A stretch of 64,000 bases of DNA. It comes from Leeuwenhoekiella sp. MAR_2009_132. Its GTDB lineage: Bacteria > Bacteroidota > Bacteroidia > Flavobacteriales > Flavobacteriaceae. The DNA lies in the NCBI RefSeq assembly GCF_000687915.1, contig NZ_JHZY01000004.1, positions 69,501 through 133,500 on the forward strand. The letters run 5' to 3'. The stretch's first letter is position 1; every line of letters begins with the position of its first letter. The notes beneath the pieces were generated by a model. The model did no database searches. It was not told the DNA's origin and was given only the letters and a program-made list of their open reading frames with translations. Shown piece by piece: positions 1 to 64,000 of the stretch. The position numbers and the translations under genes were made by a program.

Positions 1-476
1 CAATGGTTTACTTTGAATTCCCCGTCTCGGAATAACTCCATTGAATTCTTAGTGCCTTTGATGTTGCCGATCATTAGCAAGTCAATGGCCGCGGAATAGA
101 TTATCTCGTATTCATTTATAAACTCCAGAAGCTTTTGGTAATCTTCAATCCCTAATCTGATATAGCACATTAGGAAATCTCTGTTTTTCCATTTATCGCT
201 ACGGCTATTCATTCTAGCTATCTGGCGAAGGTTAAGCTTATCGCAAACCACAAAGTAAACAGGAAGACCCATTTTTTCAGAAGTAGTGAAACGATGCTGA
301 CCGTCTACAATTTTAAAACCTTCATCGTCTTGATAAACTATGATAGGGCAATACGGTAAGAGGTTAAGTCCGTTTTCAATATCTTCGGTCAGTTTATCAA
401 CTTTTGCTTTGTTGATGATACGGTTCCCGGTTATTGGGCTGAATTTGTCGTATTCTTTAGATTCTTGAATATTCAT
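1..476 (-). CDS. ParB/sulfiredoxin-fold DNA-binding or nuclease-like protein (3' end outside window)
   Basis: The frame is open from ATG at 476 to the left edge. The protein begins MNIQESKEYDKF and contains IVDGQHRF at about residue 53, the signature of the ParB N-terminal / DGQHR fold, followed by a region that reads LRQIARMNSRSDKW. Phage and mobile element proteins of this fold are DNA-binding proteins, nucleases or NTP-using enzymes; which applies here cannot be told. It overlaps the upstream gene by 20 bases, so it is part of the minus-strand late operon. Confidence 0.7.
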   Translation of the reverse strand, partial: MNIQESKEYDKFSPITGNRIINKAKVDKLTEDIENGLNLLPYCPIIVYQDDEGFKIVDGQHRFTTSEKMGLPVYFVVCDKLNLRQIARMNSRSDKWKNRDFLMCYIRLGIEDYQKLLEFINEYEIIYSAAIDLLMIGNIKGTKNSMELFRDGEFKVNH

Positions 477-702
477 CTCTCTTAATTTGCGCTTTAGGAA
501 TTGTATTTTTTAGATCTTTATAGCTTTCACCGCAAAAGTTTTCGCCGCAGTTTGAGCAATTAGCTGCTGTAAGCTGAAAGACTTTCTTTTTGTTATAGCA
601 GTCTTGAACCTTGAAAGTTTCGCCGCATGTGCATTTAGGGAAGTCAGGTTCTACTTCTAAATGAACTGGGTAGTTTTTATATGTGATCGTGAATACTCCC
701 AC
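457..702 (-). CDS. Small zinc-ribbon protein (81 aa)
   Basis: Unknown function. It contains CTCGETF near residue 24 and CSNCGENFCGES near residue 49; these paired cysteines suggest one zinc-binding ribbon. It overlaps the ParB-like gene downstream by 20 bases and follows a 30-residue membrane peptide gene directly, so it is probably translated in the same late phage transcript. Confidence 0.6.
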   Translation of the reverse strand: MGVFTITYKNYPVHLEVEPDFPKCTCGETFKVQDCYNKKKVFQLTAANCSNCGENFCGESYKDLKNTIPKAQIKRDEYSRI

Positions 703-795
703 CTACTTCTTATTTTTATAAATACTCTTTGCTGCGAAATAGACAATTATTGCACCTGCTGCAAAGGATATTACTGATGTGGTTACTAATTCCAT
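703..795 (-). CDS. 30-residue single-span membrane peptide
   Basis: Read by hand: MELVTTSVISFAAGAIIV then YFAAKSIYKNKK. One hydrophobic segment (about residues 5-22) is followed by a lysine-rich tail. Its ATG overlaps the TAA stop of the gene before by one base, and its stop directly precedes the zinc-ribbon gene, which argues for real translation. A holin-like or other small phage membrane role is possible but not shown. Confidence 0.5.
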   Translation of the reverse strand: MELVTTSVISFAAGAIIVYFAAKSIYKNKK

Positions 796-950
796 TATTT
801 CTTATTTTGAATTATCCGTTTAGCGATTTTCTGATACTTCGGCTTAGAAAGTTTGCGTTTGAAATCTCTCTTTTCGCGTCTGGTCATTTTGTACTTTGGC
901 TTTTCGCTTTTAAGATCTTGTTTGAGTTCTTCGGATTGCATTGGTGTCAT
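795..950 (-). CDS. Basic 51-residue phage protein
   Basis: Read by hand; it starts MTPMQSEELKQDLKSEKPKY and ends KIAKRIIQNKK. It is very rich in lysine and arginine. Start and stop codons overlap those of both neighbours (TGATG and TAATG), typical of packed phage operons. Function not recognised. Confidence 0.5.
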   Translation of the reverse strand: MTPMQSEELKQDLKSEKPKYKMTRREKRDFKRKLSKPKYQKIAKRIIQNKK

Positions 951-1066
951 CATAATCCTAAATCTTCTGGTGAATAACCTTGCGCTTCTACATAAGCTTT
1001 AAACTCATCCATATCTCCATAAATGTTGAAGAAAGCTTCTAATAATTCTCTACCCTTGTCGTTCAT
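950..1066 (-). CDS. 38-residue acidic phage protein
   Basis: Read by hand; it starts MNDKGRELLEAFFNIYGDMD and ends QGYSPEDLGL. Its TGA shares one base with the ATG of the next gene. It begins five bases after the stop of the nucleotidyltransferase-like gene. Function unknown. Confidence 0.45.
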   Translation of the reverse strand: MNDKGRELLEAFFNIYGDMDEFKAYVEAQGYSPEDLGL

Positions 1067-1071
1067 TGTTT

Positions 1072-1395
1072 TTAGTTTTGGTCAATAATGTTTAAATCGA
1101 TATAGAAATCAGCCCAAATTGAGAGCGTGAATACTCTTCGGTTATTATGCATCTCAGTTTCGGTTATATCTATTTTTTCAGGTTCATCAAAGCATTTTTT
1201 TAATGCACAAATCATTTCCCATACCGGTTCAGCGATTTCAGTCCAAGGCATTGCCATAATATCCATATCGCTAGCTAAAGAACCGTGAAGACCTAAAGCC
1301 CAACCTTTATCCATTGCCGCCTGTCTGAAGTCTTCCCACATGCAAGCGTAGAATACCGCTCTTCCATTGGTAACTACATGCTCTCTACTTTTCAT
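1072..1395 (-). CDS. Phage protein with nucleotidyltransferase-like motif (107 aa)
   Basis: A short phage protein whose segment GLHGSLASDMDIMAMPW (about residues 35-51) fits the G-S...D-x-D signature of the minimal nucleotidyltransferase fold, with GS and D-M-D at the expected spacing. The rest is unremarkable, and the protein is near the minimum size for this fold. Similar small genes are common in Bacteroidota phages, without known role. It overlaps the preceding gene by 11 bases. Confidence 0.55.
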   Translation of the reverse strand: MKSREHVVTNGRAVFYACMWEDFRQAAMDKGWALGLHGSLASDMDIMAMPWTEIAEPVWEMICALKKCFDEPEKIDITETEMHNNRRVFTLSIWADFYIDLNIIDQN

Positions 1396-1741
1396 TATTC
1401 TTTGCTAATAATTCGTGAATTCTGTTTACTATCCATCCCAACAAATAAGCCTCTGGTTCGTCATTGTATCGGCAAAGTTCGTGGCCTATGTCTATAAATA
1501 TTGAGTTTACTAAATGCTTTGCTTCGTGCGCTATAATACCGGGAGTTGGAAAACCTTTACGGCTAATATTAAGCGCTAAGTAGGTATCTCCATTAGAAGT
1601 AAAAACGCATCCGTCATAATCATTCAAAGATCTATTGTGACTAAAACCCTTGATATTATCGTAAATCTCTTTCTCTTCTTTGAAAAGAATTACAGTGAAC
1701 TGATTGCCATACAAAGGCGTTTTAAACTTCTTACTTACCAT
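1385..1741 (-). CDS. Small zinc-metallopeptidase-like phage protein (118 aa)
   Basis: The sequence GIIAHEAKHLVNSIF (about residues 68-82) is an HExxH motif. It is followed after 15-20 residues by DEPEAYLLGW, whose Glu could be the third zinc ligand. This is the pattern of small phage and plasmid metallopeptidases. It lies directly after the portal gene, where head maturation proteins often sit, but the size is small for a true prohead protease. Stop and start overlap with neighbours. Confidence 0.6.
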   Translation of the reverse strand: MVSKKFKTPLYGNQFTVILFKEEKEIYDNIKGFSHNRSLNDYDGCVFTSNGDTYLALNISRKGFPTPGIIAHEAKHLVNSIFIDIGHELCRYNDEPEAYLLGWIVNRIHELLAKNNEK

Positions 1742-3081
1742 TATCCCACATTAAAAGTCTCACCTAGATTCCTCACACCCTCCGCTTTTATCTTTTCCAG
1801 TTCTTCACTTGGATTCTTAACTTTTGGATTGTGCTGCACCGCGGTCTCCTGACTCATTGTTGCTTTGCCTCCGGTTGCGTTATAGAGCATTTGTATTTCT
1901 TCTGCGATATCCTGAGGAATGGAATAATTGAATTCGATATCAAAGGTCAATTCATCATCTGTGATGTCTAGACCGCTTTTGATTACAGATAGAATACGGC
2001 TGATTGCTGTGTCATAAGCTCCACGTTTACGCTTTGCTTTGTTTATGGCATCTTGTAGCATTAATTCTAAGGCACGTCCAGAAAGAGCACCTATACCTTT
2101 CACGTTGTCAAAAGATAGATCTGGAGTTTGCGAGATACTGTGAATGTCTTCTTTGAGCCATTCCTTTTCTAGCTTAATATCTGCTGCTGCTGAATCTCTT
2201 TGTAAGAAATCGGCATCTGCCTGAATTACCTGATTATTATGAATAGCGTGACCAAGTAAAAGTGATTTTCCATCATCTGTAACATCGATTAAGGTTTCAT
2301 CTTCTCCGTCTTTGTTTACTACGGTCCCGCCTTTAAGCTTCAGAATAGGAAATGCGAAGTAGTTATTTGAACCGGCAAGCTTTGACTTGAGCATTTCGTA
2401 ACGATCAATCATTTCTTTCACGATAAACCATTCTGGTTCTTCCTGCTCGACAAATACAACTGGAATCACTCCAAATTCATGAGCGTCTGAAGTTTGATAC
2501 TTTTCATCTTCATACTTGTGAATTTCAGTATCTGTGAAAATCCAAATGTGCTCAACTTCGCCAATCACAAACTGCCAGTAGAACGCAACAAGATCACCGT
2601 ACACATCATACTGAGGAGTGTACTTTCCGTTGTCTGTGGTGTAGAAACGCGATTTGATTTGCTTGTCATCTAGCATTGAAAATATAAAAACACCTATTGT
2701 CGTGCTCATTACACTCTCTGCAAAGTCCTGCAACTTATTACTGATTCGGTTTTTCTTGTAAACGTCAAGGATTTCAATCGCACTGGTGTTGTTCATATCG
2801 TTAGCAGTGATACTTGGAGCATCACCAAACAAAAAAGAAACTGCCGTGTTGACGATTTTCTTTTGCTGCTGCACTTTGATACGCTCGGCTTTTACCGGCT
2901 TAGACCCTTGTGTATAATCTTCACGCTTTCCGATTTGCAGGTCACGTAATTTTCTACCGTCATCACTTCCGCTGTATTCAAGTGCGTATTCAGATATTTT
3001 CTTCTGGCGGCTGTCTTGCGTTGCTAGAAAATCTTTTACTGCTGTTGCGCTTGTGAAATCAAAGTCAAATTCTTCTTCCAT
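1741..3081 (-). CDS. Phage portal protein
   Basis: 446 residues, the usual length for SPP1 gp6-type portals, which form the dodecameric ring through which DNA enters and leaves the capsid. Family features seen: an N-terminal helical region (KRIKVQQQKKIVNTAVSFLF-like, about residues 68-88), a central beta-rich part with FGVIPVVFVEQEEPEW (about 203-218), and a C-terminal long helix around residues 330-360 (LSGRALELMLQDAINKAKRK). It lies directly downstream of the large terminase gene with a 3-base gap, the standard order terS-terL-portal. Confidence 0.9.
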   Translation of the reverse strand: MEEEFDFDFTSATAVKDFLATQDSRQKKISEYALEYSGSDDGRKLRDLQIGKREDYTQGSKPVKAERIKVQQQKKIVNTAVSFLFGDAPSITANDMNNTSAIEILDVYKKNRISNKLQDFAESVMSTTIGVFIFSMLDDKQIKSRFYTTDNGKYTPQYDVYGDLVAFYWQFVIGEVEHIWIFTDTEIHKYEDEKYQTSDAHEFGVIPVVFVEQEEPEWFIVKEMIDRYEMLKSKLAGSNNYFAFPILKLKGGTVVNKDGEDETLIDVTDDGKSLLLGHAIHNNQVIQADADFLQRDSAAADIKLEKEWLKEDIHSISQTPDLSFDNVKGIGALSGRALELMLQDAINKAKRKRGAYDTAISRILSVIKSGLDITDDELTFDIEFNYSIPQDIAEEIQMLYNATGGKATMSQETAVQHNPKVKNPSEELEKIKAEGVRNLGETFNVG

Positions 3082-3084
3082 AAT

Positions 3085-4584
3085 CTATGATCCAAAGTTT
3101 AATCCTTTGGGTTTTGTTGGTTTTGAAACAGTTGCTTTATTCTGTTCCGTTTCGATTATCCCCGTCATTGTATCCGGAGCATCGTCGTGTTTATTAGCTT
3201 GAAATAGCTTTTTATATTTGGTTACTGCCTTATAGAATTCAGGCCATCTGATGTGCCAGTCTGAAGGGAAAACCAATGTTTTGTTTACTGTTGCGCTTTG
3301 TGAGAATATTCGAGCTTCTTTGTTTTTGCCTTGGTGAAACCATTCTACGGTTGTGGTTTTAACTCCTTTTTCAACTACTCTTGCAAATCCCCTACCTCCG
3401 TTATTACTTTCTATTCTCGACTTATTGACTTTGTTTGAGTTTAGAAGCTTTATAGTTTCAGGCTCGGTGTATTCCATTGGCTTTTGGCTGTATAGTACAT
3501 CAGTAACATATAAATGTGGATCAACAGAACTTAAAGGCAAATCATAGTTTATTGAACACAAATAATCTTGTCCGGTATCAGCTGTATCTGTATAGTTCTT
3601 CCGTATTTTAGATTCAGGCAATTGATTGTAGGTCTTGAATGGACCATACATTAAACCTTCTTTATTTACAGGGTCACCCTGATAAAGGCAGTCGAACTTG
3701 TCAGGATCTTTTGATCGTGTACTCTCAAGCTTGAACTTACTATGCTTCCAAGGCCATAGAGCCTCACCTGGTTCTCTAGGATCATAATCGTTTGATTCAC
3801 CTTCCTTAAGTGCTCGATAATTAATCTTTAAAAATTGATCTGGTCGAAGTTTAGAAACAAGATCATCAATGCTTTCATCTCCATTCCATTCAACGACTAG
3901 ATTCTTTTCCTCAAGTTTAGCAATCAAATCTTCTTCACTCCATCTTGTAAATACAATCAATTGCTGACTAGTATTGTTTAATCGAGAATCAGCAACTGAG
4001 ATATACCAATCCCAAACCTTGCGCTGAACTATTGGCGAATTACCTTCTTCCCAATCCTTATACAAGTCATCCAGTATCAAAACATCAACAGGATCTCCAG
4101 TAAGTGGACCAGATACCCCGACAAACTTCATCGAGCCATCACTATTGATTGACTCTCTGTTTTCGTTGGTATTAGCTTTTGCACCTGTGTAGCCTCTCTC
4201 AGGGTATTGAACATTTGGAAAAATGTCTTTGTATTGCTTTTCCCGAATTATTCCGATGATCTCCCGTCCAAACTTTTGAGCCTTTGTGGCTGCATAGCTT
4301 ACAAGAGCAATTTTATCATCTGGTCGTTTACCAACTATATAAGCCGGGAGCCTTCTTGAGCTTCCTTCTGATTTACCATGTTGCGGTGGAGCTGAAACGA
4401 TTAGGTTCTTAATCTCTCTATTTGCAAAGCGATTCAGTATGTCATAGAACTTATAATGAAAATCAGAAGGGTTGAACTTGCTAAAAGTCGTTTGTGTGAA
4501 CTTTAAAAGATCTTCCTTGCTTTCCTCAATATTCTTATCGTAAATGAGTTGTTCGAGTTCAAGTGCTTCACTTTCTGTTAGCAT
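3085..4584 (-). CDS. terL: Terminase large subunit
   Basis: ATPase-nuclease that pumps DNA into the prohead. Walker A-like SAPPQHGKSEGSSRR is near residue 64 and Walker B VDVLILDDLYKD near residue 166. A coupling motif region QQLIVFTRWSEEDL (about 207-220) is seen. The C-terminal RNase-H-fold nuclease begins near DTADTGQDYLCSINYDL (about 335). 499 residues is normal. The start overlaps the small terminase gene by 17 bases. Confidence 0.93.
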   Translation of the reverse strand: MLTESEALELEQLIYDKNIEESKEDLLKFTQTTFSKFNPSDFHYKFYDILNRFANREIKNLIVSAPPQHGKSEGSSRRLPAYIVGKRPDDKIALVSYAATKAQKFGREIIGIIREKQYKDIFPNVQYPERGYTGAKANTNENRESINSDGSMKFVGVSGPLTGDPVDVLILDDLYKDWEEGNSPIVQRKVWDWYISVADSRLNNTSQQLIVFTRWSEEDLIAKLEEKNLVVEWNGDESIDDLVSKLRPDQFLKINYRALKEGESNDYDPREPGEALWPWKHSKFKLESTRSKDPDKFDCLYQGDPVNKEGLMYGPFKTYNQLPESKIRKNYTDTADTGQDYLCSINYDLPLSSVDPHLYVTDVLYSQKPMEYTEPETIKLLNSNKVNKSRIESNNGGRGFARVVEKGVKTTTVEWFHQGKNKEARIFSQSATVNKTLVFPSDWHIRWPEFYKAVTKYKKLFQANKHDDAPDTMTGIIETEQNKATVSKPTKPKGLNFGS

Positions 4585-5167
4585 TGTGTTTTTCGATTAA
4601 TTCATTTATTCGCTTATCCCGTTCTTCTGGGGTTGTTTCTGTTTGTGGTTTCTTCTGTTCGTTATCTACCTGATAGAAACCAATGTGTTTAGCAATCTTC
4701 TCAATAGTCCATTCCTTACCGTGAAGTTTTAATTCAATTTCTCCGTAACGGTTTTGCTTTACGCTTTCTATACACATCAACTGCTCTTCTGTCAGCTTAT
4801 CAAATGCTTTGAATTGAAGTGATTTTTGAATGGACCAAGTTTTATTTCCTTTTTCGTCTGTATCGTAAACACGTTTATCAACCAATTCTACAAACTGATC
4901 TATCCTGCTAGTGCGTAAAATATTTAAATGCTGTAAGATCTCTTTAGAATCAATTCTGAACTCTTTTTCAGCTACATCGGCTGCAACCTTTTGAATCGCG
5001 GCTACCCTTGTTGCTATCTTGCTGTTTTTAAGAAGCTCATGAGCATTTCGGTTTACAGTAGTATCTTTCATTTTAGAAGCAGAATACGCAATACGATATG
5101 CAGCCGATGCATCATCTAGCTTTACATATTCTGTTGCGAACTTTTCTTGCTTCTTGGTTAACTTCAT
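4568..5167 (-). CDS. terS: Terminase small subunit
   Basis: 199 residues of the Terminase_2 family. The N-terminal region reads KLTKKQEKFATEYVKLDDAS then AAYRIAYSASKMKDTTVNRNAHELLKNSKIATRV, the typical helix-turn-helix that recognises the packaging site. The C-terminus is charged and would contact the large subunit. It is the first gene of the packaging cluster and is preceded by the tRNA-like sequence. Confidence 0.92.
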   Translation of the reverse strand: MKLTKKQEKFATEYVKLDDASAAYRIAYSASKMKDTTVNRNAHELLKNSKIATRVAAIQKVAADVAEKEFRIDSKEILQHLNILRTSRIDQFVELVDKRVYDTDEKGNKTWSIQKSLQFKAFDKLTEEQLMCIESVKQNRYGEIELKLHGKEWTIEKIAKHIGFYQVDNEQKKPQTETTPEERDKRINELIEKHNANRK

Positions 5168-5180
5168 AATTCAATATTTG

Positions 5181-5297
5181 TAAAGTAGACAGGATTTGAA
5201 CCTGTATTTGTCGTAGACCACTTACGAACGTCCGTCACGATCGGAACCAATTCAACTCACTACGGGTTGAGCGTCTTACCAATTTCGCCACTACTTC
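5181..5297 (-). tRNA. tRNA-like element (Leu-like, non-canonical)
   Basis: On the minus strand an acceptor stem can be formed by GAAGTAG (5297-5291) and CTACTTT (5188-5182) with one G-U pair. There is a D arm GCG...CGC containing AAATTGGTAAGA as in tRNA-Leu, and a perfect T arm ACAGG-TTCAAAT-CCTGT. The middle is odd: the candidate anticodon arm CAACC-CGTAGTG-AGTTG lacks U33, and about 47 bases separate it from the T arm, enough for two further stem-loops. Total length of 117 nt is too long for a normal class II tRNA. It may be a decayed or deviant phage tRNA. Confidence 0.45.
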
Positions 5298-5420
5298 ATT
5301 TTGCAGTTGCTTTTTACTGCCAAGCCAGTCTTTCAGTAATTTGCCGGGTAATACTTTCCGTTACAACCAAACTCCCCCTAGCTTTGAAACAACCATTACT
5401 GAGTCCACGATTAGCGACAA

Positions 5421-5564
5421 CTAAGCGTCAAAATGGGGCTTGGTATTCTTTGAAGCAGCTATTGCCAAATCTTGATTTAGCTTTTGCTTTATTCCTTCAG
5501 GGGTTTTTTCTAATTCCCTTTTTGCTCTTTGGATTCTGATTAGCGTGTTTACTGTTGCTGACAT
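5421..5564 (-). CDS. 47-residue phage protein
   Basis: Read by hand; it starts MSATVNTLIRIQRAKRELEK and ends SKNTKPHFDA, helical and basic. It overlaps the end of the 116-residue gene upstream by 16 bases. Function not recognised. Between it and the tRNA-like element (5298-5420) I see no gene. Confidence 0.45.
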   Translation of the reverse strand: MSATVNTLIRIQRAKRELEKTPEGIKQKLNQDLAIAASKNTKPHFDA

Positions 5565-5899
5565 ATCTTTTGGTTTTTTGAAATGGTTACATCAAGTTGA
5601 GCGGCCATAAGCGCTCCTGACTTTTCAAATTCTCTCTGGCGGTTTAGAGGTGTTTCATTATACATATCAGGACTCCAAGGCCAAAGAGAAGATCTTTTAA
5701 AGTGGTGCATTTGAGTAGCTGGGGTAACTGCATAAGCTGCGCTTGCATTCGCCAATTCCTCATTCTCGTAATAGGTTTTAAGATCCTTTTCAACATCATA
5801 ACCTTTCACTTCTTTCTGTCTTGCGCGCTCTTTGCATATTGCAGCACAACCGGGTCCGAATTCCTTTTCTATTTCTTGAAGTAGTTGCTCTCTATTCAT
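5549..5899 (-). CDS. Conserved phage protein with WPW motif (116 aa)
   Basis: It contains ERARQKEVKGYDVEKD, then a stretch ending in SLWPWSPDMYNETPLNRQRE and EKSGALMAAQLDVTI. This ordered pattern (ERxRQ...GY...D, WPW, ...R...K.GAL.AA.LD) marks a widespread phage family of unknown function that I recognise from head-packaging and early regions of many temperate phages. Its ATG lies inside the end of the 54-residue gene upstream. Confidence 0.65.
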   Translation of the reverse strand: MNREQLLQEIEKEFGPGCAAICKERARQKEVKGYDVEKDLKTYYENEELANASAAYAVTPATQMHHFKRSSLWPWSPDMYNETPLNRQREFEKSGALMAAQLDVTISKNQKICQQQ

Positions 5900-6056
5900 T
5901 GTCCTTTTCCTTTTTAGCCTTCGGCTTTATCTCGACTGCTTTTCCAGCCTTTATGATTTCATCTCCACGTTCTTTGGTAGTTTCGATTGTTGCTTTTGCC
6001 AGAATGGTTTTTCCTGTGTGCTTATCGACAAACTTTTCAATGATTTTTAGTTTCAT
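5892..6056 (-). CDS. 54-residue phage protein, head-region type
   Basis: Read by hand; it starts MKLKIIEKFVDKHTGKTILA and ends KPKAKKEKDNE. The pattern K-V-I-E-x-F-x-D-K-x-T-G-K, then an E-T-x-E-R-x-x-E-I-x-x-G-K-A-V-E module, resembles small proteins found between head genes of Firmicutes and Bacteroidota phages. Exact role unknown. The stop overlaps the next start by eight bases. Confidence 0.55.
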   Translation of the reverse strand: MKLKIIEKFVDKHTGKTILAKATIETTKERGDEIIKAGKAVEIKPKAKKEKDNE

Positions 6057-6125
6057 ATTGATATTTTGTAATTAATTGATTATCAGTATTTGAGTCTCAT
6101 TTTCTCCAAAGGGAAAACAAAAGTT

Positions 6126-6401
6126 TTATCTGTACTTAAATGCCCTAATAACTTCAGGGATATATTCTTGAATAATAGATTGGATAAGAACTACAAGTAA
6201 TCCAATTATCAAAACCAAATATGAAAGCGGATTTAAAGGGTTAAGACCTCTTGAAGTGTAGCGATATCCTGATACAGCATGATACTTTCCAACCTTTATG
6301 CTTGATATCTTTAGCCAGAACATCCATCTAAACCAAAGGGTTTGGCTTTTTATGTATTTCTTCTTAAACTCTTTTGGAGTTAATGTTGATTCTTTTCTCA
6401 T
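6126..6401 (-). CDS. Small phage membrane protein (91 aa)
   Basis: The N-terminal half is basic and aromatic (KKKYIKSQTLWFRWMFWLKI). A single strong transmembrane segment PLSYLVLIIGLLVVLIQSII lies at about residues 57-76. Its ATG overlaps the stop of the upstream 29-residue gene. Together the two small membrane proteins could serve lysis or superinfection exclusion, but no lysin is next to them. Confidence 0.5.
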   Translation of the reverse strand: MRKESTLTPKEFKKKYIKSQTLWFRWMFWLKISSIKVGKYHAVSGYRYTSRGLNPLNPLSYLVLIIGLLVVLIQSIIQEYIPEVIRAFKYR

Positions 6402-6487
6402 TTCCTAGTCAGTATAAAATGCAAAATCAATGATGCGATTCCCCCGCAAACTATTCCTGTGGTTATAATTGTTAATACTGCGCTCAT
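6398..6487 (-). CDS. 29-residue membrane peptide
   Basis: Read by hand: MSAVLTIITTGIVCGGIASL then ILHFILTRK. It is almost wholly one hydrophobic helix ending in a basic tail. Start and stop overlap both neighbouring genes by a few bases, which favours it being real. Holin-like in shape; function not shown. Confidence 0.45.
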   Translation of the reverse strand: MSAVLTIITTGIVCGGIASLILHFILTRK

Positions 6488-6816
6488 ACTGCATCCATTT
6501 CATAAACTTCATACTTCGCTATCTGGGCATCCATCCAAGCGTAATCAAAACTTACCCCGTTGAGTCCAAGAAAATCTCTATGCTTTCTGAATTGTTCTGC
6601 GGTGGTGTGTCGCTTATCGCCTAATTGAATATGCTCTTCACGTGTCTGGGCCATTAGGTTTTCTATTCGATCAAGGCTTTTATCTGGATTACCCCCCGCG
6701 CCTCTTGGAATTAAATGACAAATATCAACCGCCTTTTTCCCACTTATTTCACTTGGCACGAAATCAGTATCGCTATAACCTAAAGCCTTCATGTAAATCT
6801 TTGTATGTGATTTCAT
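6484..6816 (-). CDS. HNH-type endonuclease-like phage protein (110 aa)
   Basis: The segment AVDICHLIPRGAGGNPDKSL then DRIENLMAQTREEHIQLGDK has the His...Asn...His order of the HNH fold. No zinc-binding cysteine pairs are seen. I chose the ATG at 6816, which overlaps the TGA of the GIY-YIG gene as ATGA. It may be a stand-alone host-phage endonuclease used with the terminase, or a partner of the homing endonuclease upstream. Confidence 0.65.
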   Translation of the reverse strand: MKSHTKIYMKALGYSDTDFVPSEISGKKAVDICHLIPRGAGGNPDKSLDRIENLMAQTREEHIQLGDKRHTTAEQFRKHRDFLGLNGVSFDYAWMDAQIAKYEVYEMDAV

Positions 6817-7529
6817 ATGTGAGTCCAAGATTTTCTGTTTACAATTGAACTTATAACTGAGGCAGCAACTCCATATTTATCACCTATTTCTCTTTGTAGG
6901 TAATTTCCAGAGGCATACATTTTTCTTATCTGTATAACATCTGGCTCAAATAATTTAGCACCTCCATTACCAGAACCATTACTTTTCTTTTTAAGTTTTA
7001 CATACTTTGAAACTACAGTTATTGAGCAACCTAGTTCTTTTGCTAACTCTGGTAATTTCTTACGGTAAGAAGAATATTCTTCATTAATATACTTTGCTTC
7101 TTTTGCCGTAATTTTACGGTTAGCAGGACCGTATTTTTTATTGTAAGCAAGTATTGTTTTTTTTGCTCTTTCTTGATAAATCTTTTTTAGTTCAGGTCTA
7201 TCTAAGTAATATTGTTTGTTCTTTTTGGATAATTTTTTTAAAACTATATCATTAAAAACATACCCTTTTTCACCTCCTGTGGTCAAGTTTAAACAAAGTC
7301 TATCTTTCCATTTATTCTTAGCTTTTGAAATCCAATATTTCTCTTTACTACCTGCTAATTTTCTGTTTTCACATTTTTCCAACACGAACCTTCTATAATT
7401 TTTTCTACCATATTTTTTAATTTCTTCCTCTAGAAGGTGTCCAGAACCTAAGTATCCTGATTTTTTGCCGTTAGTCATTCCGACATAGAAACTTCCGTTT
7501 AGCTTATTTATGGTCATGTAGACTATCAT
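6813..7529 (-). CDS. GIY-YIG homing endonuclease
   Basis: 238 residues. The N-terminal GIY-YIG domain is seen as MIVYMTINKLNGSFYVGMT followed by GSGHLLEEEIKKYGRKNYRR and an FVLEKCENRKLAGSKEKYWI segment with the conserved Glu. The C-terminal half holds two helix-turn-helix-like repeats (about residues 150-185 and 200-236), as in SegA-type free-standing homing enzymes with NUMOD modules. Such genes are selfish invaders of phage genomes. Its start overlaps the stop of a 46-residue gene as TAATG. Confidence 0.85.
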   Translation of the reverse strand: MIVYMTINKLNGSFYVGMTNGKKSGYLGSGHLLEEEIKKYGRKNYRRFVLEKCENRKLAGSKEKYWISKAKNKWKDRLCLNLTTGGEKGYVFNDIVLKKLSKKNKQYYLDRPELKKIYQERAKKTILAYNKKYGPANRKITAKEAKYINEEYSSYRKKLPELAKELGCSITVVSKYVKLKKKSNGSGNGGAKLFEPDVIQIRKMYASGNYLQREIGDKYGVAASVISSIVNRKSWTHI

Positions 7530-7669
7530 TATCTCAATCCCTTTAGTTTCTCCAACCTTTCGCGGTATGGCTGCTTTGCTTTCTCGCTTGCGTTTCCTAG
7601 AATCATATTCTCGTGACTGGTTATTGCCTTATCGAGATTGATTACTGTTTCGCATTGTGAGATTTTCAT
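7529..7669 (-). CDS. 46-residue phage protein
   Basis: Read by hand; it starts MKISQCETVINLDKAITSHE and ends RERLEKLKGLR. Helical and charged, function unknown. It is the first gene after the strong hairpin at 7,681-7,728 and so may open the late operon. Confidence 0.45.
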   Translation of the reverse strand: MKISQCETVINLDKAITSHENMILGNASEKAKQPYRERLEKLKGLR

Positions 7670-7680
7670 TTTTACTTTTT

Positions 7681-7728
7681 AAAAACCCAAAGGCTTGATT
7701 TTTGAATTACTCAAGCCTTGTCTGGGTT
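7681..7728 (-). terminator. Rho-independent terminator between early and late prophage genes
   Basis: The arms AAACCC..AGGCTTGA and TCAAGCCT..GGGTTT form a long stem. On the minus strand the hairpin is followed by a run of Ts, so it would end transcription coming from the early genes at 8.1-19.8 kb. The stretch 7,729-8,075 holds no gene I can support; a late promoter may lie there. Confidence 0.6.
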
Positions 7729-8075
7729 TGAATTGATTAAGCGCTTTTGGTCAATTTCTTTGACCGCATAGCCTCACGCTTTTCGGCAGCATCCTCTTTT
7801 CTCACTCCCTGCTGAGTTCGTATTGTGAGTTTGGAATAATCTTAAATATTAAATTGCCAAATGGCAGAAATGTAAAATCGAAAGGACATAAAATGCCCGT
7901 AAAGGAAAGTTGAAGGCGAGAGCCTAAAGGGAAAATTGGTAAAAAGTATTCTTGAAATTTGTTGCCTGATTAACAGGACTTAGGAAGATTGGTAACGAGT
8001 ATGCAATATGCGAAAACCTTGTGATTTTTCCTAGTTTTTATATGAAAAAGTTTTCGATTAAATTATAGTTTTAAA

Positions 8076-8324
8076 TTAGTTTCCTATCTGCTTAACTCCG
8101 AAGTTTTCAGGAAGTTTATAACTGTCTACCTTTCCGTTTGCAGCTAGTGAAACCGCTTCGAGAGTAACTCGTGCTCCGTTTACAATTTGTGCAGCAACAG
8201 AAGTAATTGCTTTTGATTTTCTAATCTCTTGTTCCATATCTTCACCTTTGATATTTTCATCATTCAATCGCTCTAATTGCGCGAAAAGGTGATCATTTAA
8301 GTCTGATAATTTATTCTTTGCCAT
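8076..8324 (-). CDS. Conserved phage protein (82 aa)
   Basis: It begins MAKNKLSDLNDHLFAQLERL, and the pattern KLSDLNxHLFxQLERLxxE...IxRxKAxTxxAxxIIxNxRxxL is a family I recognise from many temperate phages, where it lies near replication genes. Function is not established. It overlaps the HNH gene by 14 bases and is the last gene of the early operon, in front of the terminator at 7.7 kb. Confidence 0.6.
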   Translation of the reverse strand: MAKNKLSDLNDHLFAQLERLNDENIKGEDMEQEIRKSKAITSVAAQIVNGARVTLEAVSLAANGKVDSYKLPENFGVKQIGN

Positions 8325-9114
8325 GCTCTTTGATTTTATGGGAAATCTCCCAGATTAATTTTTGTGATTTACGTATTGGTTTTGGGAATCTTTGCAATGA
8401 GTTGTCAAGCATATTATTCCGCATTGATTTAATTTCTAAGTTTTCTATTTGGCAGTTTAAAGGATTACCGTCCTTGAAGGATAGAATATGCTTATCTGGT
8501 ATATTCCCATTTTGCTGCTCCCAAATATGCCGGTGCTTCAAAACATATTTTCCTTTTTTAATTCTAATCTCGATATAACCGTCTCTAGTTACTCGCTCGT
8601 GTCCGTTGTAGTTTGTATTGTGCGGCTCGTGACCTTTTTTAAAATGGGTTTTTTGTACATTTTTTAAAGATTCTCCGCTTAACCATTCTTTTTGCCGTCT
8701 TCCTTTATTTGGCGGTATATCTCCTTTTTTCCGTTGCCCTTTTTTCTTTCTGGCTTCTCTGATTTCCTTAGGTATTTCTAAGCCCAACTGTCTTAATCGA
8801 ATCATTACACCGCAATAGCTTTTTCCTATCTGCTCACCCAATGGCTTCACTGGTATTTTGAGGTAATTAGCTTTTAAAAATTCATCCATTTCAGGAGTGA
8901 AGGTTGTTCGACCTCTAGCCTTGTTGGCTATTCGCTCATACATCAATTTTTTACTTACTTGAAGTCCTGCATCTCTTAAAACCTTTTGAACCGTTGAAGG
9001 ATGAATATTTAGCTTAGTTGCTATTTCAACACTTGAAAGATTCAAACGATTTTCAACTATGAATTTTAGGTCTGCACCTGATATTCTCCTTCCCATTTCT
9101 GAATATTTACACAT
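8311..9114 (-). CDS. HNH homing endonuclease with N-terminal HTH domains
   Basis: 267 residues. Residues about 1-110 hold two helix-turn-helix stretches (LSSVEIATKLNIHPSTVQKV and VKPLGEQIGKSYCGVMIRLR). The C-terminal part has YNGHERVTRDGYIEIRIKKG, then LKHRHIWEQQNGNIPDKHIL and GNPLNCQIENLEI, the HNH_3 pattern of His-His-Asn. This layout is that of phage-borne intron-less homing endonucleases. It sits between replication genes and overlaps both neighbours. Confidence 0.82.
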   Translation of the reverse strand: MCKYSEMGRRISGADLKFIVENRLNLSSVEIATKLNIHPSTVQKVLRDAGLQVSKKLMYERIANKARGRTTFTPEMDEFLKANYLKIPVKPLGEQIGKSYCGVMIRLRQLGLEIPKEIREARKKKGQRKKGDIPPNKGRRQKEWLSGESLKNVQKTHFKKGHEPHNTNYNGHERVTRDGYIEIRIKKGKYVLKHRHIWEQQNGNIPDKHILSFKDGNPLNCQIENLEIKSMRNNMLDNSLQRFPKPIRKSQKLIWEISHKIKEHGKE

Positions 9115-9568
9115 TACTAAGCGTGTATAAATGCTGCCTCATAATCTTTAATAAACTATGATAGCTTATAGTACTATTCACCTTTTCTAAAAGGTCTTTT
9201 TTATACTCGCTAAAATCCTTGTCGAAATGATTATTAAATAAAGCTTCGCTTGCTATAAGCTCCAGGGCTTCTATATCTTCACGCTCTTTTTTATAAGCTG
9301 ATTTATACTTTTCAATCTGCCTGTGAGAATGTAATACAGTTGAATGATCAAATGGGTTTCCATACTTTTCTGAATAAACACCAATTGTCTCTAAACTTAT
9401 AGTCGTACATAATCTAGCTAAGTAGTGAAAATGCTGTCTCGCTGCTATTATTGCACGTTTTCTTGAAATTGCAAAAAGTTCTTTTGGCTCAATTTGAAAA
9501 TGATGGCAAATAATATCTACAATCAAATCTAATTTTCTAGCATCTGCTTTTTTAATTGATAATTTCAT
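9107..9568 (-). CDS. DnaA domain-IV-like DNA-binding protein (no AAA+ domain)
   Basis: Residues about 12-85 match the C-terminal DNA-binding domain of DnaA: DIICHHFQIEPKELFAISRK then RAIIAARQHFHYLARLCTT, SLETIGVYSEKYGNPFDHST and VLHSHRQIE. The D-H-S-T-V signature is kept. The ATPase domains of DnaA are absent; the next gene supplies a DnaC-like ATPase. By inference this protein marks the phage replication origin. The start overlaps the ATPase gene's stop by four bases. Confidence 0.8.
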   Translation of the reverse strand: MKLSIKKADARKLDLIVDIICHHFQIEPKELFAISRKRAIIAARQHFHYLARLCTTISLETIGVYSEKYGNPFDHSTVLHSHRQIEKYKSAYKKEREDIEALELIASEALFNNHFDKDFSEYKKDLLEKVNSTISYHSLLKIMRQHLYTLSNV

Positions 9569-10473
9569 TTTCTAAAACTTTTACCTCTAAACACAATCAC
9601 ATTAAACATTTCAAAAAGTCTGTCATAAACCTGGCTGCTGTATTTTTCTCCAAATTGTGCCAGACCTTCATTCACGTCTTCAGGAAACTCGTCATTGAAA
9701 TTACAGCTGATGTACGTTCTTAATTTCTTCTTGTAACGCTCTTGAATTATGTCATTGAACAGATTTATTTTACCGAAATTATTGGCTATACGCTCAGTAA
9801 GCACATCATCAAAATACTTTACTCCGGATAGGACGGTTTTCCAGAATTCATCTTTATCTCTCACATTTTGTTGCGGATCTGCTCCACAGGTTTCGTACAT
9901 TTTTACAACTTCATTAGCTGAATAACCTCTGAAGGTTATGTTTGATTTCCGTAAGGCAGAATCAAGTGCGTTCATTGTGCTGCTTTTTCCGTTGCCATAA
10001 CCGCCAATTATTAGCAACCCTTTATCAAGGCTAGGTTTTGAAACAAGAGAAACATTTTTACATCTTACAAAATTCTCTTCGTCACCGATGAAATAATAAA
10101 TAAGCGGCTTAATATTCTCTACGCATTCAAGCGACTTAGAGTATCTAACCTTTTCATTAGCGAAATAGCTATCACTAAACATTCTCCAGAGCACTTCCTT
10201 TGTAAGCTTTACCGGTTCGCGGATTATTTTTTCTTTTGGCTCTAGGGTTTCTTTGATGAAGTTTACCGGGTTCTTAACTGCCGCATAAGCATCCCTTAGG
10301 CGAATGGCCTCAGAAACTCGCATACCATTACAAGTTTTTTCTAGATATGCTATATTTTCCTCAGTGATATTATCTAAGTCCAGACTTTTAAAAAACTCAT
10401 ACTTTCTTCTTCCGATTAAATCTTCTGATTTGCTTTTTGCTAAATCTGATAGTTTGTTTTGTAAATTTTCCAT
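9565..10473 (-). CDS. DnaC-like AAA+ helicase loader
   Basis: 302 residues. Walker A GGYGNGKSS lies near residue 157 and a Walker B-like VKYFDDV near residue 218, followed by a sensor segment RTYISCNFNDEF (about 253). The N-terminal 100 residues are helical and probably bind the replicative helicase. Its neighbours are a DnaA-type DNA-binding protein and a replisome-organizer-like protein, so it should load host DnaB at the phage origin. Its ATG overlaps the neighbouring stop codon by one base. Confidence 0.82.
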   Translation of the reverse strand: MENLQNKLSDLAKSKSEDLIGRRKYEFFKSLDLDNITEENIAYLEKTCNGMRVSEAIRLRDAYAAVKNPVNFIKETLEPKEKIIREPVKLTKEVLWRMFSDSYFANEKVRYSKSLECVENIKPLIYYFIGDEENFVRCKNVSLVSKPSLDKGLLIIGGYGNGKSSTMNALDSALRKSNITFRGYSANEVVKMYETCGADPQQNVRDKDEFWKTVLSGVKYFDDVLTERIANNFGKINLFNDIIQERYKKKLRTYISCNFNDEFPEDVNEGLAQFGEKYSSQVYDRLFEMFNVIVFRGKSFRK

Positions 10474-11141
10474 TATCGATTTGTTGAGAAGGTTTTAGGT
10501 TTAATTGAAGTAAATTTTTCCATTCTTGTAATCCATCCAGAGACAGCAGATTTCCATTTCGCCATTTTTGTTTTTCCTACTAGCCAGTTTTTAGATTCAT
10601 AAAAATCGATGAACTTTTGAGACTCAATTTTCGCCCTAGATTCGCCAACTTTTTTTTCAATCATAAATTCATAAACTTCAATTTGTGATGGTGGCGTGAA
10701 ACGCCCTCCCTTTTCTTTAATTCTTATATTCTTTATATTATTATCTTCTTTAGTTGTTGCCCCTTGCCTGCCCTCTGCCTGCCTTTTGCCTGCCGTTTCG
10801 CTGCCCGTTTGCTTGCCCTCTTGATCTTCTGATTGTTGAAGTTTATCCCATTTTACTAGGTTTACCACTTGAAATCTGCTTGCCGTATTCCTTGCCACTT
10901 CTCCACTCTCTTCAAGTTTTTGCATTGCAGTTCTACATTGCTTAATACTTAGCCCACAACCTTTAGAAAGAGTGCTCCAACTAAGAACCATTGAACCTTT
11001 TTTAACCATCAAACCTTTCCATTTTTTGTCTTCATAATTGACTGAAATGAGCAAGTGAATTAATAATATTCGAGCATTTATATCGTCATACCATTCCCAT
11101 TCAGAAAGACTCCTGTGAAGTTTTATCCATCCTGTGCTCAT
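10473..11141 (-). CDS. Phage replisome organizer-like protein (DnaD/DnaT type)
   Basis: 222 residues from the ATG at 11,141; a longer frame to 11,351 would run into the methyltransferase gene and is rejected. The N-terminal part STGWIKLHRSLSEWEWYDD, then MVLSWSTLSKGCGLSIKQCR and AMQKLEESGEVA, is the winged-helix initiator type seen in phage replication proteins. A low-complexity Q/G/K linker follows (about 115-150). The C-terminal WKSAVSGWITRM is typical of such proteins. It lies upstream of the DnaC-like gene. Confidence 0.7.
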   Translation of the reverse strand: MSTGWIKLHRSLSEWEWYDDINARILLIHLLISVNYEDKKWKGLMVKKGSMVLSWSTLSKGCGLSIKQCRTAMQKLEESGEVARNTASRFQVVNLVKWDKLQQSEDQEGKQTGSETAGKRQAEGRQGATTKEDNNIKNIRIKEKGGRFTPPSQIEVYEFMIEKKVGESRAKIESQKFIDFYESKNWLVGKTKMAKWKSAVSGWITRMEKFTSIKPKTFSTNR

Positions 11142-11148
11142 ACTATTT

Positions 11149-12696
11149 CTACAGTTTTTCAGGTAGCGGAAAGCCTTTAATTTTCGCCACTCGTTGATTA
11201 AATAATGCCCATACATCACGCTCTTTGAATTTGAAGTGAACAGTACCTTTCTTATAACATTTGAACTCAAAGAAATCCCAGTCACACCATTTCCCCCATT
11301 CAGGGCGTTTAAAAAGGCTGTATTTCTTGCTTGGGTAATATGTATCAGCAAACTCTTTAGCTGATTCTTCTGTGAATGCTGTAGGGCTCCCGTATTTGTT
11401 TCCTGATCTATTTAAAACCTTGTTGTAGATTATATCTGTAATGGTCACTCCATTCACTGATAAATAGCAGTTCTCGGTTCTTATGCGGTTGTAATAGCTC
11501 AGCATTGAATCCCAACTTTTACCGGTTAAGTAGCAAAGGACCTTGTTGATATCGTCCATTTTATTCTCTGAAGACCAGCCTGTCTCTATTCCTCCACCGT
11601 AAGAAACTTTTACCATATCTGGAAAGATGAATTTCTCACCTACCAGATAATGCTTATTAGTTTTGAATCCCGGTAAATTATATCTGTTATCGTGGTGATA
11701 ACCTGTGATCTTATCAAAAGCCTCAATAACTGCCTTATCCATCGTTTGGCCACGCGTTTGAACAATCATATCCATCATTTGATAAATGTTCTTCTGCGTA
11801 AAGGGTATGTGCGTCTGCTGCTCTACAAATTTGTTGATGTCTTCCATAACTTTAGAAGTCACGAACTTTTTAATTTTGAGTTTACCTATAATCCACTCCC
11901 AGCTTTTCTTCTGAAGCTCTTTTGAAAACTCTTCTTTGTCAAGCGTTGATTTGCGATGCGTTAATGAGATGCCTATCTGTCCGCCCATTCCTACCGGCTT
12001 GATGTATGCGTCTAATCTATTGGCGCGCTCTACAAACTCGTCAAACTCTTTTAAGCTTCCGATATATCGCATTACTATATCTCTTACTTCATCGTAAGGT
12101 AAAAGCCCGTCCTGCCCTCCAAATTCTTCATCTGCATCCAAATAGAATCCTTCAAATTTTGTTTGATCTGAAATGACCGGCTTTATTAATTTGATTAGTC
12201 CTATGTCGATTCCAGTAGTGCGTTCGGCTTCTGAGAAAACAGGACCCAAATTTGTAGAGCTTCCGTTTTCTTTTATTAATACTTCTAATTGTCTTCTATT
12301 TCTAGAGAATGAATTGTTGATAGTTTCCCAGTTGCATAATGCTATTATCTGGCATCCTTCGGGTGCTACTTCATAAGCTTTCAGGATGTGCCTATCTGCG
12401 TTACTGAAAGGCGGATTCATTATTATGTAATGAACGTGACTTATCTGCTCTGGCTTGCATTGCAGAAAATCCTCGCCTATCACTTTACATTTAGAACTTA
12501 GTATTGCTCTAAGATCTTCAAGTTCTTCAAATGCCAATACTTGTTTTGCTCCTCGTTCGTTTAAGACTTCAACTATATGACCGCTACCGGCTGATGGCTC
12601 AAGGAAAACTTTATCTTGAATATCAACTCCGAAAAGCATATCCTCAATTACAGCTTCCGGAGTTGGGAAAAATTCTGAATTGAAAATTGTTTTCAT
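11149..12696 (-). CDS. N6-adenine DNA methyltransferase with DUF4942-like C-terminus
   Basis: 515 residues. Motif I FLEPSAGSGHIVEVL lies near residue 31 and the catalytic motif IV IIMNPPFSNADRH near residue 91, the N-P-P-F form of adenine methyltransferases. FFPTPEAVIEDML near residue 9 is the usual start of this phage family. The long C-terminal half (about 240-515) resembles the DUF4942 domain, with WSSENKMDDINKVLCYLTGK and a final FKERDVWALFN. Probable role: modification of phage DNA against restriction. No cognate nuclease adjoins it. Confidence 0.85.
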   Translation of the reverse strand: MKTIFNSEFFPTPEAVIEDMLFGVDIQDKVFLEPSAGSGHIVEVLNERGAKQVLAFEELEDLRAILSSKCKVIGEDFLQCKPEQISHVHYIIMNPPFSNADRHILKAYEVAPEGCQIIALCNWETINNSFSRNRRQLEVLIKENGSSTNLGPVFSEAERTTGIDIGLIKLIKPVISDQTKFEGFYLDADEEFGGQDGLLPYDEVRDIVMRYIGSLKEFDEFVERANRLDAYIKPVGMGGQIGISLTHRKSTLDKEEFSKELQKKSWEWIIGKLKIKKFVTSKVMEDINKFVEQQTHIPFTQKNIYQMMDMIVQTRGQTMDKAVIEAFDKITGYHHDNRYNLPGFKTNKHYLVGEKFIFPDMVKVSYGGGIETGWSSENKMDDINKVLCYLTGKSWDSMLSYYNRIRTENCYLSVNGVTITDIIYNKVLNRSGNKYGSPTAFTEESAKEFADTYYPSKKYSLFKRPEWGKWCDWDFFEFKCYKKGTVHFKFKERDVWALFNQRVAKIKGFPLPEKL

Positions 12697-12968
12697 ACTA
12701 ATTGAGTTTTGACAGCCTTAATTGATTTGGCTATAATATTGTTGTATCTGGCTCCGCTTTTAGACACGCTACCTTTATTAACTGCAGCTACAAGGACATT
12801 ATCTCCTTCTTTGAATTCAGAGAGCACAGCAAGCATTCTGGCTCCGTTAAACTCTATGAATGAAATCTGGTTTCCTTCTTCCTCTAATTGAATTTTTCTT
12901 TTTTGGTGACCGGTTCCGTCCGGATCTAATTTTGATATCTCTACGATGGTGCCTGTATAAATTTTCAT
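12693..12968 (-). CDS. Small OB-fold-like phage protein (91 aa)
   Basis: The sequence MKIYTGTIVEISKLDPDGTG, with KRKIQLEEEG, ISFIEFNGARM and FKEGDNVLVAAVNKG, has the strand pattern of the DUF3127-like OB fold found again at 14,299-14,580. It may be a single-stranded DNA-binding protein or a decayed paralogue. It overlaps the methyltransferase gene by four bases. Confidence 0.5.
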   Translation of the reverse strand: MKIYTGTIVEISKLDPDGTGHQKRKIQLEEEGNQISFIEFNGARMLAVLSEFKEGDNVLVAAVNKGSVSKSGARYNNIIAKSIKAVKTQLV

Positions 12969-13019
12969 AGTTATCTATTATTGCGCACTCTCGATTTCTC
13001 CCCTACATTTGTCCTGTAG

Positions 13020-13340
13020 TTATTTGAAATCATTGATGCTTTTCTTGTTAGGATTATTCGGGTTAAGTGAATGCTTTGACGATTTGTGAACGTGTTGGTG
13101 GCAGGTTTCACAAAGACAACAGAGCCATTCTAAAAATTCAAGTTCTTTACCAAATATCTTTGTGCCGTTGATCTGATAGAGTATGTGGTGTATTTCTAAT
13201 CGGATCTTAGCGGCACAAATGATACATTGGAATTTATCGCGGATCTTGACCTTCCTTTTCACTAAGTCCCAGTAAGGATTGTTCTTTAGGGATTTTCGGT
13301 AATTGGAAGGCCGGCCGCGTTTATGGTTGAGTCTCCCCAC
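13020..13340 (-). CDS. HNH endonuclease (106 aa)
   Basis: The stretch VKIRDKFQCIICAAKIRLEI HHILY, then WLCCLCETCHQHVHK, carries the two cysteine pairs that bind structural zinc and the H-H...N/H...H core. This compact HNH type is common in phages, where it often works with the packaging motor or is selfish. Here it is distant from the terminase genes. The stop of the neighbouring 187-residue gene is shared with its start. Confidence 0.8.
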   Translation of the reverse strand: MGRLNHKRGRPSNYRKSLKNNPYWDLVKRKVKIRDKFQCIICAAKIRLEIHHILYQINGTKIFGKELEFLEWLCCLCETCHQHVHKSSKHSLNPNNPNKKSINDFK

Positions 13341-13903
13341 TATTCGTTTGCAGCTTTTTTAAGGCGGTCAAAATAGATTGCGTTCTTATCACAGCTGGTA
13401 AGAAGGTCTTCAATCTCGAACTGTGGTATCTCTCTTACTTTTGCCAGTTTCAATTCAGCATCAATAAGAGTATAGTAATAGCGTTTACCATCATAGGGCA
13501 CTTCCCAGGTTACTGATGGATCAAGATCTATTTCAGTAATACGCTCATTTGCTTCTGCGGCCAATTGCTGAATTTTATTCAAACTCGCATTAACCATTTC
13601 TTTAGCTTCTTTTTCAACTTGCTTTGCGCGTTCCAGGTCTTCAAGCTTTTTCATGTGATCTGACTTGTATCGTGGTAGCACGTCCTCAAGTTCTTCGGAG
13701 TATTCATCTCTAATTTGCTCCAGTTCAAAATCGTCCATATAACGAGTTGTTGTCAATTTAGAGCCCATTGCTAATAGGTTTGTACTCATAAATACTCTTG
13801 CATCCTCCTCTGTTTCAAATTGACCTAATACTGCAGGAACTCGTGTTGATTCCGCTGTAAAAACAATCTCGTTTGGTCTGTAATCTTCTACTACTTTTTT
13901 CAT
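13340..13903 (-). CDS. Phage protein with coiled-coil centre (187 aa)
   Basis: Unknown function. Residues about 75-115 (HMKKLEDLERAKQVEKEAKE followed by MVNASLNKIQQLAAEANERI) form a likely coiled coil. The C-terminal part has a YDGKRYYYTLIDAELKLAKV segment. It belongs to the early operon between recombination and replication genes. Confidence 0.5.
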   Translation of the reverse strand: MKKVVEDYRPNEIVFTAESTRVPAVLGQFETEEDARVFMSTNLLAMGSKLTTTRYMDDFELEQIRDEYSEELEDVLPRYKSDHMKKLEDLERAKQVEKEAKEMVNASLNKIQQLAAEANERITEIDLDPSVTWEVPYDGKRYYYTLIDAELKLAKVREIPQFEIEDLLTSCDKNAIYFDRLKKAANE

Positions 13904-13904
13904 G

Positions 13905-14288
13905 TTACTTAGTTTGTGATAATTCGTGTTTTAGTGATGGGTTGATAAACTCTTCAAACTGGCTTAACCCTTTTTTGAGCCAGTGTTGATATTTGGTCTT
14001 TTTACGCTTTCTAGCGTTGTACTCTTGCTTACTGATGCTAGGTTGAAACTTGAAATAAGTCTGGAAACTGTGGTGTGATTTCTTAGTTCCCTGCTCTTCA
14101 ATCAATCCTAGATCAAGTAAATCACTTACTCTAGCAGAAGCGGTTTGATGCTTCATATTGAGTTTGCGCTCTAATTCAGTAAGTGTTGTATATGGCTTAT
14201 TTTTAATGTGGTGGAGTACTCTAGCCATATCCGTCTGTAGTTTCCCGGAGGAAATTTGATCTAGTAATGCTTTTACACGTGGTGTCAT
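13905..14288 (-). CDS. Winged-helix DNA-binding phage protein (127 aa)
   Basis: From the ATG at 14,288 the protein reads MTPRVKALLDQISSGKLQTD and MARVLHHIKNKPYTTLTELE, then RKLNMKHQTASARVSDLLDLGLI, a clear winged helix of MarR/DprA-C type. A basic tail follows. A longer frame to 14,360 overlaps the DUF3127 gene and is less likely. It could regulate early genes or assist recombination; the sequence does not decide. Confidence 0.65.
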   Translation of the reverse strand: MTPRVKALLDQISSGKLQTDMARVLHHIKNKPYTTLTELERKLNMKHQTASARVSDLLDLGLIEEQGTKKSHHSFQTYFKFQPSISKQEYNARKRKKTKYQHWLKKGLSQFEEFINPSLKHELSQTK

Positions 14289-14298
14289 GTTTTCATTT

Positions 14299-14580
14299 TT
14301 ATACCTGTTCGATTTTCCAACCAACAATTGAGTTAAATACATTGTATTCTCCTGCATCATTAGTGTGCTCTCGCCCTCTTAGGTTGTAGTTTACTTTGAT
14401 GTTTTGACCTGCTTCGAGGTTATCAAGTAATTCAACATTGCCTTGTACAAATTCTACTTTAATGAATTGAGGATATTCTTCTACTGTTTGAAGAATTAAC
14501 TCTCTTTTTCGGAATCCATTTGCTCCGAAAGTTTCTACAGGTCCAATTTGTTTTACCTGTCCTACAATTGTGTTTTCCAT
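14299..14580 (-). CDS. DUF3127 family OB-fold protein
   Basis: 93 residues starting MENTIVGQVKQIGPVETFGA, with NGFRKRELILQT, FIKVEFVQGN and NVKYNL-like strands and GREHTNDAGEYNVFNSIVGW at the end. This is the DUF3127 signature, widespread in Bacteroidota phages and mobile elements. The fold and the neighbours (NinB, YqaJ exonuclease) suggest a single-stranded DNA-binding role in recombination or replication; that role is inferred. Confidence 0.8.
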   Translation of the reverse strand: MENTIVGQVKQIGPVETFGANGFRKRELILQTVEEYPQFIKVEFVQGNVELLDNLEAGQNIKVNYNLRGREHTNDAGEYNVFNSIVGWKIEQV

Positions 14581-14583
14581 TGT

Positions 14584-14991
14584 TTAGTTATTATTTGATT
14601 GATAAATATTACCGGCTATTTTGAACCGGAAGTCTCTAAGTTCCTTGTAGAGAAATTCTCCAGAACCTTTATTTTGCTTAAATGAGTGGTCAAGCATCCA
14701 CGCTCCTTTTTTATCGCACCAGTACACTTGCTGTTTAGTTTCTTCAAGCTTCACTCCTTCTTCGAGTTCTACATCTAAATCAATTAGCTGATCACCCTCG
14801 TAGATTGCGTTTCCTTCGGTGTCGGGGAAAGGTGTTTTTTCAAGCAAAACAGAATTTTCAATAGGGAAAATGTTTTCCAAATGCTCTGGACTATTTAAAT
14901 CATTAGTGAAAACATATTTTTCATTAAATCCATAAACAGGAAGGATTCCTTTTGCGGGATGATATACTTTGTATTCAGTTGGCGTGCTCAT
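14584..14991 (-). CDS. YopX-like phage protein
   Basis: 135 residues containing FPDTEGNAIYEGDQLI (about 54-69), the D-x-x-G-x-x-I-Y-E-G-D core of the YopX family, and a C-terminal ELRDFRFKIAGNIYQ. YopX proteins are frequent in temperate phages and have no firmly known function. It is packed between NinB and DUF3127 genes. Confidence 0.65.
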   Translation of the reverse strand: MSTPTEYKVYHPAKGILPVYGFNEKYVFTNDLNSPEHLENIFPIENSVLLEKTPFPDTEGNAIYEGDQLIDLDVELEEGVKLEETKQQVYWCDKKGAWMLDHSFKQNKGSGEFLYKELRDFRFKIAGNIYQSNNN

Positions 14992-14992
14992 T

Positions 14993-15463
14993 TTAATAAG
15001 TTGCTTTTAATTCTTTATCTGGAAGCGGGATCTCGTAATTGAACATTTCAAAAGCTAAATCTCTAGCTGCCTTATGGTATTCTTCTTGATCCCAAGTGTT
15101 GTTTGAAGTGGTGGACTTCTGCTTCACAATAGGTCTTCCGTTAATGGGGTTAAAAATGAGTTCCCCTGTCTCCTCATCCACTTTTTCCTCGAAGCTTAGA
15201 TTCTGCTTAAGGAATTCGTGTACCTGGTCTTTTGTCAAAACCTCTCCCCATTCCTCTCTCAATAGATTCCTCCAATGCTCTACAATCACAGCAAAATAGT
15301 ATGCGTTTTGATCGTTGCTTCGCTTTTTGTAGAATCGCTTAATTGACAGTGTGACTTCCTTACCTTCATACTGAGCAATGGCATCTACAATAACATCACG
15401 GTTACGTGTAAACTTTCCATTATGTATCTCTGAGCGTATGTCTATTTTTTTAGGTAAAGGCAT
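14993..15463 (-). CDS. NinB-like recombination protein
   Basis: 156 residues. The segment VTLSIKRFYKKRSNDQNAYY (about 37-56) is the K-K-R-S-x-x-Q-N-x-Y-Y core of NinB/Orf-like proteins, which in lambda assist RecA-independent and RecFOR-type recombination. The following LLREEWGEVLTKDQVHEFLK fits the same family. It overlaps the exonuclease gene by 14 bases, a classic recombination pairing. Confidence 0.75.
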   Translation of the reverse strand: MPLPKKIDIRSEIHNGKFTRNRDVIVDAIAQYEGKEVTLSIKRFYKKRSNDQNAYYFAVIVEHWRNLLREEWGEVLTKDQVHEFLKQNLSFEEKVDEETGELIFNPINGRPIVKQKSTTSNNTWDQEEYHKAARDLAFEMFNYEIPLPDKELKATY

Positions 15464-16160
15464 CTAGTTCCTTAATTTTATCGTTACGATATTTAATCCC
15501 TTGACGAAGTCTTCGCTTCAAATCTTCAATAGCTGCTTCGTCACGCTCAATTTTTAAAATGTGCATGCGGTGCTCAGGTTTTTTAAATCTCGGGTCATAA
15601 GAAACCCAATACCAGAAATCAGCGCCGGTCACATACATACTCCCCATAACCTGCCAGAAGTAATTTGAGCAATGTTTTTCAAGGTCTGCTGCATTCTTTA
15701 CATTAGTCAAGTAGAACAAATGAGTTTTGCTATTTGGCGCTTTGCCCTCGTAGCCACCTTTATATCCTATTCTACCGTCTGGTGTACATCCAACATCATC
15801 ACCTAACTCAATAAATTCCTGCTCATTACCATACTTTTCAACTTCAATGCCTGTGATCTCCATAAAGTATTCAACTGCTTCAACCTCGTAAGCATTTCCG
15901 TGTTGCATTGCTGCACTGGTGAAATGATCACTTTCAGTAGTCAAAGCTTCAACCGCTTTCTCCATTGCGTATGTCTCAGCTCCTTTTGGAAACTCAGCCT
16001 TAGATCTATAACCCATTAACCGATGAAATTCGGAAGCTGTAAAACGGCCTCTTCTTTTTTGAAGCCATTGCTGGGTTTTGCTTTCAAGAGAATCTAAGGC
16101 CCCGAAGTCGAGACCTTTTGATTCTGATGCAATTTGCTCTGCTATATCTAGAAAATTCAT
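15450..16160 (-). CDS. YqaJ-family viral exonuclease
   Basis: 236 residues of the PD-(D/E)XK lambda-exonuclease fold. Seen: WLQKRRGRFTASEFHRLMGY (about 33-52), GNAYEVEAVEYFMEITG with the conserved Glu (about 88-104), GCTPDGRIGYKGGYEGKAPN with the Asp and Glu-x-Lys catalytic residues (about 124-143), and the YFWQVMGSMYVTG helix. It should resect DNA 5' to 3' for phage recombination. A partner annealase was not identified with certainty; the next gene is a candidate. Confidence 0.85.
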   Translation of the reverse strand: MNFLDIAEQIASESKGLDFGALDSLESKTQQWLQKRRGRFTASEFHRLMGYRSKAEFPKGAETYAMEKAVEALTTESDHFTSAAMQHGNAYEVEAVEYFMEITGIEVEKYGNEQEFIELGDDVGCTPDGRIGYKGGYEGKAPNSKTHLFYLTNVKNAADLEKHCSNYFWQVMGSMYVTGADFWYWVSYDPRFKKPEHRMHILKIERDEAAIEDLKRRLRQGIKYRNDKIKELDAFT

Positions 16161-16555
16161 TATCCTAGTTTTTCTACATCAAATAGCATAGTGCTGCCAT
16201 CTGTTGATTTATTTTGCTTTTTACCTTGGTAAGTAATCTGCACCGGAGTTTTTGGATTAAGGTTTTTTACAGCTTCTACAAGTGTCATTTGGCCTGATAG
16301 AAAACACTCCTTCTCGCTTACAAAAACACCGCACTTTACTAACTCACCGTCTTCGCTAGGAACTTCTTTTAATCCCATAAAGAATGCGCGTAATGCCTGA
16401 CCTTTTAAAGCGGCCCAATCGTCTGCTGACTTGTATTTAAGGTTTAGACTGAATTGTGGTTCTAGGCTACTTAGCTTTCCTAAGCTTTCAGTATCTGGAA
16501 TAAGGAATGCTACCTCTGTTCCTGCTGCTTTTTTTACTTCTGATTCTTGTGACAT
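16160..16555 (-). CDS. Phage protein beside exonuclease (131 aa)
   Basis: No family recognised. It begins MSQESEVKKAAGTEVAFLIP and has a beta-rich C-terminal half ending VQITYQGKKQNKSTDG then STMLFDVEKLG. Its stop and the start of the exonuclease gene share bases, so the two are co-translated. By position it could be a single-stranded DNA-binding or annealing partner, but no motif shows this. Confidence 0.5.
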   Translation of the reverse strand: MSQESEVKKAAGTEVAFLIPDTESLGKLSSLEPQFSLNLKYKSADDWAALKGQALRAFFMGLKEVPSEDGELVKCGVFVSEKECFLSGQMTLVEAVKNLNPKTPVQITYQGKKQNKSTDGSTMLFDVEKLG

Positions 16556-16577
16556 TGTTTAAATATTAAATGGTTAA

Positions 16578-16772
16578 TTATTGAGGCACCGCAATTCCTG
16601 CGAATACCGTTTCGTTTTGTATTGTTTTAAAAGCGCTATAAGGATAGCTACCTTTTCGTCTAGCGTGTTTCTCCGCTTTCTGGCGGTAGTCTGGATCTGT
16701 TACCGGGAATAGAAGTGTTTTGCCTTCTTCCATTCTTTTATCTATACTGATGCGGTTGTCTGTGAAGTACAT
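16578..16772 (-). CDS. Small basic phage protein (64 aa)
   Basis: It begins MYFTDNRISIDKRMEEGKTL and has a charged middle (YRQKAEKHARRKGSYPY). Function unknown. It lies in the early operon six bases after the DUF1351-like gene. Confidence 0.45.
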   Translation of the reverse strand: MYFTDNRISIDKRMEEGKTLLFPVTDPDYRQKAEKHARRKGSYPYSAFKTIQNETVFAGIAVPQ

Positions 16773-16777
16773 TTGGT

Positions 16778-18085
16778 TTATTTTAAATCGGTTAGTTCAA
16801 CTCTATAAGCTTCTTGAATTGCTTTGACTTCGTTGACAAATCGAGCAATTACATCAAACACAACTTCTTCATTAAAGGTTGGTGGCTCGGCTTTAAAGAC
16901 TAAATCATTTAAATACGCCAAAGCCTTTTCCTTATCTGGCTTCAACTCTTCAAGACGCTTGGCTTCACGTTCAGCACGTTCCTTAGCTTCCTGTTCTGCC
17001 TTTGCTTTGGATTCGGCTGCCTTTTGTTTTCTATGATCTTCTCTAGCCTTAGCGTTAACCAATTCCGTTTTAGCTTCCTGAATAAAGTCTTCAAACTCTT
17101 CAATGTCCATCGCGTAAACATCATCGTGGAATTTGTCAAGCTTCAAGTCAAGTTCCTTGTAGATGAATTCCATTTCTTCGGTTGATTTAAAGCCTACTTC
17201 TTCAAGTCGATTGCAACGGATTTCAAATGTTTTTTGATGACGGGCTTCTTCTGCTGCTTTAAATTCTTCTCGCTCTTTTCTCAATTTCGCTTCCTCTGCT
17301 TCGCGCAGTTTTTTAGCTTCTGCATCTGCTTTTTCTCTTGCTGCACGCTCTTTAGCTTCCTGATCTGCCTTAGCCTTTGCTTCGGCTTCGGCTTTAGCGC
17401 GAGCTTCTTCCTGCTGTTTTTCAAAGGCTGCTTTTTCTTTCTCAAGTTTTTCGCGTTCTACTCTAGCCTCTTCCTGTTCAGTCAAATATTTTTCACGTTC
17501 ACCTATCTGAGACTTAAGTAGGTTTCTTTTTTCAGCCCAATCCATTTCAAACTCTTCCAGTTCTTCACCGTCTTTAGCTACAATAGCATCAGCTAATTCT
17601 TGTTTAACTTTTTGTAGGCCTGCAAACTTTAGATCAGAAATAGTTTCCTTCCATTTTGAATAAGTTTCATTGATTCCTCCCAGAATCTTATCCTTACGCT
17701 CCTGCTCCTGACGTTCTTTCTCTGCTTTCTCACGCTCTTTGATTTCCTCGTAGCGTCTTACTTCTTCCTGTTGTTTGGTTTCGTGAGGAAGAGTGATGTC
17801 AATAAGTTCTTGAGAAGCTTCAGCAACTTTTGTTCTGAAATTTTTCAGTTTTGAAGCGATAGTTTTCTCTTGTTTCTGCACATCTGTTCTAGCCGTAACA
17901 AGAGTTGTTCTAGCTTTTTTTGCCTCCTCGTAAGTTGAATTGTCTTGAATTGCTACATAAGGATTTTCCTTTACGATTGCGAGTTGCTTTTCCTTCCATC
18001 CTTGAAGCTCTGGTAAAAGATTAGCTTCTAATTTTGCCAAATCGATTGTTTGGTCTTTTTCTAATTCTGCGATTGCTGTACTCAT
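16778..18085 (-). CDS. DUF1351-like phage coiled-coil protein
   Basis: 435 residues. The N-terminal 120 residues have the DUF1351 pattern (NPYVAIQDNSTYEEAKKART, VQKQEKTIASKLKNFRTKV). Long E/K/A/R-rich coiled coils follow at about 110-140, 200-285 and 335-385. A short globular C-terminal part ends RFVNEVKAIQEAYRVELTDL. DUF1351 genes lie beside RecT/exonuclease genes in many phages and may act in recombination. Confidence 0.7.
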   Translation of the reverse strand: MSTAIAELEKDQTIDLAKLEANLLPELQGWKEKQLAIVKENPYVAIQDNSTYEEAKKARTTLVTARTDVQKQEKTIASKLKNFRTKVAEASQELIDITLPHETKQQEEVRRYEEIKEREKAEKERQEQERKDKILGGINETYSKWKETISDLKFAGLQKVKQELADAIVAKDGEELEEFEMDWAEKRNLLKSQIGEREKYLTEQEEARVEREKLEKEKAAFEKQQEEARAKAEAEAKAKADQEAKERAAREKADAEAKKLREAEEAKLRKEREEFKAAEEARHQKTFEIRCNRLEEVGFKSTEEMEFIYKELDLKLDKFHDDVYAMDIEEFEDFIQEAKTELVNAKAREDHRKQKAAESKAKAEQEAKERAEREAKRLEELKPDKEKALAYLNDLVFKAEPPTFNEEVVFDVIARFVNEVKAIQEAYRVELTDLK

Positions 18086-18087
18086 TC

Positions 18088-18435
18088 TTAATAGTTATTT
18101 TGGTTAAAAAACATTGATTCTGATAATCCGAATTCTGCGTAGGGATCTAAATATTCTTGTTCTGGCTGATCTTCTCGCTTCTCAAGTTTCTCAACCGTTT
18201 TATTCATTAATCGCTGTAAGGCCAGGCGCTGCTCTTGGGTAGGTTCAAGCTGATTCCAGTTGCTTCCGTAATTGTGTCCGAAATCCTCTATGGTAACATT
18301 GTGACCGGTAACCATTTCAGCATAAAAGCTCATTTCGTATTGATTCAGTTTAGCTGTGAATCCTACAGTCTCTAGGTCATTGCCTGTATCAAGCTCAGCC
18401 TTTTTTAAAAGGTTTATAAAAACTGAATCTTTCAT
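18088..18435 (-). CDS. Phage early protein (115 aa)
   Basis: Unknown function; it starts MKDSVFINLLKKAELDTGND and has a C-terminal YLDPYAEFGLSESMFFNQ. The ATG overlaps the stop of the small membrane protein gene upstream as ATGA, so both are in one transcript. Confidence 0.45.
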   Translation of the reverse strand: MKDSVFINLLKKAELDTGNDLETVGFTAKLNQYEMSFYAEMVTGHNVTIEDFGHNYGSNWNQLEPTQEQRLALQRLMNKTVEKLEKREDQPEQEYLDPYAEFGLSESMFFNQNNY

Positions 18436-18575
18436 AGTAGATAGATTTGATAGATCAGGAATAAGAAAAAGGCAAATAAGAATCCCATTATTACACCTAA
18501 TTGCATTCCTGCAGATTCTCCTAAATCATAGCTCTCAACATTGAAGTCTCTAGAATTTGTTTTATGCTTGCTCAT
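18432..18575 (-). CDS. 47-residue membrane protein
   Basis: Read by hand; a polar N-terminus (MSKHKTNSRDFNVESYDLGE) precedes a hydrophobic helix GVIMGFLFAFFLFLIYQIYL. ATGA overlap with the next gene and 14-base overlap with the previous one support it. A role in superinfection exclusion or membrane anchoring of replication is possible but unproven. Confidence 0.5.
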   Translation of the reverse strand: MSKHKTNSRDFNVESYDLGESAGMQLGVIMGFLFAFFLFLIYQIYLL

Positions 18576-18753
18576 TAGTTTGAATTTTTGCCTCTTTAAA
18601 GAGTTGATTTATAAATTGTTTCTCCGTATCGCTGGTATCAGCTAATCGTTTACCATTAACTAACCATCTTCCGTTTTCCATTCTGGCTTCTAACTTGAGT
18701 CCTTGACAGTTTTTTGAACTCTTCTGCGTAGTAAGCTGTGCGTTGTTGCTCAT
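18562..18753 (-). CDS. 63-residue phage protein
   Basis: From the ATG at 18,753 it reads MSNNAQLTTQKSSKNCQGLK and then MENGRWLVNGKRLADTSDTE, ending IQTNEQA. Its first third overlaps the neighbouring 64-residue frame, so one of the two may be shorter than shown. Function unknown. Confidence 0.4.
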   Translation of the reverse strand: MSNNAQLTTQKSSKNCQGLKLEARMENGRWLVNGKRLADTSDTEKQFINQLFKEAKIQTNEQA

Positions 18754-18850
18754 AAGACATTGTTTTTGGTTTATCTGCTTTTTCAGCGATAAGAGCCTGT
18801 AAGTCTTCAAGAGACAAATGGTCTTTTGCTATTTGCAGATAAGGATTCAT
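18656..18850 (-). CDS. 64-residue phage protein
   Basis: It starts MNPYLQIAKDHLSLEDLQAL directly at the stop of the LuxR-type regulator gene (TAATG). It overlaps the following 63-residue frame by about 98 bases, an unusually long overlap even for a phage. Function unknown. Confidence 0.45.
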   Translation of the reverse strand: MNPYLQIAKDHLSLEDLQALIAEKADKPKTMSYEQQRTAYYAEEFKKLSRTQVRSQNGKRKMVS

Positions 18851-19461
18851 TATGCTAGAATTTGATTTTTATAAGAAGCGGAAACCAGACTAAGCTTGCA
18901 GTCTGTACCGGTCTTAGTGAAAAGGTTCTTCTTGTGGTGGTTTAGCGTGATAACAGTAATGTGAAGTGCGTCTGCAATCTCATAATCTGTACAGCCTCTA
19001 GCAGACATATCTATGATTAGAAGATCTCTGGTGTTTAGTTCTGCACCATTAATCTTTAAAGATTTATTAGCGAAAGCCAGTGATGGACAATTCTCAATGT
19101 GTCTAAAATTTTCAGATGGTTGTAGTTCACCATTTTTAATATCTGGCTTGTGATCTAAACCACCCCACATAAAGTAAGTGTATAATTCAACTTTGCGTAC
19201 AGTAGTAAGCGTAATACCTTCCTCTTTCTCTAATACTTTGAAGAATTTTTGAGCGGGCTTATCTTTGTAAAACTCATTAAGAATTAAAGCGAAATAAGTT
19301 GCTTGAAGTTTTTTAAATGGATAGCACTGACCACTTTGAAAGAAGCGAACTGTCATATCTTTTTTAATGCCTACGAATTCTAAATCAATAGGATTCTTTA
19401 AATCTAGGCCTGCAATTACAGCTTGTGGTAAGTTTACGGTTGTAGTACTTTTGTGGTGCAT
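18850..19461 (-). CDS. Phage regulator with C-terminal LuxR/GerE-type HTH
   Basis: 203 residues from the ATG at 19,461 (MHHKSTTTVNLPQAVIAGLD). Residues about 140-200 form a GerE-type helix-turn-helix: LNTRDLLIIDMSARGCTDYE then IADALHITVITLNHHKKNLF, with a typical basic recognition helix. The N-terminal part has no known domain. As the second early gene it probably activates or times early or late transcription. Confidence 0.7.
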   Translation of the reverse strand: MHHKSTTTVNLPQAVIAGLDLKNPIDLEFVGIKKDMTVRFFQSGQCYPFKKLQATYFALILNEFYKDKPAQKFFKVLEKEEGITLTTVRKVELYTYFMWGGLDHKPDIKNGELQPSENFRHIENCPSLAFANKSLKINGAELNTRDLLIIDMSARGCTDYEIADALHITVITLNHHKKNLFTKTGTDCKLSLVSASYKNQILA

Positions 19462-19531
19462 AATTTGAAAATTTAATAGTGAATATTTGAGATTTATGTG
19501 TTTGCCTTGTAGCTCCAACTACAGGGCTTTT

Positions 19532-19804
19532 TTATGCGGATTGTAAGGATTCAACAAACTGCTTGTTGGCCTCGATTGCTTTTATCTTTTCATCTTTATA
19601 ATGCTGAGCACATTTTTTAATCAATGATTCGATGTGCGGAATCTCTCTTGAGTTTCTAAAAGAATAACCAACCATTGCTTTGAGAGTTTCTTCATTCTTA
19701 TAGCCGTGACTGAAATTTGTCTCATTTGCGTAGTCCACTATTTTCTGAATGTGCTTTGCTCCTAACACTTTTCTAATCGCCCTAGCCGTTCTTTTATCTA
19801 TCAT
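19532..19804 (-). CDS. First early prophage gene (90 aa)
   Basis: It begins MIDKRTARAIRKVLGAKHIQ and has HGYKNEETLKAMVGYSFRNS in the middle. Unknown function. As the first gene facing the repressor across the operator region it takes the place of cro or cII-like genes, but no helix-turn-helix is obvious. Confidence 0.5.
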   Translation of the reverse strand: MIDKRTARAIRKVLGAKHIQKIVDYANETNFSHGYKNEETLKAMVGYSFRNSREIPHIESLIKKCAQHYKDEKIKAIEANKQFVESLQSA

Positions 19805-19883
19805 AGCAATCTGTCAATTTGAGATTGGTTTAATTGTTTTACATTTGTCAAACACTTTGTTTGTGTTTTGTTATCACAAATAT

Positions 19884-19901
19884 AATCACATTTTTGTGAT
19901 T
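19884..19901. promoter_or_regulatory. Repressor operator with TCACA half-sites
   Basis: A perfect inverted repeat AATCACA-TTTT-TGTGATT lies between the divergent repressor and early genes. Further half-sites are seen nearby: TATCACAA at 19,872, AAGCACAA at 19,904, AAGTCACATT at 19,913 and AAGTCACTTT at 19,942. Such clustered sites between divergent promoters fit binding of the CI-like repressor. Confidence 0.7.
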
Positions 19902-19955
19902 AAAGCACAATTAAGTCACATTTTTCAAATTTTAACGTTTTCAAGTCACTTTTTT

Positions 19956-20672
19956 ATGACTAGTAGTGAATTAAAGATCAAAAGAGAAGCTGCGGGGCTT
20001 AGTCAAGAAGAATTGGCTAATTTGGCAGGAATGCATAAGAATACTATTTACAACTACGAGAACGGGAGTAACATTCCTCCAAAGAAAATCACAATTTTAG
20101 AAAAAGCTCTGTCACAAAAAAATAATATTGAATCACAAAATTATATTTCTTCTGTGCCGGTTTATTTTTCTAGTGACTCTGATGATATCTATAACACAAA
20201 TGGTAACAAATTCACGGAAAAACCGGACGGAAGCTTTGATATTGAAGTTGATTTAATTCCTTTCGATGCTTATGCTAGTTACCTGGAAAGCTTAGAAGAA
20301 GCTGGTATTCATTCAGATTTTGAAAAGGTTGTTTTTAATGTTGACCGTTACGGGAGAGGCCATTATCAAGCTTTTAAGATTAAAGGTGAAAGTATGAATG
20401 GAGGAATGATAAACGATGTTCCAGATGGAGCTTTAGTTTTAGCTAGGGAAATAGGTAGGCATCTTTGGAAGGATGGGTTTCACGATGCTAATCACGGCTT
20501 TATTATATTGTGTAAAGACAGTATTTACCATAAGGATATAGTTGATTTTAATAAAGAAAATGGCGACATTATTTGTGAAAGCCGAAACAATAGCCGTGAA
20601 TTTGTAAAGCGATTCACTATTAATCTAAACGACGTTTACCAAATATTTAGAATTATAAAAAGACAGATGTAA
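19956..20672 (+). CDS. CI/LexA-like repressor with XRE HTH and S24 peptidase domains
   Basis: 238 residues from the ATG at 19,956; a longer frame from 19,749 would run through the operator and is rejected. Residues 3-55 are an XRE helix-turn-helix (LKIKREAAGLSQEELANLAG then MHKNTIYNYENG). The C-terminal S24 peptidase fold is marked by FKIKGESMNGG with the catalytic Ser in G-E-S-M, and DVPDGALVLARE after it; the Lys is probably in the following ILCKDSIYHKD region. Predicted to hold lysogeny and self-cleave upon RecA activation. Confidence 0.88.
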   Translation: MTSSELKIKREAAGLSQEELANLAGMHKNTIYNYENGSNIPPKKITILEKALSQKNNIESQNYISSVPVYFSSDSDDIYNTNGNKFTEKPDGSFDIEVDLIPFDAYASYLESLEEAGIHSDFEKVVFNVDRYGRGHYQAFKIKGESMNGGMINDVPDGALVLAREIGRHLWKDGFHDANHGFIILCKDSIYHKDIVDFNKENGDIICESRNNSREFVKRFTINLNDVYQIFRIIKRQM

Positions 20673-20673
20673 A

Positions 20674-21072
20674 ATGAAAAAAATAATCACAATTTTAAGT
20701 TTAGCTGTGTTATTTATTAGTTGTTCAAGTGATGACAGCGAAATACCAAACAGAGACGTAACCGTTTTAAACTCATCAACCTTTGTTTCCGAACAATACG
20801 TTAATTCAGATAATGAAATAAGATTGAATGCAATTAAATTTCTTGCGGACGGTAAAATTACTTACTTCAAGTCTGATGAATTTTACAATAAAATAGAATT
20901 GAGTGAAATAGATTTCGGAAGGTATGATTTGAATTATCCAAAAATATCAAACATAGCTAATGTGAATATTTTTTCTGAAGAAGAAATTACCATAGAAAAA
21001 GATTCAGAAGGGTTAATGTTTTTTGTAGCTGGTGGTTTGCGATATGAGTACGAAATAATAAATTTTAAATAG
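20674..21072 (+). CDS. Lipoprotein co-transcribed with the phage repressor
   Basis: 132 residues with a lipoprotein signal KKIITILSLAVLFISCSSDD; Cys-17 is the acylation site. The mature part is a small beta-rich domain with no recognised family. The ATG is placed one base after the repressor stop, so it is expressed in the lysogen. This makes it a candidate lysogenic-conversion gene, for example for superinfection exclusion at the cell surface. Confidence 0.75.
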   Translation: MKKIITILSLAVLFISCSSDDSEIPNRDVTVLNSSTFVSEQYVNSDNEIRLNAIKFLADGKITYFKSDEFYNKIELSEIDFGRYDLNYPKISNIANVNIFSEEEITIEKDSEGLMFFVAGGLRYEYEIINFK

Positions 21073-21227
21073 CAATTACTTCACTGAGCATAAGGATAAG
21101 CCCGGTGCTCAAATGCTTAAAAAACGATTACTGAATCGCATACCAAATCGAATACTATAACACGATTTTTTTAAGAATAACACGCTGCAAACCTAGTGTT
21201 TACGTTTCAAACTATAAGCTTAGCGGA

Positions 21228-21271
21228 TTCATAACCCGGAGGTCGGGGGATCGTGCCCCCCTCTCGCTACT
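21228..21271 (+). repeat. Left attachment site (tRNA-Met 3' half)
   Basis: It begins TTCATAACCCGGAGGTCGGG: the anticodon CAT, the 3' side of the anticodon stem, a variable loop and a T arm ending CTCTCGCTAC. No matching 5' half (expected GTAGCGAG...) lies upstream, so this is a fragment, not a gene. It is identical over 44 bases to 48,149-48,192. Confidence 0.85.
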
Positions 21272-21278
21272 TGATAAT

Positions 21279-21308
21279 CAGGCAGTTACATTAATTTGTA
21301 GCTGCCTG
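21279..21308 (+). terminator. Hairpin after left att site
   Basis: CAGGCAGTTACA and TGTAGCTGCCTG pair over 12 positions with one G-U, loop TTAATTT. No T-run follows, so termination is uncertain; it may be the former tRNA terminator or an integrase-related structure. The stretch 21,340-21,796 beyond it is AT-rich and I see no gene there. Confidence 0.4.
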
Positions 21309-21317
21309 ACTCATTAA

Positions 21318-21337
21318 AGGTACAACATAGGTACAAC
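21318..21337 (+). repeat. Direct repeat DR-left, likely integrase arm site
   Basis: The 20-base sequence holding two GGTACAAC units separated by ATA occurs here, 46 bases inside the left att site, and again at 48,023-48,042 between the integrase gene and the right att site. An identical motif near both ends suggests integrase or excisionase arm binding. Confidence 0.6.
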
Positions 21338-21796
21338 TTTAACATTTTTAACACTTGAAAATGACCGTGTTCTACCAATCTAAATCAATTCAATTCAAAG
21401 TTAATTTCCCTCTATTTTTCTTCTGAAATAGCTCACTTTACTTTTATACAAGTTCAAAAACCTGGTGTTCTAATTAAAATCAGCAAACTTTTTTCTTCTT
21501 TTCTATACTAAAATGACGTTTTTAAGCTCTTTGCTGGGGTCTGAATTAAAACTTTCTCAGAATTTAAATGTTGATAAGTCTACCAATCTTAAAAGAGATC
21601 CATTTAATTTATACTCTATTGTGAATGAATAATTTCAATTGATATCAAATTATATGGTTTTCGTTTAATCCATTTTGTGTATAAAAATGAGTTTAGTTTA
21701 AGCCTCTAAACTAAACTCCTACTTACTTTTATCTAAGGAATTCTATAAAAAAGAAACAAAGCGCTTTGTTCAGTATTCACATTAAAAACGAATATT

Positions 21797-22078
21797 ATGA
21801 ACACGATTAAATTAGACGAAAGGCTGGAGCGAATTGAATCGCTTCTGCTCGCCCAGAAAAAAGTACTTACTATTGAAGAAGCCTGCGATTATACAGGTAT
21901 GTCTCGCAGCTACCTTTACAAATTAACTTCTACCGGAGCGATACCACACTGCAAACCCAGTGGCAAACTCATCTATTTCGATATTGATTTGCTAAATGAA
22001 TGGCTTTTAAACAATCAACAAGATTCTCATTTTCAAATTGAAGATAAGAATCGTAGTACAACTTCTAAGAAACGTTGA
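21797..22078 (+). CDS. Excisionase-like helix-turn-helix protein (HTH_17)
   Basis: 93 residues. The core VLTIEEACDYTGMSRSYLYK then LTSTGAIPHCKPSGKLIYFD is the MerR/AlpA-like HTH_17 domain with the typical K-P-x-G-K-L-I-Y-F wing. Such proteins begin the replication/mobilisation block of Bacteroidota mobilizable elements and act as excision factor or regulator. A GC-rich hairpin (CACCCCATC...GATGGGGTG, about 22,091-22,113) follows the gene as a terminator. Confidence 0.82.
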   Translation: MNTIKLDERLERIESLLLAQKKVLTIEEACDYTGMSRSYLYKLTSTGAIPHCKPSGKLIYFDIDLLNEWLLNNQQDSHFQIEDKNRSTTSKKR

Positions 22079-22141
22079 TTAGTTCAATTTACACCCCATC
22101 TCACGGATGGGGTGTTCCTTTTTCATTTAAAATACCTTATT

Positions 22142-23359
22142 ATGAAAGCCATACCATATATACGTGTAGGAACCTCTTATTACAAATCAGTTAAAGCACC
22201 TACTATTGCAGGTCACTTTAATGAATTCTTAATTCCCTGGAGTATTGAAACTATAAGACAGGATCATGGTAAAACCTATTTAAGTAAAATACTAAAGTAT
22301 GATGGGTTTACCTGTATTCCCAGTCATACTGATTTTAAACCAGCATACTACCATTTTTATAATACCTACTCTCCGCTTAGCAAAAAACCAAAGGAAGGAA
22401 CCATAAGTTACACTCAAAAATTTATCAAGCATATTTTTGGAGAGCATTATGAGTTAGGACTGGATTACCTGCAACTACTTTACTTGCGGCCAGTTCAGAT
22501 ACTGCCGATTTTATGTTTGGTATCACGAGAACGTTCCACCGGTAAAAGCACCTTCTTAAAATGGTTGAAAATCATTTTTGAAAACAATCTCACCTATCTG
22601 ACTAATGACAGTTTTACCAGTCAGTTTAATGCAGATTGGGCAAATAAACTGCTAATCTGTATTGATGAGGTGCTCTTTAATAAAGAAGAACTCACAGAAC
22701 GAATCAAATACCTGAGCACAACCAATATCAATATGCTTGAAGCGAAAGGTAAAGATAAACGAGAGGTTGAGTTTTTTGGAAAGTTTATACTCTGTAGTAA
22801 TAATGAGGATAATTTTATAAAGATAGATGGAAACGAGACCCGATTTTGGATTCGAAAAATTCCAAGGGTTGATCAGGAAGTAACCAATTACTTAGAACAT
22901 CTAGAAGCTGAAGTCCCAGCCTTTCTTTACTTTTTGAAGCATCGTAAAATCCATTCGAAGCATGCTACCAGAATGTGGTTTCATTCGAGTCAAATTAGAA
23001 CAAAAGCATTAACCCGATTAGTGCTCCATAATCGAAACCGGGTAGAAAAAGAACTTGCTGAGATTCTGCTTTTGGCATTGGATCATTTCAATCTTACTGA
23101 AATTGATCTCTGTCCCATTGATGCTTTGAATCTCTTGAGTAAAACCAGAATCAAAACAGATCTTACTCAATTGAGAAGGCTGCTTAAAAAAGATTGGAGG
23201 ATCACTAACAAATCTAATACGCTTTGCTACCAAAAGCTGCTGATGTGGCAAGACGGATCACTTCAGTTTACCGAGGCTAAAGGAAGGTATTTTACCATCA
23301 CTAAGGATTTTCTAATTGAAAATTTTGATGCACTGATGAATGATGAAGCTGAAGATTAG
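22142..23359 (+). CDS. Superfamily 3-type replication helicase
   Basis: 405 residues from the ATG at 22,142. Walker A VSRERSTGKSTFLKW lies near residue 128, Walker B KLLICIDEV near residue 170, and a sensor-like FILCSNNEDNF near residue 209, as in phage/plasmid DUF5906-type primase-helicases. The N-terminal 120 residues are the usual element-specific part. It precedes a toprim primase, and together they should allow replication of the excised circle. Confidence 0.78.
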   Translation: MKAIPYIRVGTSYYKSVKAPTIAGHFNEFLIPWSIETIRQDHGKTYLSKILKYDGFTCIPSHTDFKPAYYHFYNTYSPLSKKPKEGTISYTQKFIKHIFGEHYELGLDYLQLLYLRPVQILPILCLVSRERSTGKSTFLKWLKIIFENNLTYLTNDSFTSQFNADWANKLLICIDEVLFNKEELTERIKYLSTTNINMLEAKGKDKREVEFFGKFILCSNNEDNFIKIDGNETRFWIRKIPRVDQEVTNYLEHLEAEVPAFLYFLKHRKIHSKHATRMWFHSSQIRTKALTRLVLHNRNRVEKELAEILLLALDHFNLTEIDLCPIDALNLLSKTRIKTDLTQLRRLLKKDWRITNKSNTLCYQKLLMWQDGSLQFTEAKGRYFTITKDFLIENFDALMNDEAED

Positions 23360-23544
23360 TATTTGTAGCTATTAAAGTACTCATCATTTATTCATCTTTA
23401 AATCATCAAAATAAAAAGTGATGCAGATGAAAAAAAAAGAATGATGAGCTGATGCCCTTTTGATGATTTAAGAAAACTAAAACCCATAAGGGATAGCAGC
23501 CTAAAACATCACTTCATCAAAAAATAACTCCAAAGTAAAGCCTG

Positions 23545-24399
23545 ATGAAAAAAGAAAAACTATCGTGTGAAAATGCCCGAAAAATTTCCATCGTGAAGGC
23601 GCTGGAATTTTTAGGACACCTTCCCACTCGCAATTCGGAAAAGGAAGCTTGGTTTCTGAGTCCCCTTCGGTCAGAAACCCAAGCATCCTTTAAAGTTTCT
23701 AAAACATTAAACTGCTGGTACGATCACGGATTAGGTAAAGGCGGCAACTGTATCGATCTGGTTTGTGCCCTTTCAAAAGTATCCGTGAGCGATGCATTAG
23801 CGATTCTAGCTCAGCTTAAAACGGTTCATTATGATCTACCCAAACAGCAGGAAACCAATTTTAAGGAATCTAGAATTGAAATCAAGCACGTAAAAACGAT
23901 TCAACATCCAGCACTAATAGAATATTTGAGTGAACGAAAAATTAGTCTGATTGCTGCAAAGAGATTCTGTAGGGAAGTTCATTATACTATTGGAAATAAA
24001 TACTATTTCTCAATTGCACTGAAGAACAATTCCGGAGGATGGGAATTTAGAAATCGCCACTGTAAATCGTCCAGTTCTCCAAAAGATCTGACTTTGGTTA
24101 AAAATGGATTTTCATATTTAATTATTCTAGAAGGAATGTTTGACCTGTTATCGCTTATTACAGTATATCCAAATTTAAAACGAGAGGCTGATTTTCTGAT
24201 TTTAAACTCCATTGCTTTTGCAGATAAAGCACTCCCCTATTTTGAAAATTATGAAGTTATTGAATTGTATCTGGATCAGGATGAAGCCAGTAGAAAAATC
24301 ACAGCTTTCTTCTTGAATTCAACTTCAAAATGCATTGATAAATCTGAGTTCTATACTGCTGAAAAAGATCTTAATGCCTGGCTAATGAAAACAAATTAA
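23545..24399 (+). CDS. DNA primase with CHC2-like zinc region and toprim domain
   Basis: 284 residues. The N-terminus carries FLSPLRSETQASFKVSKTLN and CWYDHGLGKGGNCIDLVCAL, the pattern of the CHC2 zinc-binding primase region. The toprim part has LIILEGMFDLLSL (Glu) near residue 194 and VIELYLDQDEASRK (D-x-D) near residue 235. This short primase is standard in Bacteroidota mobilizable elements beside MobA/MobC. Start lies 185 bases after the helicase stop. Confidence 0.8.
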   Translation: MKKEKLSCENARKISIVKALEFLGHLPTRNSEKEAWFLSPLRSETQASFKVSKTLNCWYDHGLGKGGNCIDLVCALSKVSVSDALAILAQLKTVHYDLPKQQETNFKESRIEIKHVKTIQHPALIEYLSERKISLIAAKRFCREVHYTIGNKYYFSIALKNNSGGWEFRNRHCKSSSSPKDLTLVKNGFSYLIILEGMFDLLSLITVYPNLKREADFLILNSIAFADKALPYFENYEVIELYLDQDEASRKITAFFLNSTSKCIDKSEFYTAEKDLNAWLMKTN

Positions 24400-24488
24400 A
24401 ACTGATTTCTGGAAAGCAGGGCAAGATGTGTGGCTGTGGCCACAATCTTGCTTTGCTCCCGGTGGTTGCAAAGAAAAAAACACAAACG

Positions 24489-24785
24489 ATGAAACGAGCA
24501 CTTATCAAATTTAGATGCAGCGTTTATGAGAAAAAATTGCTGCAGGTAAAAGCTAAAGCTGCAGGTTCTTCTTTAAGTGCCTTTTGCAGAAACAGCTTAA
24601 TGGAACAACAGATCACCGAGCGGATGAATGAAGAGCATATCAATACCTATAAAATGCTGGTGACGTATCACAACAATTTTAAACGGATTGGAAACATGTA
24701 TAAAAAAGGAAATCCAAAGCTCAGTGAAGAAGTCATTTTAGTGGCTGAAGAAATTAAGAAACATTTAAAATCCATACTCAAATGA
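24489..24785 (+). CDS. mobC: Mobilisation accessory protein MobC
   Basis: 98 residues from the ATG at 24,489 (MKRALIKFRCSVYEKKLLQV). It shows the ribbon-helix-helix pattern with AGSSLSAFCRNSLM and a C-terminal helical part YHNNFKRIGNMYKKGNPKLS, typical for MobC proteins that bind oriT and help the relaxase. The stop overlaps the relaxase start (ATGA). oriT is expected upstream but was not located. Confidence 0.78.
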   Translation: MKRALIKFRCSVYEKKLLQVKAKAAGSSLSAFCRNSLMEQQITERMNEEHINTYKMLVTYHNNFKRIGNMYKKGNPKLSEEVILVAEEIKKHLKSILK

Positions 24786-25606
24786 TTGGCAAAGGAAGTT
24801 CCATATCCCGTACTCTTGGAGCTTTGCGATATGGCAATAATCAAGAGAAAGAAGCTGAGCAAGTTTATAGCGACCTAATCACTGGAGAAACTGCAGAAGA
24901 AATCAGTCAGGAATTTAAAGCAGTGCAAGCGCTCAATCAAAATTGTGAGCGCAATACTTTGAGTTTTATTCTAAGCCCAACGGTGACCGATGGAGCTCAA
25001 ATGAATACTGAGGATTTAGGCAAACTCACTAAAACCTTTATTGAACACATGAAATTGCAAGACCGACAGGCAGTGGCTTATGTACATCGAGATAAAGCGC
25101 ATACACACGTGCATCTTTACGTCAATCGTATTGATCTAAAGGGGAAAGCGTATAACGACAGTTTTATTGGAAAGCAGAGTCAATTGGCTGCTGAGCGAAC
25201 TGCAAAGCAAATGGGTATTCAAACCGTGCAGGACGTACAGCTTGAAAAAAATAAAGCGCTCGCACATACGCGAGGTGAAATCCATAAGGCACATCAGCAA
25301 GCCATTCAAGACCCCTCTAAAGATCTTCAGACTTACATCAATCGAATGCAAAAGCAGCAAATTACTGTAGTTCCGGTGATCAATAAATCCAAACAGCTGC
25401 AGGGTTTTCGCTTTGAATACAAAGGTCAAAATATAAAAGGAAGTGAAGTACATCGCTCGATGTCGGCTAGTAATTTACTCAAATCCATCAACCGTGCAAA
25501 AAGTGTTGTTCTATCTGGAGGGAGCATTCCTATTGCACCGAGCTTGGCCAAAGCTGTGGCTAAGAAAGCCCTAAAAATTGTAATCGATAAAGGAATTGGA
25601 ATATGA
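24782..25606 (+). CDS. mobA: Relaxase (MobA-type mobilisation nuclease)
   Basis: 274 residues. The metal-binding motif VHRDKAHTHVHLYVNRID (about 100-117) is the three-histidine signature of relaxases, and SRTLGALRYGNNQEKEAEQV at the N-terminus holds the candidate catalytic tyrosine. The C-terminus is helical. It nicks oriT to start transfer by a helper conjugation system. It overlaps mobC and the next gene by four bases each. Confidence 0.85.
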   Translation: MIGKGSSISRTLGALRYGNNQEKEAEQVYSDLITGETAEEISQEFKAVQALNQNCERNTLSFILSPTVTDGAQMNTEDLGKLTKTFIEHMKLQDRQAVAYVHRDKAHTHVHLYVNRIDLKGKAYNDSFIGKQSQLAAERTAKQMGIQTVQDVQLEKNKALAHTRGEIHKAHQQAIQDPSKDLQTYINRMQKQQITVVPVINKSKQLQGFRFEYKGQNIKGSEVHRSMSASNLLKSINRAKSVVLSGGSIPIAPSLAKAVAKKALKIVIDKGIGI

Positions 25607-25923
25607 CAAAGCTTGAACTAATATCAGAATTGCTCGTTGAAGAATTGCATTCCTTTAAGGAAGAAGTCAATCGCTTAGAGCGCATTGAAAAAAGCCTTAA
25701 AAGCACGGCTATACAAGCCGACAGTTCACAAATTGAAAAGTTAATTGAGGAACATCTTAAAAAACTACATATAAATCAAACAGCTCAACAGGAAAATAGG
25801 AAAGAAATACTAAAGCGTATTAAACATTCCCGGACCATTCCGAATTGGTTGTTAGTGATAGCCTTACTTCTTTTTCTTTCACAAGCATTTGCTCTCATTT
25901 ATCTGCTGCTAACGCTGATATGA
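25603..25923 (+). CDS. Coiled-coil protein with C-terminal membrane anchor (106 aa)
   Basis: Residues 1-75 are a continuous charged coiled coil; residues about 83-105 (PNWLLVIALLLFLSQAFALI) form one transmembrane helix. It overlaps the relaxase gene as ATGA. Genes of this shape follow relaxase genes in many Bacteroidota mobilizable elements and may tether the relaxosome to the membrane; this role is inferred. Confidence 0.6.
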   Translation: MTKLELISELLVEELHSFKEEVNRLERIEKSLKSTAIQADSSQIEKLIEEHLKKLHINQTAQQENRKEILKRIKHSRTIPNWLLVIALLLFLSQAFALIYLLLTLI

Positions 25924-26119
25924 AAAATGGGAATTAATTTTTTCTTTCAAAAAAACCTAGCCGTTGTGAAGGCCTTTTCGAAAGAAAAAATAATGGGAAG
26001 GTATTTAAAGTAGGATGACTATTTCGGTTTCGAATACTATAGCACTTAGAGACCTTACACTGTCTATCCCATAATTTTTATTTTTAACGTAAAAATGTTG
26101 CGTTAAAGTATAAGTGAAT

Positions 26120-26191
26120 TCACGCCGTTGCACATGCCCCGTTGCATTTAGTGAGTATCTGCGTCCTCGCTTTTGGGGTGTACAAGAACCT
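26120..26191 (-). repeat. Distal diverged copy of the guide-RNA-like repeat
   Basis: Aligned with the four repeats at 33.35-33.89 kb it keeps GTTGCACATGCCCCG, TTAGTGAGTATCTG and GGGGTGTACAAG in the same order, spacing and orientation. Hairpin arms are partly broken (for example GTGAG faces CTCGC, and GGGTG faces AACCT), so it may be decayed. It lies about 390 bases before susC. If read on the minus strand, the guide-like part would be 26,095-26,119, starting ATTCACTTATACTTTAACGC. Confidence 0.65.
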
Positions 26192-26510
26192 TCTGAAGTT
26201 AATGGGTATCTAAACTATTATCCTTTGAAAAAAAAACTAAACCTCTTCGTTTATAGAACAATCATCCTGAGCTAATGCTTCCTATTTTATAAAAAAATAT
26301 AGAAGTAGATTAAACAAACTTTTTCTAATTCGCTTGTTTGTAAATCTTAGGTTAATCTTTTCACTAAAACCATTTACTATTTAACTTTTAGATAAAATTC
26401 AGTTAATACAATTGGATCAAATAAGCTTTTCTTTTGTCTTGAAATAGAATTTTAACTTCCTAAAGGCCCTATTATAAGACACATTTTTTTGAATTAGCCC
26501 AAATTTAAAG

Positions 26511-26536
26511 CCCGTTTCTGTTGCACCAGAAACGGG
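26511..26536. promoter_or_regulatory. Leader hairpin before susC
   Basis: A perfect 10-bp stem CCCGTTTCTG / CAGAAACGGG with loop TTGCAC ends 44 bases before the susC ATG. No T-run follows on the plus strand. It could control susC translation or mRNA stability, or mark the end of an upstream transcript. The rest of 25,924-26,510 apart from the repeat copy holds no gene. Confidence 0.5.
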
Positions 26537-26580
26537 TCATTAAAATTAAAACTACAGTACAAATCCATAGTTCTAAACTG

Positions 26581-29500
26581 ATGAAAAACAAATTACTCCA
26601 TTTTTTCGAATTGCATGCCCTTGTGCCTAAATTTTTGGTCACTATTACTTTATTACTCTACTCCTCAAACTACCTTAATGCAGCTAGTACACCTTTAAAT
26701 CTAAGCACCGAACAGCAAAAACTTACAGGAACGGTTCTTGACAATACAGGAATGCCTTTGCCAGGCGCTTCTATTATGGAAGTAAATACGACAAATGGAG
26801 CCTCCTCTGATTTTGATGGTAATTTTGAGCTTAATGTATCTCAATTACCTGCGATTATTAAAATATCATATATAGGCTTTACAACTCAGGAAATCACAAT
26901 TGAATCTTTAGCGCCAATCCAAGTTCAATTACAAACAGATAATAATGCGCTTGATGAAGTGGTTGTAGTTGGTTACGGAGAAACCAGCCGTGAAAAACTT
27001 TCTACAGCAGTTAGTACGGTCAACACTGAAAATCTAGAACAACGTCCCGTTGCGGATGTCACATCAAGTCTTCAAGGTCTGAGTCCTGGACTTAATGTCA
27101 CTCAAAATACCGGTAAAATAGGTGCAGAACCTCGTATTAACATTAGAGGTTTCACCTCTATTAACGGGGGAACACCGCTGATCCTTATTGATGGTATAGA
27201 AGGAAGCTTGAGTAACCTCAATCCAAATGATGTACAATCAATCAGTGTTTTAAAAGATGCCGGAGCGGCAGCGATCTATGGAGCCCGAGGTTCCTTTGGT
27301 GTTGTCTTAGTAACCACTAAAAACGCTGATAAAGGAAATGTACAAGTAAACCTGGGAGTGACCACAGCGATCAACTCTCCTACAATGAATACCGATTTTC
27401 TTACAGACCCTTTTAAAGCGGTTTCAATTGTAGACGAAGCTTTTAGAAATAACAGTGGAGCGTCTTATACCGGTTATACTGAAGAAGATATGCAGGCTCT
27501 TTATGAAGTTTCACAAGATCCTTCCCTAGCACGTGTAATTATTGACCAGCGTAACGGTCGAGATCAATATGTGCACTACGGACATACAGATTGGTGGAAT
27601 ACCTTTTTTAGAAAGACCTATCCGACACAAATTTATAACGCTTCCGTTTCCGGGGGTTCTGAAAAAATAAAAGCCTATTTCTCCTATCGTAATTTTCAAT
27701 CTAAAGGAATTCTCAAAGTTCAAGACGACAGTTACGATAAATACAATTTACGTGGCAAAGTAGATATTCAAGCAACAGACTGGTTATCGTTTTCAAACAA
27801 TATGCAGTATAACAGTTCTGAAGACTTGGAGCATAGTGGAAGTCAATATGGAAACTACAGCAATCTTTGGGGTAGTTTAATATGGGTACACGCACTCCCA
27901 TCTTATGTCCCTGTTAATCCGGACGGAGGTGCTTTATGGCGTACCGAACTGAATAATTACACAATTGGTGATGGTGTTTATGCCGGATTACTACAAGGCA
28001 CTACAAAACAACAAACCAATAATAATGAGTTTAGTAATATAGCTTCGGTTGAACTGAAGCCTGTAAATGGAGTGACCCTGAATGGTAACTATGCGATAAG
28101 ACGTAATGAGTATAGTAGATTTCAACGTTCCACCCGTATCCCCTATTCCATCTATCCCGAGCAATTGGATCTCATGGGTAATGATTACCTTAATGAATAT
28201 CGTACCGAAAGTAAGTATGACGCATTGAACATCTACGGAGAATATAAAGGCTATTTCGCAGATCATACCCTCAAAGCTACTATTGGTTTTAACCAAGAAA
28301 CTTTTATCACTAAAAGTATCAATGCCAGTAAACAGAACTTGATTTCTAATGACCTGAATTCCTTAGGCCTTGCAACTTCAAACCCTACTGCCTCCGGTAG
28401 CGCTTCAGAATGGGCGCTTCAAGGTTTATTTTACAGATTATCGTATGATTATAAAGATAAATACGTAGCTGAGTTTAATGGTAGGTATGATGCAACTTCT
28501 CGGTTTCCATCTGCATATCGCTGGGGCTTTTTCCCTTCATTTTCCGGTGCGTGGCTCGTTAATAAAGAGCAATTCTTTGAGGATGCTACCGGTGAAACCT
28601 TTGACCTCTTAAAATTCCGTGCCTCATATGGTTCATTAGGAAATCAAAATATTAGTAATTATGCCTATTTCCCGACTTTACCTAATGGCTTGTATGACTA
28701 TGTACTCAATGGAAGTCGTTTAAATTATATAGAATCCCCAGCCTTAAACCCTACTGAGATCACTTGGGAAAAAGTAAGCACGCTTGATTTTGGAGTTGAT
28801 GTAGGTTTATTAAACAATCACTTATCTGCTTCTTTCGACTGGTTTCAAAGAGATACCGAAGGTATGCTTTCGCCAGGGGCTACACTACCAGGTGTGTTAG
28901 GAACTGCTTCTCCCTTAGAAAATGCCGCAGATTTAAGAACTAAAGGTTTTGAATTGTCTGTGAGTTATAACGACTATTTTGAACTCGCTGAAGATACATT
29001 CAATTGGTCTGTTACCGCGAACCTCTCCAACTCTAAAACTAAAATAACCGACTTTGATAATCCAAACCGGAGTCTAGTAGACTTTTATGAAGGTATGACC
29101 ATTGGTGAACTTTGGGGATATCGTATCGATGGTCTTTTTCAAACTGAAGAAGAGATTGCCAATCACGCGGATCAAAGTTTTGTTTCAAATAGAATCACAT
29201 CCGGAGGCGGATTAAAGCCAGGCGACGTAAAATATCGAGACCTTGATGGTGATGGCTATATAGGAGAAGGTGAAAATACGGTGGACAACCCCGGGGATCG
29301 TGAAATCATCGGAAATTCTGCACCGCAATATTTATACAGCTTTTTAGCAAATGCGAATTGGAAAGGTTTTGATTTTTCGGTGTTCTTTCAAGGCGTAGGT
29401 AAACAAGACTGGTATCCGAATTCAGACTCTCGTATGTTCTGGGGTCCCTACAACAGACCCTATAATTCTTTTATTAGAAAAGATATGGTAGACGATATGT

Positions 29501-29862
29501 GGACCCCAGAAAACACTGACGCGTATTATCCTCGAAATTACGGATATATCGCCTTGGGTGGTTCTTTAGAAAAAGTAAATGATCGCTATCTGCAAAGCGT
29601 AGCCTACCTGAGGCTTAAAAATTTAACCTTAGGCTATACGCTTCCTGACGGTATTATATCGAAAACCTCAGCAACAAAATTGCGTATCTACTTCAGTGGT
29701 GAAAATCTACTGACCTTTTCTAAGTTGACCGATTATATCGATCCAGAAGCAGCAAGTGCTTCTGTTAATTTAAACAGTCCATCTACCTCTGCAAATCGCG
29801 GAACCGCACAAACCAACCCATTTTCAGAAACCTATTCTTTAGGCTTATCTCTTAAATTTTAA
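26581..29862 (+). CDS. susC: SusC/RagA-type TonB-dependent outer membrane transporter
   Basis: 1093 residues from the ATG at 26,581. A signal segment (FLVTITLLLYSSNYLNA) is followed by a carboxypeptidase-regulatory-like domain (KLTGTVLDNTGMPLPGASIM, about 45-120), the TonB box/plug region (LDEVVVVGYGETSREKLSTA, INIRGFTSINGGTPLILIDG, about 125-255) and a 22-strand barrel ending SLGLSLKF. There is no extra N-terminal STN signalling domain, so the classical anti-sigma relay is not expected. It imports a ligand captured by SusD. It is the first gene of the operon susC-susD-EEP-EEP. Confidence 0.95.
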   Translation: MKNKLLHFFELHALVPKFLVTITLLLYSSNYLNAASTPLNLSTEQQKLTGTVLDNTGMPLPGASIMEVNTTNGASSDFDGNFELNVSQLPAIIKISYIGFTTQEITIESLAPIQVQLQTDNNALDEVVVVGYGETSREKLSTAVSTVNTENLEQRPVADVTSSLQGLSPGLNVTQNTGKIGAEPRINIRGFTSINGGTPLILIDGIEGSLSNLNPNDVQSISVLKDAGAAAIYGARGSFGVVLVTTKNADKGNVQVNLGVTTAINSPTMNTDFLTDPFKAVSIVDEAFRNNSGASYTGYTEEDMQALYEVSQDPSLARVIIDQRNGRDQYVHYGHTDWWNTFFRKTYPTQIYNASVSGGSEKIKAYFSYRNFQSKGILKVQDDSYDKYNLRGKVDIQATDWLSFSNNMQYNSSEDLEHSGSQYGNYSNLWGSLIWVHALPSYVPVNPDGGALWRTELNNYTIGDGVYAGLLQGTTKQQTNNNEFSNIASVELKPVNGVTLNGNYAIRRNEYSRFQRSTRIPYSIYPEQLDLMGNDYLNEYRTESKYDALNIYGEYKGYFADHTLKATIGFNQETFITKSINASKQNLISNDLNSLGLATSNPTASGSASEWALQGLFYRLSYDYKDKYVAEFNGRYDATSRFPSAYRWGFFPSFSGAWLVNKEQFFEDATGETFDLLKFRASYGSLGNQNISNYAYFPTLPNGLYDYVLNGSRLNYIESPALNPTEITWEKVSTLDFGVDVGLLNNHLSASFDWFQRDTEGMLSPGATLPGVLGTASPLENAADLRTKGFELSVSYNDYFELAEDTFNWSVTANLSNSKTKITDFDNPNRSLVDFYEGMTIGELWGYRIDGLFQTEEEIANHADQSFVSNRITSGGGLKPGDVKYRDLDGDGYIGEGENTVDNPGDREIIGNSAPQYLYSFLANANWKGFDFSVFFQGVGKQDWYPNSDSRMFWGPYNRPYNSFIRKDMVDDMWTPENTDAYYPRNYGYIALGGSLEKVNDRYLQSVAYLRLKNLTLGYTLPDGIISKTSATKLRIYFSGENLLTFSKLTDYIDPEAASASVNLNSPSTSANRGTAQTNPFSETYSLGLSLKF

Positions 29863-29873
29863 AAAACATCCAT

Positions 29874-31613
29874 ATGAAAGTTAAACATATACTTGCCGGT
29901 TTGCTTGTTGCAACCAGCATCAGTTCGTGCAGTGATGATTTTTTAGACAAGCAACCGCTATCTGAAATTACTGCAGAAACCTTTTTCAATACCGCTAGTG
30001 ACCTTCAACTGTATACCAACGGGTTTTACCGGATGTGGCCAAGCACTTCGATTTATAACGGAGAAGCTAGTACCGACAATATTATACAAACGGAACTGAG
30101 TGAAGAAATGAGAGGCGCACGGCTCGTACCTACAACCGGAGGCGGTTGGAATTGGGAATATTTGCGGGATATTAATTTTTTCCTGCAAGAATATGAGAAG
30201 TCTGATGATGAAGCAGCAAAAGCCCATTACGGAGGTGTGGCTCGCTTTTTTAGAGCGCGGTTTTATTTTGATAAGTTTCAGCGCTTTGGTGCTTTACCTT
30301 GGTATGATGCTCCTATAGATCCAGACGATACAGAAGCGCTTACCAAACCTAGAGATTCAAGACAGTATGTTGTTGATAAAATGCTCGAAGATCTGGACTG
30401 GGCTATTGAAAACCTCAATGAAGAGCAAAATACTTATGAGGTTACCAAATACACGGCCTTGGCGTTAAAATCAAGGATTGGGCTTTATGAGGGTACTTAC
30501 GAAAAATACAGAGGGATTGAAGGTTATGAAAAATACCTCCAAGCTTCTGTTGCGGCATCAACAGCATTGATTGAGGATTCTCCTTATCAGATTTACAGTA
30601 CGGGTAATCCGGAACAGGATTATCTAGAGCTTTTTAATTCGCATGATGCTAATGAAACCGAAGTGATCTTAGCACGCGCCTATTCTGAAGATTTGAATAT
30701 TGGTCATAATGTAAACTACTATACCACGACAAGTTCTTATGGTCGTCCAGGTATGCCGAAAGATCTTGTCAATAGCTATCTGAATGCTGATGGAACACGA
30801 TTTACAGATGCAGTTGGATATAATCAACTATCCTTTACGGAAGAAATACAAAATCGAGATCCTCGTTTGGCACAGACGATTCGCACTCCCGGATATACGC
30901 GTAAAGGGCAAAGTATTGAACTAGCTCCTAATCTTGGCGCTACCGTAACTGGTTATCAAATTATAAAGTACGTGACCGAGCCTGTGTATGACACCAATGG
31001 TCAGTCTATTACTGATCTTTCGATTTATCGTTTTGGAGAAGTGCTTCTAAATTATGCAGAAGCCAAAGCCGAATTAGGAACACTATCACAAGAAGATTTA
31101 AACAGCTCCATCAATTCCTTAAGACAACGTGTAGGGATGCCTGATTTAATTATAGATACTGCGAACGCGGCACCCGATTCATTTATGGCTGCTCAGTATC
31201 CTGGTGTGACTGGTGCAAATGCTGGTGTAATTTTAGAAATAAGACGGGAGCGCCGTATTGAATTGTATATGGAAAACTTCAGGTGGGATGATGTGGTTCG
31301 CTGGAAAGCAGGTCAAACGCTAACCCAACCTATTCGAGGCCTTTATTTTTCCGGAGCCGGTGAGTATGACCTTACCGGAGACGGCAGTATCAATGTAGTG
31401 CTGTATGAAGGGGAACGTCCCTCAAATCCAGTTAGTGGTGTTCAATATTATAAATTGGGCTCAGATTTTACCTTAGATGCCAATGGCTTAATTGATCCAC
31501 ATCCTGATTTCAATGACAGAAGCTTTGATGAAAATAAAGATTATCTATATCCGATACCCCGTATAGAACTGCAACTCAACCCTAATCTTGAACAAAATCC
31601 TGGTTGGAAGTAA
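29874..31613 (+). CDS. susD: SusD/RagB-type nutrient-binding lipoprotein
   Basis: 579 residues. Lipoprotein signal MKVKHILAGLLVATSISSCS with acylated Cys. Family features: SDDFLDKQPLSEITAETFF after the signal, TPR-like helices, RFGEVLLNYAEAKAELG (about 380-396), EIRRERRIELYMENFRWDDV (about 455-475) and a C-terminal YLYPIPRIELQLNPNLEQNPGW. It caps the SusC barrel outside the cell and binds the substrate. It starts 11 bases after susC. Confidence 0.95.
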   Translation: MKVKHILAGLLVATSISSCSDDFLDKQPLSEITAETFFNTASDLQLYTNGFYRMWPSTSIYNGEASTDNIIQTELSEEMRGARLVPTTGGGWNWEYLRDINFFLQEYEKSDDEAAKAHYGGVARFFRARFYFDKFQRFGALPWYDAPIDPDDTEALTKPRDSRQYVVDKMLEDLDWAIENLNEEQNTYEVTKYTALALKSRIGLYEGTYEKYRGIEGYEKYLQASVAASTALIEDSPYQIYSTGNPEQDYLELFNSHDANETEVILARAYSEDLNIGHNVNYYTTTSSYGRPGMPKDLVNSYLNADGTRFTDAVGYNQLSFTEEIQNRDPRLAQTIRTPGYTRKGQSIELAPNLGATVTGYQIIKYVTEPVYDTNGQSITDLSIYRFGEVLLNYAEAKAELGTLSQEDLNSSINSLRQRVGMPDLIIDTANAAPDSFMAAQYPGVTGANAGVILEIRRERRIELYMENFRWDDVVRWKAGQTLTQPIRGLYFSGAGEYDLTGDGSINVVLYEGERPSNPVSGVQYYKLGSDFTLDANGLIDPHPDFNDRSFDENKDYLYPIPRIELQLNPNLEQNPGWK

Positions 31614-32470
31614 TGAAAAAAATAAGCTTTATGGTATTTGCACTGCTGGTTATCAGCAGTGCATTTGCTCAGGAAGAAAAAAAAGAACTCCTTATATGCT
31701 CCTTTAATGTGCGATACAACAGTGCTGATGATGGAATTAACATTTGGGAAAATCGTAAAGATTGGCTTACCCACAGCATTCGGTTTTATCAAACAGACCT
31801 GATCGGTACTCAAGAAGTCACACATACTCAACTTTTGGATATGCAAGAGCTGCTTCCTAATTATACCTATGTAGGTATAGGTCGCGAAGGGCATACCCAA
31901 GGAGAATACTCCGCGATTTTCTATAAAAAAGATCGTTTTGAAGTGGTGGATAGTAATACTTTTTGGCTTTCGGAAACTCCAGAAGTAGTCGCTTCCAAAG
32001 GTTGGGATGCAGCCTTACCCCGTATTGTAACTTGGGCATTATTTAAGGATAAAAACTCTGGGATTACATTTTATCATTTCAATACGCATTTTGATCACCG
32101 GGGTAAACAAGCACGAATTGAAAGTGCGGCCTTACTTGCTGAAAAAATAAATGAAATTGCCGGTGCATCAGCAGTTTTACTAACTGGTGATTTAAACAGT
32201 TCACCAAATAGTGAAGTTATTGATACACTATTGAAAAATGGATTGAAGGATCCGTATCTTAATCTGGATTCGGACAAGGTATATGGTCCTGAATATAGCG
32301 CTAATGGATGGGATGCAGCAGGCAGAACCGCAGATAGTAGAATAGATTACGTATTTTACAAAGGAGCGGTGCAACCTTCAACTTTACAAATTTTAGATGG
32401 TCAACGCGGACAACGTTATATATCAGATCATTTTCCCGTAATTGCTAAAGTTGAACTTTCAGATAATTAG
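31613..32470 (+). CDS. Secreted endonuclease/exonuclease/phosphatase (EEP) family protein 1
   Basis: 285 residues from the ATG at 31,613, which overlaps the susD stop (TAATG). Signal peptide KKISFMVFALLVISSAFAQ. All EEP motifs are present: LLICSFNVRYN (Asn), LIGTQEV (Glu), FNTHFDHRG (His), LLTGDLNSSPN (Asp, Asn), and YISDHFPVIAKVEL (Ser-Asp-His). The fold hydrolyses phosphodiesters or phosphomonoesters. Its place in a Sus operon suggests processing of a phosphate-containing nutrient in the periplasm or at the surface; the substrate is not known. Confidence 0.88.
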   Translation: MKKISFMVFALLVISSAFAQEEKKELLICSFNVRYNSADDGINIWENRKDWLTHSIRFYQTDLIGTQEVTHTQLLDMQELLPNYTYVGIGREGHTQGEYSAIFYKKDRFEVVDSNTFWLSETPEVVASKGWDAALPRIVTWALFKDKNSGITFYHFNTHFDHRGKQARIESAALLAEKINEIAGASAVLLTGDLNSSPNSEVIDTLLKNGLKDPYLNLDSDKVYGPEYSANGWDAAGRTADSRIDYVFYKGAVQPSTLQILDGQRGQRYISDHFPVIAKVELSDN

Positions 32471-32482
32471 TAGCTTAACATT

Positions 32483-33322
32483 ATGAACGAATACAAAGCC
32501 GTGAATCAAAAATTGACAAAAGGTATTATCTTGATTATAATCCTTTTTTTATCAAGTAATCCTATGCTCTCACAAAAAGCGTTAACCGTTAATTTCGAGA
32601 ATGCTTCACATGAGCTGAAGGTTTTAAGCTATAATATTCATCACGCGAATCCGCCTATGCACAAGGATCGTATAGATCTGTCAGCTATCATTCAAGTAAT
32701 CAAAGATAGAAATGCAGATCTGGTTGCCTTACAGGAAATAGACTCCAATACCGATCGTTCAGGTTTAGGAAACCAAGCCCAGCAGATTGGTGACGCATTA
32801 GGTATGCAAGTATTTTTTGGTAAGGCTATAGATTTTCAAAACGGAGCCTATGGCGTTGCAATTCTTTCTCGATTTCCTATTATAGAATCTAAGGTCTATA
32901 AACTCCCCTCAAATTCTGAAACCCAAGGAGAACCTCGAGTTTTAGCCATGTCTATGATACAGTTATCCGATGCTCATTCCATCTGGTTTGCAAGTACACA
33001 TTTAGATTCTCAAAAGGAGGATACCAACCGGATCTTACAAATAGAAGAACTCTTAAATATCACGAAGGATATAAATCTACCTGTACTGGTAGCAGGAGAT
33101 TTTAATGCTGTCGCAAACAGTCCGGTAATTGATTCTTTGGATAACCTATTTACAAGAAGCTGTACATCATGCCCACCTACAATACCGGTACAAAACCCCA
33201 CTAAGGCTATTGATTTTATAGCTTTTAAACCGCAGTCTTTTTTCAAGATAAAAAGCCATGACGTCATTGATGAAAAACATGCTTCAGATCATCTACCTGT
33301 GTTAGCTACTTTTCAATGGTAG
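32483..33322 (+). CDS. Secreted EEP family protein 2
   Basis: 279 residues with an uncleaved or cleaved N-terminal hydrophobic segment (GIILIIILFLSSNPMLSQ). Motifs: LKVLSYNIHHANP, LVALQEID, FASTHLDSQ, VAGDFNAVANS and KHASDHLPVLATF. It differs clearly from protein 1 in the substrate region, for example SCTSCPPTIPVQNPT near residue 230. Two different EEP enzymes in one operon point to a substrate with two kinds of phosphoester, such as a glycerophosphodiester or nucleic acid derivative; this is inference. Confidence 0.88.
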   Translation: MNEYKAVNQKLTKGIILIIILFLSSNPMLSQKALTVNFENASHELKVLSYNIHHANPPMHKDRIDLSAIIQVIKDRNADLVALQEIDSNTDRSGLGNQAQQIGDALGMQVFFGKAIDFQNGAYGVAILSRFPIIESKVYKLPSNSETQGEPRVLAMSMIQLSDAHSIWFASTHLDSQKEDTNRILQIEELLNITKDINLPVLVAGDFNAVANSPVIDSLDNLFTRSCTSCPPTIPVQNPTKAIDFIAFKPQSFFKIKSHDVIDEKHASDHLPVLATFQW

Positions 33323-33351
33323 TTTGTAATAACTTAAGCTTTAAAGTTCGC

Positions 33352-33422
33352 TCACGCCCGTTGTATATGCCCTGTGACATATAGTGAGCGTAAACCTCAC
33401 CCTACGGGTATACAAGTACCCT
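33352..33422 (-). ncRNA. Guide-RNA-like repeat, copy 1 (most distal from dCas12f)
   Basis: Minus-strand order of stems: GGGTA/TACCC, GTGAG/CTCAC, then an ATG/CAT stem that here extends to six pairs (TATATG/CATATA). The first and third stems differ from the other copies in both arms, i.e. compensating changes that keep pairing. The 3' end reads ATACAAC on the minus strand. Variable sequence following it on the minus strand (33,330-33,351) begins GCGAACTTTAAAGCTTAAGT. Confidence 0.72.
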
Positions 33423-33519
33423 CGACCCTATTAAGGATTATTTTATTGTTCATTCAGAGTGTCGTTTATTGTTCTTTCATCAGCTTGGCTTTGTTTCTTG
33501 AGTTGATTAATAAGCAAGC

Positions 33520-33590
33520 TCACGCATTGTATGTACTCCGTCGCACTTAGTGAGTATCTGTAATCTCACTTTACGGGTGTACAAGCACCC
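33520..33590 (-). ncRNA. Guide-RNA-like repeat, copy 2
   Basis: Same three-stem layout: GGGTG/CACCC, GTGAG/CTCAC and GTGC/GTAC. The last stem contains a G-U pair only if read on the minus strand (on the plus strand it is A-C), which favours minus-strand transcription, the same direction as the dCas12f gene. The following variable sequence on the minus strand begins GCTTGCTTATTAATCAACTC. Confidence 0.75.
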
Positions 33591-33669
33591 TCTTTTTAGT
33601 TTAGACTTTTGAGTTAGGAGTTCAGCGTTTTTTATTTTTTAGATCGCCATTTGTCTTAAAAGTCAGATG

Positions 33670-33740
33670 TCACGCGTTGTATGTGCCCCAGAGCACTTGG
33701 TGAGTATCGATGATCTCACTTTATGGGTGTACAAGCACCC
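33670..33740 (-). ncRNA. Guide-RNA-like repeat, copy 3
   Basis: Stems GGGTG/CACCC, GTGAG/CTCAC and GTGC/GCAC with 3' end CACATACAACGCG on the minus strand. The following variable sequence begins CATCTGACTTTTAAGACAAA. A short box AAACTAA lies about 8 bases before the first stem, as in copies 2 and 4. Confidence 0.77.
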
Positions 33741-33815
33741 CCTCAATTAGTTTAAAATTCCAAATTATTAAATTCAAAGTCCATTTTTACCGCCTAGTAT
33801 TAATATACGATGAGC

Positions 33816-33885
33816 TCGCGCGTTGTATGTGCCCGTTGCACTTAGTGAGTAGCTATGATCTCACCTTATGGGTGTACAAGCACCC
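33816..33885 (-). ncRNA. Guide-RNA-like repeat, copy 4 (adjacent to dCas12f stop)
   Basis: Its 5' end on the minus strand starts 17 bases after the dCas12f stop codon, the position where TnpB/Cas12f-type guide RNAs begin. Stems GGGTG/CACCC, GTGAG/CTCAC and GTGC/GCAC, then ACATACAACGCGCGA. Ending in AUACAAC resembles the AUGCAAC end of known Cas12f crRNA repeats. The following variable sequence begins GCTCATCGTATATTAATACT and differs from the other copies. Confidence 0.78.
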
Positions 33886-33902
33886 GCTTATTCAGTTCAA
33901 AT

Positions 33903-35000
33903 TTATCCTACGACCAATTCAATCCCAGCCTTTTCCGCTTTGTATTTGATTTTCGTCATGAGTTCGTAATAATTCCAGTTTCTAAGTACAAAATCGTTTT
34001 CCTGTGCGGCTTCTATTTTAGCTTCCTGATTCAGCAGTATCAAGGTACCGGCTTGATGCTTGACGCAAAAATCTATGAGTTTACGACTATACACGTGCAG
34101 GCGCTGATTGACGTAATTGGTTTCCTTTTTCTTAAACTTTTCAACGGCTTTAAGCTTGCGCTTGCGCCCGTGGCCACCCCGGGAATGTACCGATCCGGCT
34201 ATCGCCCGTTTACGGGCGGCCTGTATCGCCAGTCTCCGGTATAAAAACTCTTCTTTCGTTCCAATAGTCATTCGATTACTACCAACCTTGACGGTAATGG
34301 GATATTCTAATGATAAAGAAGCCTCGGCAACCAAATTGGGCTTTAAGGCGTGTTGTTCCTGCTCGATATCAAAGACTGCCAGCCAGAAGATCTTGCCGTC
34401 TTTTAATTTGATCTGAGAGGTGCGTAAGCGCGTTTCCCCTTTAAGTACCCGGTGCAACAATACGCGCTTATCGGAGAAGTCCCTGCCCAAATAGGTGCAA
34501 AAGGGAATTTTAAACAGCCGAAAGCAAAAACACTTACGCTCTTCATCATATTTAAAGCAACACATACTATAAGGACCAAAGGGAAATCCATTATCTCTTT
34601 TAAAATTTTGAAGAGAACGCTCCCCGCTCCAGTACTCCGGTGCATTCTTTTTAAATGTACTTTCTAAATTCCGGTTTAAACTCGATAAGATTTCGGTTGG
34701 GATTTTACCCTTAAACCGATCTGAGATCACGCGATAGGTGGTGTTGATACGCGAACGGTTCAGAATGCCGTTTTCGTCTTTCTTTTGATCTGCTAGTTTA
34801 TACTGAATGTCCTCGGTCAAGTAAAAGAATTCCTTGATCATTTCCTGCACATAGAGGTGCGAGACGATGATATTGGAAGCCTTAAAACAACAGTATTGCC
34901 AGTCGTAAAGTTTGGCCATAGCCGCTTTACGCTCCTCATAATTGGGCAGGTCTATGTTGAGTTGAATCTTGCGGGTAAGGCTGAGGGTTTTGGTTTTCAT
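33903..35000 (-). CDS. Nuclease-dead Cas12f/TnpB-like RNA-guided DNA-binding protein
   Basis: 365 residues from the ATG at 35,000; the frame runs further up inside the sigma gene but TAAGATG places this start one base after the sigma stop. N-terminal recognition/wedge part (residues 1-215) has FWLAVFDIE before the RuvC fold. RuvC-I, usually D-L-G-I-x-Y-P-I, reads ASLSLEYPITVKVG (227-240): Asp is replaced by Ser. The bridge region FLYRRLAIQAARKRA and GGHGRKRKLKAVEKF (252-289) is kept. RuvC-II, usually V-L-E-D-L, reads LILLNQEAK (320-328): Glu lost. The protein ends at KYKAEKAGIELVVG, exactly before the zinc ribbon and RuvC-III Asp. It should bind guide RNA and DNA but not cut. Known family parallel: dCas12f proteins linked to sigma factors. 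Confidence 0.88.
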   Translation of the reverse strand: MKTKTLSLTRKIQLNIDLPNYEERKAAMAKLYDWQYCCFKASNIIVSHLYVQEMIKEFFYLTEDIQYKLADQKKDENGILNRSRINTTYRVISDRFKGKIPTEILSSLNRNLESTFKKNAPEYWSGERSLQNFKRDNGFPFGPYSMCCFKYDEERKCFCFRLFKIPFCTYLGRDFSDKRVLLHRVLKGETRLRTSQIKLKDGKIFWLAVFDIEQEQHALKPNLVAEASLSLEYPITVKVGSNRMTIGTKEEFLYRRLAIQAARKRAIAGSVHSRGGHGRKRKLKAVEKFKKKETNYVNQRLHVYSRKLIDFCVKHQAGTLILLNQEAKIEAAQENDFVLRNWNYYELMTKIKYKAEKAGIELVVG

Positions 35001-35001
35001 C

Positions 35002-35793
35002 TTAAGCGGATTGTAAGTGTTCGTGCTGTTGTAACAGCTTATAAGCCGTCGTAAAGGCGCGGTGTACTTCCTTTTGAGTGAGTTGGAGTTCGGCTGCGAT
35101 CTGAGCAAAGGAATACTGCTGTTCGCAGCGCAAGGTCAATACCCGGGTTTCCTGCTCGGTCAGCTCCTGGGGTGGATTGGAAGCTTCTGAAACCGAACTT
35201 TCCTCATCCACCAGACACTCCTGCTGCAGGATGTTTTTGAGCTGCTGTATAGCATTTTTCATCAGGTTGCTGGCTTCCTTAATACTGATACCCATGTGCT
35301 CCGCAATGGTTTTGTATTTAAAGCCGTGCTGCATACCCAGTTCAATAAGGCGTTTGGACTGCGTTCCGAGCAAGGGCAATATAGCGACTACCTGCTCGTA
35401 TTCTTTTTGGCTGCTTTGCTGATCTTCCATATGCGTATCGACTGCTTCAGGATCATAGCCCCACCTATAGTCCTGATAATTGGGAATTGTATCATAGGAG
35501 TAGATACTGCGTTGAAACTGATTCCCCGGTCTTACGTAAAACCACTTGCATTCGTTGGAAATGACCGCATAGAGGAAATTGACCAAATGCTGAGGCGACT
35601 CGATATCGTCGCGTTTGTACCAGAGCCTTAAAAAGGCGTCCTGTACGAGTGTTTCTACCACGAACACATCTTTGATCAACGTCCTACCCATCCAGTAGAT
35701 GGGGCGGTAATAGTGTTTGTATAGGCCATTAAATGCCAGACTGCAGCCCGATTTAAAGGACTCAAAATGTATTTCACTGGGATAATGCTTCAT
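35002..35793 (-). CDS. ECF sigma factor with extra C-terminal HTH
   Basis: 263 residues, longer than the usual 160-200 of ECF sigma factors. Sigma-2 region at about 15-85 (FNGLYKHYYRPIYWMGRTLI, VETLVQDAFLRLWYKRDDIE). A linker with WGYDPEAVDTHMEDQQ precedes sigma-4 at about 132-190 (LPLLGTQSKRLIELGMQHGF, YKTIAEHMGISIKEASNLMK). A second sigma-4/LuxR-like HTH follows at about 210-257 (LTEQETRVLTLRCEQQYSFA, QIAAELQLTQKEVHRAFTTA). No anti-sigma (FecR) gene adjoins. It is translationally coupled to the dead Cas12f gene, so the two proteins are expected to act together in RNA-guided promoter recognition. Confidence 0.87.
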   Translation of the reverse strand: MKHYPSEIHFESFKSGCSLAFNGLYKHYYRPIYWMGRTLIKDVFVVETLVQDAFLRLWYKRDDIESPQHLVNFLYAVISNECKWFYVRPGNQFQRSIYSYDTIPNYQDYRWGYDPEAVDTHMEDQQSSQKEYEQVVAILPLLGTQSKRLIELGMQHGFKYKTIAEHMGISIKEASNLMKNAIQQLKNILQQECLVDEESSVSEASNPPQELTEQETRVLTLRCEQQYSFAQIAAELQLTQKEVHRAFTTAYKLLQQHEHLQSA

Positions 35794-35825
35794 AACTGTA
35801 CCCGTTTTTGTTTATTCTACATAGT

Positions 35826-36182
35826 TTTAAATTAAGGGTGTACTGATCTTAAGCAGGTGTATGATTATACCAGCCCAAGAGCACATTTTGAAATTAGGGT
35901 ATAGTTGCGAGGCTTCGCTAAGGAAGAAACAAAGCTTGAATGTTGAGATGTGCTTAGAAAAAGAAAAAGGCGCAGGTCTCAACTTATCGAACAGAGGTAC
36001 TGGTATACCGTGCAACAATAAGCGAGAGCCCACGCCCGGGTCGTGAGCATCCCTGCTTATCCTCTCGTTGCTAAAAATTACCAGTTTTCTGTTCGAGATT
36101 CAAAGCGAATGCTTCTAATATTTTACTTAAAGAAGTTTCGCAAATATATAATTATGAGTCAAATATAGTAAAATAATCTTTA
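35826..36182. other. Structured intergenic region upstream of the sigma operon
   Basis: No gene is supported here. It contains several self-complementary parts: GCGAGAG (36,023) with CTCTCGT (36,061), CACG-CCCGGGT-CGTG (36,031), and the palindrome GGTATACC (36,003). It is the 5' side of the sigma-dCas12f operon, and a longer leader RNA or another small RNA could be encoded. Similarity to the guide-RNA-like repeats was looked for and not found. Confidence 0.35.
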
Positions 36183-36202
36183 TCTCGTTCGATCGAACGA
36201 GA
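36183..36202. promoter_or_regulatory. Perfect 20-bp palindrome, likely operator
   Basis: TCTCGTTCGATCGAACGAGA is perfectly self-complementary and lies 33 bases before the ATG of the HTH-like gene at 36,235. Such a site is a candidate autoregulatory operator of that protein. Confidence 0.55.
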
Positions 36203-36234
36203 AAATTCTTTATGTTTATAATTCCTTTGCTCGT

Positions 36235-36498
36235 ATGGATAAGGATATTAATTCAGCTATATGTGAGTTTATAACAAAAGAATGGATAGATCCCTTTCTT
36301 TCCAAAGGTGGAACTCAAGTTGAATTTGCAGATCATCACAATATCTTAGAAAGTACTGTTCGCAAAATAAAAAGCAAGTCTAATTATCGTATCCCAGTAG
36401 AAACGTTATTCAAAATTTGTAAAGAAAAACGTTTAGATATCTCAGATTTCTTCAAAGCGGTAGAAAAAATGTTTCCCAATCTAAAAAGTCATAATTAA
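36235..36498 (+). CDS. Small XRE-like helix-turn-helix protein (87 aa)
   Basis: The middle reads GGTQVEFADHHNILESTVRK followed by IKSKSNYRIPVETLFKICKE and KRLDISDFFKAVEK. This matches small Bacteroidota XRE-type regulators, with a loop between helices and the L-D-I-S-D-F-F signature near the end. It is transcribed away from the sigma operon across a region with a perfect palindrome. It may be a regulator of the element. Confidence 0.62.
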   Translation: MDKDINSAICEFITKEWIDPFLSKGGTQVEFADHHNILESTVRKIKSKSNYRIPVETLFKICKEKRLDISDFFKAVEKMFPNLKSHN

Positions 36499-36631
36499 GT
36501 CAAAACAATATTAATTTCTTTTATCCTTAGTAATCAAATATTTCATATAACTCTACTATGTTGATCTGTTTAGTATTTGTGTAATTACAATGATAGTGAG
36601 TGACAGCAGTTGCTATGTGGACACTAGGTTA

Positions 36632-37741
36632 TTATTTTTTTGAATCCCCTTTTATAACATATATTAAGTAGAAAGCAGTAAATGAACCTGGAATAGCAAT
36701 ATACCATGGTAATAAACCCACTATCCAAGTATACTGCAATAGTAATAATGACAATGCATAACCCGCACCATCACCAGAGCCTTTGTTTGCTAAATTGTTA
36801 AACCACGTAACTAATACTGAAGAAAAGGCAAATGTATTTAAGAAAAATAGTATTCTATAGAATATATCAATAGGTCCCACTAATGGCCATTCTTCAATAA
36901 ATAAGAGAAAGATACTCAGAGCAAATAATGTCAAGAATAAAAGACCAGATGCTCTTTTTACCCGTTGTTTACGTGCCTCACTAAGGTTACTATCTTTATA
37001 AATATATGTAAGGTTAATATTTAATATTTTACTAAATGGAATACCTAATGCAGTACCTGGTATATCAACTAATTCTACTCCATTATTTTCTTTATTATTT
37101 CGAAAACGCTGTGCTTCTTTAAGAAATATAATATCAAGTTGGTTTGTAGCACTATCTATGAAATAGTCTAAAACGAAGCCTTTATATAATTTGGTTTCTG
37201 AGTCACTAATTTGAACTAAAACATCAACTTGAGATGCCCAAAACTTTTTAATTGATTGTCTATTAAAAGATGGGGCTCTTCCTTGTAAATAATAGTACCA
37301 GTAGTTATTAAATCTTAAAAAATTAAACATCCTATCAAATCCAAAGAATAGAACAATCTGACGAAGCAATTTGGCTAATAAAAAACAGTATATATAAAAA
37401 ACTAAAAGACCGATGATAAATGTTGGATATACATCGGTCAAAGTTTCTTTAGACGGGAATTTGTTATCAGCTATTTGATTGAAAATAGATTGAAGATGTG
37501 AATAATTAAACTCTGTAAGTATTTTAAGCTTAAAGAAATCATCTATAAAATAGAGAATAATTACTGCACTAATTAAGGTAATTACACTGCTAAAGATTGT
37601 CCAAGCAATACGTTCAACTAAATTACCTTGTGAAAATTGTTTGTTGTGATCTCCTGAAAAGTATATTCTTCGAAAAATTAAACCTGGAAGAATAAAAACA
37701 GCAATATAAAATATTGTACTAAAAGCAATATTTAATTCCAT
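36632..37741 (-). CDS. Multi-pass membrane protein (369 aa), possible defence effector
   Basis: Hydrophobic segments at about 5-23 (AFSTIFYIAVFILPGLIF), 45-66, 107-128, 268-285, 290-312 and 325-362. A polar domain of about 100 residues in the middle (KFWASQVDVLVQISDSETKL and DYFIDSATNQLDIIFLKEAQ) would lie in the cytosol. This resembles DUF6338-type proteins; identification is tentative. It forms a two-gene unit with the 89-residue gene upstream. Location in the cargo zone of a mobile element suggests anti-phage function, but nothing proves it. Confidence 0.5.
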   Translation of the reverse strand: MELNIAFSTIFYIAVFILPGLIFRRIYFSGDHNKQFSQGNLVERIAWTIFSSVITLISAVIILYFIDDFFKLKILTEFNYSHLQSIFNQIADNKFPSKETLTDVYPTFIIGLLVFYIYCFLLAKLLRQIVLFFGFDRMFNFLRFNNYWYYYLQGRAPSFNRQSIKKFWASQVDVLVQISDSETKLYKGFVLDYFIDSATNQLDIIFLKEAQRFRNNKENNGVELVDIPGTALGIPFSKILNINLTYIYKDSNLSEARKQRVKRASGLLFLTLFALSIFLLFIEEWPLVGPIDIFYRILFFLNTFAFSSVLVTWFNNLANKGSGDGAGYALSLLLLQYTWIVGLLPWYIAIPGSFTAFYLIYVIKGDSKK

Positions 37742-37752
37742 ATTGCTAAAGC

Positions 37753-38022
37753 TTAATCTATGCTAAGAGTAATGGTTTCTTCATTACTTAATTCTATTTC
37801 TAGAGCTTTTAAATCACTGTTCTTCATTTTATCAATAGCAGCAAAAATTCTTTTACGATCTGCTGTATTCTCCAAAAGCTTTTCAGCCTCTGGATCTATA
37901 ATCGGATCATTATTGAATAGGTTTGTATTAAAACTATCAATAGCAAGATTTCTTATCTCTATTAATTTTTTAAGACCATATACCCATCTATTTGTTGTGT
38001 TCTCATTTATAGTACTAGACAT
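37753..38022 (-). CDS. Small acidic protein paired with the membrane protein (89 aa)
   Basis: It reads MSSTINENTTNRWVYGLKKL and ends MKNSDLKALEIELSNEETIT LSID in two parts. No domain recognised. It precedes the membrane protein gene by 11 bases and is probably its co-expressed partner. Confidence 0.5.
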   Translation of the reverse strand: MSSTINENTTNRWVYGLKKLIEIRNLAIDSFNTNLFNNDPIIDPEAEKLLENTADRKRIFAAIDKMKNSDLKALEIELSNEETITLSID

Positions 38023-38180
38023 ATTAATAAAAATTTTGGGTTAATATTGATTCTTACTTATTGTATATGTGTGTCATAGATGTAACACAACTGTGACAAA
38101 TTAAATACATTAAACTGTAAATATGCGTCTACTTAGTCATAAAAATGTAAAAAAGCTTACATATATGCATTTAATCGATA

Positions 38181-38203
38181 AAAAAGCCCCGCGGGTAGCG
38201 AGG
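38181..38203 (-). terminator. Terminator of the 115-residue gene
   Basis: On the minus strand CCTCGC and GCGGGG pair (one U-G) and are followed by TTTTTTAT. Similar in sequence to the terminator at 38,606-38,628. Confidence 0.6.
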
Positions 38204-38230
38204 ATTTAAAGCTAAATTGTAATTGATATT

Positions 38231-38578
38231 CTATTCATTATCTTTTATAAAATAGATCTTTAAAACTCTATTAATTTCATCATTAAATTTTATCATATTC
38301 CTCAAATCTGTAATAACATAATCTTTAGAGAGGTGAATAATCGCATAGTATAACATTAAACTTTCCTTATCTATGGTCTCCAAATCAGGTTTTGTATTTA
38401 TCAGATTATTTAGACGATCGTTTCTCTCAACCTTTAAATCCTCTAATTTATTTTCTAGTTTTTTCAGATTCTCTATGGTTATCCAAGGTCCATTTATAAT
38501 TTGGTTATTTAAATTGATTAATTCTTTCATTAAATCATCTAGTTGCATTAAATCTTGATAAAATATCCCCTCTTTCAT
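38231..38578 (-). CDS. Helical protein of unknown function (115 aa)
   Basis: It starts MKEGIFYQDLMQLDDLMKEL and contains a coiled coil (LKKLENKLEDLKVERNDRLN). No family recognised. It is flanked on both sides by near-identical terminator hairpins, so it is its own transcription unit. Confidence 0.45.
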   Translation of the reverse strand: MKEGIFYQDLMQLDDLMKELINLNNQIINGPWITIENLKKLENKLEDLKVERNDRLNNLINTKPDLETIDKESLMLYYAIIHLSKDYVITDLRNMIKFNDEINRVLKIYFIKDNE

Positions 38579-38605
38579 ATCACTTATTTTTTGCTAATAT
38601 ATAAA

Positions 38606-38628
38606 AAGCCCCGCGGATGGCGAGGCTT
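38606..38628 (-). terminator. Terminator after the 49-residue gene
   Basis: On the minus strand AAGCCTCGC and GCGGGGCTT pair over nine positions with one U-G, followed by TTTTTATA. Confidence 0.7.
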
Positions 38629-38647
38629 AGCTCAGTAGTGTGATTTT

Positions 38648-38797
38648 TTAATGGGAAAGAAAGTCCCACATTTTATTAATAATCTTTTTATTCTCTGCGG
38701 CCTCGATGCGCTCCTCTTCTTCTGGAGTGATCTGGGCTTCTAGTAACCAACGGTCATAGGCGTTTGCATTAAGTAGGGATAGTTTTGAATTAGGCAT
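38648..38797 (-). CDS. 49-residue protein with a strong ribosome binding site
   Basis: Read by hand; it starts MPNSKLSLLNANAYDRWLLE and ends NKKIINKMWDFLSH. It is preceded by AAGGAGGTATTAA, an unusually good Shine-Dalgarno sequence for Bacteroidota. Downstream of the 74-residue gene and upstream of a terminator. Function unknown. Confidence 0.5.
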   Translation of the reverse strand: MPNSKLSLLNANAYDRWLLEAQITPEEEERIEAAENKKIINKMWDFLSH

Positions 38798-38812
38798 TTA
38801 ATACCTCCTTAC

Positions 38813-39037
38813 CTAAATTTTGAGTTTAGTAAAGAACTGCATATTCTCTTCATGAGCAGCCATAAAACTGGTACGTACCTCGTGATCGTTTGCGAGATCG
38901 CTACGTAAAAAAGCCTCAAATAAAGTTTTGTGATACTCGCGCCAAAACTTGACGCCACCGCTATCTAAACGGATTAAATCTTTTAGAGCAGTTATAACCT
39001 GCTCATTGTTTTCTGTTTGTGATGTGTTATTGGACAT
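38813..39037 (-). CDS. 74-residue protein
   Basis: It starts MSNNTSQTENNEQVITALKD and contains LDSGGVKFWREYHKTLFEAF. Probably helical. It forms an operon with the 49-residue gene. Function unknown. Confidence 0.45.
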   Translation of the reverse strand: MSNNTSQTENNEQVITALKDLIRLDSGGVKFWREYHKTLFEAFLRSDLANDHEVRTSFMAAHEENMQFFTKLKI

Positions 39038-39325
39038 AGCTTTATATTTAAATGCCCGCCATGACTGTCCAATAACATATCAATGAATATAGTACCACCG
39101 GATTGATTACCGGTGAGCCAATGGCCGGATTTGTTAAACTATTTCTTTGAAGTAATCATATTAATGTACATTTCATAGATATACAAAATTTCTAAATCAA
39201 AATACTGGGTAAAAATAAAGCCCTGTTGTGAGCAGGGCAATAGTATAATTGTACAAGTTGTAAATGTTGTTTTACCAATCATCTTTAGGTTTCTGACCCA
39301 AGAGCATTTTTTTAATGGTAAATAA

Positions 39326-39810
39326 TTAGCCATTGAAATAATTCTCAATATCAGACTTAGATTCTTCTAGTCTGATCTCTCCTTTTTTATTGTAAATGGG
39401 ATACCCCTGCCATATGCTACCAGAAAAAAATAAAGGGCGGCCGCCATTCTGTGCAGTCATTTTCAAATCTGTAATTTCAAAACGGACCCGACCACTTTTA
39501 AATCTCATTTCAATAAAGTACCTGCATCTATTGGTAATTTAATCCCGGCATTATTTGCCGTAGTTAGATTAAGCTTAAAAGTTTCGATCTTCAGATATTC
39601 TCCTTCGACTTTACCTTTATAAACTTCTTCAGGATCACGGTAATTCATTTCAACATACTTTACAGCGCGATTGTAAAATTCTTTAGCGTTAACCGTATCT
39701 GCCTCGATGACTAAAAAATCACCGTATTCATCAAATTCTAATCCATCTGGTGTCACTTTAATTTGAGCAAAGCACGCTGTGGTAAACAGTAAAAAGTAGA
39801 GTATTTTTTT
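39326..39810 (-). pseudogene. DUF4468-like secreted protein, broken
   Basis: Two frames make one protein. The upstream part has a signal-like ILYFLLFTTACFAQ (no ATG before it, only a ten-A run), then YNRAVKYVEMNYRDPEEVYK and GKVEGEYLKIETF. A one-base frame change near 39,508 continues as FIEMRFKSGRVRFEITDLKM. The order is that of DUF4468 proteins with a TBP-like fold. Missing start plus frameshift mean a decayed gene. Confidence 0.65.
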
Positions 39811-39825
39811 TTTATAAGTTGATAA

Positions 39826-40479
39826 TTAAACGGTTTTATAGGTTTTGAAATTTTTAAGAAATTCTAATCTATGTTTCTTTTTCTCTAAAGTTCCAAAACT
39901 CCTTTGTTGCAATTCACTAAAGCAAATTAAATCTACGTTTATTGCAGTCCCAGACATGCAAACAATTAACATCCCCTTACCTCCTCCAGCATCTGAATAA
40001 TCTACATCAACTCCAATAATAGCATTACCTCCTAATTCATAGGTTTCATGTCTTATTTGAGCCATACATAGCTCCTCACCCGCTTTTAATTTGGCATTAT
40101 GTCGAGATGATTGTTGTCCAAAAAAATCTGTGAAACTTGATGTGAATTCAGTTAATGCACCAGTTCCAGTTGTTGATTGCCCGGTAACCATTTGTAATAT
40201 TCTATATTTCCAACATGGTAAATTCTGTATGGTTAAAATGGGAATGTTTTTAATTAGTTCCCTCAATTCTGATTTTAAAAGTTCAACCTCTTGCTTAAGC
40301 TTTTCTACTGATTGTTGATATAATGCTAGAGAACATTTTTCACAGTATCCTTTCTTTTTCTCTATTGAATATTCGTTTATAAGGTCCCTTTCATTATTCG
40401 TCAAAAGTTTGTTATTAGAATAGAAAGCTTTTTTTCTTAAATCTGCTTGGCAATTGGGGCATTCTGTAATTTCAGACAT
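39826..40479 (-). CDS. Zinc-ribbon plus YbjQ/UPF0145-like protein (217 aa)
   Basis: N-terminal ECPNCQADLRKKAF and GYCEKCSLALYQQ form a four-cysteine zinc site. A coiled coil follows (about 55-75). The C-terminal domain has KLKAGEELCMAQIRHETYEL then GGNAIIGVDVDYSDAGGGKG and LIVCMSGTAI, the YbjQ/UPF0145 heavy-metal-binding fold. Function of the fusion is unknown; such proteins occur in mobile element cargo. Confidence 0.65.
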   Translation of the reverse strand: MSEITECPNCQADLRKKAFYSNNKLLTNNERDLINEYSIEKKKGYCEKCSLALYQQSVEKLKQEVELLKSELRELIKNIPILTIQNLPCWKYRILQMVTGQSTTGTGALTEFTSSFTDFFGQQSSRHNAKLKAGEELCMAQIRHETYELGGNAIIGVDVDYSDAGGGKGMLIVCMSGTAINVDLICFSELQQRSFGTLEKKKHRLEFLKNFKTYKTV

Positions 40480-40575
40480 TATAATAATCGATTAGTGAGG
40501 TTCTAAAATAGCTAAAACTAAATAACTGTAAATGAGTAAATCTATACTGAAAATAGGGAATAAAGTAGTTTCATA

Positions 40576-41220
40576 TTAATTGTTTAAAAAATGATCTTCA
40601 TTTTGAAATAAAAACCTTCCAAAATGCTTTGTTAAATCCCTATTAGGATTACCAAATTGGTAAAATTTCATGTTTCCTAAAATTCCGAATTCCCCTGTTT
40701 GTATTTGAGTTCGTGAAAAGTTTTTTCTTATAAATCTAGGTAAACCCGTAAAAGCATCTATATAACTTATCTCTAAAAGCCAACTTAAATCTTGGCTATC
40801 AAATGGTTTATCCATTTTAAAATTAATTAAATGGGTCGATCTATTTAAATTTTTAGAGCCTTCGATATAACTTATAGAATAGGTGTTATATATATTAAAA
40901 TTTTCTTCAAAAATATTATTATATGAATCAACAAACCGAACAGATTTAAGAACACATTTTATATCATATAATGGTCTAATCGACAAGTTTTTAATTTTGA
41001 TCATCAGTACGTTACCAATTTCATCATCCTGGTTTACACCTATGACATTTGATATCTTAATTTTAGTGGTTTTGTAACGATCTGTGTACTTAGTGTAAAG
41101 ATAAGAGGCTAAAAAACCGGAAATCAAACCAATTACAATATTGTTCAGAATGCTAATAAGTAGGGTAGAATTTTTAAGAATAAAGCATTTTAAATAACAT
41201 ATAATTTCTTCCATCGACAT
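40576..41220 (-). CDS. Membrane-anchored protein of unknown function (214 aa)
   Basis: One membrane segment near the N-terminus (ISILNNIVIGLISGFLASYL, about 23-42), then a soluble beta-rich domain with NVLMIKIKNLSIRPLYDIKC. No family recognised. It stands alone in the cargo region. Confidence 0.5.
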   Translation of the reverse strand: MSMEEIICYLKCFILKNSTLLISILNNIVIGLISGFLASYLYTKYTDRYKTTKIKISNVIGVNQDDEIGNVLMIKIKNLSIRPLYDIKCVLKSVRFVDSYNNIFEENFNIYNTYSISYIEGSKNLNRSTHLINFKMDKPFDSQDLSWLLEISYIDAFTGLPRFIRKNFSRTQIQTGEFGILGNMKFYQFGNPNRDLTKHFGRFLFQNEDHFLNN

Positions 41221-41395
41221 TTAATTAAAATACTAAAGTAAACAAATCTATCAACTTGAAAATGAGGAAATCTGTACTAAAAGAAGGAGAATAATGCGTA
41301 TGGAGGTAAAAGACCATAAGAAGCCCCAATAGGGTGAGGCTTAAAAAAAGGGGTTAACCTAGACATGAACATATATATTTAAACAGACAAGCAAG

Positions 41396-41950
41396 GCTAA
41401 ACAAGAAACTTATAAAGCTCCTACCCTATCAAAAATCACAACGCAGAAGGGCGTGTGCAAACACAAAAAGAAGCTCTAAAATCAAAGATCAAATCAGTAT
41501 TGAGCAAAGACCCTTACACATTGAAAACAGGCAGGAAATAGGTAACTGGGAAGGTGATTTAGTGACTGGAAAAGGTCAGAAAAGTGCTATAGGAACCATC
41601 GTAGAAAGAAAATCAAGATATACCTGCATTGTAAAATTAAAAGATCGTAAATCAGCTATTGTAAGAAAGCAATTTGTAAAAGAATTCAAAGCTTTTGATA
41701 ACCAGCTTACAAAGACCCTAACCTATGATAATGGTCTAGAAATAACCCTGCAAGGTACCATTACTAAACAGACTGGAATGCCTGTTTACTTTGCTCATCC
41801 TTAAGCCAAGTGGGAACGAGGAACAAACGAGAATACTAATGGCCTAATCAGAAGGTATTTTTCTAAAGGAACTGTTTTTCTAAGGTATCAGAACAACAAC
41901 TCAAAAGAATCCAGATAGCACTTCATAACAGACCCAGAAAGATATCAAAT
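41396..41950 (+). pseudogene. IS30-family transposase remnant
   Basis: In one frame: ISIEQRPLHIENRQEIGNWE then GDLVTGKGQKSAIGTIVERK, the DDE-region pattern of IS30 transposases. An in-frame TAA at 41,802 interrupts it, after which WERGTNENTNGLIRRYFSKG is readable, followed by a frame change to LKRIQIALHNRPRK. The N-terminal HTH domain is missing. No intact inverted repeats were found. Confidence 0.75.
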
Positions 41951-42020
41951 TTCATTTTTTGCAATTTATTTGCATATTTTCATTTTTGTTATATCTTTGC
42001 ACTAACAAAAACAAATAGAA

Positions 42021-43346
42021 ATGATAATAGAATTTAGTGTAGAAAATTTCTTGTCTTTTAAAGATCTGACTACTCTCTCAATGGTAAAAGCCAAATCATT
42101 TAAAGAACATAACGAAACACATACTTTTCAAATAGATTCTAAATTAAGTTTACTTAAATCTGCAATTATTTATGGAAATAATGCTAGTGGAAAAAGTAAC
42201 TTATTGGAAGCTATGGGATTTATGAAAGGAACAGTAATAAATTCTTTTCGTGATGCACTTATGGACAATAATGAAAGAAAATTTCCATTAGAAAAATTTA
42301 TTTTAAGTTCTAAAAGCGAAAATGAATCCAGTTATTTCGAAATAGTATTTATTAATAACAATGTAAAATATAGATATGGATTTGAAATAGACGACAATAA
42401 AATTATTGCTGAATGGCTGTTTCATACAACTTCAAAAGAGGTTTATCTTTTTAAAAGAGATTTACAAGATATTAAAATAAACAAATCATCCTTTGAAGAA
42501 GCGTTAGGTAAAGAGACAGATGTAAAGGAAAATGTTTTATTTCTTTCGCTGTTAGCTACTTTAGGAAAAGAAACTTCATCTAGTATAGTTGAATGGTTTA
42601 AGAAATTTAATTTTGTTAATGGTATTCACGACAGAGGACATAAAAGGTATACAATAGATAAATTAAAATCGGACAAAAACTTTTTTAATTGGGTTCTTCA
42701 CTTCATCAAATATCTAGAAATTTCAAGTTTATCAACAACTGAAGAAGATGTAAACGATATAGATTTGGAAGTTCTAAAGCAAAAAGAAAAGGACGAAGAA
42801 ATAATAAATCTTTTAACTAGCATCCACAAAATACAATCTAAACAACCAAAGAGAGATCAACTTATTACTTATCATAGAAAATATGATGAAAACAATATTT
42901 TAGTTGATACTGTTCCGTTCAATTTTGATAAACAAGAATCAGAAGGAACAAAAAAACTATTGTATTTATTAGGACCTTGGTTCGATACATTACAAAATGG
43001 CAAAGTGCTTTTAGTTGATGAACTAGATTCAAGACTTCACAGCCATTTGACTTTGAGATTAATTGACTTTTTTCACAAGTTCAACACAAATCACGCTCAA
43101 TTAATATGTGCTGTTCACGACATTTCACTTTTAAATAAAGAAACCTTTAGAAGAGACCAAATATGGTTTGTGGAGAAAAATCAATTTGGTGCATCTGAAT
43201 TAGTTTCTTTAGGAGATTTTAAAACAGATAAAGTCCGTAATAAGTCTGCATTTGACAAAAATTACCTAGACGGCAAATATGGTGCTATCCCTTACTTTGA
43301 CATTGATGAAAAATTAAATCAATTGCTTTATGGGAAAGGGAAATAA
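42021..43346 (+). CDS. AAA ATPase (AbiLi/RloA-like), putative abortive infection protein
   Basis: 441 residues. It starts MIIEFSVENFLSFKDLTTLS; Walker A IIYGNNASGKSNLLEAMGFM near residue 50; ABC-like signature region ESEGTKKLLYLLGPW near 305; Walker B GKVLLVDELDSRLHSHLT near 330; switch His in LICAVHDISLL near 365. This is the AAA_15/21 layout of RloA/AbiLi-type defence ATPases. The next gene overlaps it by 17 bases and encodes the probable partner. Confidence 0.78.
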   Translation: MIIEFSVENFLSFKDLTTLSMVKAKSFKEHNETHTFQIDSKLSLLKSAIIYGNNASGKSNLLEAMGFMKGTVINSFRDALMDNNERKFPLEKFILSSKSENESSYFEIVFINNNVKYRYGFEIDDNKIIAEWLFHTTSKEVYLFKRDLQDIKINKSSFEEALGKETDVKENVLFLSLLATLGKETSSSIVEWFKKFNFVNGIHDRGHKRYTIDKLKSDKNFFNWVLHFIKYLEISSLSTTEEDVNDIDLEVLKQKEKDEEIINLLTSIHKIQSKQPKRDQLITYHRKYDENNILVDTVPFNFDKQESEGTKKLLYLLGPWFDTLQNGKVLLVDELDSRLHSHLTLRLIDFFHKFNTNHAQLICAVHDISLLNKETFRRDQIWFVEKNQFGASELVSLGDFKTDKVRNKSAFDKNYLDGKYGAIPYFDIDEKLNQLLYGKGK

Positions 43347-43770
43347 ATTCAAATCAAGAAGTAAAGCTTCATTAAATAGGAAATCAAAAACACTAGAAAC
43401 GAGAGACAATAAGAGGGAAACTTTTATTGTTTTAAGTTTTAGAGATTTCGACATTAATCAAGGTCAAGACTTTGAAGAATGGGAAGAAGCAAAACTTCTC
43501 GCTTTAATGATAAATAAATTGAGAGCTATCTGCCAAATCACGATGGCTCAAGCAACTGCTCAACAAATTATTAAACCATATACAAAAGTAGATTTTCCGC
43601 CAGAATCTGCTTTCACACATCCAAAGCACGTTCTACCCGACGTAACTTGGTGTACAATGCATATTCAAGGTAAGGAGTGTATAATTGGACATATTGAGGA
43701 TAATATATTTCATATTGTGTTTTTAGATAAAGAACACGAATTTTGGAAAACGAAAAAAAAGAATACGTAG
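43330..43770 (+). CDS. Partner protein of the AAA ATPase, not RloB-like (146 aa)
   Basis: It begins MGKGNKFKSRSKASLNRKSK, then RETFIVLSFRDFDINQGQDF and a C-terminal DVTWCTMHIQGKECIIGHIE followed by NIFHIVFLDKEHEFW. The usual RloB toprim motif is absent, so a different effector is joined to the RloA-type ATPase. The end (strands, then H-x-V-F-L-D-x-x-H-x-F-W) recalls RelE-like toxins in outline, but no clear family is assigned. Confidence 0.55.
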   Translation: MGKGNKFKSRSKASLNRKSKTLETRDNKRETFIVLSFRDFDINQGQDFEEWEEAKLLALMINKLRAICQITMAQATAQQIIKPYTKVDFPPESAFTHPKHVLPDVTWCTMHIQGKECIIGHIEDNIFHIVFLDKEHEFWKTKKKNT

Positions 43771-44088
43771 AAAAAACGAATGCCCAACAAAAAAACCGTT
43801 GCACAAGTCTAAAATTCTAAGAAAAAAGGGGGCTCCTAATTTTTAGGAACAGGTAATTTGTTGTTTTCTAATTGTATGGTATTATTGAAAACTACTATTA
43901 ACTTGAAATTTGATTAAAAAAGAGGTTGTGCAACAGCCACAATGGCTATAAGTAATTGATTGTTATCGCCTCTTCTGAAAATCCTCGCGGATTTTCAGTT
44001 CGGTGTGTGCTTGCTAAGTTAAGTGCCAAACCACGCAACTACTCATAGCCGGAGACGTTGCCAGTAATCTAATAAAACCACCCAAAGT
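43771..44088. other. Structured non-coding spacer between defence genes
   Basis: About 318 bases without a gene. Contains a perfect 10-bp hairpin CTGAAAATCC-TCGC-GGATTTTCAG at 43,975-43,998. GC-richer than the flanking genes. A similar spacer (45,220-45,411) follows the next gene and has the stem CCAAATTT/AAATTTGG. Such spacers recall gene-cassette arrays. Confidence 0.4.
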
Positions 44089-45219
44089 ATGCCAAAAAGA
44101 GACCCTGAACTTACAGCAAGAAACAAATTAATTAAAGGGCTATCAGCGGAAATTAAAATTTTACTGCCAGATGTTTTGCACAAAACGAAATTTGATAACG
44201 TACATTCTCTAAATGGTAAAATCGGAGGAAAATTTGACCAATTTATCGATATAAAGAATGAACTAATTACTTCATCCGACCATTTTATAAGTTTATGGCT
44301 TCAAGGATATAAAGACGACTTGAAAAATCGTGGGTCTTATGCTGGAAATTCCAATTTATATGAAACATACCAACTTCTTCAAAAACATACAGTTTTCAAA
44401 GACTATCTATTCCTTTTTTTAAAGAGAGTTTATTTGAGAAACTTTGATGCTCTGTCGAAAAAAAGACCGACTATTGAAGATGCAGAAATATATATTGGTC
44501 AAAATAATGCTAACTATGGTGTATTAATTACACCAAGATTTGTAAATGGCGGATTTTGGGAAAACGATAAGAGCGAAATAAGGCATTTCAAAAACCAATA
44601 TTGGTCAATTGGTCATATTTTGGAAACTGGTTTTGTAATACCAGGAAAAAATGACCGAATTACATTTAGAGATGTTACTGACTATCTGAACTTTTTTGTT
44701 AATGTCATAGTAAGAAATTCGGGTTCTAAATATGAAATGGAAATAGCTGAAATGTATCGGGATTATGTCTTAAATCATAGCAGACCTGAAAATATTCCCC
44801 TATTAATACCTGAATATCGTTATGAAGGTATTGACGTGGTGCATAAGTATCGTTTGGACTTTACTATAATTGAGCCAAATGACTTGAATAAAGTCGGATT
44901 TGAATTGTCACCGTGGTCAACACACGGACATTTGAAAGGAACTAAAGGAATGACTCAAAAAGCAATTAACGAAAAAGCAAGTCAGAACTTTAACAAAGAA
45001 ATGAAGAAGCATAAATCCTATTTCAAAAAACACGGAATCTTTACTTTAATCTACACCGATGATGATTTAAAAGACACGTCTGAAATTTTTGAGGATATGA
45101 AAAAATACTTAGAGCCTAAGACTTCAAGTCAACAATTGAAAATTCATATATTTGATGACTTTTTTACGAATGACGTTACGAAATACACTACTGGCAACAA
45201 AGATGTATATATAAAATAG
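44089..45219 (+). CDS. PD-(D/E)XK nuclease-like protein, putative defence gene (376 aa)
   Basis: The C-terminal part reads VVHKYRLDFTIIEPNDLNKV and GFELSPWSTHGHLKG, a D...(E)-x-S core resembling the Asp and Glu-x-Lys positions of restriction-like nucleases, with KKHKSYFKKHGIFTLIYTDD after it. In this protein Ser follows Glu where Lys is common, so activity is uncertain. The N-terminal half is helical, with YGVLITPRFVNGGFWEN. No methyltransferase adjoins. Isolated between two structured spacers. Confidence 0.5.
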   Translation: MPKRDPELTARNKLIKGLSAEIKILLPDVLHKTKFDNVHSLNGKIGGKFDQFIDIKNELITSSDHFISLWLQGYKDDLKNRGSYAGNSNLYETYQLLQKHTVFKDYLFLFLKRVYLRNFDALSKKRPTIEDAEIYIGQNNANYGVLITPRFVNGGFWENDKSEIRHFKNQYWSIGHILETGFVIPGKNDRITFRDVTDYLNFFVNVIVRNSGSKYEMEIAEMYRDYVLNHSRPENIPLLIPEYRYEGIDVVHKYRLDFTIIEPNDLNKVGFELSPWSTHGHLKGTKGMTQKAINEKASQNFNKEMKKHKSYFKKHGIFTLIYTDDDLKDTSEIFEDMKKYLEPKTSSQQLKIHIFDDFFTNDVTKYTTGNKDVYIK

Positions 45220-45411
45220 CGCGAGCATTTGTAAACACAGAGGTTCAGGTGCTTTTTCGAGATCGCCAAATTTTTAAATTTGGACATATTTACAAAGAAA
45301 AATAAACATAGAAATTTAAAAATTCGGCTTGTGTTAATCCGAAAGGTAACAGCTTATTTTCAGCGCGACTTACCTTACACAAACAAGTTGGGAGTAATTT
45401 GAAAAAACAAA

Positions 45412-46218
45412 ATGTCAAAAGCATCAGAAAGAAATAAAAAAAGAAAAAAAGGTAAAGAAATATTACAAAGTATAAGTGACAATCCTTCTGAATATCTTAT
45501 CATTCATTATTCTTGCGAAAGCTTTTTCAATTTGCCTCAAGGAAATACTTCAAGAATTACATCAATTGCAGTTCGTTCGGTAAAAAATGCCCAATCGCAT
45601 TCCTTTTCTATTCATAAAATTGCTGAACTGACAGGTATACTTCCTAATCAAATTGATAAAAATTATAATGACTTAGAAAAAAAAATGTTAGATGAATATT
45701 TTGATTTTGTGAGAAAGTATCCAGAACATAAATGGATTCATATCAATATGAGAAATATTAATTTCGGATTCGAAGCAATAAAACATAGATACAGAGTACT
45801 CGGAGGTGAACCAGTATCTATAAATGATAACCTGAAAATTGATTTAGCGCGACTACTAATTGATATTTATGGAAAACAATATTCTCCACATCCACGAATG
45901 GAATCTCTTTATAAATTAAATAAAATTACAATGGCGAGTTTTTTAAAAGGTGAAGAAGAAGCGGCGGCTTTTAACAATGGAGAATACGTTTCCTTACATC
46001 AGTCGACATTAAGGAAAGTTGATAATATGCATAATGTAATCTCACTTTCAGTAGAAAATGATTTGAAGACTAAAAGCACAATTTTTCAAGTGTATGGTAT
46101 TACTCCTGCTGGATTATTTTATGCTGCTAAAGAAAATTGGATAGTTGCAACATTAATGTTTATCGCAGCTACGTTTATCGCAGCAATAATTAGCATTGGA
46201 ATTAAGAATTTCAGTTGA
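45412..46218 (+). CDS. Exonuclease-fold-like protein with C-terminal membrane anchor (268 aa)
   Basis: YLIIHYSCESFFNLPQGNTS, RITSIAVRSVKNAQSHSFSI and HKWIHINMRNINFGFEAIKH, then DLARLLIDIYGKQYSPHPRM, have the order of a DnaQ/RNase-H-like fold, though the acidic residues are imperfect. C-terminal transmembrane helix at about 242-264 (WIVATLMFIAATFIAAIISI). The identification is tentative. Location among defence genes suggests anti-phage or nucleic acid related action at the membrane. Confidence 0.5.
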   Translation: MSKASERNKKRKKGKEILQSISDNPSEYLIIHYSCESFFNLPQGNTSRITSIAVRSVKNAQSHSFSIHKIAELTGILPNQIDKNYNDLEKKMLDEYFDFVRKYPEHKWIHINMRNINFGFEAIKHRYRVLGGEPVSINDNLKIDLARLLIDIYGKQYSPHPRMESLYKLNKITMASFLKGEEEAAAFNNGEYVSLHQSTLRKVDNMHNVISLSVENDLKTKSTIFQVYGITPAGLFYAAKENWIVATLMFIAATFIAAIISIGIKNFS

Positions 46219-46261
46219 TAATGATGTAATAAACTACCCCCAATAGAGTAGACGGATCCGC

Positions 46262-46332
46262 CCCTAAATAGGAACGGACTGCGCCTCTCACACCACAGCA
46301 CGTACGTGTCTCGTATACGGCGGTTCGTTAAA
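46262..46332 (+). mobile_element. Group II intron remnant (5' side of maturase region)
   Basis: GCGCCTCTCACACCACAGCA and TCTCGTATACGGCGGTTCGT resemble the conserved sequence directly before reverse transcriptase/maturase genes of Bacteroidota group II introns. No maturase frame follows; only this fragment remains between two genes. Confidence 0.45.
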
Positions 46333-46420
46333 TCAAAACTATACTTTAAGCTAGTACTCCAGCATTCCTGTTTTTACATAAAGCGACCTCATAAATCAAA
46401 TGATAATTTGTTGGACTGTA

Positions 46421-46663
46421 TTAATTTAAAATACCTTCTATATCTATTTCAACCGAATATCTTCCCAATTCATATACAAGCTGAAACGTAGTTTTACATT
46501 GGAATCTTTTACGTAATTCCTGAAGCTTTTTATCAATACTACTCTCTGAATTAGGCTTTTGACCAAAATGCTGTAAAAGCTTTCTCACCTGCCTAACAGT
46601 AGCTCCTTGTGCCAAGCCGCTAATTATATAAGTTTCATAATCCGTAAGTGTTTTCATAATCAC
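46421..46663 (-). CDS. LuxR-like helix-turn-helix protein (80 aa)
   Basis: It reads MIMKTLTDYETYIISGLAQG, then ATVRQVRKLLQHFGQKPNSE and IDKKLQELRKRFQCKTTFQL VYELGRY: a GerE-type helix-turn-helix with C-T-T-x-Q-L recognition end. No receiver domain. It is next to the integrase gene and divergent from nothing; it may regulate element excision. Confidence 0.6.
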   Translation of the reverse strand: MIMKTLTDYETYIISGLAQGATVRQVRKLLQHFGQKPNSESSIDKKLQELRKRFQCKTTFQLVYELGRYSVEIDIEGILN

Positions 46664-46784
46664 CTTCTGCTTTCAAAGTTGAATTCAAACCGCTAAAACA
46701 ATTTGATTGAAATCGTCTAAATTGATTTATAACTAAATTAAATATAAGCTATTCCAAACTTAGATTACTATCGGAATGTTCCTG

Positions 46785-47987
46785 TCAAAAATTCACAACA
46801 TTATCTAATGCATCATCTACATCATCTTGCATAAAATTAGACTGATACATAATTGTTGTAGTCACTGATGAATGCCGGTATAATTTCTGCAACATTTGAA
46901 TGGGGATTTTACTTCCAGAAATGTTACCGAAACTGTGACGAGCGATATGCATACTCAGACTTTTAGAAATTCCTAGATGCTCGGCAATCTTTTTTAAATG
47001 ACGATTGAAGGTGCGGGTGACCGTTTTAATTCGTGTACGGAGAATTTTAGCATCTTTAGGATCTACAAAACGTAACTCCTGAAATAAAAAATCATCCTCA
47101 GCCAAACCTTTATAATATTCTAGTATAGGTTTTGCCTTCTCAGGGATTTTCAGAGATACTAACTTTTGGTTTTTTCCCATACGGTAGCGTAACCTATTAT
47201 CTATAAAATCAGACCACTTCAATTGCAATACATCCCCTACTCGTATTCCGGCGAAGTAAAAACTGATTAACCATATATTCAATGCGTGTTGTTGGGATGA
47301 AGTTAAGTCTTTAGCGTTTTCTAAAAGTTTCACTTCTTCAACGTTGAGACCTATTTTATCTGACTCAAGGAATTTAATGGTATATCCACCTCTCCCAAAT
47401 GGATAATGATTGCGTTCTGCCCACTTCTCCCCTATTGCAATATTATAAATGGTTCTTATGGCAATCATATAGTTTACTGTAGTGCGATGTGCTAAACCAA
47501 TCTCATTTTTCAGATAGGCTTCAAAACGTTTTAAAAGGTCTACAGTTATTTCATTGAAATGTAATTTGTCTGATTTAGCAAAAGCTTTAAACTTTTCCAT
47601 TCTACTTTTTACCACATCTCGTTGATGAAACTGCCCCCGCTCTTCAAGCCGTCGCAACTGAATCTTTACCGCACTAAAAAAATCAAACCGATCCTTTTTC
47701 ACAATATTGGTTTTAATAGTTGAGACAGATTGGTATTCTTTCTCGGACTCTGCATTTAAGAGCCGCTTATTTGCTTCACTCAACTTTGATAGAATAAGCT
47801 GGTTAATGTAAATCGCATCAGGATGTGACTTCCTTACTAAACCCTTTTTGGCGTTCCATTGCATTTTATCTATATATTGACCTATAAAAATGAAAGAAGT
47901 TTTTCTGTCTTTTGTAATTCTGATGGCGATTGGGTACAACAATCTAGCATTTGGTTTGTTTCTAAGTACTGTTTGAATAGAAGCCAT
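46785..47987 (-). CDS. int: Tyrosine integrase of the element
   Basis: 400 residues. N-terminal arm-DNA-binding part (ARLLYPIAIRITKDRKTSFI), core-binding SAM-like domain at about 110-205, catalytic domain with Arg in FAGIRVGDVLQLKWSDF, Lys in MGKNQKLVSLKIPEK, HIARHSF (His-x-x-Arg), and LYRHSSVTTTIMYQSNF with the active Tyr. It is the standard Bacteroidota element integrase. It lies 160 bases from the right att site and uses tRNA-Met as target. Confidence 0.92.
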   Translation of the reverse strand: MASIQTVLRNKPNARLLYPIAIRITKDRKTSFIFIGQYIDKMQWNAKKGLVRKSHPDAIYINQLILSKLSEANKRLLNAESEKEYQSVSTIKTNIVKKDRFDFFSAVKIQLRRLEERGQFHQRDVVKSRMEKFKAFAKSDKLHFNEITVDLLKRFEAYLKNEIGLAHRTTVNYMIAIRTIYNIAIGEKWAERNHYPFGRGGYTIKFLESDKIGLNVEEVKLLENAKDLTSSQQHALNIWLISFYFAGIRVGDVLQLKWSDFIDNRLRYRMGKNQKLVSLKIPEKAKPILEYYKGLAEDDFLFQELRFVDPKDAKILRTRIKTVTRTFNRHLKKIAEHLGISKSLSMHIARHSFGNISGSKIPIQMLQKLYRHSSVTTTIMYQSNFMQDDVDDALDNVVNF

Positions 47988-48022
47988 AATCTAAAAATTA
48001 GACCATTAAATTACTAAATTTT

Positions 48023-48042
48023 AGGTACAACATAGGTACAAC
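48023..48042 (+). repeat. Direct repeat DR-right, likely integrase arm site
   Basis: Identical to 21,318-21,337 (two GGTACAAC units three bases apart). It lies between the integrase start and the right att site. Confidence 0.6.
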
Positions 48043-48148
48043 AAATTGCCATTTTCCTTGATATCAAATGATATTATGTAAAATAGAATTTTATTTAACT
48101 AATTGATTTTGAGTGTTTTTGATGTAATTTATAGTGCGATTTTGAATT

Positions 48149-48192
48149 TTCATAACCCGGAGGTCGGGGGATCGTGCCCCCCTCTCGCTACT
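48149..48192 (+). repeat. Right attachment site (tRNA-Met 3' half)
   Basis: Identical over 44 bases to the left site. Again no 5' half of the tRNA precedes it. Further, shorter tRNA 3' fragments lie at about 48,529-48,555 and 48,891-48,917 in the tandem repeats downstream. Confidence 0.85.
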
Positions 48193-48233
48193 AAAGGCTT
48201 CGCAGCAATGTGAAGCCTTTTTTATTTTTAATT

Positions 48234-48497
48234 ATGTCTGCACACGTTGTCTATATTTTATATTCTAAAGAGTTTAAGAAAAACTACACTGGAGTTACTA
48301 CAGATCTAATATCTAGATTTAAATCGCATAATGAATTAGCAAATAAGGGATGGACTAAAGCCTACAGACCGTGGATGGTTATTCATATAGAGGTTTTTAA
48401 TTCTAAAAAAGAAGCACTTAAAATGGAAAAATTCTTTAAATCTGGGCAAGGTCGTGTTGCGAAAGCTAAAATTATAGATACTTTTTTGAACAAATAG
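48234..48497 (+). CDS. Small GIY-YIG endonuclease, copy 1 (87 aa)
   Basis: MSAHVVYILYSKEFKKNYTG contains the YIL...YTG form of GIY-YIG, followed by LISRFKSHNELANKGWTKAY and FNSKKEALKMEKFFKSGQGR with the conserved Arg and Glu. These URI-type single-domain nucleases are common and often multicopy in Flavobacteriia beside RNA genes; function is not established. I start at the ATG after the terminator rather than 24 bases upstream. Confidence 0.85.
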   Translation: MSAHVVYILYSKEFKKNYTGVTTDLISRFKSHNELANKGWTKAYRPWMVIHIEVFNSKKEALKMEKFFKSGQGRVAKAKIIDTFLNK

Positions 48498-48596
48498 TTT
48501 GGAGGTATCATATCCGCCAGAGGCGGACAGGGGATCGTGCCCCCCTCTCGCTACTAAAGGCTTCGCAGCAATGTGAAGCCTTTTTTATTTTTAATT

Positions 48597-48859
48597 ATGT
48601 CTGAACACGTTGTCTATATTTTATATTCTAAAGAGTTTAAGAAAAACTACACTGGAGTTACTACAGATCTAATATCTAGATTTAAATCGCATAATGAATT
48701 AGCAAATAAGGGATGGACAAAAGCCTACAGACCGTGGATGGTTATTCATATAGAGGTTTTTAATTCTAAAAAAAAGCACTTAAAAGGGAAAAATTCTTTA
48801 AATCTGGGCAAGGTCGTGTTGCAAAAGCTAAAATTATAGATACTTTTTTAAACAAATAG
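48597..48859 (+). pseudogene. Small GIY-YIG endonuclease, copy 2 (frameshifted)
   Basis: Nearly identical to copy 1 up to FNSKK, where loss of bases in the A-run near 48,772 shifts the frame (then KHLKGKNSLNLGKVVLQKLK). The original frame resumes to a stop at 48,857-48,859. The N-terminal catalytic half is intact, so a truncated product is possible. Confidence 0.85.
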
Positions 48860-48958
48860 TTAGGAGGTTTCATATCCGCCAGAGGCGGACGGGGGATCGT
48901 GCCCCCCTCTCGCTACTAAAGGCTTCGCAGCAATGTGAAGCCTTTTTTATTTTTAATT

Positions 48959-49201
48959 ATGTCTGAACACGTTGTCTATGTTTTATATTCTAAAGAGTTT
49001 AAGAAAAACTACACTGGAGATACTACAGATCTAATATCTAGATTTAAATCGCATAATGAATTAGCAAACAAGGGATGGACTAAAGCCTGCAGACCGTGGA
49101 TGGTTATTCATATAGAGGTTTTTAATTCTAAAAAAGAAGCACTTAAAATGGAAAAATTCTTTAAATCTGGGCAAGGTCGTGTTGAAAAAGCTATAGCTTA
49201 A
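48959..49201 (+). CDS. Small GIY-YIG endonuclease, copy 3 (80 aa)
   Basis: MSEHVVYVLYSKEFKKNYTG, then differences at YTGDTTD and KACRPW against copies 1 and 2. The C-terminus is shorter (GQGRVEKAIA). Catalytic residues are kept. Confidence 0.82.
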   Translation: MSEHVVYVLYSKEFKKNYTGDTTDLISRFKSHNELANKGWTKACRPWMVIHIEVFNSKKEALKMEKFFKSGQGRVEKAIA

Positions 49202-49361
49202 TGTTTTTTTCAATAATCGTGTTTTAAATATGAATTGATTTTAATTGTTTCCGCAGAAATTAATTAACCTTAATTTTGAAAATTGAACACTATCTGAAAA
49301 ATTTATGGTCTTTGGCAATTGTCTGAAAACCTGCTATCCTCCTATTTTCAATATTTACAGT

Positions 49362-50441
49362 ATGACTGAATTCTGGACAAACCATAAAGAAGCTATTATC
49401 TATGCTGCCATTGTTATAACCATTGTATTAATACTTCGGTTTTTAACTAAAAAACTACACCACTGGTTAGAAAAGCGTACACAAATTAAATATCCTAATG
49501 ACGCACCTTCCAATATTCATCTTGCCCAAAAAATTCTCAACGCTCTTTGGTTAGTTTTAGGAATTATGGCGCTGGGGTTTATATTTATTGATGAAGAACA
49601 ATATAAAACCGCCAGAGAAAACTTCTACATCGTTCTCTATTTAGGCATTGTAGCTGTTTTAACACTCTTCGCCGCATCGCTTGTGCAAACGTGGTTTAAA
49701 AGAAGTATTAAACACAGAGTTGCTAATAATGAAGATACCACCAGTTATAAATTTTTACGATACATAGCGATTTTTGCTGTTTATTTTCTAGGTGGTATAC
49801 TTATGCTTATAGCATTTAAATCTATGCGTAGCTTCGCAGCTACCGCCTTAGGTGGTGCCGGTATCGTTGCTGTAGTGGCAGGTGTAGCATCACAAGAAGC
49901 ATTGTCTAACCTCGTAGGCGGTCTTTTTATTATATTTTTTAAACCATTTAAACTTGGCGATATAATTAAAGTTGATGAATCTATGGTGGGTACAGTTACA
50001 GATATTACACTTAGACATACGATCATACGCAATTATGAAAATAAAATGATTGTAATACCCAATGCTATTATTAATAAGGAAAAACTTATTAATTATGACT
50101 TAGGTACTCATATTTGTTGCCAATGGATAGAGGTTGGCATCTCATATGATAGTGATATTGATCTTGCCAAACGTATTATGCGCGAAGAGTGCGAAGACCA
50201 TCCTAATTTAATTGATCACCGTAGCGAACTCGAGAAATATAATGAAGAAAATAAAGTTGTTGTTCGTGTTATAGCTTTGGGTGACTCTTCTGTTACAATA
50301 CGTGCCTGGGCCTGGGCCAGTAATTATAATCAGGCATTTTCTATGAAATGTGATTTGTATGAAAGCATTAAAAAACGATTTGACAAGGAAGGTATAGAAA
50401 TCCCATTTCCTCACAGAACTCTTATTTTTAAAGAAAACTAA
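49362..50441 (+). CDS. mscS: Small-conductance mechanosensitive channel (MscS family)
   Basis: 359 residues from the ATG at 49,362. Membrane segments at about 8-26, 58-78, 89-108 and the pore helix at about 150-180 (SFAATALGGAGIVAVVAGVA), followed by SQEALSNLVGGLFIIFFKPF and KLGDIIKVDESMVGTVTDIT, the classic MscS beta domain. It releases solutes upon hypo-osmotic shock. Stands alone downstream of the tandem repeats, the first clear chromosomal gene. Confidence 0.92.
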   Translation: MTEFWTNHKEAIIYAAIVITIVLILRFLTKKLHHWLEKRTQIKYPNDAPSNIHLAQKILNALWLVLGIMALGFIFIDEEQYKTARENFYIVLYLGIVAVLTLFAASLVQTWFKRSIKHRVANNEDTTSYKFLRYIAIFAVYFLGGILMLIAFKSMRSFAATALGGAGIVAVVAGVASQEALSNLVGGLFIIFFKPFKLGDIIKVDESMVGTVTDITLRHTIIRNYENKMIVIPNAIINKEKLINYDLGTHICCQWIEVGISYDSDIDLAKRIMREECEDHPNLIDHRSELEKYNEENKVVVRVIALGDSSVTIRAWAWASNYNQAFSMKCDLYESIKKRFDKEGIEIPFPHRTLIFKEN

Positions 50442-50509
50442 TTAGAAGTACTTAAAGCTAAAGCTCAAAATACAAACCAGGTTAGCGTAGAAAAGGAAGA
50501 ACCAGATGC

Positions 50510-51211
50510 TTAAAATTCAAAATTAAAACCCTTTTCTAATAAACTTTGGTAGGTGTCGGGATTAAATTGATATAGCTTAGCCGCTCGATGAGAAACATCT
50601 TTCTCCTTTTCATTTAGCGGAGTTAACAAATTCATCTTTAATATTTTTCTTCTAAAATTAGGCTTATCCATTTCTTTACCTAAAATTTGCTCATACAGAT
50701 GCATTAATTGCAATAAGGTAAATTTCTGCGGAAGTAAATTAAATCCTATTGGCTCTTGACGTATTCTACGACGTAGTCTTTTTAAACCTGTTTCTAGAAT
50801 TTGAGCGTGGTCAAATATTAAATCTTCTACTTGAGATACTTTAAACCACGCTACATTTACTGCTGTAAATCCCGGCTTAAGATCATAATCTTCTTCTTTT
50901 ATTAATGCATAATATCCTATAGTAATAACCCGAGATAATGGAAAACGATCAGGATCTCCAAAAGCTTTAAGCTGCTCTAAATAAACATCTTCAATACCGG
51001 TAAGCTCGAGCAAAAGTCTATTTGCAGCGGCATCAATACTTTCATTCTCATAAATCCAACCCCCGGGAAGCGCCCATTTATTTTTATTTATACCTTCTGC
51101 ATGCTGAACAAGAAGTACCTCAAGAGAGCCTTCTTTTAAACCAAATATTACACAATCTATAGTTATGCTGTCTAATATGATAGCTTTTGGCTCATTGTGA
51201 TCACTACTCAT
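50510..51211 (-). CDS. Nudix-domain transcription regulator (NrtR/AraR-like), likely xylose regulator
   Basis: 233 residues. N-terminal Nudix-like fold (SITIDCVIFGLKEGSLEVLL, WALPGGWIYENESIDAAANR LLLELTG), in which the G-x5-E-x7-R-E-x-x-E-E box is degenerate, so it should bind rather than hydrolyse a ligand. C-terminal winged helix (FTLLQLMHLYEQILGKEMDK, PNFRRKILKMNLL). This family controls pentose use in Bacteroidota. It is divergent from xylB-xylA across an operator-like palindrome. Confidence 0.85.
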   Translation of the reverse strand: MSSDHNEPKAIILDSITIDCVIFGLKEGSLEVLLVQHAEGINKNKWALPGGWIYENESIDAAANRLLLELTGIEDVYLEQLKAFGDPDRFPLSRVITIGYYALIKEEDYDLKPGFTAVNVAWFKVSQVEDLIFDHAQILETGLKRLRRRIRQEPIGFNLLPQKFTLLQLMHLYEQILGKEMDKPNFRRKILKMNLLTPLNEKEKDVSHRAAKLYQFNPDTYQSLLEKGFNFEF

Positions 51212-51295
51212 TAACTTATAATGTATATATATTAGTTCGAATTTTTTACGGCTCTAAATTATAAAAATTATGTGGAATAGATTTTTATGTATATA

Positions 51296-51318
51296 CTTGT
51301 AGTCAAATAAACTATAAG
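51296..51318. promoter_or_regulatory. Operator-like palindrome upstream of xylB
   Basis: CTTGTAGT and ACTATAAG flank a 7-base spacer; arms match at 7 of 8 positions. It lies 40 bases before the xylB ATG. A TAnnTTTG-like promoter box was not located with certainty. The site is a candidate for binding by the divergent Nudix regulator. Confidence 0.5.
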
Positions 51319-51357
51319 AGTGGTTTTTTACATTTTTAATCCATTAATTGCACACAC

Positions 51358-52848
51358 ATGTATTTTTTAGGAATAGATTTAGGAAGTTCATCAATTAAAC
51401 TTGCTGTTCTAGATGGGAATACCGGCAAAGCAATTGCAAATGCAACGGTGCCAGACAAAGAGATGCAAATGCTTGCTCCTAAACAAGGCTGGGCAGAGCA
51501 AGACCCAGAACTCTGGTGGAAGTATATTTGCAACGGCATTAAACAGCTTAAATCTGGAGGGGTAGATCTTAAAACTATTAAGGCTATAGGCATTTCCTAT
51601 CAAATGCACGGTCTAGTGCTTACAGATCGTAATCTTAATGTTTTACGCCCTTCTATAATATGGTGCGATAGCAGAGCAGCTCCCTTAGGCGATAACATAT
51701 ACAAAGAAAAAGGTTCTGCTTTTTTTCAGGATAAGATATTAGGTAGTCCTGGTAATTTTACTGCTTCAAAACTTAAATGGATTCAGGAAAATGAGCCTCA
51801 TCTTTTTGAACAGGCAGCTCATATGATGCTTCCTGGAGATTTCATAGCTGCTAAATTTTCGGGCGTAGCCCAGACAAGTAAATCTGGTCTTTCTGAAGCT
51901 GCCCTGTGGAATTTTAAAAAAGGGGAACTTGCAACAGATGTTTTAGATGCCATGGGATTACCCGTACATCTTATTCCTGAGATTGTATCTAATTTTGAAA
52001 ATCAAGCAACAATACTCCCTAAAATAGCACAGGAGTTAGGACTGGCAGAGGATGTGCAAATAACTTATAGAGCAGGTGATCAACCTAACAATGCACTTTC
52101 ATTAAATGTTAATGAACCTGGAGAGATTGCGACAACCGCAGGAACTTCAGCGGTAATTTATTCGGTTAGTGATACAAACGCTTTTGATAAAAATAACCGC
52201 GTAAACACATTTTTACATGTTAATGATACTGAAGTACAAAAACGCAATGGTATCCTGTTGTGTATAAATGGCTCTGGTATTTTATACCAATGGCTGCGTA
52301 AAATTATCTCTGGAGGTTCAGAACATTTAATCTCTTATGATTTTTTAAATGAACAAGCTTCAAAAGTGACTGCGGGAAGTGATGGTCTTCGGTTTTACCC
52401 ATTCGGAAACGGTGTGGAACGCATTTTTAATAACAAAGAAGCAACATCAGGATTACAAAACCTTAACTTCAATAGGCATGAAACCTCACATCTTGTGCGA
52501 TCTGCATGTGAAGGAATTGTTTTTGCGATGAATTACGGTTTTGAAATTATGCAGGAAATAGGTGCCGGCGGTAATCTGGTTAAAGCCACTCAGGCTAACT
52601 TGTTTTTAAGTCCTGTCTTTAGAGAGATTTTTGTAAATACAACACAAACCAGTTTAGAGCTTTATGAGACTAATGGCGCCGAAGGTGCTGCCAGAGGTGC
52701 CGCTTATGGTTTTGGTCACTATAAAACACTAAGCGAGGCAAATGAAAGTCTAAAACGAATTAAAACCATAGAGCCCACTGCAGCTTTAAGTTCAACCTAT
52801 GCAGAATGGTATGCCCTATGGAAAAATAATATTCAAATAAATAATTAA
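51358..52848 (+). CDS. xylB: Xylulokinase
   Basis: 496 residues of the FGGY carbohydrate kinase family. It phosphorylates D-xylulose with ATP. N-terminal ATP-site [20 protein letters not shown]; substrate region [13 protein letters not shown] and IWCDSRAA; second domain [12 protein letters not shown] and the C-terminal [16 protein letters not shown]. Start is 146 bases from the divergent regulator; xylA follows after two bases. Confidence 0.94.
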
Positions 52849-52850
52849 TT

Positions 52851-54161
52851 ATGAGCACGTATTTTAAAGACGTTAGTAAAATTCAGTTTGAAGGAAAAGG
52901 AAGCGACAACCCTCTGGCCTTTAAATATTATGATGAAAACAAAGTAGTAGCCGGTAAAACGTTAAAAGAGCATATGCGCTTTGCAATGGCCTATTGGCAT
53001 ACTTTAAATAATAGAGGTAGTGATCCTTTTGGAGCACCTACTGAAACATTTGAATGGGACAAAAATTCAGATCCTGTAGCACGTGCAAAAGATAAAATGG
53101 ATGCTGCTTTTGAATTTATGACAAAGTTAGGACTTCCTTACTATTGCTTTCATGACATAGATGTGGTTGATGAGGCCCCTACTCTTGGAGAATTTGAAAA
53201 CAGAATGCGCACTCTGGTAGATTATGCAAAAATCAAACAAAAAGATAGTGGCATAGAACTTTTATGGGGTACATCTAATCTCTTTAGCAATCCGCGTTAC
53301 ATGAACGGTGCAGCTACTAATCCTAATTTTGATGTATTAGCTTACGCGGGGGCTCAGCTTAAAATTGCATTAGATGCAACAATAGAACTAGGTGGTTCTA
53401 ATTATGTGTTTTGGGGTGGTCGAGAAGGCTATATGAGTTTATTAAATACAGATATGAACCGTGAGCTTGATCACCTGGGTCAGTTTTTAAATATGTGTAA
53501 GGATTACGGTCGCAAACAAGGGTTTACCGGTAATTTCTTGATTGAACCAAAACCTATGGAACCCACCAAACATCAATATGATTTTGATGCAGCAACTACT
53601 TTAGGTTTTATCAATAAATATGGCTTACAAAACGATTTTAAATTGAATCTTGAAGTAAACCATGCTACACTGGCGAGTCATACTTTTGAGCACGAATTAC
53701 AAGTTGCAGTAGATGCAGGTATGTTAGGAAGCATTGATGCAAACCGTGGGGATTATCAAAACGGATGGGACACAGACCAGTTTCCTATTAATGTTTTTGA
53801 AATCACACAGTCTATGCTGGTTATCTTAGAAGGTGGTGGTATACAAGGCGGCGGTATTAATTTTGACGCTAAAGTACGTAGAAACTCTACAGATCTTAAT
53901 GACAAATTTATCGCACACATCGCCGGTATGGATACGTTTGCACGTGGGTTAATAGCAGCAGATCACATCTTAGAGAATACAAATTATAAAGCATTGCGTA
54001 AAACACGTTATGAATCATTTGATTCTGGAAATGGTGCTGCTTTTGAAAAAGGTACACTTTCTCTAGAACAACTAAGTGATATAGGGAGAAGCAATGGTGA
54101 ACCTAAATCGTTTAGCGGCCAGCAAGAATTGTATGAGCAGCTTGTTGCTAATTCATTTTAA
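52851..54161 (+). CDS. xylA: Xylose isomerase
   Basis: 436 residues, class II length. It converts D-xylose to D-xylulose with divalent metal. Seen: YYCFHDIDV (catalytic His), [33 protein letters not shown] with metal-binding Glu, and [19 protein letters not shown]. It is co-transcribed with xylB. A terminator follows. Confidence 0.96.
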
Positions 54162-54181
54162 AAAAGTTTATTTAATATAGC

Positions 54182-54210
54182 AAAGGCATCCTTAGGGATG
54201 CCTTTTTTTT
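54182..54210 (+). terminator. Terminator of xylBA operon
   Basis: AAAGGCATCC-TTAG-GGATGCCTTT followed by a run of Ts. Confidence 0.85.
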
Positions 54211-54446
54211 GTTCATAAATCACATTCAATTGATACTCAAAGAACTTTTAATAATTTTTAATAATAAAAAAAGATAGGATTAATAAATTCACTTTATTAG
54301 TCATAAGGATACATTAATCGGTTTAGTTGTAATTAACATTTAATTAACTGAATATCAACTCTCTTATTTTACTATAACGTTGTTTTTATAGGTAAGTCTA
54401 TCGTAATTTTAAACCGTAATTACGAACAGGATTAAAATTTACAGTA

Positions 54447-54677
54447 ATGAAAGCAACGTTTAAAATTATCGAAAGCAATATCGAATGCACGCAAGAGGTT
54501 ATTAAACAGTGCTTAAACCGAATTATGGAAGTGCGTGTTTTAGAAGTTAATCTAAACAAGAACACCATATCTGTAGATTATTTTAAACCTAGTGTTTATG
54601 AGCGTATCAAAAAAGAACTTTACTGTTTGGGACTTTCTGTTGGTGAATTGGTAATCCTTCCTGATTTTAATAACTAA
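54447..54677 (+). CDS. Small HMA-fold-like protein (76 aa)
   Basis: MKATFKIIESNIECTQEVIK, QCLNRIMEVRVLEVNLNKNT and ISVDYFKPSVYERIKKELYC show the beta-alpha-beta-beta-alpha-beta order of heavy-metal-associated domains, but the C-x-x-C metal motif is absent. Function unknown. The spaces 54,211-54,446 and 54,678-55,009 show no gene. Confidence 0.5.
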   Translation: MKATFKIIESNIECTQEVIKQCLNRIMEVRVLEVNLNKNTISVDYFKPSVYERIKKELYCLGLSVGELVILPDFNN

Positions 54678-55009
54678 TCTATCAATCGCAATTTCTATTC
54701 TACTACAAATCAAGAAACTGATTTTACAATTTCAAATTGAGATTTTCAGGCTTTAATGCTATTCTTGCCCTAATTTGAGCGTTTCTTTTAATTGGATTTT
54801 ATTTAAAATTTTGAAGTCCTAGAGCATTTTTTTTGATGCAATTCAATTGATAGCCTTTATTAATTAAATGTCTATTATTTAAACTATTAATGCATTTCTC
54901 ATAATTCTTTTTTCAACTTTAGACTATAAATAATATTAGTAATTCTTGACATTAGCTGATAGGAAATGTATCTTTCGAGTTCAACCAACCAATTTGATCT
55001 TTTAGAAAT

Positions 55010-55468
55010 ATGCTAAATCTAATCCGTACAGACTCAAAAAATGCTGATTTCTTAAAATTGATAAAAGAACTCGATGAAACCCTCAAACTTACTGATGGCG
55101 ATGATCACGCATTTTATAATCAATTTAATTCTTTAGAACGTATCAATAATGTTATTGTAGCTTATGAAAGTGGAATCGCTGTGGGGTGCGGAGCATTCAG
55201 AGAATATGGCCCTAAGAGTTTAGAAATAAAAAGAATGTATACTAAACCGCTGTATAGAAAACGAGGGTACGCCAGTTTAATACTGGAAGCTTTAGAAAAC
55301 TGGGGAGCAGAATTAGGCTACACAAAATGTATTTTAGAGACAGGTATCTTTCAACCTCCGGCAATTGCTCTTTATAAAAGAAGACACTATGATATTATCC
55401 CTAATTACGGGCAATACAGCGGCGTAGGCGGGAGTATGTGTTTTATTAAATATCTGGCTGGTGCTTAG
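55010..55468 (+). CDS. GNAT-family N-acetyltransferase
   Basis: 152 residues. GCGAFREYGPKSLEIKRMYT then YRKRGYASLILEALENWGAE is the acetyl-CoA binding motif A (R-x-x-G-x-A). Substrate unknown. It converges on the transglutaminase gene with six bases between stops. Confidence 0.85.
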   Translation: MLNLIRTDSKNADFLKLIKELDETLKLTDGDDHAFYNQFNSLERINNVIVAYESGIAVGCGAFREYGPKSLEIKRMYTKPLYRKRGYASLILEALENWGAELGYTKCILETGIFQPPAIALYKRRHYDIIPNYGQYSGVGGSMCFIKYLAGA

Positions 55469-55474
55469 TTTCGC

Positions 55475-56365
55475 CTAGATTACGCGCGATATATCTACCT
55501 CAACCTTTAATTTACTTTTACCGCTACCATAAACCACACCTTTTAAAGGTGGTACATCATAATAATCTCTTCCCCATCCTACAACAAGATGTTGATCGCC
55601 GGGAATTTGATTATTTGTAGGGTCAAAATCTACCCATCCAAAACCCGGAATAAAAATTGAAAACCAGGCGTGGCTCGCGTCTGCTCCTACTAATTTTTGC
55701 TGCCCCGGAGGCGGTAAGGTTTCTATATAACCACTTACATAGCGTGCAGGCAATCCTATAGATCGTATACAGGCAATTGCTATCTGTGCAAAATCCTGAC
55801 AAACCCCTTTACGATTCTTCATCACTTCATTTATAGGTGTGCTCACACTCGTAAAACCCGAGACAAAATCAAAATCTATATAAATACGCTGCATTAACTC
55901 TTCTGCTGCTTCAAATACAGAGCGACCGGGTTTAAAGCTTTCTTTAGCATAATTAAGAATAGACTCATCTGTCTTTTTAATGAAAATAGATTCGAGAACA
56001 AATTGCTTTGCTTCTAAAATATCTGGTTCAGTTTTGCTAAGTAATGATAAAGCTTGTTCTAAGGTTACTTTAGAACAGGCATCAGATCTAAAGTCATTTT
56101 TAAATTGCTCATACTCCCTGCGTATTTTACTCACAGTAGTAACTTTTAACTGCCTATGCTCTTTCTGAATTGAAAAACGGGTTATATAATTTCCGAAGAA
56201 ATCAACACGTTCAGAAATCTCATCTGCTTCAGGGCTTATATGTATTTTGTATTCTAATAACTCCTGACCTAGAGAACGTCTCGATTTTAATACTGCTATA
56301 TTATGGCAATAACTTACCGGTGCGTCGTAATCGTATTTAGTTGTATGTGAGATTGAATAGAGCAT
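55475..56365 (-). CDS. Transglutaminase-like protein (third gene of operon)
   Basis: 296 residues. N-terminal bacterial transglutaminase domain (LYSISHTTKYDYDAPVSYCH), then the catalytic core GVCQDFAQIAIACIRSIGLP (Cys), ASHAWFSIFIPGFGWVDFDP (His), with the Asp in DPTNNQ. It is the last gene of a three-gene operon with a circularly permuted ATP-grasp protein. The family context suggests peptide bond formation or cleavage on an unknown peptide tag. Confidence 0.9.
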   Translation of the reverse strand: MLYSISHTTKYDYDAPVSYCHNIAVLKSRRSLGQELLEYKIHISPEADEISERVDFFGNYITRFSIQKEHRQLKVTTVSKIRREYEQFKNDFRSDACSKVTLEQALSLLSKTEPDILEAKQFVLESIFIKKTDESILNYAKESFKPGRSVFEAAEELMQRIYIDFDFVSGFTSVSTPINEVMKNRKGVCQDFAQIAIACIRSIGLPARYVSGYIETLPPPGQQKLVGADASHAWFSIFIPGFGWVDFDPTNNQIPGDQHLVVGWGRDYYDVPPLKGVVYGSGKSKLKVEVDISRVI

Positions 56366-58926
56366 TATAACGGGAAGTTTTGGTCGACTAATTGACTCTG
56401 CTTATAGGTATGATTAAAATAGGTATTTGATATAGCTTGTGATGTTTGAAAAAGCAAATCACTTAGTTTTTCTAATAATTTATCTAAGTCCTCCCTAATT
56501 AAACTATCCTCACTATTTATTTTAGCAAGAGATTCTGAACTTGCTAAACGCAGACTGGCAAAAGCTTCAAAGACATATTTCTCATAATTCATCAACACAT
56601 CAGATTTTATTGAATGTGGTAATCTGGCGATATCTTTTTGAAGACGACCTAACTGAAATGCAAGCGATCTTGGGTAATGCAAATCCATAAGTAGTAAGCT
56701 TATTACAGGTTCTATACGTATATAGGAACGGTAACTATACCGGTAAATATTTAAACTCTCATGACTACTTAACAAAGATTCTAAAACTTCATATTCTGTT
56801 TGTCCCGGTTGTTTAATCACAAGCAAAGACCGGCACTTGGTAATAGTAAGCATACTTTGTTCTAGTTGTAAACCTATAAAATAAAGCAGCAATCCTTGAT
56901 CTACCATTATACTTTCTTCGATAAGCCCCATAAAGGCTATGAGTCGTGTTATAAGCTGATTAAGTGCTCTAATTAACTTTGTTATAGTGAGGTCTTTTTC
57001 ATTTTCGAGATTGCGCCATATCTTCTGTATATTTTCAAAAACCCGCCACATATCACTACTCCATAAATTACGAATTGAGTAATAGGAATTGCTAAACATA
57101 CTCATTGTATTAGCAAGACTTCCTACTCGATTCCGATTGAGTACAACAGATACTATTTCTTCAAGTGGATTTTCAAGAGCAGATTTACCATTTGCACTGT
57201 CTTCCATAAAACCAGGAAACGTTCCCGTCATTTGGGTTACGGCTTTATAAAGTGTATCTAATTTAACAGCTCCTACCTGTTGATGACTCGCTTCAGTAGA
57301 GTTCATTTGTTTGAGTACCATTCTTAGAAAACGAGCATTTACTAAAGTACGTCCCACATATCTTCCTGCCCAGTATAAATTTTCAGCAGTTAAACTTGGT
57401 AAATCATCAAGGCCACTTACAGAAACTGCAGATTTTCTATTCCAATTAAAACTAGGTTGCTCTTCGTTCTTATGATTTCCTATAATCCAAAAATCTTTAC
57501 TGGTACCACCCCGCTGATTAGAAACTCTTAGGTTATCCCGTTCTGAAGCTACACGCACGAGACCACCGGGCATTACATTGTAGCCGTTTTTACCGGCCAT
57601 TGTAAACGTACGCGCAACCATATTGCGCGGCTCAAAATTTCCTTTACTAAAATTAGGGGTTGTAGAAAAGCTAATGTGCTCCTGAGCTACAAAATGATAA
57701 GGTTTCTTTTCTATCTCTTTTCTTAGCGCTTCTAATTCCTTTTCTGAAAGCAGTTCGCCAAAATGAATGTGTTCTCTATTGGTGCGATCTATAGGTTTGA
57801 TCACCAGCTTTGAGAGATTCTCAAGTACATATTTTCGTTCTTTTTCCTGACCACACCACCAGGATGCAATTTGCGGAAGATGCAATTCTTCTTTCAGAAA
57901 AAACCTGCTTATAGCCGGCATAAAAGGGATTAAGCCTGGGTTTTCTAAGATACCACTGCCTATCGGGTTTACTATGGAGACATTCTGGCGTCTTACCACA
58001 TCAAGCAAACCGGCTACGCCCAGATGTGAATCTTCTCGCAATTCTAGAGGATCTGTAAATACATCATCTACCCTACGCAATACGACGTGCACGCGTTTTA
58101 AACCCTTTAAAGATTTCATATATAAATGACCATCTCTAACAACCAGGTCATTTCCCTGAACCAGTGGATACCCCAAAAAAGACGCTAAATAAGCGTGCTC
58201 AAAGTACGTCTCATTATGTGATCCCGGCGTTAAAATAACAATATTGGGATTTTCAATTTTCTCAGGAGAAGCTTCTACTAGTAACTCATTAAATTCTTTA
58301 AAAAATTCTGAGAGTCGCTTAATATTCATATCTGCAAAGATATCTGCAAAGACACGATTAGCAGTAGATCTGTTTTCTAAAGCATAACCCATACCTGAAG
58401 GCGCCTGCGACCGGTCATTTACAACCCACATTCTGCCATCACTCCCACGCGCCAAATCTGCAGCATATAAAAGCAAATGTCTGTCTATCTTGTAATGTAT
58501 TTTATCGCATTGTCTTAAAAATCCGCGATGCCCATAAATCACTTCGTGGGGTACAATACCTTCTTTAATTAATTTACGCTCCCCATAAACATCTTTAAGA
58601 ACCTTGTCTAATAGGTCTGCACGTTGTTTGAGTCCTTTTTCAATTTGCTGCCACTCTTTAATATCTAATAAAAATGGAACTACATTTAAATTCCAGGGTC
58701 TATTGAGACCGTTAGGATCATTATAGACATTATAGGTAACACCATTTTCTTCAAGAAGCCAATTAATATCGTTCTGACGCTGAGTTAAGCCCTCGACACC
58801 TATTTGTTTAAAATTTTCTAAAAGCGTATTCCAATCCCCTTTAACGCTAAGATCTGGTTTAAACATCTCATCGTAGGTATTGTCTGTAAAATACTTAGTA
58901 AACCAAGCGTTTGTAGCCACGGTCAT
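56365..58926 (-). CDS. Circularly permuted ATP-grasp protein fused to alpha-E domain
   Basis: 853 residues. The N-terminal half (about 1-480) is the CP-ATP-grasp type 2 domain: DPNGLNRPWNLNVVPFLLDI, RVFADIFADMNIKRLSEFFK, NIVILTPGSHNETYFEHAYL and LVRVASERDNLRVSNQRGGT SKDFWI. The C-terminal half (about 510-845) is the helical alpha-E domain (NLYWAGRYVGRTLVNARFLR). In many bacteria these are separate proteins; here fused. Predicted peptide ligase acting with the transglutaminases; substrate unknown. Confidence 0.92.
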   Translation of the reverse strand: MTVATNAWFTKYFTDNTYDEMFKPDLSVKGDWNTLLENFKQIGVEGLTQRQNDINWLLEENGVTYNVYNDPNGLNRPWNLNVVPFLLDIKEWQQIEKGLKQRADLLDKVLKDVYGERKLIKEGIVPHEVIYGHRGFLRQCDKIHYKIDRHLLLYAADLARGSDGRMWVVNDRSQAPSGMGYALENRSTANRVFADIFADMNIKRLSEFFKEFNELLVEASPEKIENPNIVILTPGSHNETYFEHAYLASFLGYPLVQGNDLVVRDGHLYMKSLKGLKRVHVVLRRVDDVFTDPLELREDSHLGVAGLLDVVRRQNVSIVNPIGSGILENPGLIPFMPAISRFFLKEELHLPQIASWWCGQEKERKYVLENLSKLVIKPIDRTNREHIHFGELLSEKELEALRKEIEKKPYHFVAQEHISFSTTPNFSKGNFEPRNMVARTFTMAGKNGYNVMPGGLVRVASERDNLRVSNQRGGTSKDFWIIGNHKNEEQPSFNWNRKSAVSVSGLDDLPSLTAENLYWAGRYVGRTLVNARFLRMVLKQMNSTEASHQQVGAVKLDTLYKAVTQMTGTFPGFMEDSANGKSALENPLEEIVSVVLNRNRVGSLANTMSMFSNSYYSIRNLWSSDMWRVFENIQKIWRNLENEKDLTITKLIRALNQLITRLIAFMGLIEESIMVDQGLLLYFIGLQLEQSMLTITKCRSLLVIKQPGQTEYEVLESLLSSHESLNIYRYSYRSYIRIEPVISLLLMDLHYPRSLAFQLGRLQKDIARLPHSIKSDVLMNYEKYVFEAFASLRLASSESLAKINSEDSLIREDLDKLLEKLSDLLFQTSQAISNTYFNHTYKQSQLVDQNFPL

Positions 58927-58941
58927 ATGTAGGGTATAAAA

Positions 58942-61900
58942 TTATTTCTTTCGTAAATCCAGTAAATGTGGGAATTCTGGGTTGACAGGAATTTCTTTAA
59001 AATTAAATGTTTTTTCTGAATGTGTTGATTTTAAACTGCGTTTCACAGCACCGCTATTAGGCTCTGTTTCAGAAGGATCTATTGTTCCCTGTGTATGTCC
59101 CATTTCCCAGAATCTGTTTATACGGCGTGACTCTGCTTCTAAACTGTTAATAGGATAGGTTTCATAACTTCTTCCACCGGGATGTGATACAAAATAAGTG
59201 CAGCCACCTATAGAACGCTTATTCCATAAATCAACTACATCAAAAACTAATGGCGTATCTACACCTATAGTTGGGTGCAAAGCAGACCAGGGATCCCAGG
59301 CTTTATAACGAACACCGGCTACATACTCACCTTTAACATCGGTGCTGCTCAATTGAACTTTTACACCGTTACAGGTAACTACATACCGCTCATCGTTAAA
59401 GTTTGATATTTTTATTTGAACACGCTCGAGTGATGAGTCTACATAACGCGCGGTACCACCGCCCGTCATTTCTTCCCCAAGAACATTCCATGGTTCGATT
59501 GCGGCGCGCAGTTCTACCTGCATATCTTTAATTTTAATCAATCCATAAAGTGGAAAACGAAACTCAAAAAACGGATCGAACCAATCTAATTCAAATGGAT
59601 AACCGGCAGCATTTAACTGACTTACAATATCCTTAATATCTTCTTTGACATAATGCTCCATCAAGAATTTATCGTGCAGTTGCGTTCCCCAGCGCACAAG
59701 TTTATGCTTGTAAGGCTCTTTCCAAAACCAGGAAACCAGTGTACGTACAAGTAGCATTTGCATTAAACTCATTTGAGGATGCGGTGGCATATCAAAAGCA
59801 CGAAGTTCTAAAATACCCAATCTGCCCGATGAAGAATCTGGCGAATACAACTTATCTATACAAAATTCTGCACGGTGCGTATTTCCTGTAATATCTGTCA
59901 ATAAATGCCTAAATAAGCGATCTGTTAACCAAAACGGAACTTCTTCTCCTTCAGGAATCTGCGAAAATGCTATTTCTAACTCATATAAATTTTCGGCTCT
60001 ACCCTCATCTATACGCGGTGCCTGGCTGGTTGAACCTATAAAACCACCTGAGAATAAATATGATAATCCCGGGTGATGTTGCCAAAAGGTTAATAAACTA
60101 CGCAGCATATCTGGTCTGCGCAATAACGGACTATCTGAAGGTGTTGTACCTCCTAAAGTAACGTGATTACCACCACCAGTGCCGGTATGTTTACCATCTA
60201 ACATAAATTTCTCGGTACCCAAGCGACTCTTTTTCGCTTCCTCATACAGTGTTAAAGTTGTATTTGTAAGCTCACCCCATGTCTTTGATGGGTGTACATT
60301 TACTTCGATTACACCGGGATCTGGTGTAACTTTTAATACTTCTAAACGAATATCACGTGGAGGCTCATAGCCTTCCATTAAAACAGGAACATCCAGTTTT
60401 TTTGCGGTAGCTTCTATCGAAGCGATAAGATCTAAAAAGGTCTCTGCATCGTCAAGCGGCGGAAGAAAAAGATATAAGCGTTTTTCTCTTACCTCAGCAC
60501 AAATAGCAGTACGTGCAAAAGGATTCTTTTCTTTTTTATCTGCGTTATAATCTACTTTTTTTCCTTTTTTCGCTTTCGCGGAAGCTAAACGTTGCTCAAG
60601 AGCTTCGCCGTATTTACCAAAAGGTTTTCGTTTATCAAATAAATCTGGCTCTGAGATATCTTGAGAAGCTACCTCCGGATTTTCAATTAATGAGTTTAAA
60701 GGAAGTCTATAACCCACAGGTGAATTTCCCGGAATTAGGAATAAATTTTTTCTTCTAAATTCCCATGCATTCGTAACCCATTTCCCGCGTATGTTAGCAA
60801 GAGGCATCACATGGCCTATTTTCTTATCAAGACCTTGTTCTAATATTTTATTAAGACGATTACGTACCGATGTTGCAGTATCATCCCCTTTTAAGGGATC
60901 TACATCTACAGGTAATCTCCCTTCCTCCCACATAAAATAAAATACATCTTCGTAGGCCGGCATAATGTATTCTAATCGAACGCCTAGATTTATTGCCAAT
61001 TCCTGCAAAAAGGTTTTACTTATTACCTCTGGTAATTCATATTCTTTTGTAAAGGAAGCCATAAGGCGTTCTTCTTTCCAGACGGGTAAACCATCTTTAC
61101 GCCAATGCATACCTATTGCCCAACGTGGAATGGGTTCGCCGGGATACCATTTTCCCTGAGCGTGATGAAACATACCGCCGGGTGCAAATTTGTGTAATAA
61201 CCGGTTTGATAAGCCCTCAGATAGTTTGCGTTTTTCAGGGCCATCTGCTGCAGTATTCCACTGCTCAGACTCCATATCATCTATAGAAACAAATGTAGGT
61301 TCGCCACCCATGGTAAGACGTACATCATTTTCTTGTAATTCATTCTCAACCTCAAACCCCAGATTGTAAATCGCTTTCCATTGGCTTTCGGTATATGGTT
61401 TTGTTACGCGCGGAGATTCAAAAATTCGGGTAACAGAATTATCAAATTCAAATTCGGTTTCTGCAGGATCTGAAAAACCCACCACCGGTGCGGCACTTTC
61501 AAATGAGGGTGTACACGCTAACGGAATATGCCCTTCACTAGCTAATAATCCTGATGTTGCATCAAGACCTATCCAGCCTGCACCCGGCACATAAACTTCT
61601 GCCCAGGCATGCAAATCTGTAAAATCTTCTTCTGGACCAGACGGGCCGTCAAGCGATTTTTCGTCAGACTTTAACTGTACAAGATATCCTGACACAAAAC
61701 GTGCTGCCATACCTAGATGGCGCAAACTCTGCACAAGTAGCCACGCAAAGTCACGACAACTACCTAATTTTTTTTCGAGTGTTTCCTCACAGGTTTGAAC
61801 ACCAGGCTCCATACGCACGGTATAGTTCAGGTATTCATTAATATGCCTGTTAATACCTATTAGAAAATAAATTGTAAGTTGTTTTGAAGTATCTATCGTC

Positions 61901-62295
61901 TTTAAAAATTCTGCTAATAGCGGGCCTTTATCTGTTACTTCAAGATAAGGTAGTAACTCTTTCTTTAAGGATTCTGAATATTGAAACGGAAAATCTTCGA
62001 CAGATTCTTCAACAAAAAAATCAAACGGATTAATCGTTTTTAAATCAGCCAAAATTTCAACTTCTATTGATAATTCATCTGTTTTTTCAGGAAAAACAAC
62101 TCGTGCCAAATAGTTTCCAAAGGGATCCTGCTGCCAGTTAAAAAAATGATTTTCAGGCTTTATTTTTAAAGAATATGCTTCTATAGGTGTTCTGCTATGA
62201 GGTGCAGGTCGTAATCTAAATATGTGCGGTGATAGCGCTATACGCTTGTCATATTTATATTTGGTTTTATGAGAAATAACGACTTTTAACGCCAT
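58942..62295 (-). CDS. Transglutaminase-DUF2126 fusion protein
   Basis: 1117 residues. Residues 1-300: transglutaminase with [20 protein letters not shown] (Cys), [20 protein letters not shown] (His). Residues about 310-1090: DUF2126 with [35 protein letters not shown] and [20 protein letters not shown]. The DUF2126 domain resembles glutamine-synthetase/gamma-glutamyl-ligase folds. First gene of the operon. Standard arrangement in many proteobacteria and Bacteroidota. Confidence 0.92.
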   Translation of the reverse strand: [1117 protein letters not shown]

Positions 62296-62547
62296 ACACA
62301 GCTGTTTTTATAAATTATAATATACCTTCCTATATAAACTAATCTGTACTAAATATAGCACACCCTGTAGTTAATTGAGCAGGATGTGATAAAAAGTATA
62401 ATTCTAAAATCAATTTTTAGCGAATTGATAAAAAACGACTTACAGACTTTATAATAAACAATTTTATAAGCTGAAATCTTAAAAAACCGCTTTGTTTTAA
62501 GTCTTACAACAATCGGGAATGCTCTCGCAAGATTGAAGTTATTAATT

Positions 62548-63564
62548 CTATTTTTTTAAAAATTCAATAAACCTCTTGTGCATTTCGGTTGTATAATCGT
62601 AATGCGTAACGATGCGTAATTTACCTTTACCTAAGGCACTTATATAAATCTGGGCAGCTTTTAGTTTTTCAATAAATTGTAATTCGTCAACTTCTGCTTT
62701 TAAGTTAAAAATCAAAATATTTGTTTCTACCGGCTCTACGTGAGCCACATCTGGATGCTGCATTAATGCTACAGAAAGCTCCTGAGCTTTTTTATGATCT
62801 TCATCCATACGTTGCCAATTATGCTCTAAAGCATAAAGACCGGCAGCAGCTGCAAAACCTACCTGCCGCATACCACCTCCTAACACTTTACGCACGCGCA
62901 TTGCCTTGTCCATATATTTTTGTTTACCTACCAGAACAGATCCCATAGGTGCTCCCAGACCTTTTGATAAACAAACAGAAATTGTGTCAAACGCAGCACC
63001 ATAATCTTTAGGAGACTCATCGGTTACGACAAGGGCATTCCATAAACGGGCTCCATCAAGATGCAGGCCTAGACCATGGTCATCGCACACTTTACGTATT
63101 TTTAGTATTTCTCTAAAATCATAACAGGCGCCACCTCCCATATTTGTAGTATTCTCAAGACATACGAGTGAAGTTAACGGACTATGATAAAAATCTGGCG
63201 GATTTATACTTTCTTCAACCTGATCTGCAGTAATCATTCCTCTATGACCATCTAGTAATCTACACGATACCCCGCTGTTAAAAGAAACACCACCGCCTTC
63301 ATAATTGTAAACGTGTGCATATTTATCTGCGATAAGCTGTTCACCCGGCTGCGTATGTATTTTAATCGCTGCCTGGTTCGTCATACTTCCGGTAGGGAAA
63401 TACAGGGCACTATCCATCCCAAAAAGCTCTGCTATATGAGCTTCAAGTTTATTTACACTAGGATCTTCTTTATATACATCATCACCTACTTCTGCATGCA
63501 TCATAGCCTCCAGCATACCTTGCGAAGGTTTAGTTAAGGTGTCGCTACGCAAATCTATTCTCAT
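62548..63564 (-). CDS. ltaE: Low-specificity L-threonine aldolase
   Basis: 338 residues of the PLP fold type I. MRIDLRSDTLTKPSQGMLEA at the N-terminus and GDDVYKEDPSVNKLE are the family signature; the PLP lysine is in TISVCLSKGLGAPMGSVLVG; LGLHLDGARLWNA binds the cofactor. It splits threonine/allo-threonine to glycine and acetaldehyde. The space 62,296-62,547 holds no gene. Confidence 0.94.
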   Translation of the reverse strand: MRIDLRSDTLTKPSQGMLEAMMHAEVGDDVYKEDPSVNKLEAHIAELFGMDSALYFPTGSMTNQAAIKIHTQPGEQLIADKYAHVYNYEGGGVSFNSGVSCRLLDGHRGMITADQVEESINPPDFYHSPLTSLVCLENTTNMGGGACYDFREILKIRKVCDDHGLGLHLDGARLWNALVVTDESPKDYGAAFDTISVCLSKGLGAPMGSVLVGKQKYMDKAMRVRKVLGGGMRQVGFAAAAGLYALEHNWQRMDEDHKKAQELSVALMQHPDVAHVEPVETNILIFNLKAEVDELQFIEKLKAAQIYISALGKGKLRIVTHYDYTTEMHKRFIEFLKK

Positions 63565-63593
63565 TGTATTCTTATTTAGGTTGTCTAATCTGT

Positions 63594-64000
63594 TTATCTA
63601 AGATGCTCACCACCGTCTACGGGAATTACAGCTCCATTAATCCAGTTTGCTTCTGGTTTAATTAATAAGTAAACTACATTGGCTACATCTTCAGGGGTTG
63701 TTAATCGCTTTTGAGGATTGCGGGCAAGCGCTTGTTCTATTAAAATTTCACTTCCGGGAATTAATTGTAAACTTTCGGTGTTTGTAACACCTGCCTGTAT
63801 GCAATTTGCGGTGATTTGTAAGGGTGCAAATTCATAAGCCAAACTGCGCACAATAGCCTCTAAAGCCGCTTTAGCCATAGAGACTGCGGCGTAATTAGGT
63901 AGCGGTTTTGTACTTCCCTCACTTGTAAATGTAAGTATTGATGCATTTTTTTCAAAGAGGTTTGCTTTCGCGAAAGCATTTGCCCAGTCGTATAAGCTCA
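63594..64000 (-). CDS. Short-chain dehydrogenase, enoyl-ACP reductase-like (5' end outside window)
   Basis: The frame is open to the right edge. It reads SLYDWANAFAKANLFEKNAS, ILTFTSEGSTKPLPNYAAVS and MAKAALEAIVRSLAYEFAPL. Tyr and Lys are six residues apart (Y-A-A-V-S-M-A-K), the spacing of FabI-type enoyl-ACP reductases rather than the usual Y-x-x-x-K. It ends VIPVDGGEHLR, the common SDR end. Whether it is the main FabI or a paralogue cannot be told. Confidence 0.8.
   Translation of the reverse strand, partial: SLYDWANAFAKANLFEKNASILTFTSEGSTKPLPNYAAVSMAKAALEAIVRSLAYEFAPLQITANCIQAGVTNTESLQLIPGSEILIEQALARNPQKRLTTPEDVANVVYLLIKPEANWINGAVIPVDGGEHLR

What the first reader, a model, noticed from the sequence alone, without database searches (positions are those of the whole stretch)
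33340..35793. Sigma factor plus nuclease-dead Cas12f plus repeat RNAs: a likely RNA-guided transcription activator
Seen: an ECF sigma gene and a Cas12f/TnpB-like gene are coupled as TAAGATG; the latter lost RuvC-I Asp (SLSLEYPI), RuvC-II Glu (LILLNQE) and everything after GIELVVG; four three-hairpin repeats follow directly. Known: a class of dCas12f proteins linked to sigma factors in Bacteroidota has recently been reported, as I recall, to direct RNA polymerase by guide RNA to susCD genes. Inference: this locus is such a system, carried by a mobilizable element together with a susCD operon.
Basis: partly seen in the sequence, partly recalled or inferred. Interest (0 to 1): 0.97.

Follow-up and report, generated by a model that had tools for sequence, protein, structure and literature searches.

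The report
RNA-guided sigma factor with guide array
A likely mobile element in a flavobacterium carries a Cas12f relative that lacks key cutting residues, a co-encoded sigma factor and four tandem guide-RNA units; both proteins resemble those of a solved RNA-guided transcription complex, and guides of this family match structured leader regions in front of nutrient-uptake (susCD) genes, where they likely start transcription.

Summary
In detail: on the minus strand an ECF sigma gene (35793-35002) and a Cas12f-like gene (35000-33903) are coupled as TAAGATG and followed by four three-hairpin RNA units. New here is what guides of this family point at. A structured leader RNA without an Rfam match (98.0% of cells paired, 416 compensatory cells against 106 shuffled) precedes the window's sigma gene and many susC genes; 12 of 12 sampled family genomes with dCas12f have it, 55 of 299 in all. 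In nine further genomes 8 of 15 guides match their own genome's leader at 14 or more of 16 nt, all in sense and after a G; shuffles give none. Other guides match a second hairpin before susC. I infer initiation inside the leader, past its terminator-forming half. Some arrays grew by tandem duplication. Weak point: the window's own guides do not match its leaders; guide 3 has a 10-nt seed at both leader-bearing susC genes.

The parts
35002..35793 (-). ECF sigma factor, 263 aa, region 2 plus two region-4-like HTH stretches
33903..35000 (-). dCas12f, 365 aa, predicted nuclease-dead
33822..33885 (-). guide-RNA unit 1 scaffold; guide g1 follows (33821 downwards)
   Evidence: 86.3 bits
33676..33740 (-). 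guide-RNA unit 2 scaffold; guide g2 follows (33675 downwards)
   Evidence: 81.3 bits
33526..33590 (-). guide-RNA unit 3 scaffold; guide g3 follows (33525 downwards); its 10-nt seed matches two chromosomal susC hairpins
   Evidence: (79.9 bits)
33360..33421 (-). guide-RNA unit 4 scaffold; guide g4 follows (33359 downwards)
   Evidence: 68.2 bits
26127..26191 (-). fifth, orphan guide-RNA unit, between relaxase gene and susC; guide g5 follows (26126 downwards)
   Evidence: 59.7 bits
35963..36120 (-). structured leader RNA of the sigma-dCas12f operon
   Evidence: R1 model 192.7 bits (this copy is one of the 11 training sequences); fold energy z -3.4 for 35958-36148; covariation in other copies
36016..36036 (-). 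leader arm: G at 36036, then GCGTGGGCTCTCGCTTATTG, the place that guides of relatives match in their own leaders
35964..35980 (-). terminator-like 3' strand with T-run that can pair with the leader arm (fold 2)
36139..36148 (-). TATATTTGCG, promoter-like (Bacteroidota -7 box TAnnTTTG)
   Evidence: sequence; the consensus is named in PMC9723704 (passage)
36183..36202 (.). 20-bp palindrome TCTCGTTCGATCGAACGAGA upstream of the leader
36235..36498 (+). divergent small HTH (Cro/C1-like) gene
   Evidence: Pfam HTH_26 E 0.0031, below cut-off
26581..29862 (+). susC on the same element
   Evidence: TIGR04056 over cut-off
29874..31613 (+). susD on the same element
21228..21271 (.). 44-bp direct repeat, left end of the element
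48149..48192 (.). 44-bp direct repeat, right end of the element
46785..47987 (-). tyrosine integrase
   Evidence: Pfam
24782..25606 (+). relaxase
   Evidence: Pfam Relaxase E 9.4e-27

Best explanation
This is an RNA-guided transcription system in which a predicted nuclease-dead Cas12f and a co-encoded ECF sigma factor would be carried by small guide RNAs to structured leader regions in front of susCD operons and would start transcription there without an ordinary promoter. Shown: both proteins are homologues of the solved RNA-guided transcription complex; the guide units share a three-hairpin scaffold that ends in ATACAAC or a close variant; guides of this family match, in the sense strand, one arm (GCGTGGGCTCTCTTAT and variants) of a conserved structured leader RNA that lies before susC genes and before many sigma-dCas12f operons; a second guide type (GCCTTCCC) matches a hairpin about 80 nt before the susC start codon. 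Inferred: the R-loop covers the DNA of the leader arm that can form the 5' half of a terminator, so RNA made from any start downstream of the R-loop lacks that half and reads through into susCD (or into sigma-dCas12f, a positive loop). In the window the array has four diverged guides plus an orphan; guide 3, and with 12 nt a guide of a second system elsewhere in the genome, point at chromosomal susCD-peptidase operons.
For: Homology. Sigma directly upstream of dCas12f in 18 of 20 loci, the other two being dCas12f remnants. Scaffold covariation; 92 units in 13 of 13 genomes. Leader: 36 in 12 of 13 genomes, 15 before sigma-dCas12f, 16 before susC, 5 neither; in the family 55 of 299 genomes, including 12 of 12 with dCas12f (Fisher p 5e-10; without the three genomes that gave training copies 9 of 9, p 9e-8). 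Structure: 98.0% of cells paired, 416 compensatory cells against 105.8 +/- 7.0. Guide-leader match, first set: 27 pairs of 9 nt or more, all sense, null mean 1.3, max 8; 12 of 88 guides at 13/16 or better in sense, 1 antisense, null 0.15. Further set of nine genomes: 16 pairs of 9 nt or more, null 0.2, max 4; 8 of 15 guides at 14/16 or better, all preceded by G, antisense 0, null 0. Pre-ATG hairpin: 20 matches against 0.66, max 5. Genome-wide, G plus the 10-nt seed of guide 3 occurs three times: at the two susC genes that carry leaders, and in one coding gene. Variable parts of susC leader arms resemble guides of the set, often of sister species.
Against: In the window's own genome no guide matches any of its three leader arms by 9 nt or more; four of its seven guides have no target by this test; the 20-mer of guide 3 (3 mismatches) and the 14-mer of guide 2 (1 mismatch) find only themselves. 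Over 13 genomes 65 of 89 guides have no match of 9 nt or more in a leader or pre-ATG hairpin. At the looser 12/16 level antisense matches also occur (8 of 88 and 5 of 15, against 20 and 8 in sense), as expected of a hairpin but weakening that level. The base just before the match is G in 17 of the 27 pairs and in 8 of the 16 sense matches. Guide 3's site lies only 49 nt before the ATG, a poor place for a start some tens of bp downstream. The terminator helix shows no covariation; real variant arms pair slightly better than permuted ones (16 of 2000 permutations as good), but the common arm pairs as well or better in 25 of 26. The pre-ATG hairpin was found by a loose pattern in only 6 of 19 susC loci of the family sample. 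The leader also occurs in 43 of 299 genomes without a dCas12f match, so it has a function of its own. Guides and arms may be alike by descent.
Confidence: 0.77

Rival explanations
1. Guide RNAs act on RNA, not DNA: the guide, being like the leader's 3' arm, pairs with the 5' arm of the nascent leader (GCTCACG side), frees the 3' arm and shifts the leader between its two folds; dCas12f is the RNA chaperone.
For: Guides are complementary to the 5' arm as well as equal to the 3' arm; single-sequence folding gives one fold in 5 and the other in 6 of 11 leaders.
Against: The G before the matched site in 8 of 8 good matches of the further set fits a DNA-adjacent motif; the solved relatives are a dCas12f-gRNA-DNA complex and an RNA-guided transcription complex; the co-encoded sigma would have no role.
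Confidence: 0.1
2. The complex works as a repressor or roadblock (like TldR), sitting on the leader or pre-ATG hairpin and stopping transcription from the upstream vegetative-like promoter.
For: Guide 3's site is 49 nt before the ATG, and the R-loop lies inside the transcribed leader.
Against: A sigma gene is coupled to dCas12f in 18 of 20 loci and its homologue belongs to the solved transcription complex.
Confidence: 0.12
3. The guide-leader likeness is only shared ancestry: a leader fragment was captured behind the scaffold long ago and guides now drift without function at leaders, other targets being the real ones.
For: 65 of 89 guides lack a good match; several matching guide-arm pairs lie in different species.
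Against: Same-genome matches of 14-16 of 16 nt in seven of nine further genomes; two unrelated guide types converge on the same susC genes.
Confidence: 0.15
4. A decayed TnpB/Cas12f remnant with no function.
For: RuvC-I Asp and C-terminal domain missing.
Against: Open frames with 53-97% protein identity across the 16 sequences aligned, and compensatory changes in the RNA.
Confidence: 0.02

Closest known systems
dCas12f - RpoE RNA-guided transcription complex (PDB 9n9c, 9n9m, 9n9o, 9n9q)
   Same: Both proteins homologous over nearly full length (60-61% and 38% identity in structural alignments); same gene pair
   Different: Here four tandem guide units plus an orphan; what the solved system's locus looks like was not readable here. 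The work behind it (recalled only: Hoffmann, Wiegand, Sternberg and colleagues, preprint 2025, with a 5'-G motif and susCD targets) was not in the library
TldR, TnpB-like nuclease-dead repressors (Wiegand 2024, as cited in PMC13418256; passages seen)
   Same: Exapted TnpB-family protein with inactivated RuvC acting with a guide RNA on transcription
   Different: TldR represses; a sigma partner is not part of it as far as the passages seen and recall go
Cas12f1 nucleases (AsCas12f, Al3Cas12f, CnCas12f1)
   Different: RuvC-I Asp and TNB/RuvC-III end missing here; no identical-repeat array
Flavo-1 RNA (RF01705), a Flavobacteriaceae RNA motif (named in a passage of PMC9723704)
   Same: Widespread in the same family
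   Different: 15 hits in the window's genome, none at a leader; no Rfam hit at E 1 on the window's leader or on six more leader loci

Membership tests
dCas12f-sigma RNA-guided transcription systems | Protein homologous to nuclease-deactivated Cas12f of 9n9c | tested here: met
dCas12f-sigma RNA-guided transcription systems | RuvC catalytic residues lost | tested here: met
   RuvC-I Asp is Ser228, RuvC-III/TNB end missing; RuvC-II Glu inconclusive
dCas12f-sigma RNA-guided transcription systems | Co-encoded ECF sigma homologous to RpoE of 9n9q | tested here: met
   E 8.4e-62; adjacent in 18 of 20 loci
dCas12f-sigma RNA-guided transcription systems | Guide RNA with structured scaffold next to the gene | tested here: met
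   four units 3' of the gene, covariation; expression not testable
dCas12f-sigma RNA-guided transcription systems | Targets preceded by G, upstream of susCD (recalled from the preprint) | tested here: inconclusive
   further set: 8 of 8 good matches after G; first set 17 of 27; the window's own guides: one 10-nt seed after G at two susC genes
dCas12f-sigma RNA-guided transcription systems | dCas12f binds sigma and recruits RNA polymerase | not testable with these tools
   needs experiment
TldR repressors | Acts as repressor without a coupled sigma gene | tested here: not met
   sigma gene coupled; repression itself not testable
Type V-F CRISPR-Cas | Array of near-identical repeats between spacers | tested here: not met
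   the units differ by many substitutions and start 145-166 nt apart; Cas1/Cas2 not searched
Flavo-1 (RF01705), for the leader RNA | Match to the Rfam model | tested here: not met
Integrative mobilizable element | Integrase, relaxase and flanking direct repeats, no own conjugation machinery | tested here: inconclusive
   integrase, relaxase and 44-bp repeats found; absence of conjugation genes and an empty site were not tested

The most novel reading that the evidence does not exclude
RNA-guided transcription in Flavobacteriaceae runs on a guide-leader code: dCas12f-sigma is sent to the DNA of one arm of a conserved, so far uncatalogued attenuator RNA, so that new transcription starts past the terminator-forming half and the operon escapes its own attenuator; where multi-guide arrays occur, susC leaders have diversified their arms and the arrays, which grow by tandem duplication of the dCas12f 3' end, follow them, giving each nutrient-uptake operon its own RNA address and the sigma-dCas12f operon a positive loop.
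Probability: 0.36. Interest if true: 0.92.

Novelty: new variant of a known kind. Interest (0 to 1): 0.8.

Why it matters
It gives dCas12f-sigma systems a predicted natural target rule that one ChIP-seq or 5'-end sequencing experiment can test: guides name an arm of a structured leader shared by SusCD uptake operons and by the regulator itself. It also describes a widespread structured RNA of Flavobacteriaceae with two exclusive folds, and a way in which guide arrays grow without CRISPR adaptation. If the attenuator-bypass reading is right, the guide would choose not only the gene but also the escape from its terminator.

Tried and rejected
Targets inside the window: none. Guide 3 as a 20-mer with 3 mismatches and guide 2 as a 14-mer with 1 mismatch: only the guides themselves. 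Guides 1, 4 and 5 and p2 were not searched over the whole genome. One search used the wrong flank for susC genes on the minus strand; one search replaces it. One search found no susC starts because one query carried an N-terminal extension; one search replaces it (in one locus, L082, it took an ATG upstream of the likely start). The script stopped with an error at the last of 11 leaders; that one's end was counted by hand. Pfam's Cas12f1-like TNB domain in the own genome: no match, as the domain is cut off. Autoregulation in the window's own genome: not supported (no guide matches its leader). Leader as Flavo-1 or any Rfam family: rejected. Terminator helix by covariation: not strongly supported. 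tRNA at the element's ends: none found by ARAGORN. Arm diversification as a general mark of dCas12f genomes: the 10 of 22 against 1 of 34 rests on the first 13 genomes (9 of 15); in the further genomes it is 1 of 7, no different from 1 of 34 (p 0.3), and leaders before other genes show no difference (2 of 9 against 7 of 32); I lowered the novel case for this. Literature: searches (listings) did not show the dCas12f-sigma paper or a description of the leader; the library holds no bioRxiv server set and few subscription papers, so neither is claimed to be unpublished.
Full report
WHAT IS THERE. The minus strand of the window reads: vegetative-like promoter, a structured leader, an ECF sigma gene (35793-35002), TAAGATG, a Cas12f-like gene (35000-33903), and four guide-RNA units (33885-33360) that begin 17 nt after the stop codon. 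A fifth unit sits alone at 26191-26127, between the relaxase gene and susC. All this lies between two 44-bp direct repeats (21228 and 48149) with an integrase near one end and a relaxase, NikA-like protein, primase and susCD inside: the cargo of a probably mobilizable element.

THE GUIDE UNITS. 46 units were found by pattern in the window and relatives; 45 were aligned (L024's left out): three hairpins, 97.9% of cells paired, 25 compensatory cells against 6.2 +/- 1.9 in shuffles. A covariance model finds 92 units in 13 of 13 dCas12f genomes at E 0.01; weak ones, above all in G011 and G012, are doubtful. The scaffold ends ATACAAC or a close variant; what follows varies. In six arrays (L012, L013, L017, L018, L019, L123) stretches between or just behind units still encode the end of dCas12f (RNWNYYELM...IELIVD), 13 remnants in all, with two more in L124, a second copy of L013's array (19 loci scanned): these arrays grew by tandem duplication of the gene's 3' end with its guide unit. 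The window and L006-L008, L010, L011 show no such remnant.

THE LEADER. The region before the sigma gene recurs at two other places in the genome, both before susC. Eleven copies gave a model. It finds 36 leaders in 12 of 13 dCas12f genomes at E 0.01: 15 before sigma-dCas12f, 16 before susC, 5 before neither within the sequence held. In the family, 55 of 299 sampled genomes have it (E 1e-4, strict filters). All 12 genomes with dCas12f (E 1e-40) in that sample have it (Fisher p 5e-10); three of these gave training copies, and without them it is 9 of 9 (p 9e-8); relatedness is not corrected. In 88 family copies aligned to the model (one, L156, is a training copy seen again; own genome and one re-sampled relative left out, four weak places not fetched), 98.0% of cells pair, with 416 compensatory cells against 105.8 +/- 7.0 in shuffles and at most 71 in slid controls. 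Downstream of these 88: susC 41, sigma 11, neither 36; the last group includes another ECF sigma gene and varied single genes. It has no Rfam match at E 1 and is not Flavo-1. A second fold pairs the arm GGGCGTGGG with CCACGCC before a T-run. It excludes the first fold. In the 11 training copies 97.8% of its cells pair, without covariation. A T-run was found in 94 of 122 leaders (two dropped); 85 of these 94 have at least 7 of 8 pairs. Real variant arms pair slightly better than permuted ones (16 of 2000), but the common arm does as well or better in 25 of 26. I read it as an attenuator, by inference.

GUIDES MATCH THE LEADER ARM. In the first 13 genomes 27 same-genome guide-leader pairs share 9 nt or more starting in the first four guide positions; all 27 are on the leader's sense strand at the arm; shuffled guides give 1.3 on average, at most 8. 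Windows elsewhere in the 30 loci held give 1.8 (at most 6) against 20 for their leaders. These pairs are not independent, since many guides share the start GCGTG, and only 14 of 89 guides make them. I therefore took nine other genomes with dCas12f from the family sample: 15 guides within 1.5 kb of dCas12f, 19 leaders. Thirteen of the 15 guides are of the two types (10 GCGTG-, 3 GCCTTCCC-). Eight of 15, in seven of the nine genomes, match their own genome's leader at 14 or more of 16 nt, seven at 15 or more; each is sense and preceded by G; antisense and 20 rounds of shuffled guides give none at 13/16 or better. At 12/16 antisense gives 5 of 15. The best is 16 nt exact in G106, at a susC leader (L229) and at one before another gene (L166).

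A SECOND SITE. By eye, all 16 susC genes listed carry a hairpin shortly before the start codon. Guides of the second type match its 5' strand about 80-85 nt before the ATG (up to 14 nt, G006). Guide 3 of the window and its sisters match its 3' strand 45-49 nt before the ATG (10-11 nt). In all, 20 matches against 0.66 in shuffles, at most 5; 16 of the 20 are sense and the four antisense ones lie in the palindromic hairpin. In the family sample a loose pattern finds such a hairpin in 6 of 19 susC loci.

THE WINDOW'S OWN TARGETS. G plus the first 10 nt of guide 3 occurs three times in the genome: at the hairpins of the two leader-bearing susC genes, and inside one coding gene. Guide p1 of the second system (L003) matches one of the same susC genes with 12 nt. 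These operons are susC-susD-S9 peptidase (L194) and susC-susD-M16 peptidase (L195), so peptide uptake is likely. Against this: none of the genome's seven guides matches any of its three leader arms by 9 nt, four guides have no target by this test, and longer forms of guides 2 and 3 find only themselves.

DIVERSIFICATION. susC leader arms depart from [CT]GTG[AG]GCT in 10 of 22 cases in dCas12f genomes and in 1 of 34 without (p 1.5e-4; one truncated leader, L082, left out). This comes from the first 13 genomes (9 of 15); in the further genomes it is 1 of 7. Relatedness is not corrected. The eight nt after GCGTG of 18 susC or other arms resemble one of 47 anchored guides more than shuffled arms do (6.61 against 4.57 +/- 0.21; within the same genome 4.28 against 2.85 +/- 0.26; 0 of 500 each; four leaders without a readable arm dropped).

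MECHANISM. Established for the relatives by solved structure: a dCas12f-guide-DNA complex and an RNA-guided transcription complex with the sigma. Recalled, not read: initiation a fixed few tens of bp downstream of the R-loop, without promoter motifs, with a 5'-G motif. Inferred here: the R-loop sits on the leader arm, and since the arm itself is the 5' half of the terminator helix, any start downstream of it yields an RNA that cannot form the terminator. For the second guide type the start would fall some 35-40 nt before the ATG, if the recalled distance (about 46 bp) is right. Many sigma operons have the same leader, so in genomes such as G010 (18-nt match) a positive loop is expected.

VERDICT. 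A member of the known dCas12f-sigma RNA-guided transcription kind, in a form with several guides.

Noticed in passing
window 21228-21271, 48149-48192, 48530, 48890: 44-bp direct repeats bound the element; 26- and 28-nt partial copies follow at 48530 and 48890, as if further insertions had used the same site.
   Followed up: partly
window 1741-4584: SPP1-type phage portal and a terminase-like protein: a prophage region next to the element.
   Followed up: no
L003 8093-10299: Second sigma-dCas12f system in the same genome (61% identical dCas12f) with two guide units and without the leader.
   Followed up: partly
upstream of leaders, e.g. window 36183-36202: A palindrome of differing sequence lies before many leaders (half-length 8 or more in 22 of 54 loci, 10 of 295 shuffled stretches), in the window beside a divergent small HTH gene: a local repressor and operator, by inference.
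   Followed up: partly
L204 750-1001, L249 259-2229: Leaders also precede another ECF sigma gene and unrelated genes such as a subtilase; the leader's own function is open.
   Followed up: partly
window 35002-35793: The sigma has two region-4-like stretches (helices 121-198 and 213-262 in the model); one may hold dCas12f.
   Followed up: no
L006 18806-18870 and 18980-19044: L. marinoflava has two guide units away from its array, before susC, where the window has its fifth unit.
   Followed up: no
L023 10028-10288, L024 104-399: Truncated dCas12f remnants that still have a guide unit behind or near them.
   Followed up: no
window 42021-43770: AAA_21 ATPase gene followed by a small gene on the same element, possibly a defence cargo.
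   Followed up: no
window 31604-33322: Two endonuclease/exonuclease/phosphatase-fold genes follow susD and converge on the guide array.
   Followed up: no
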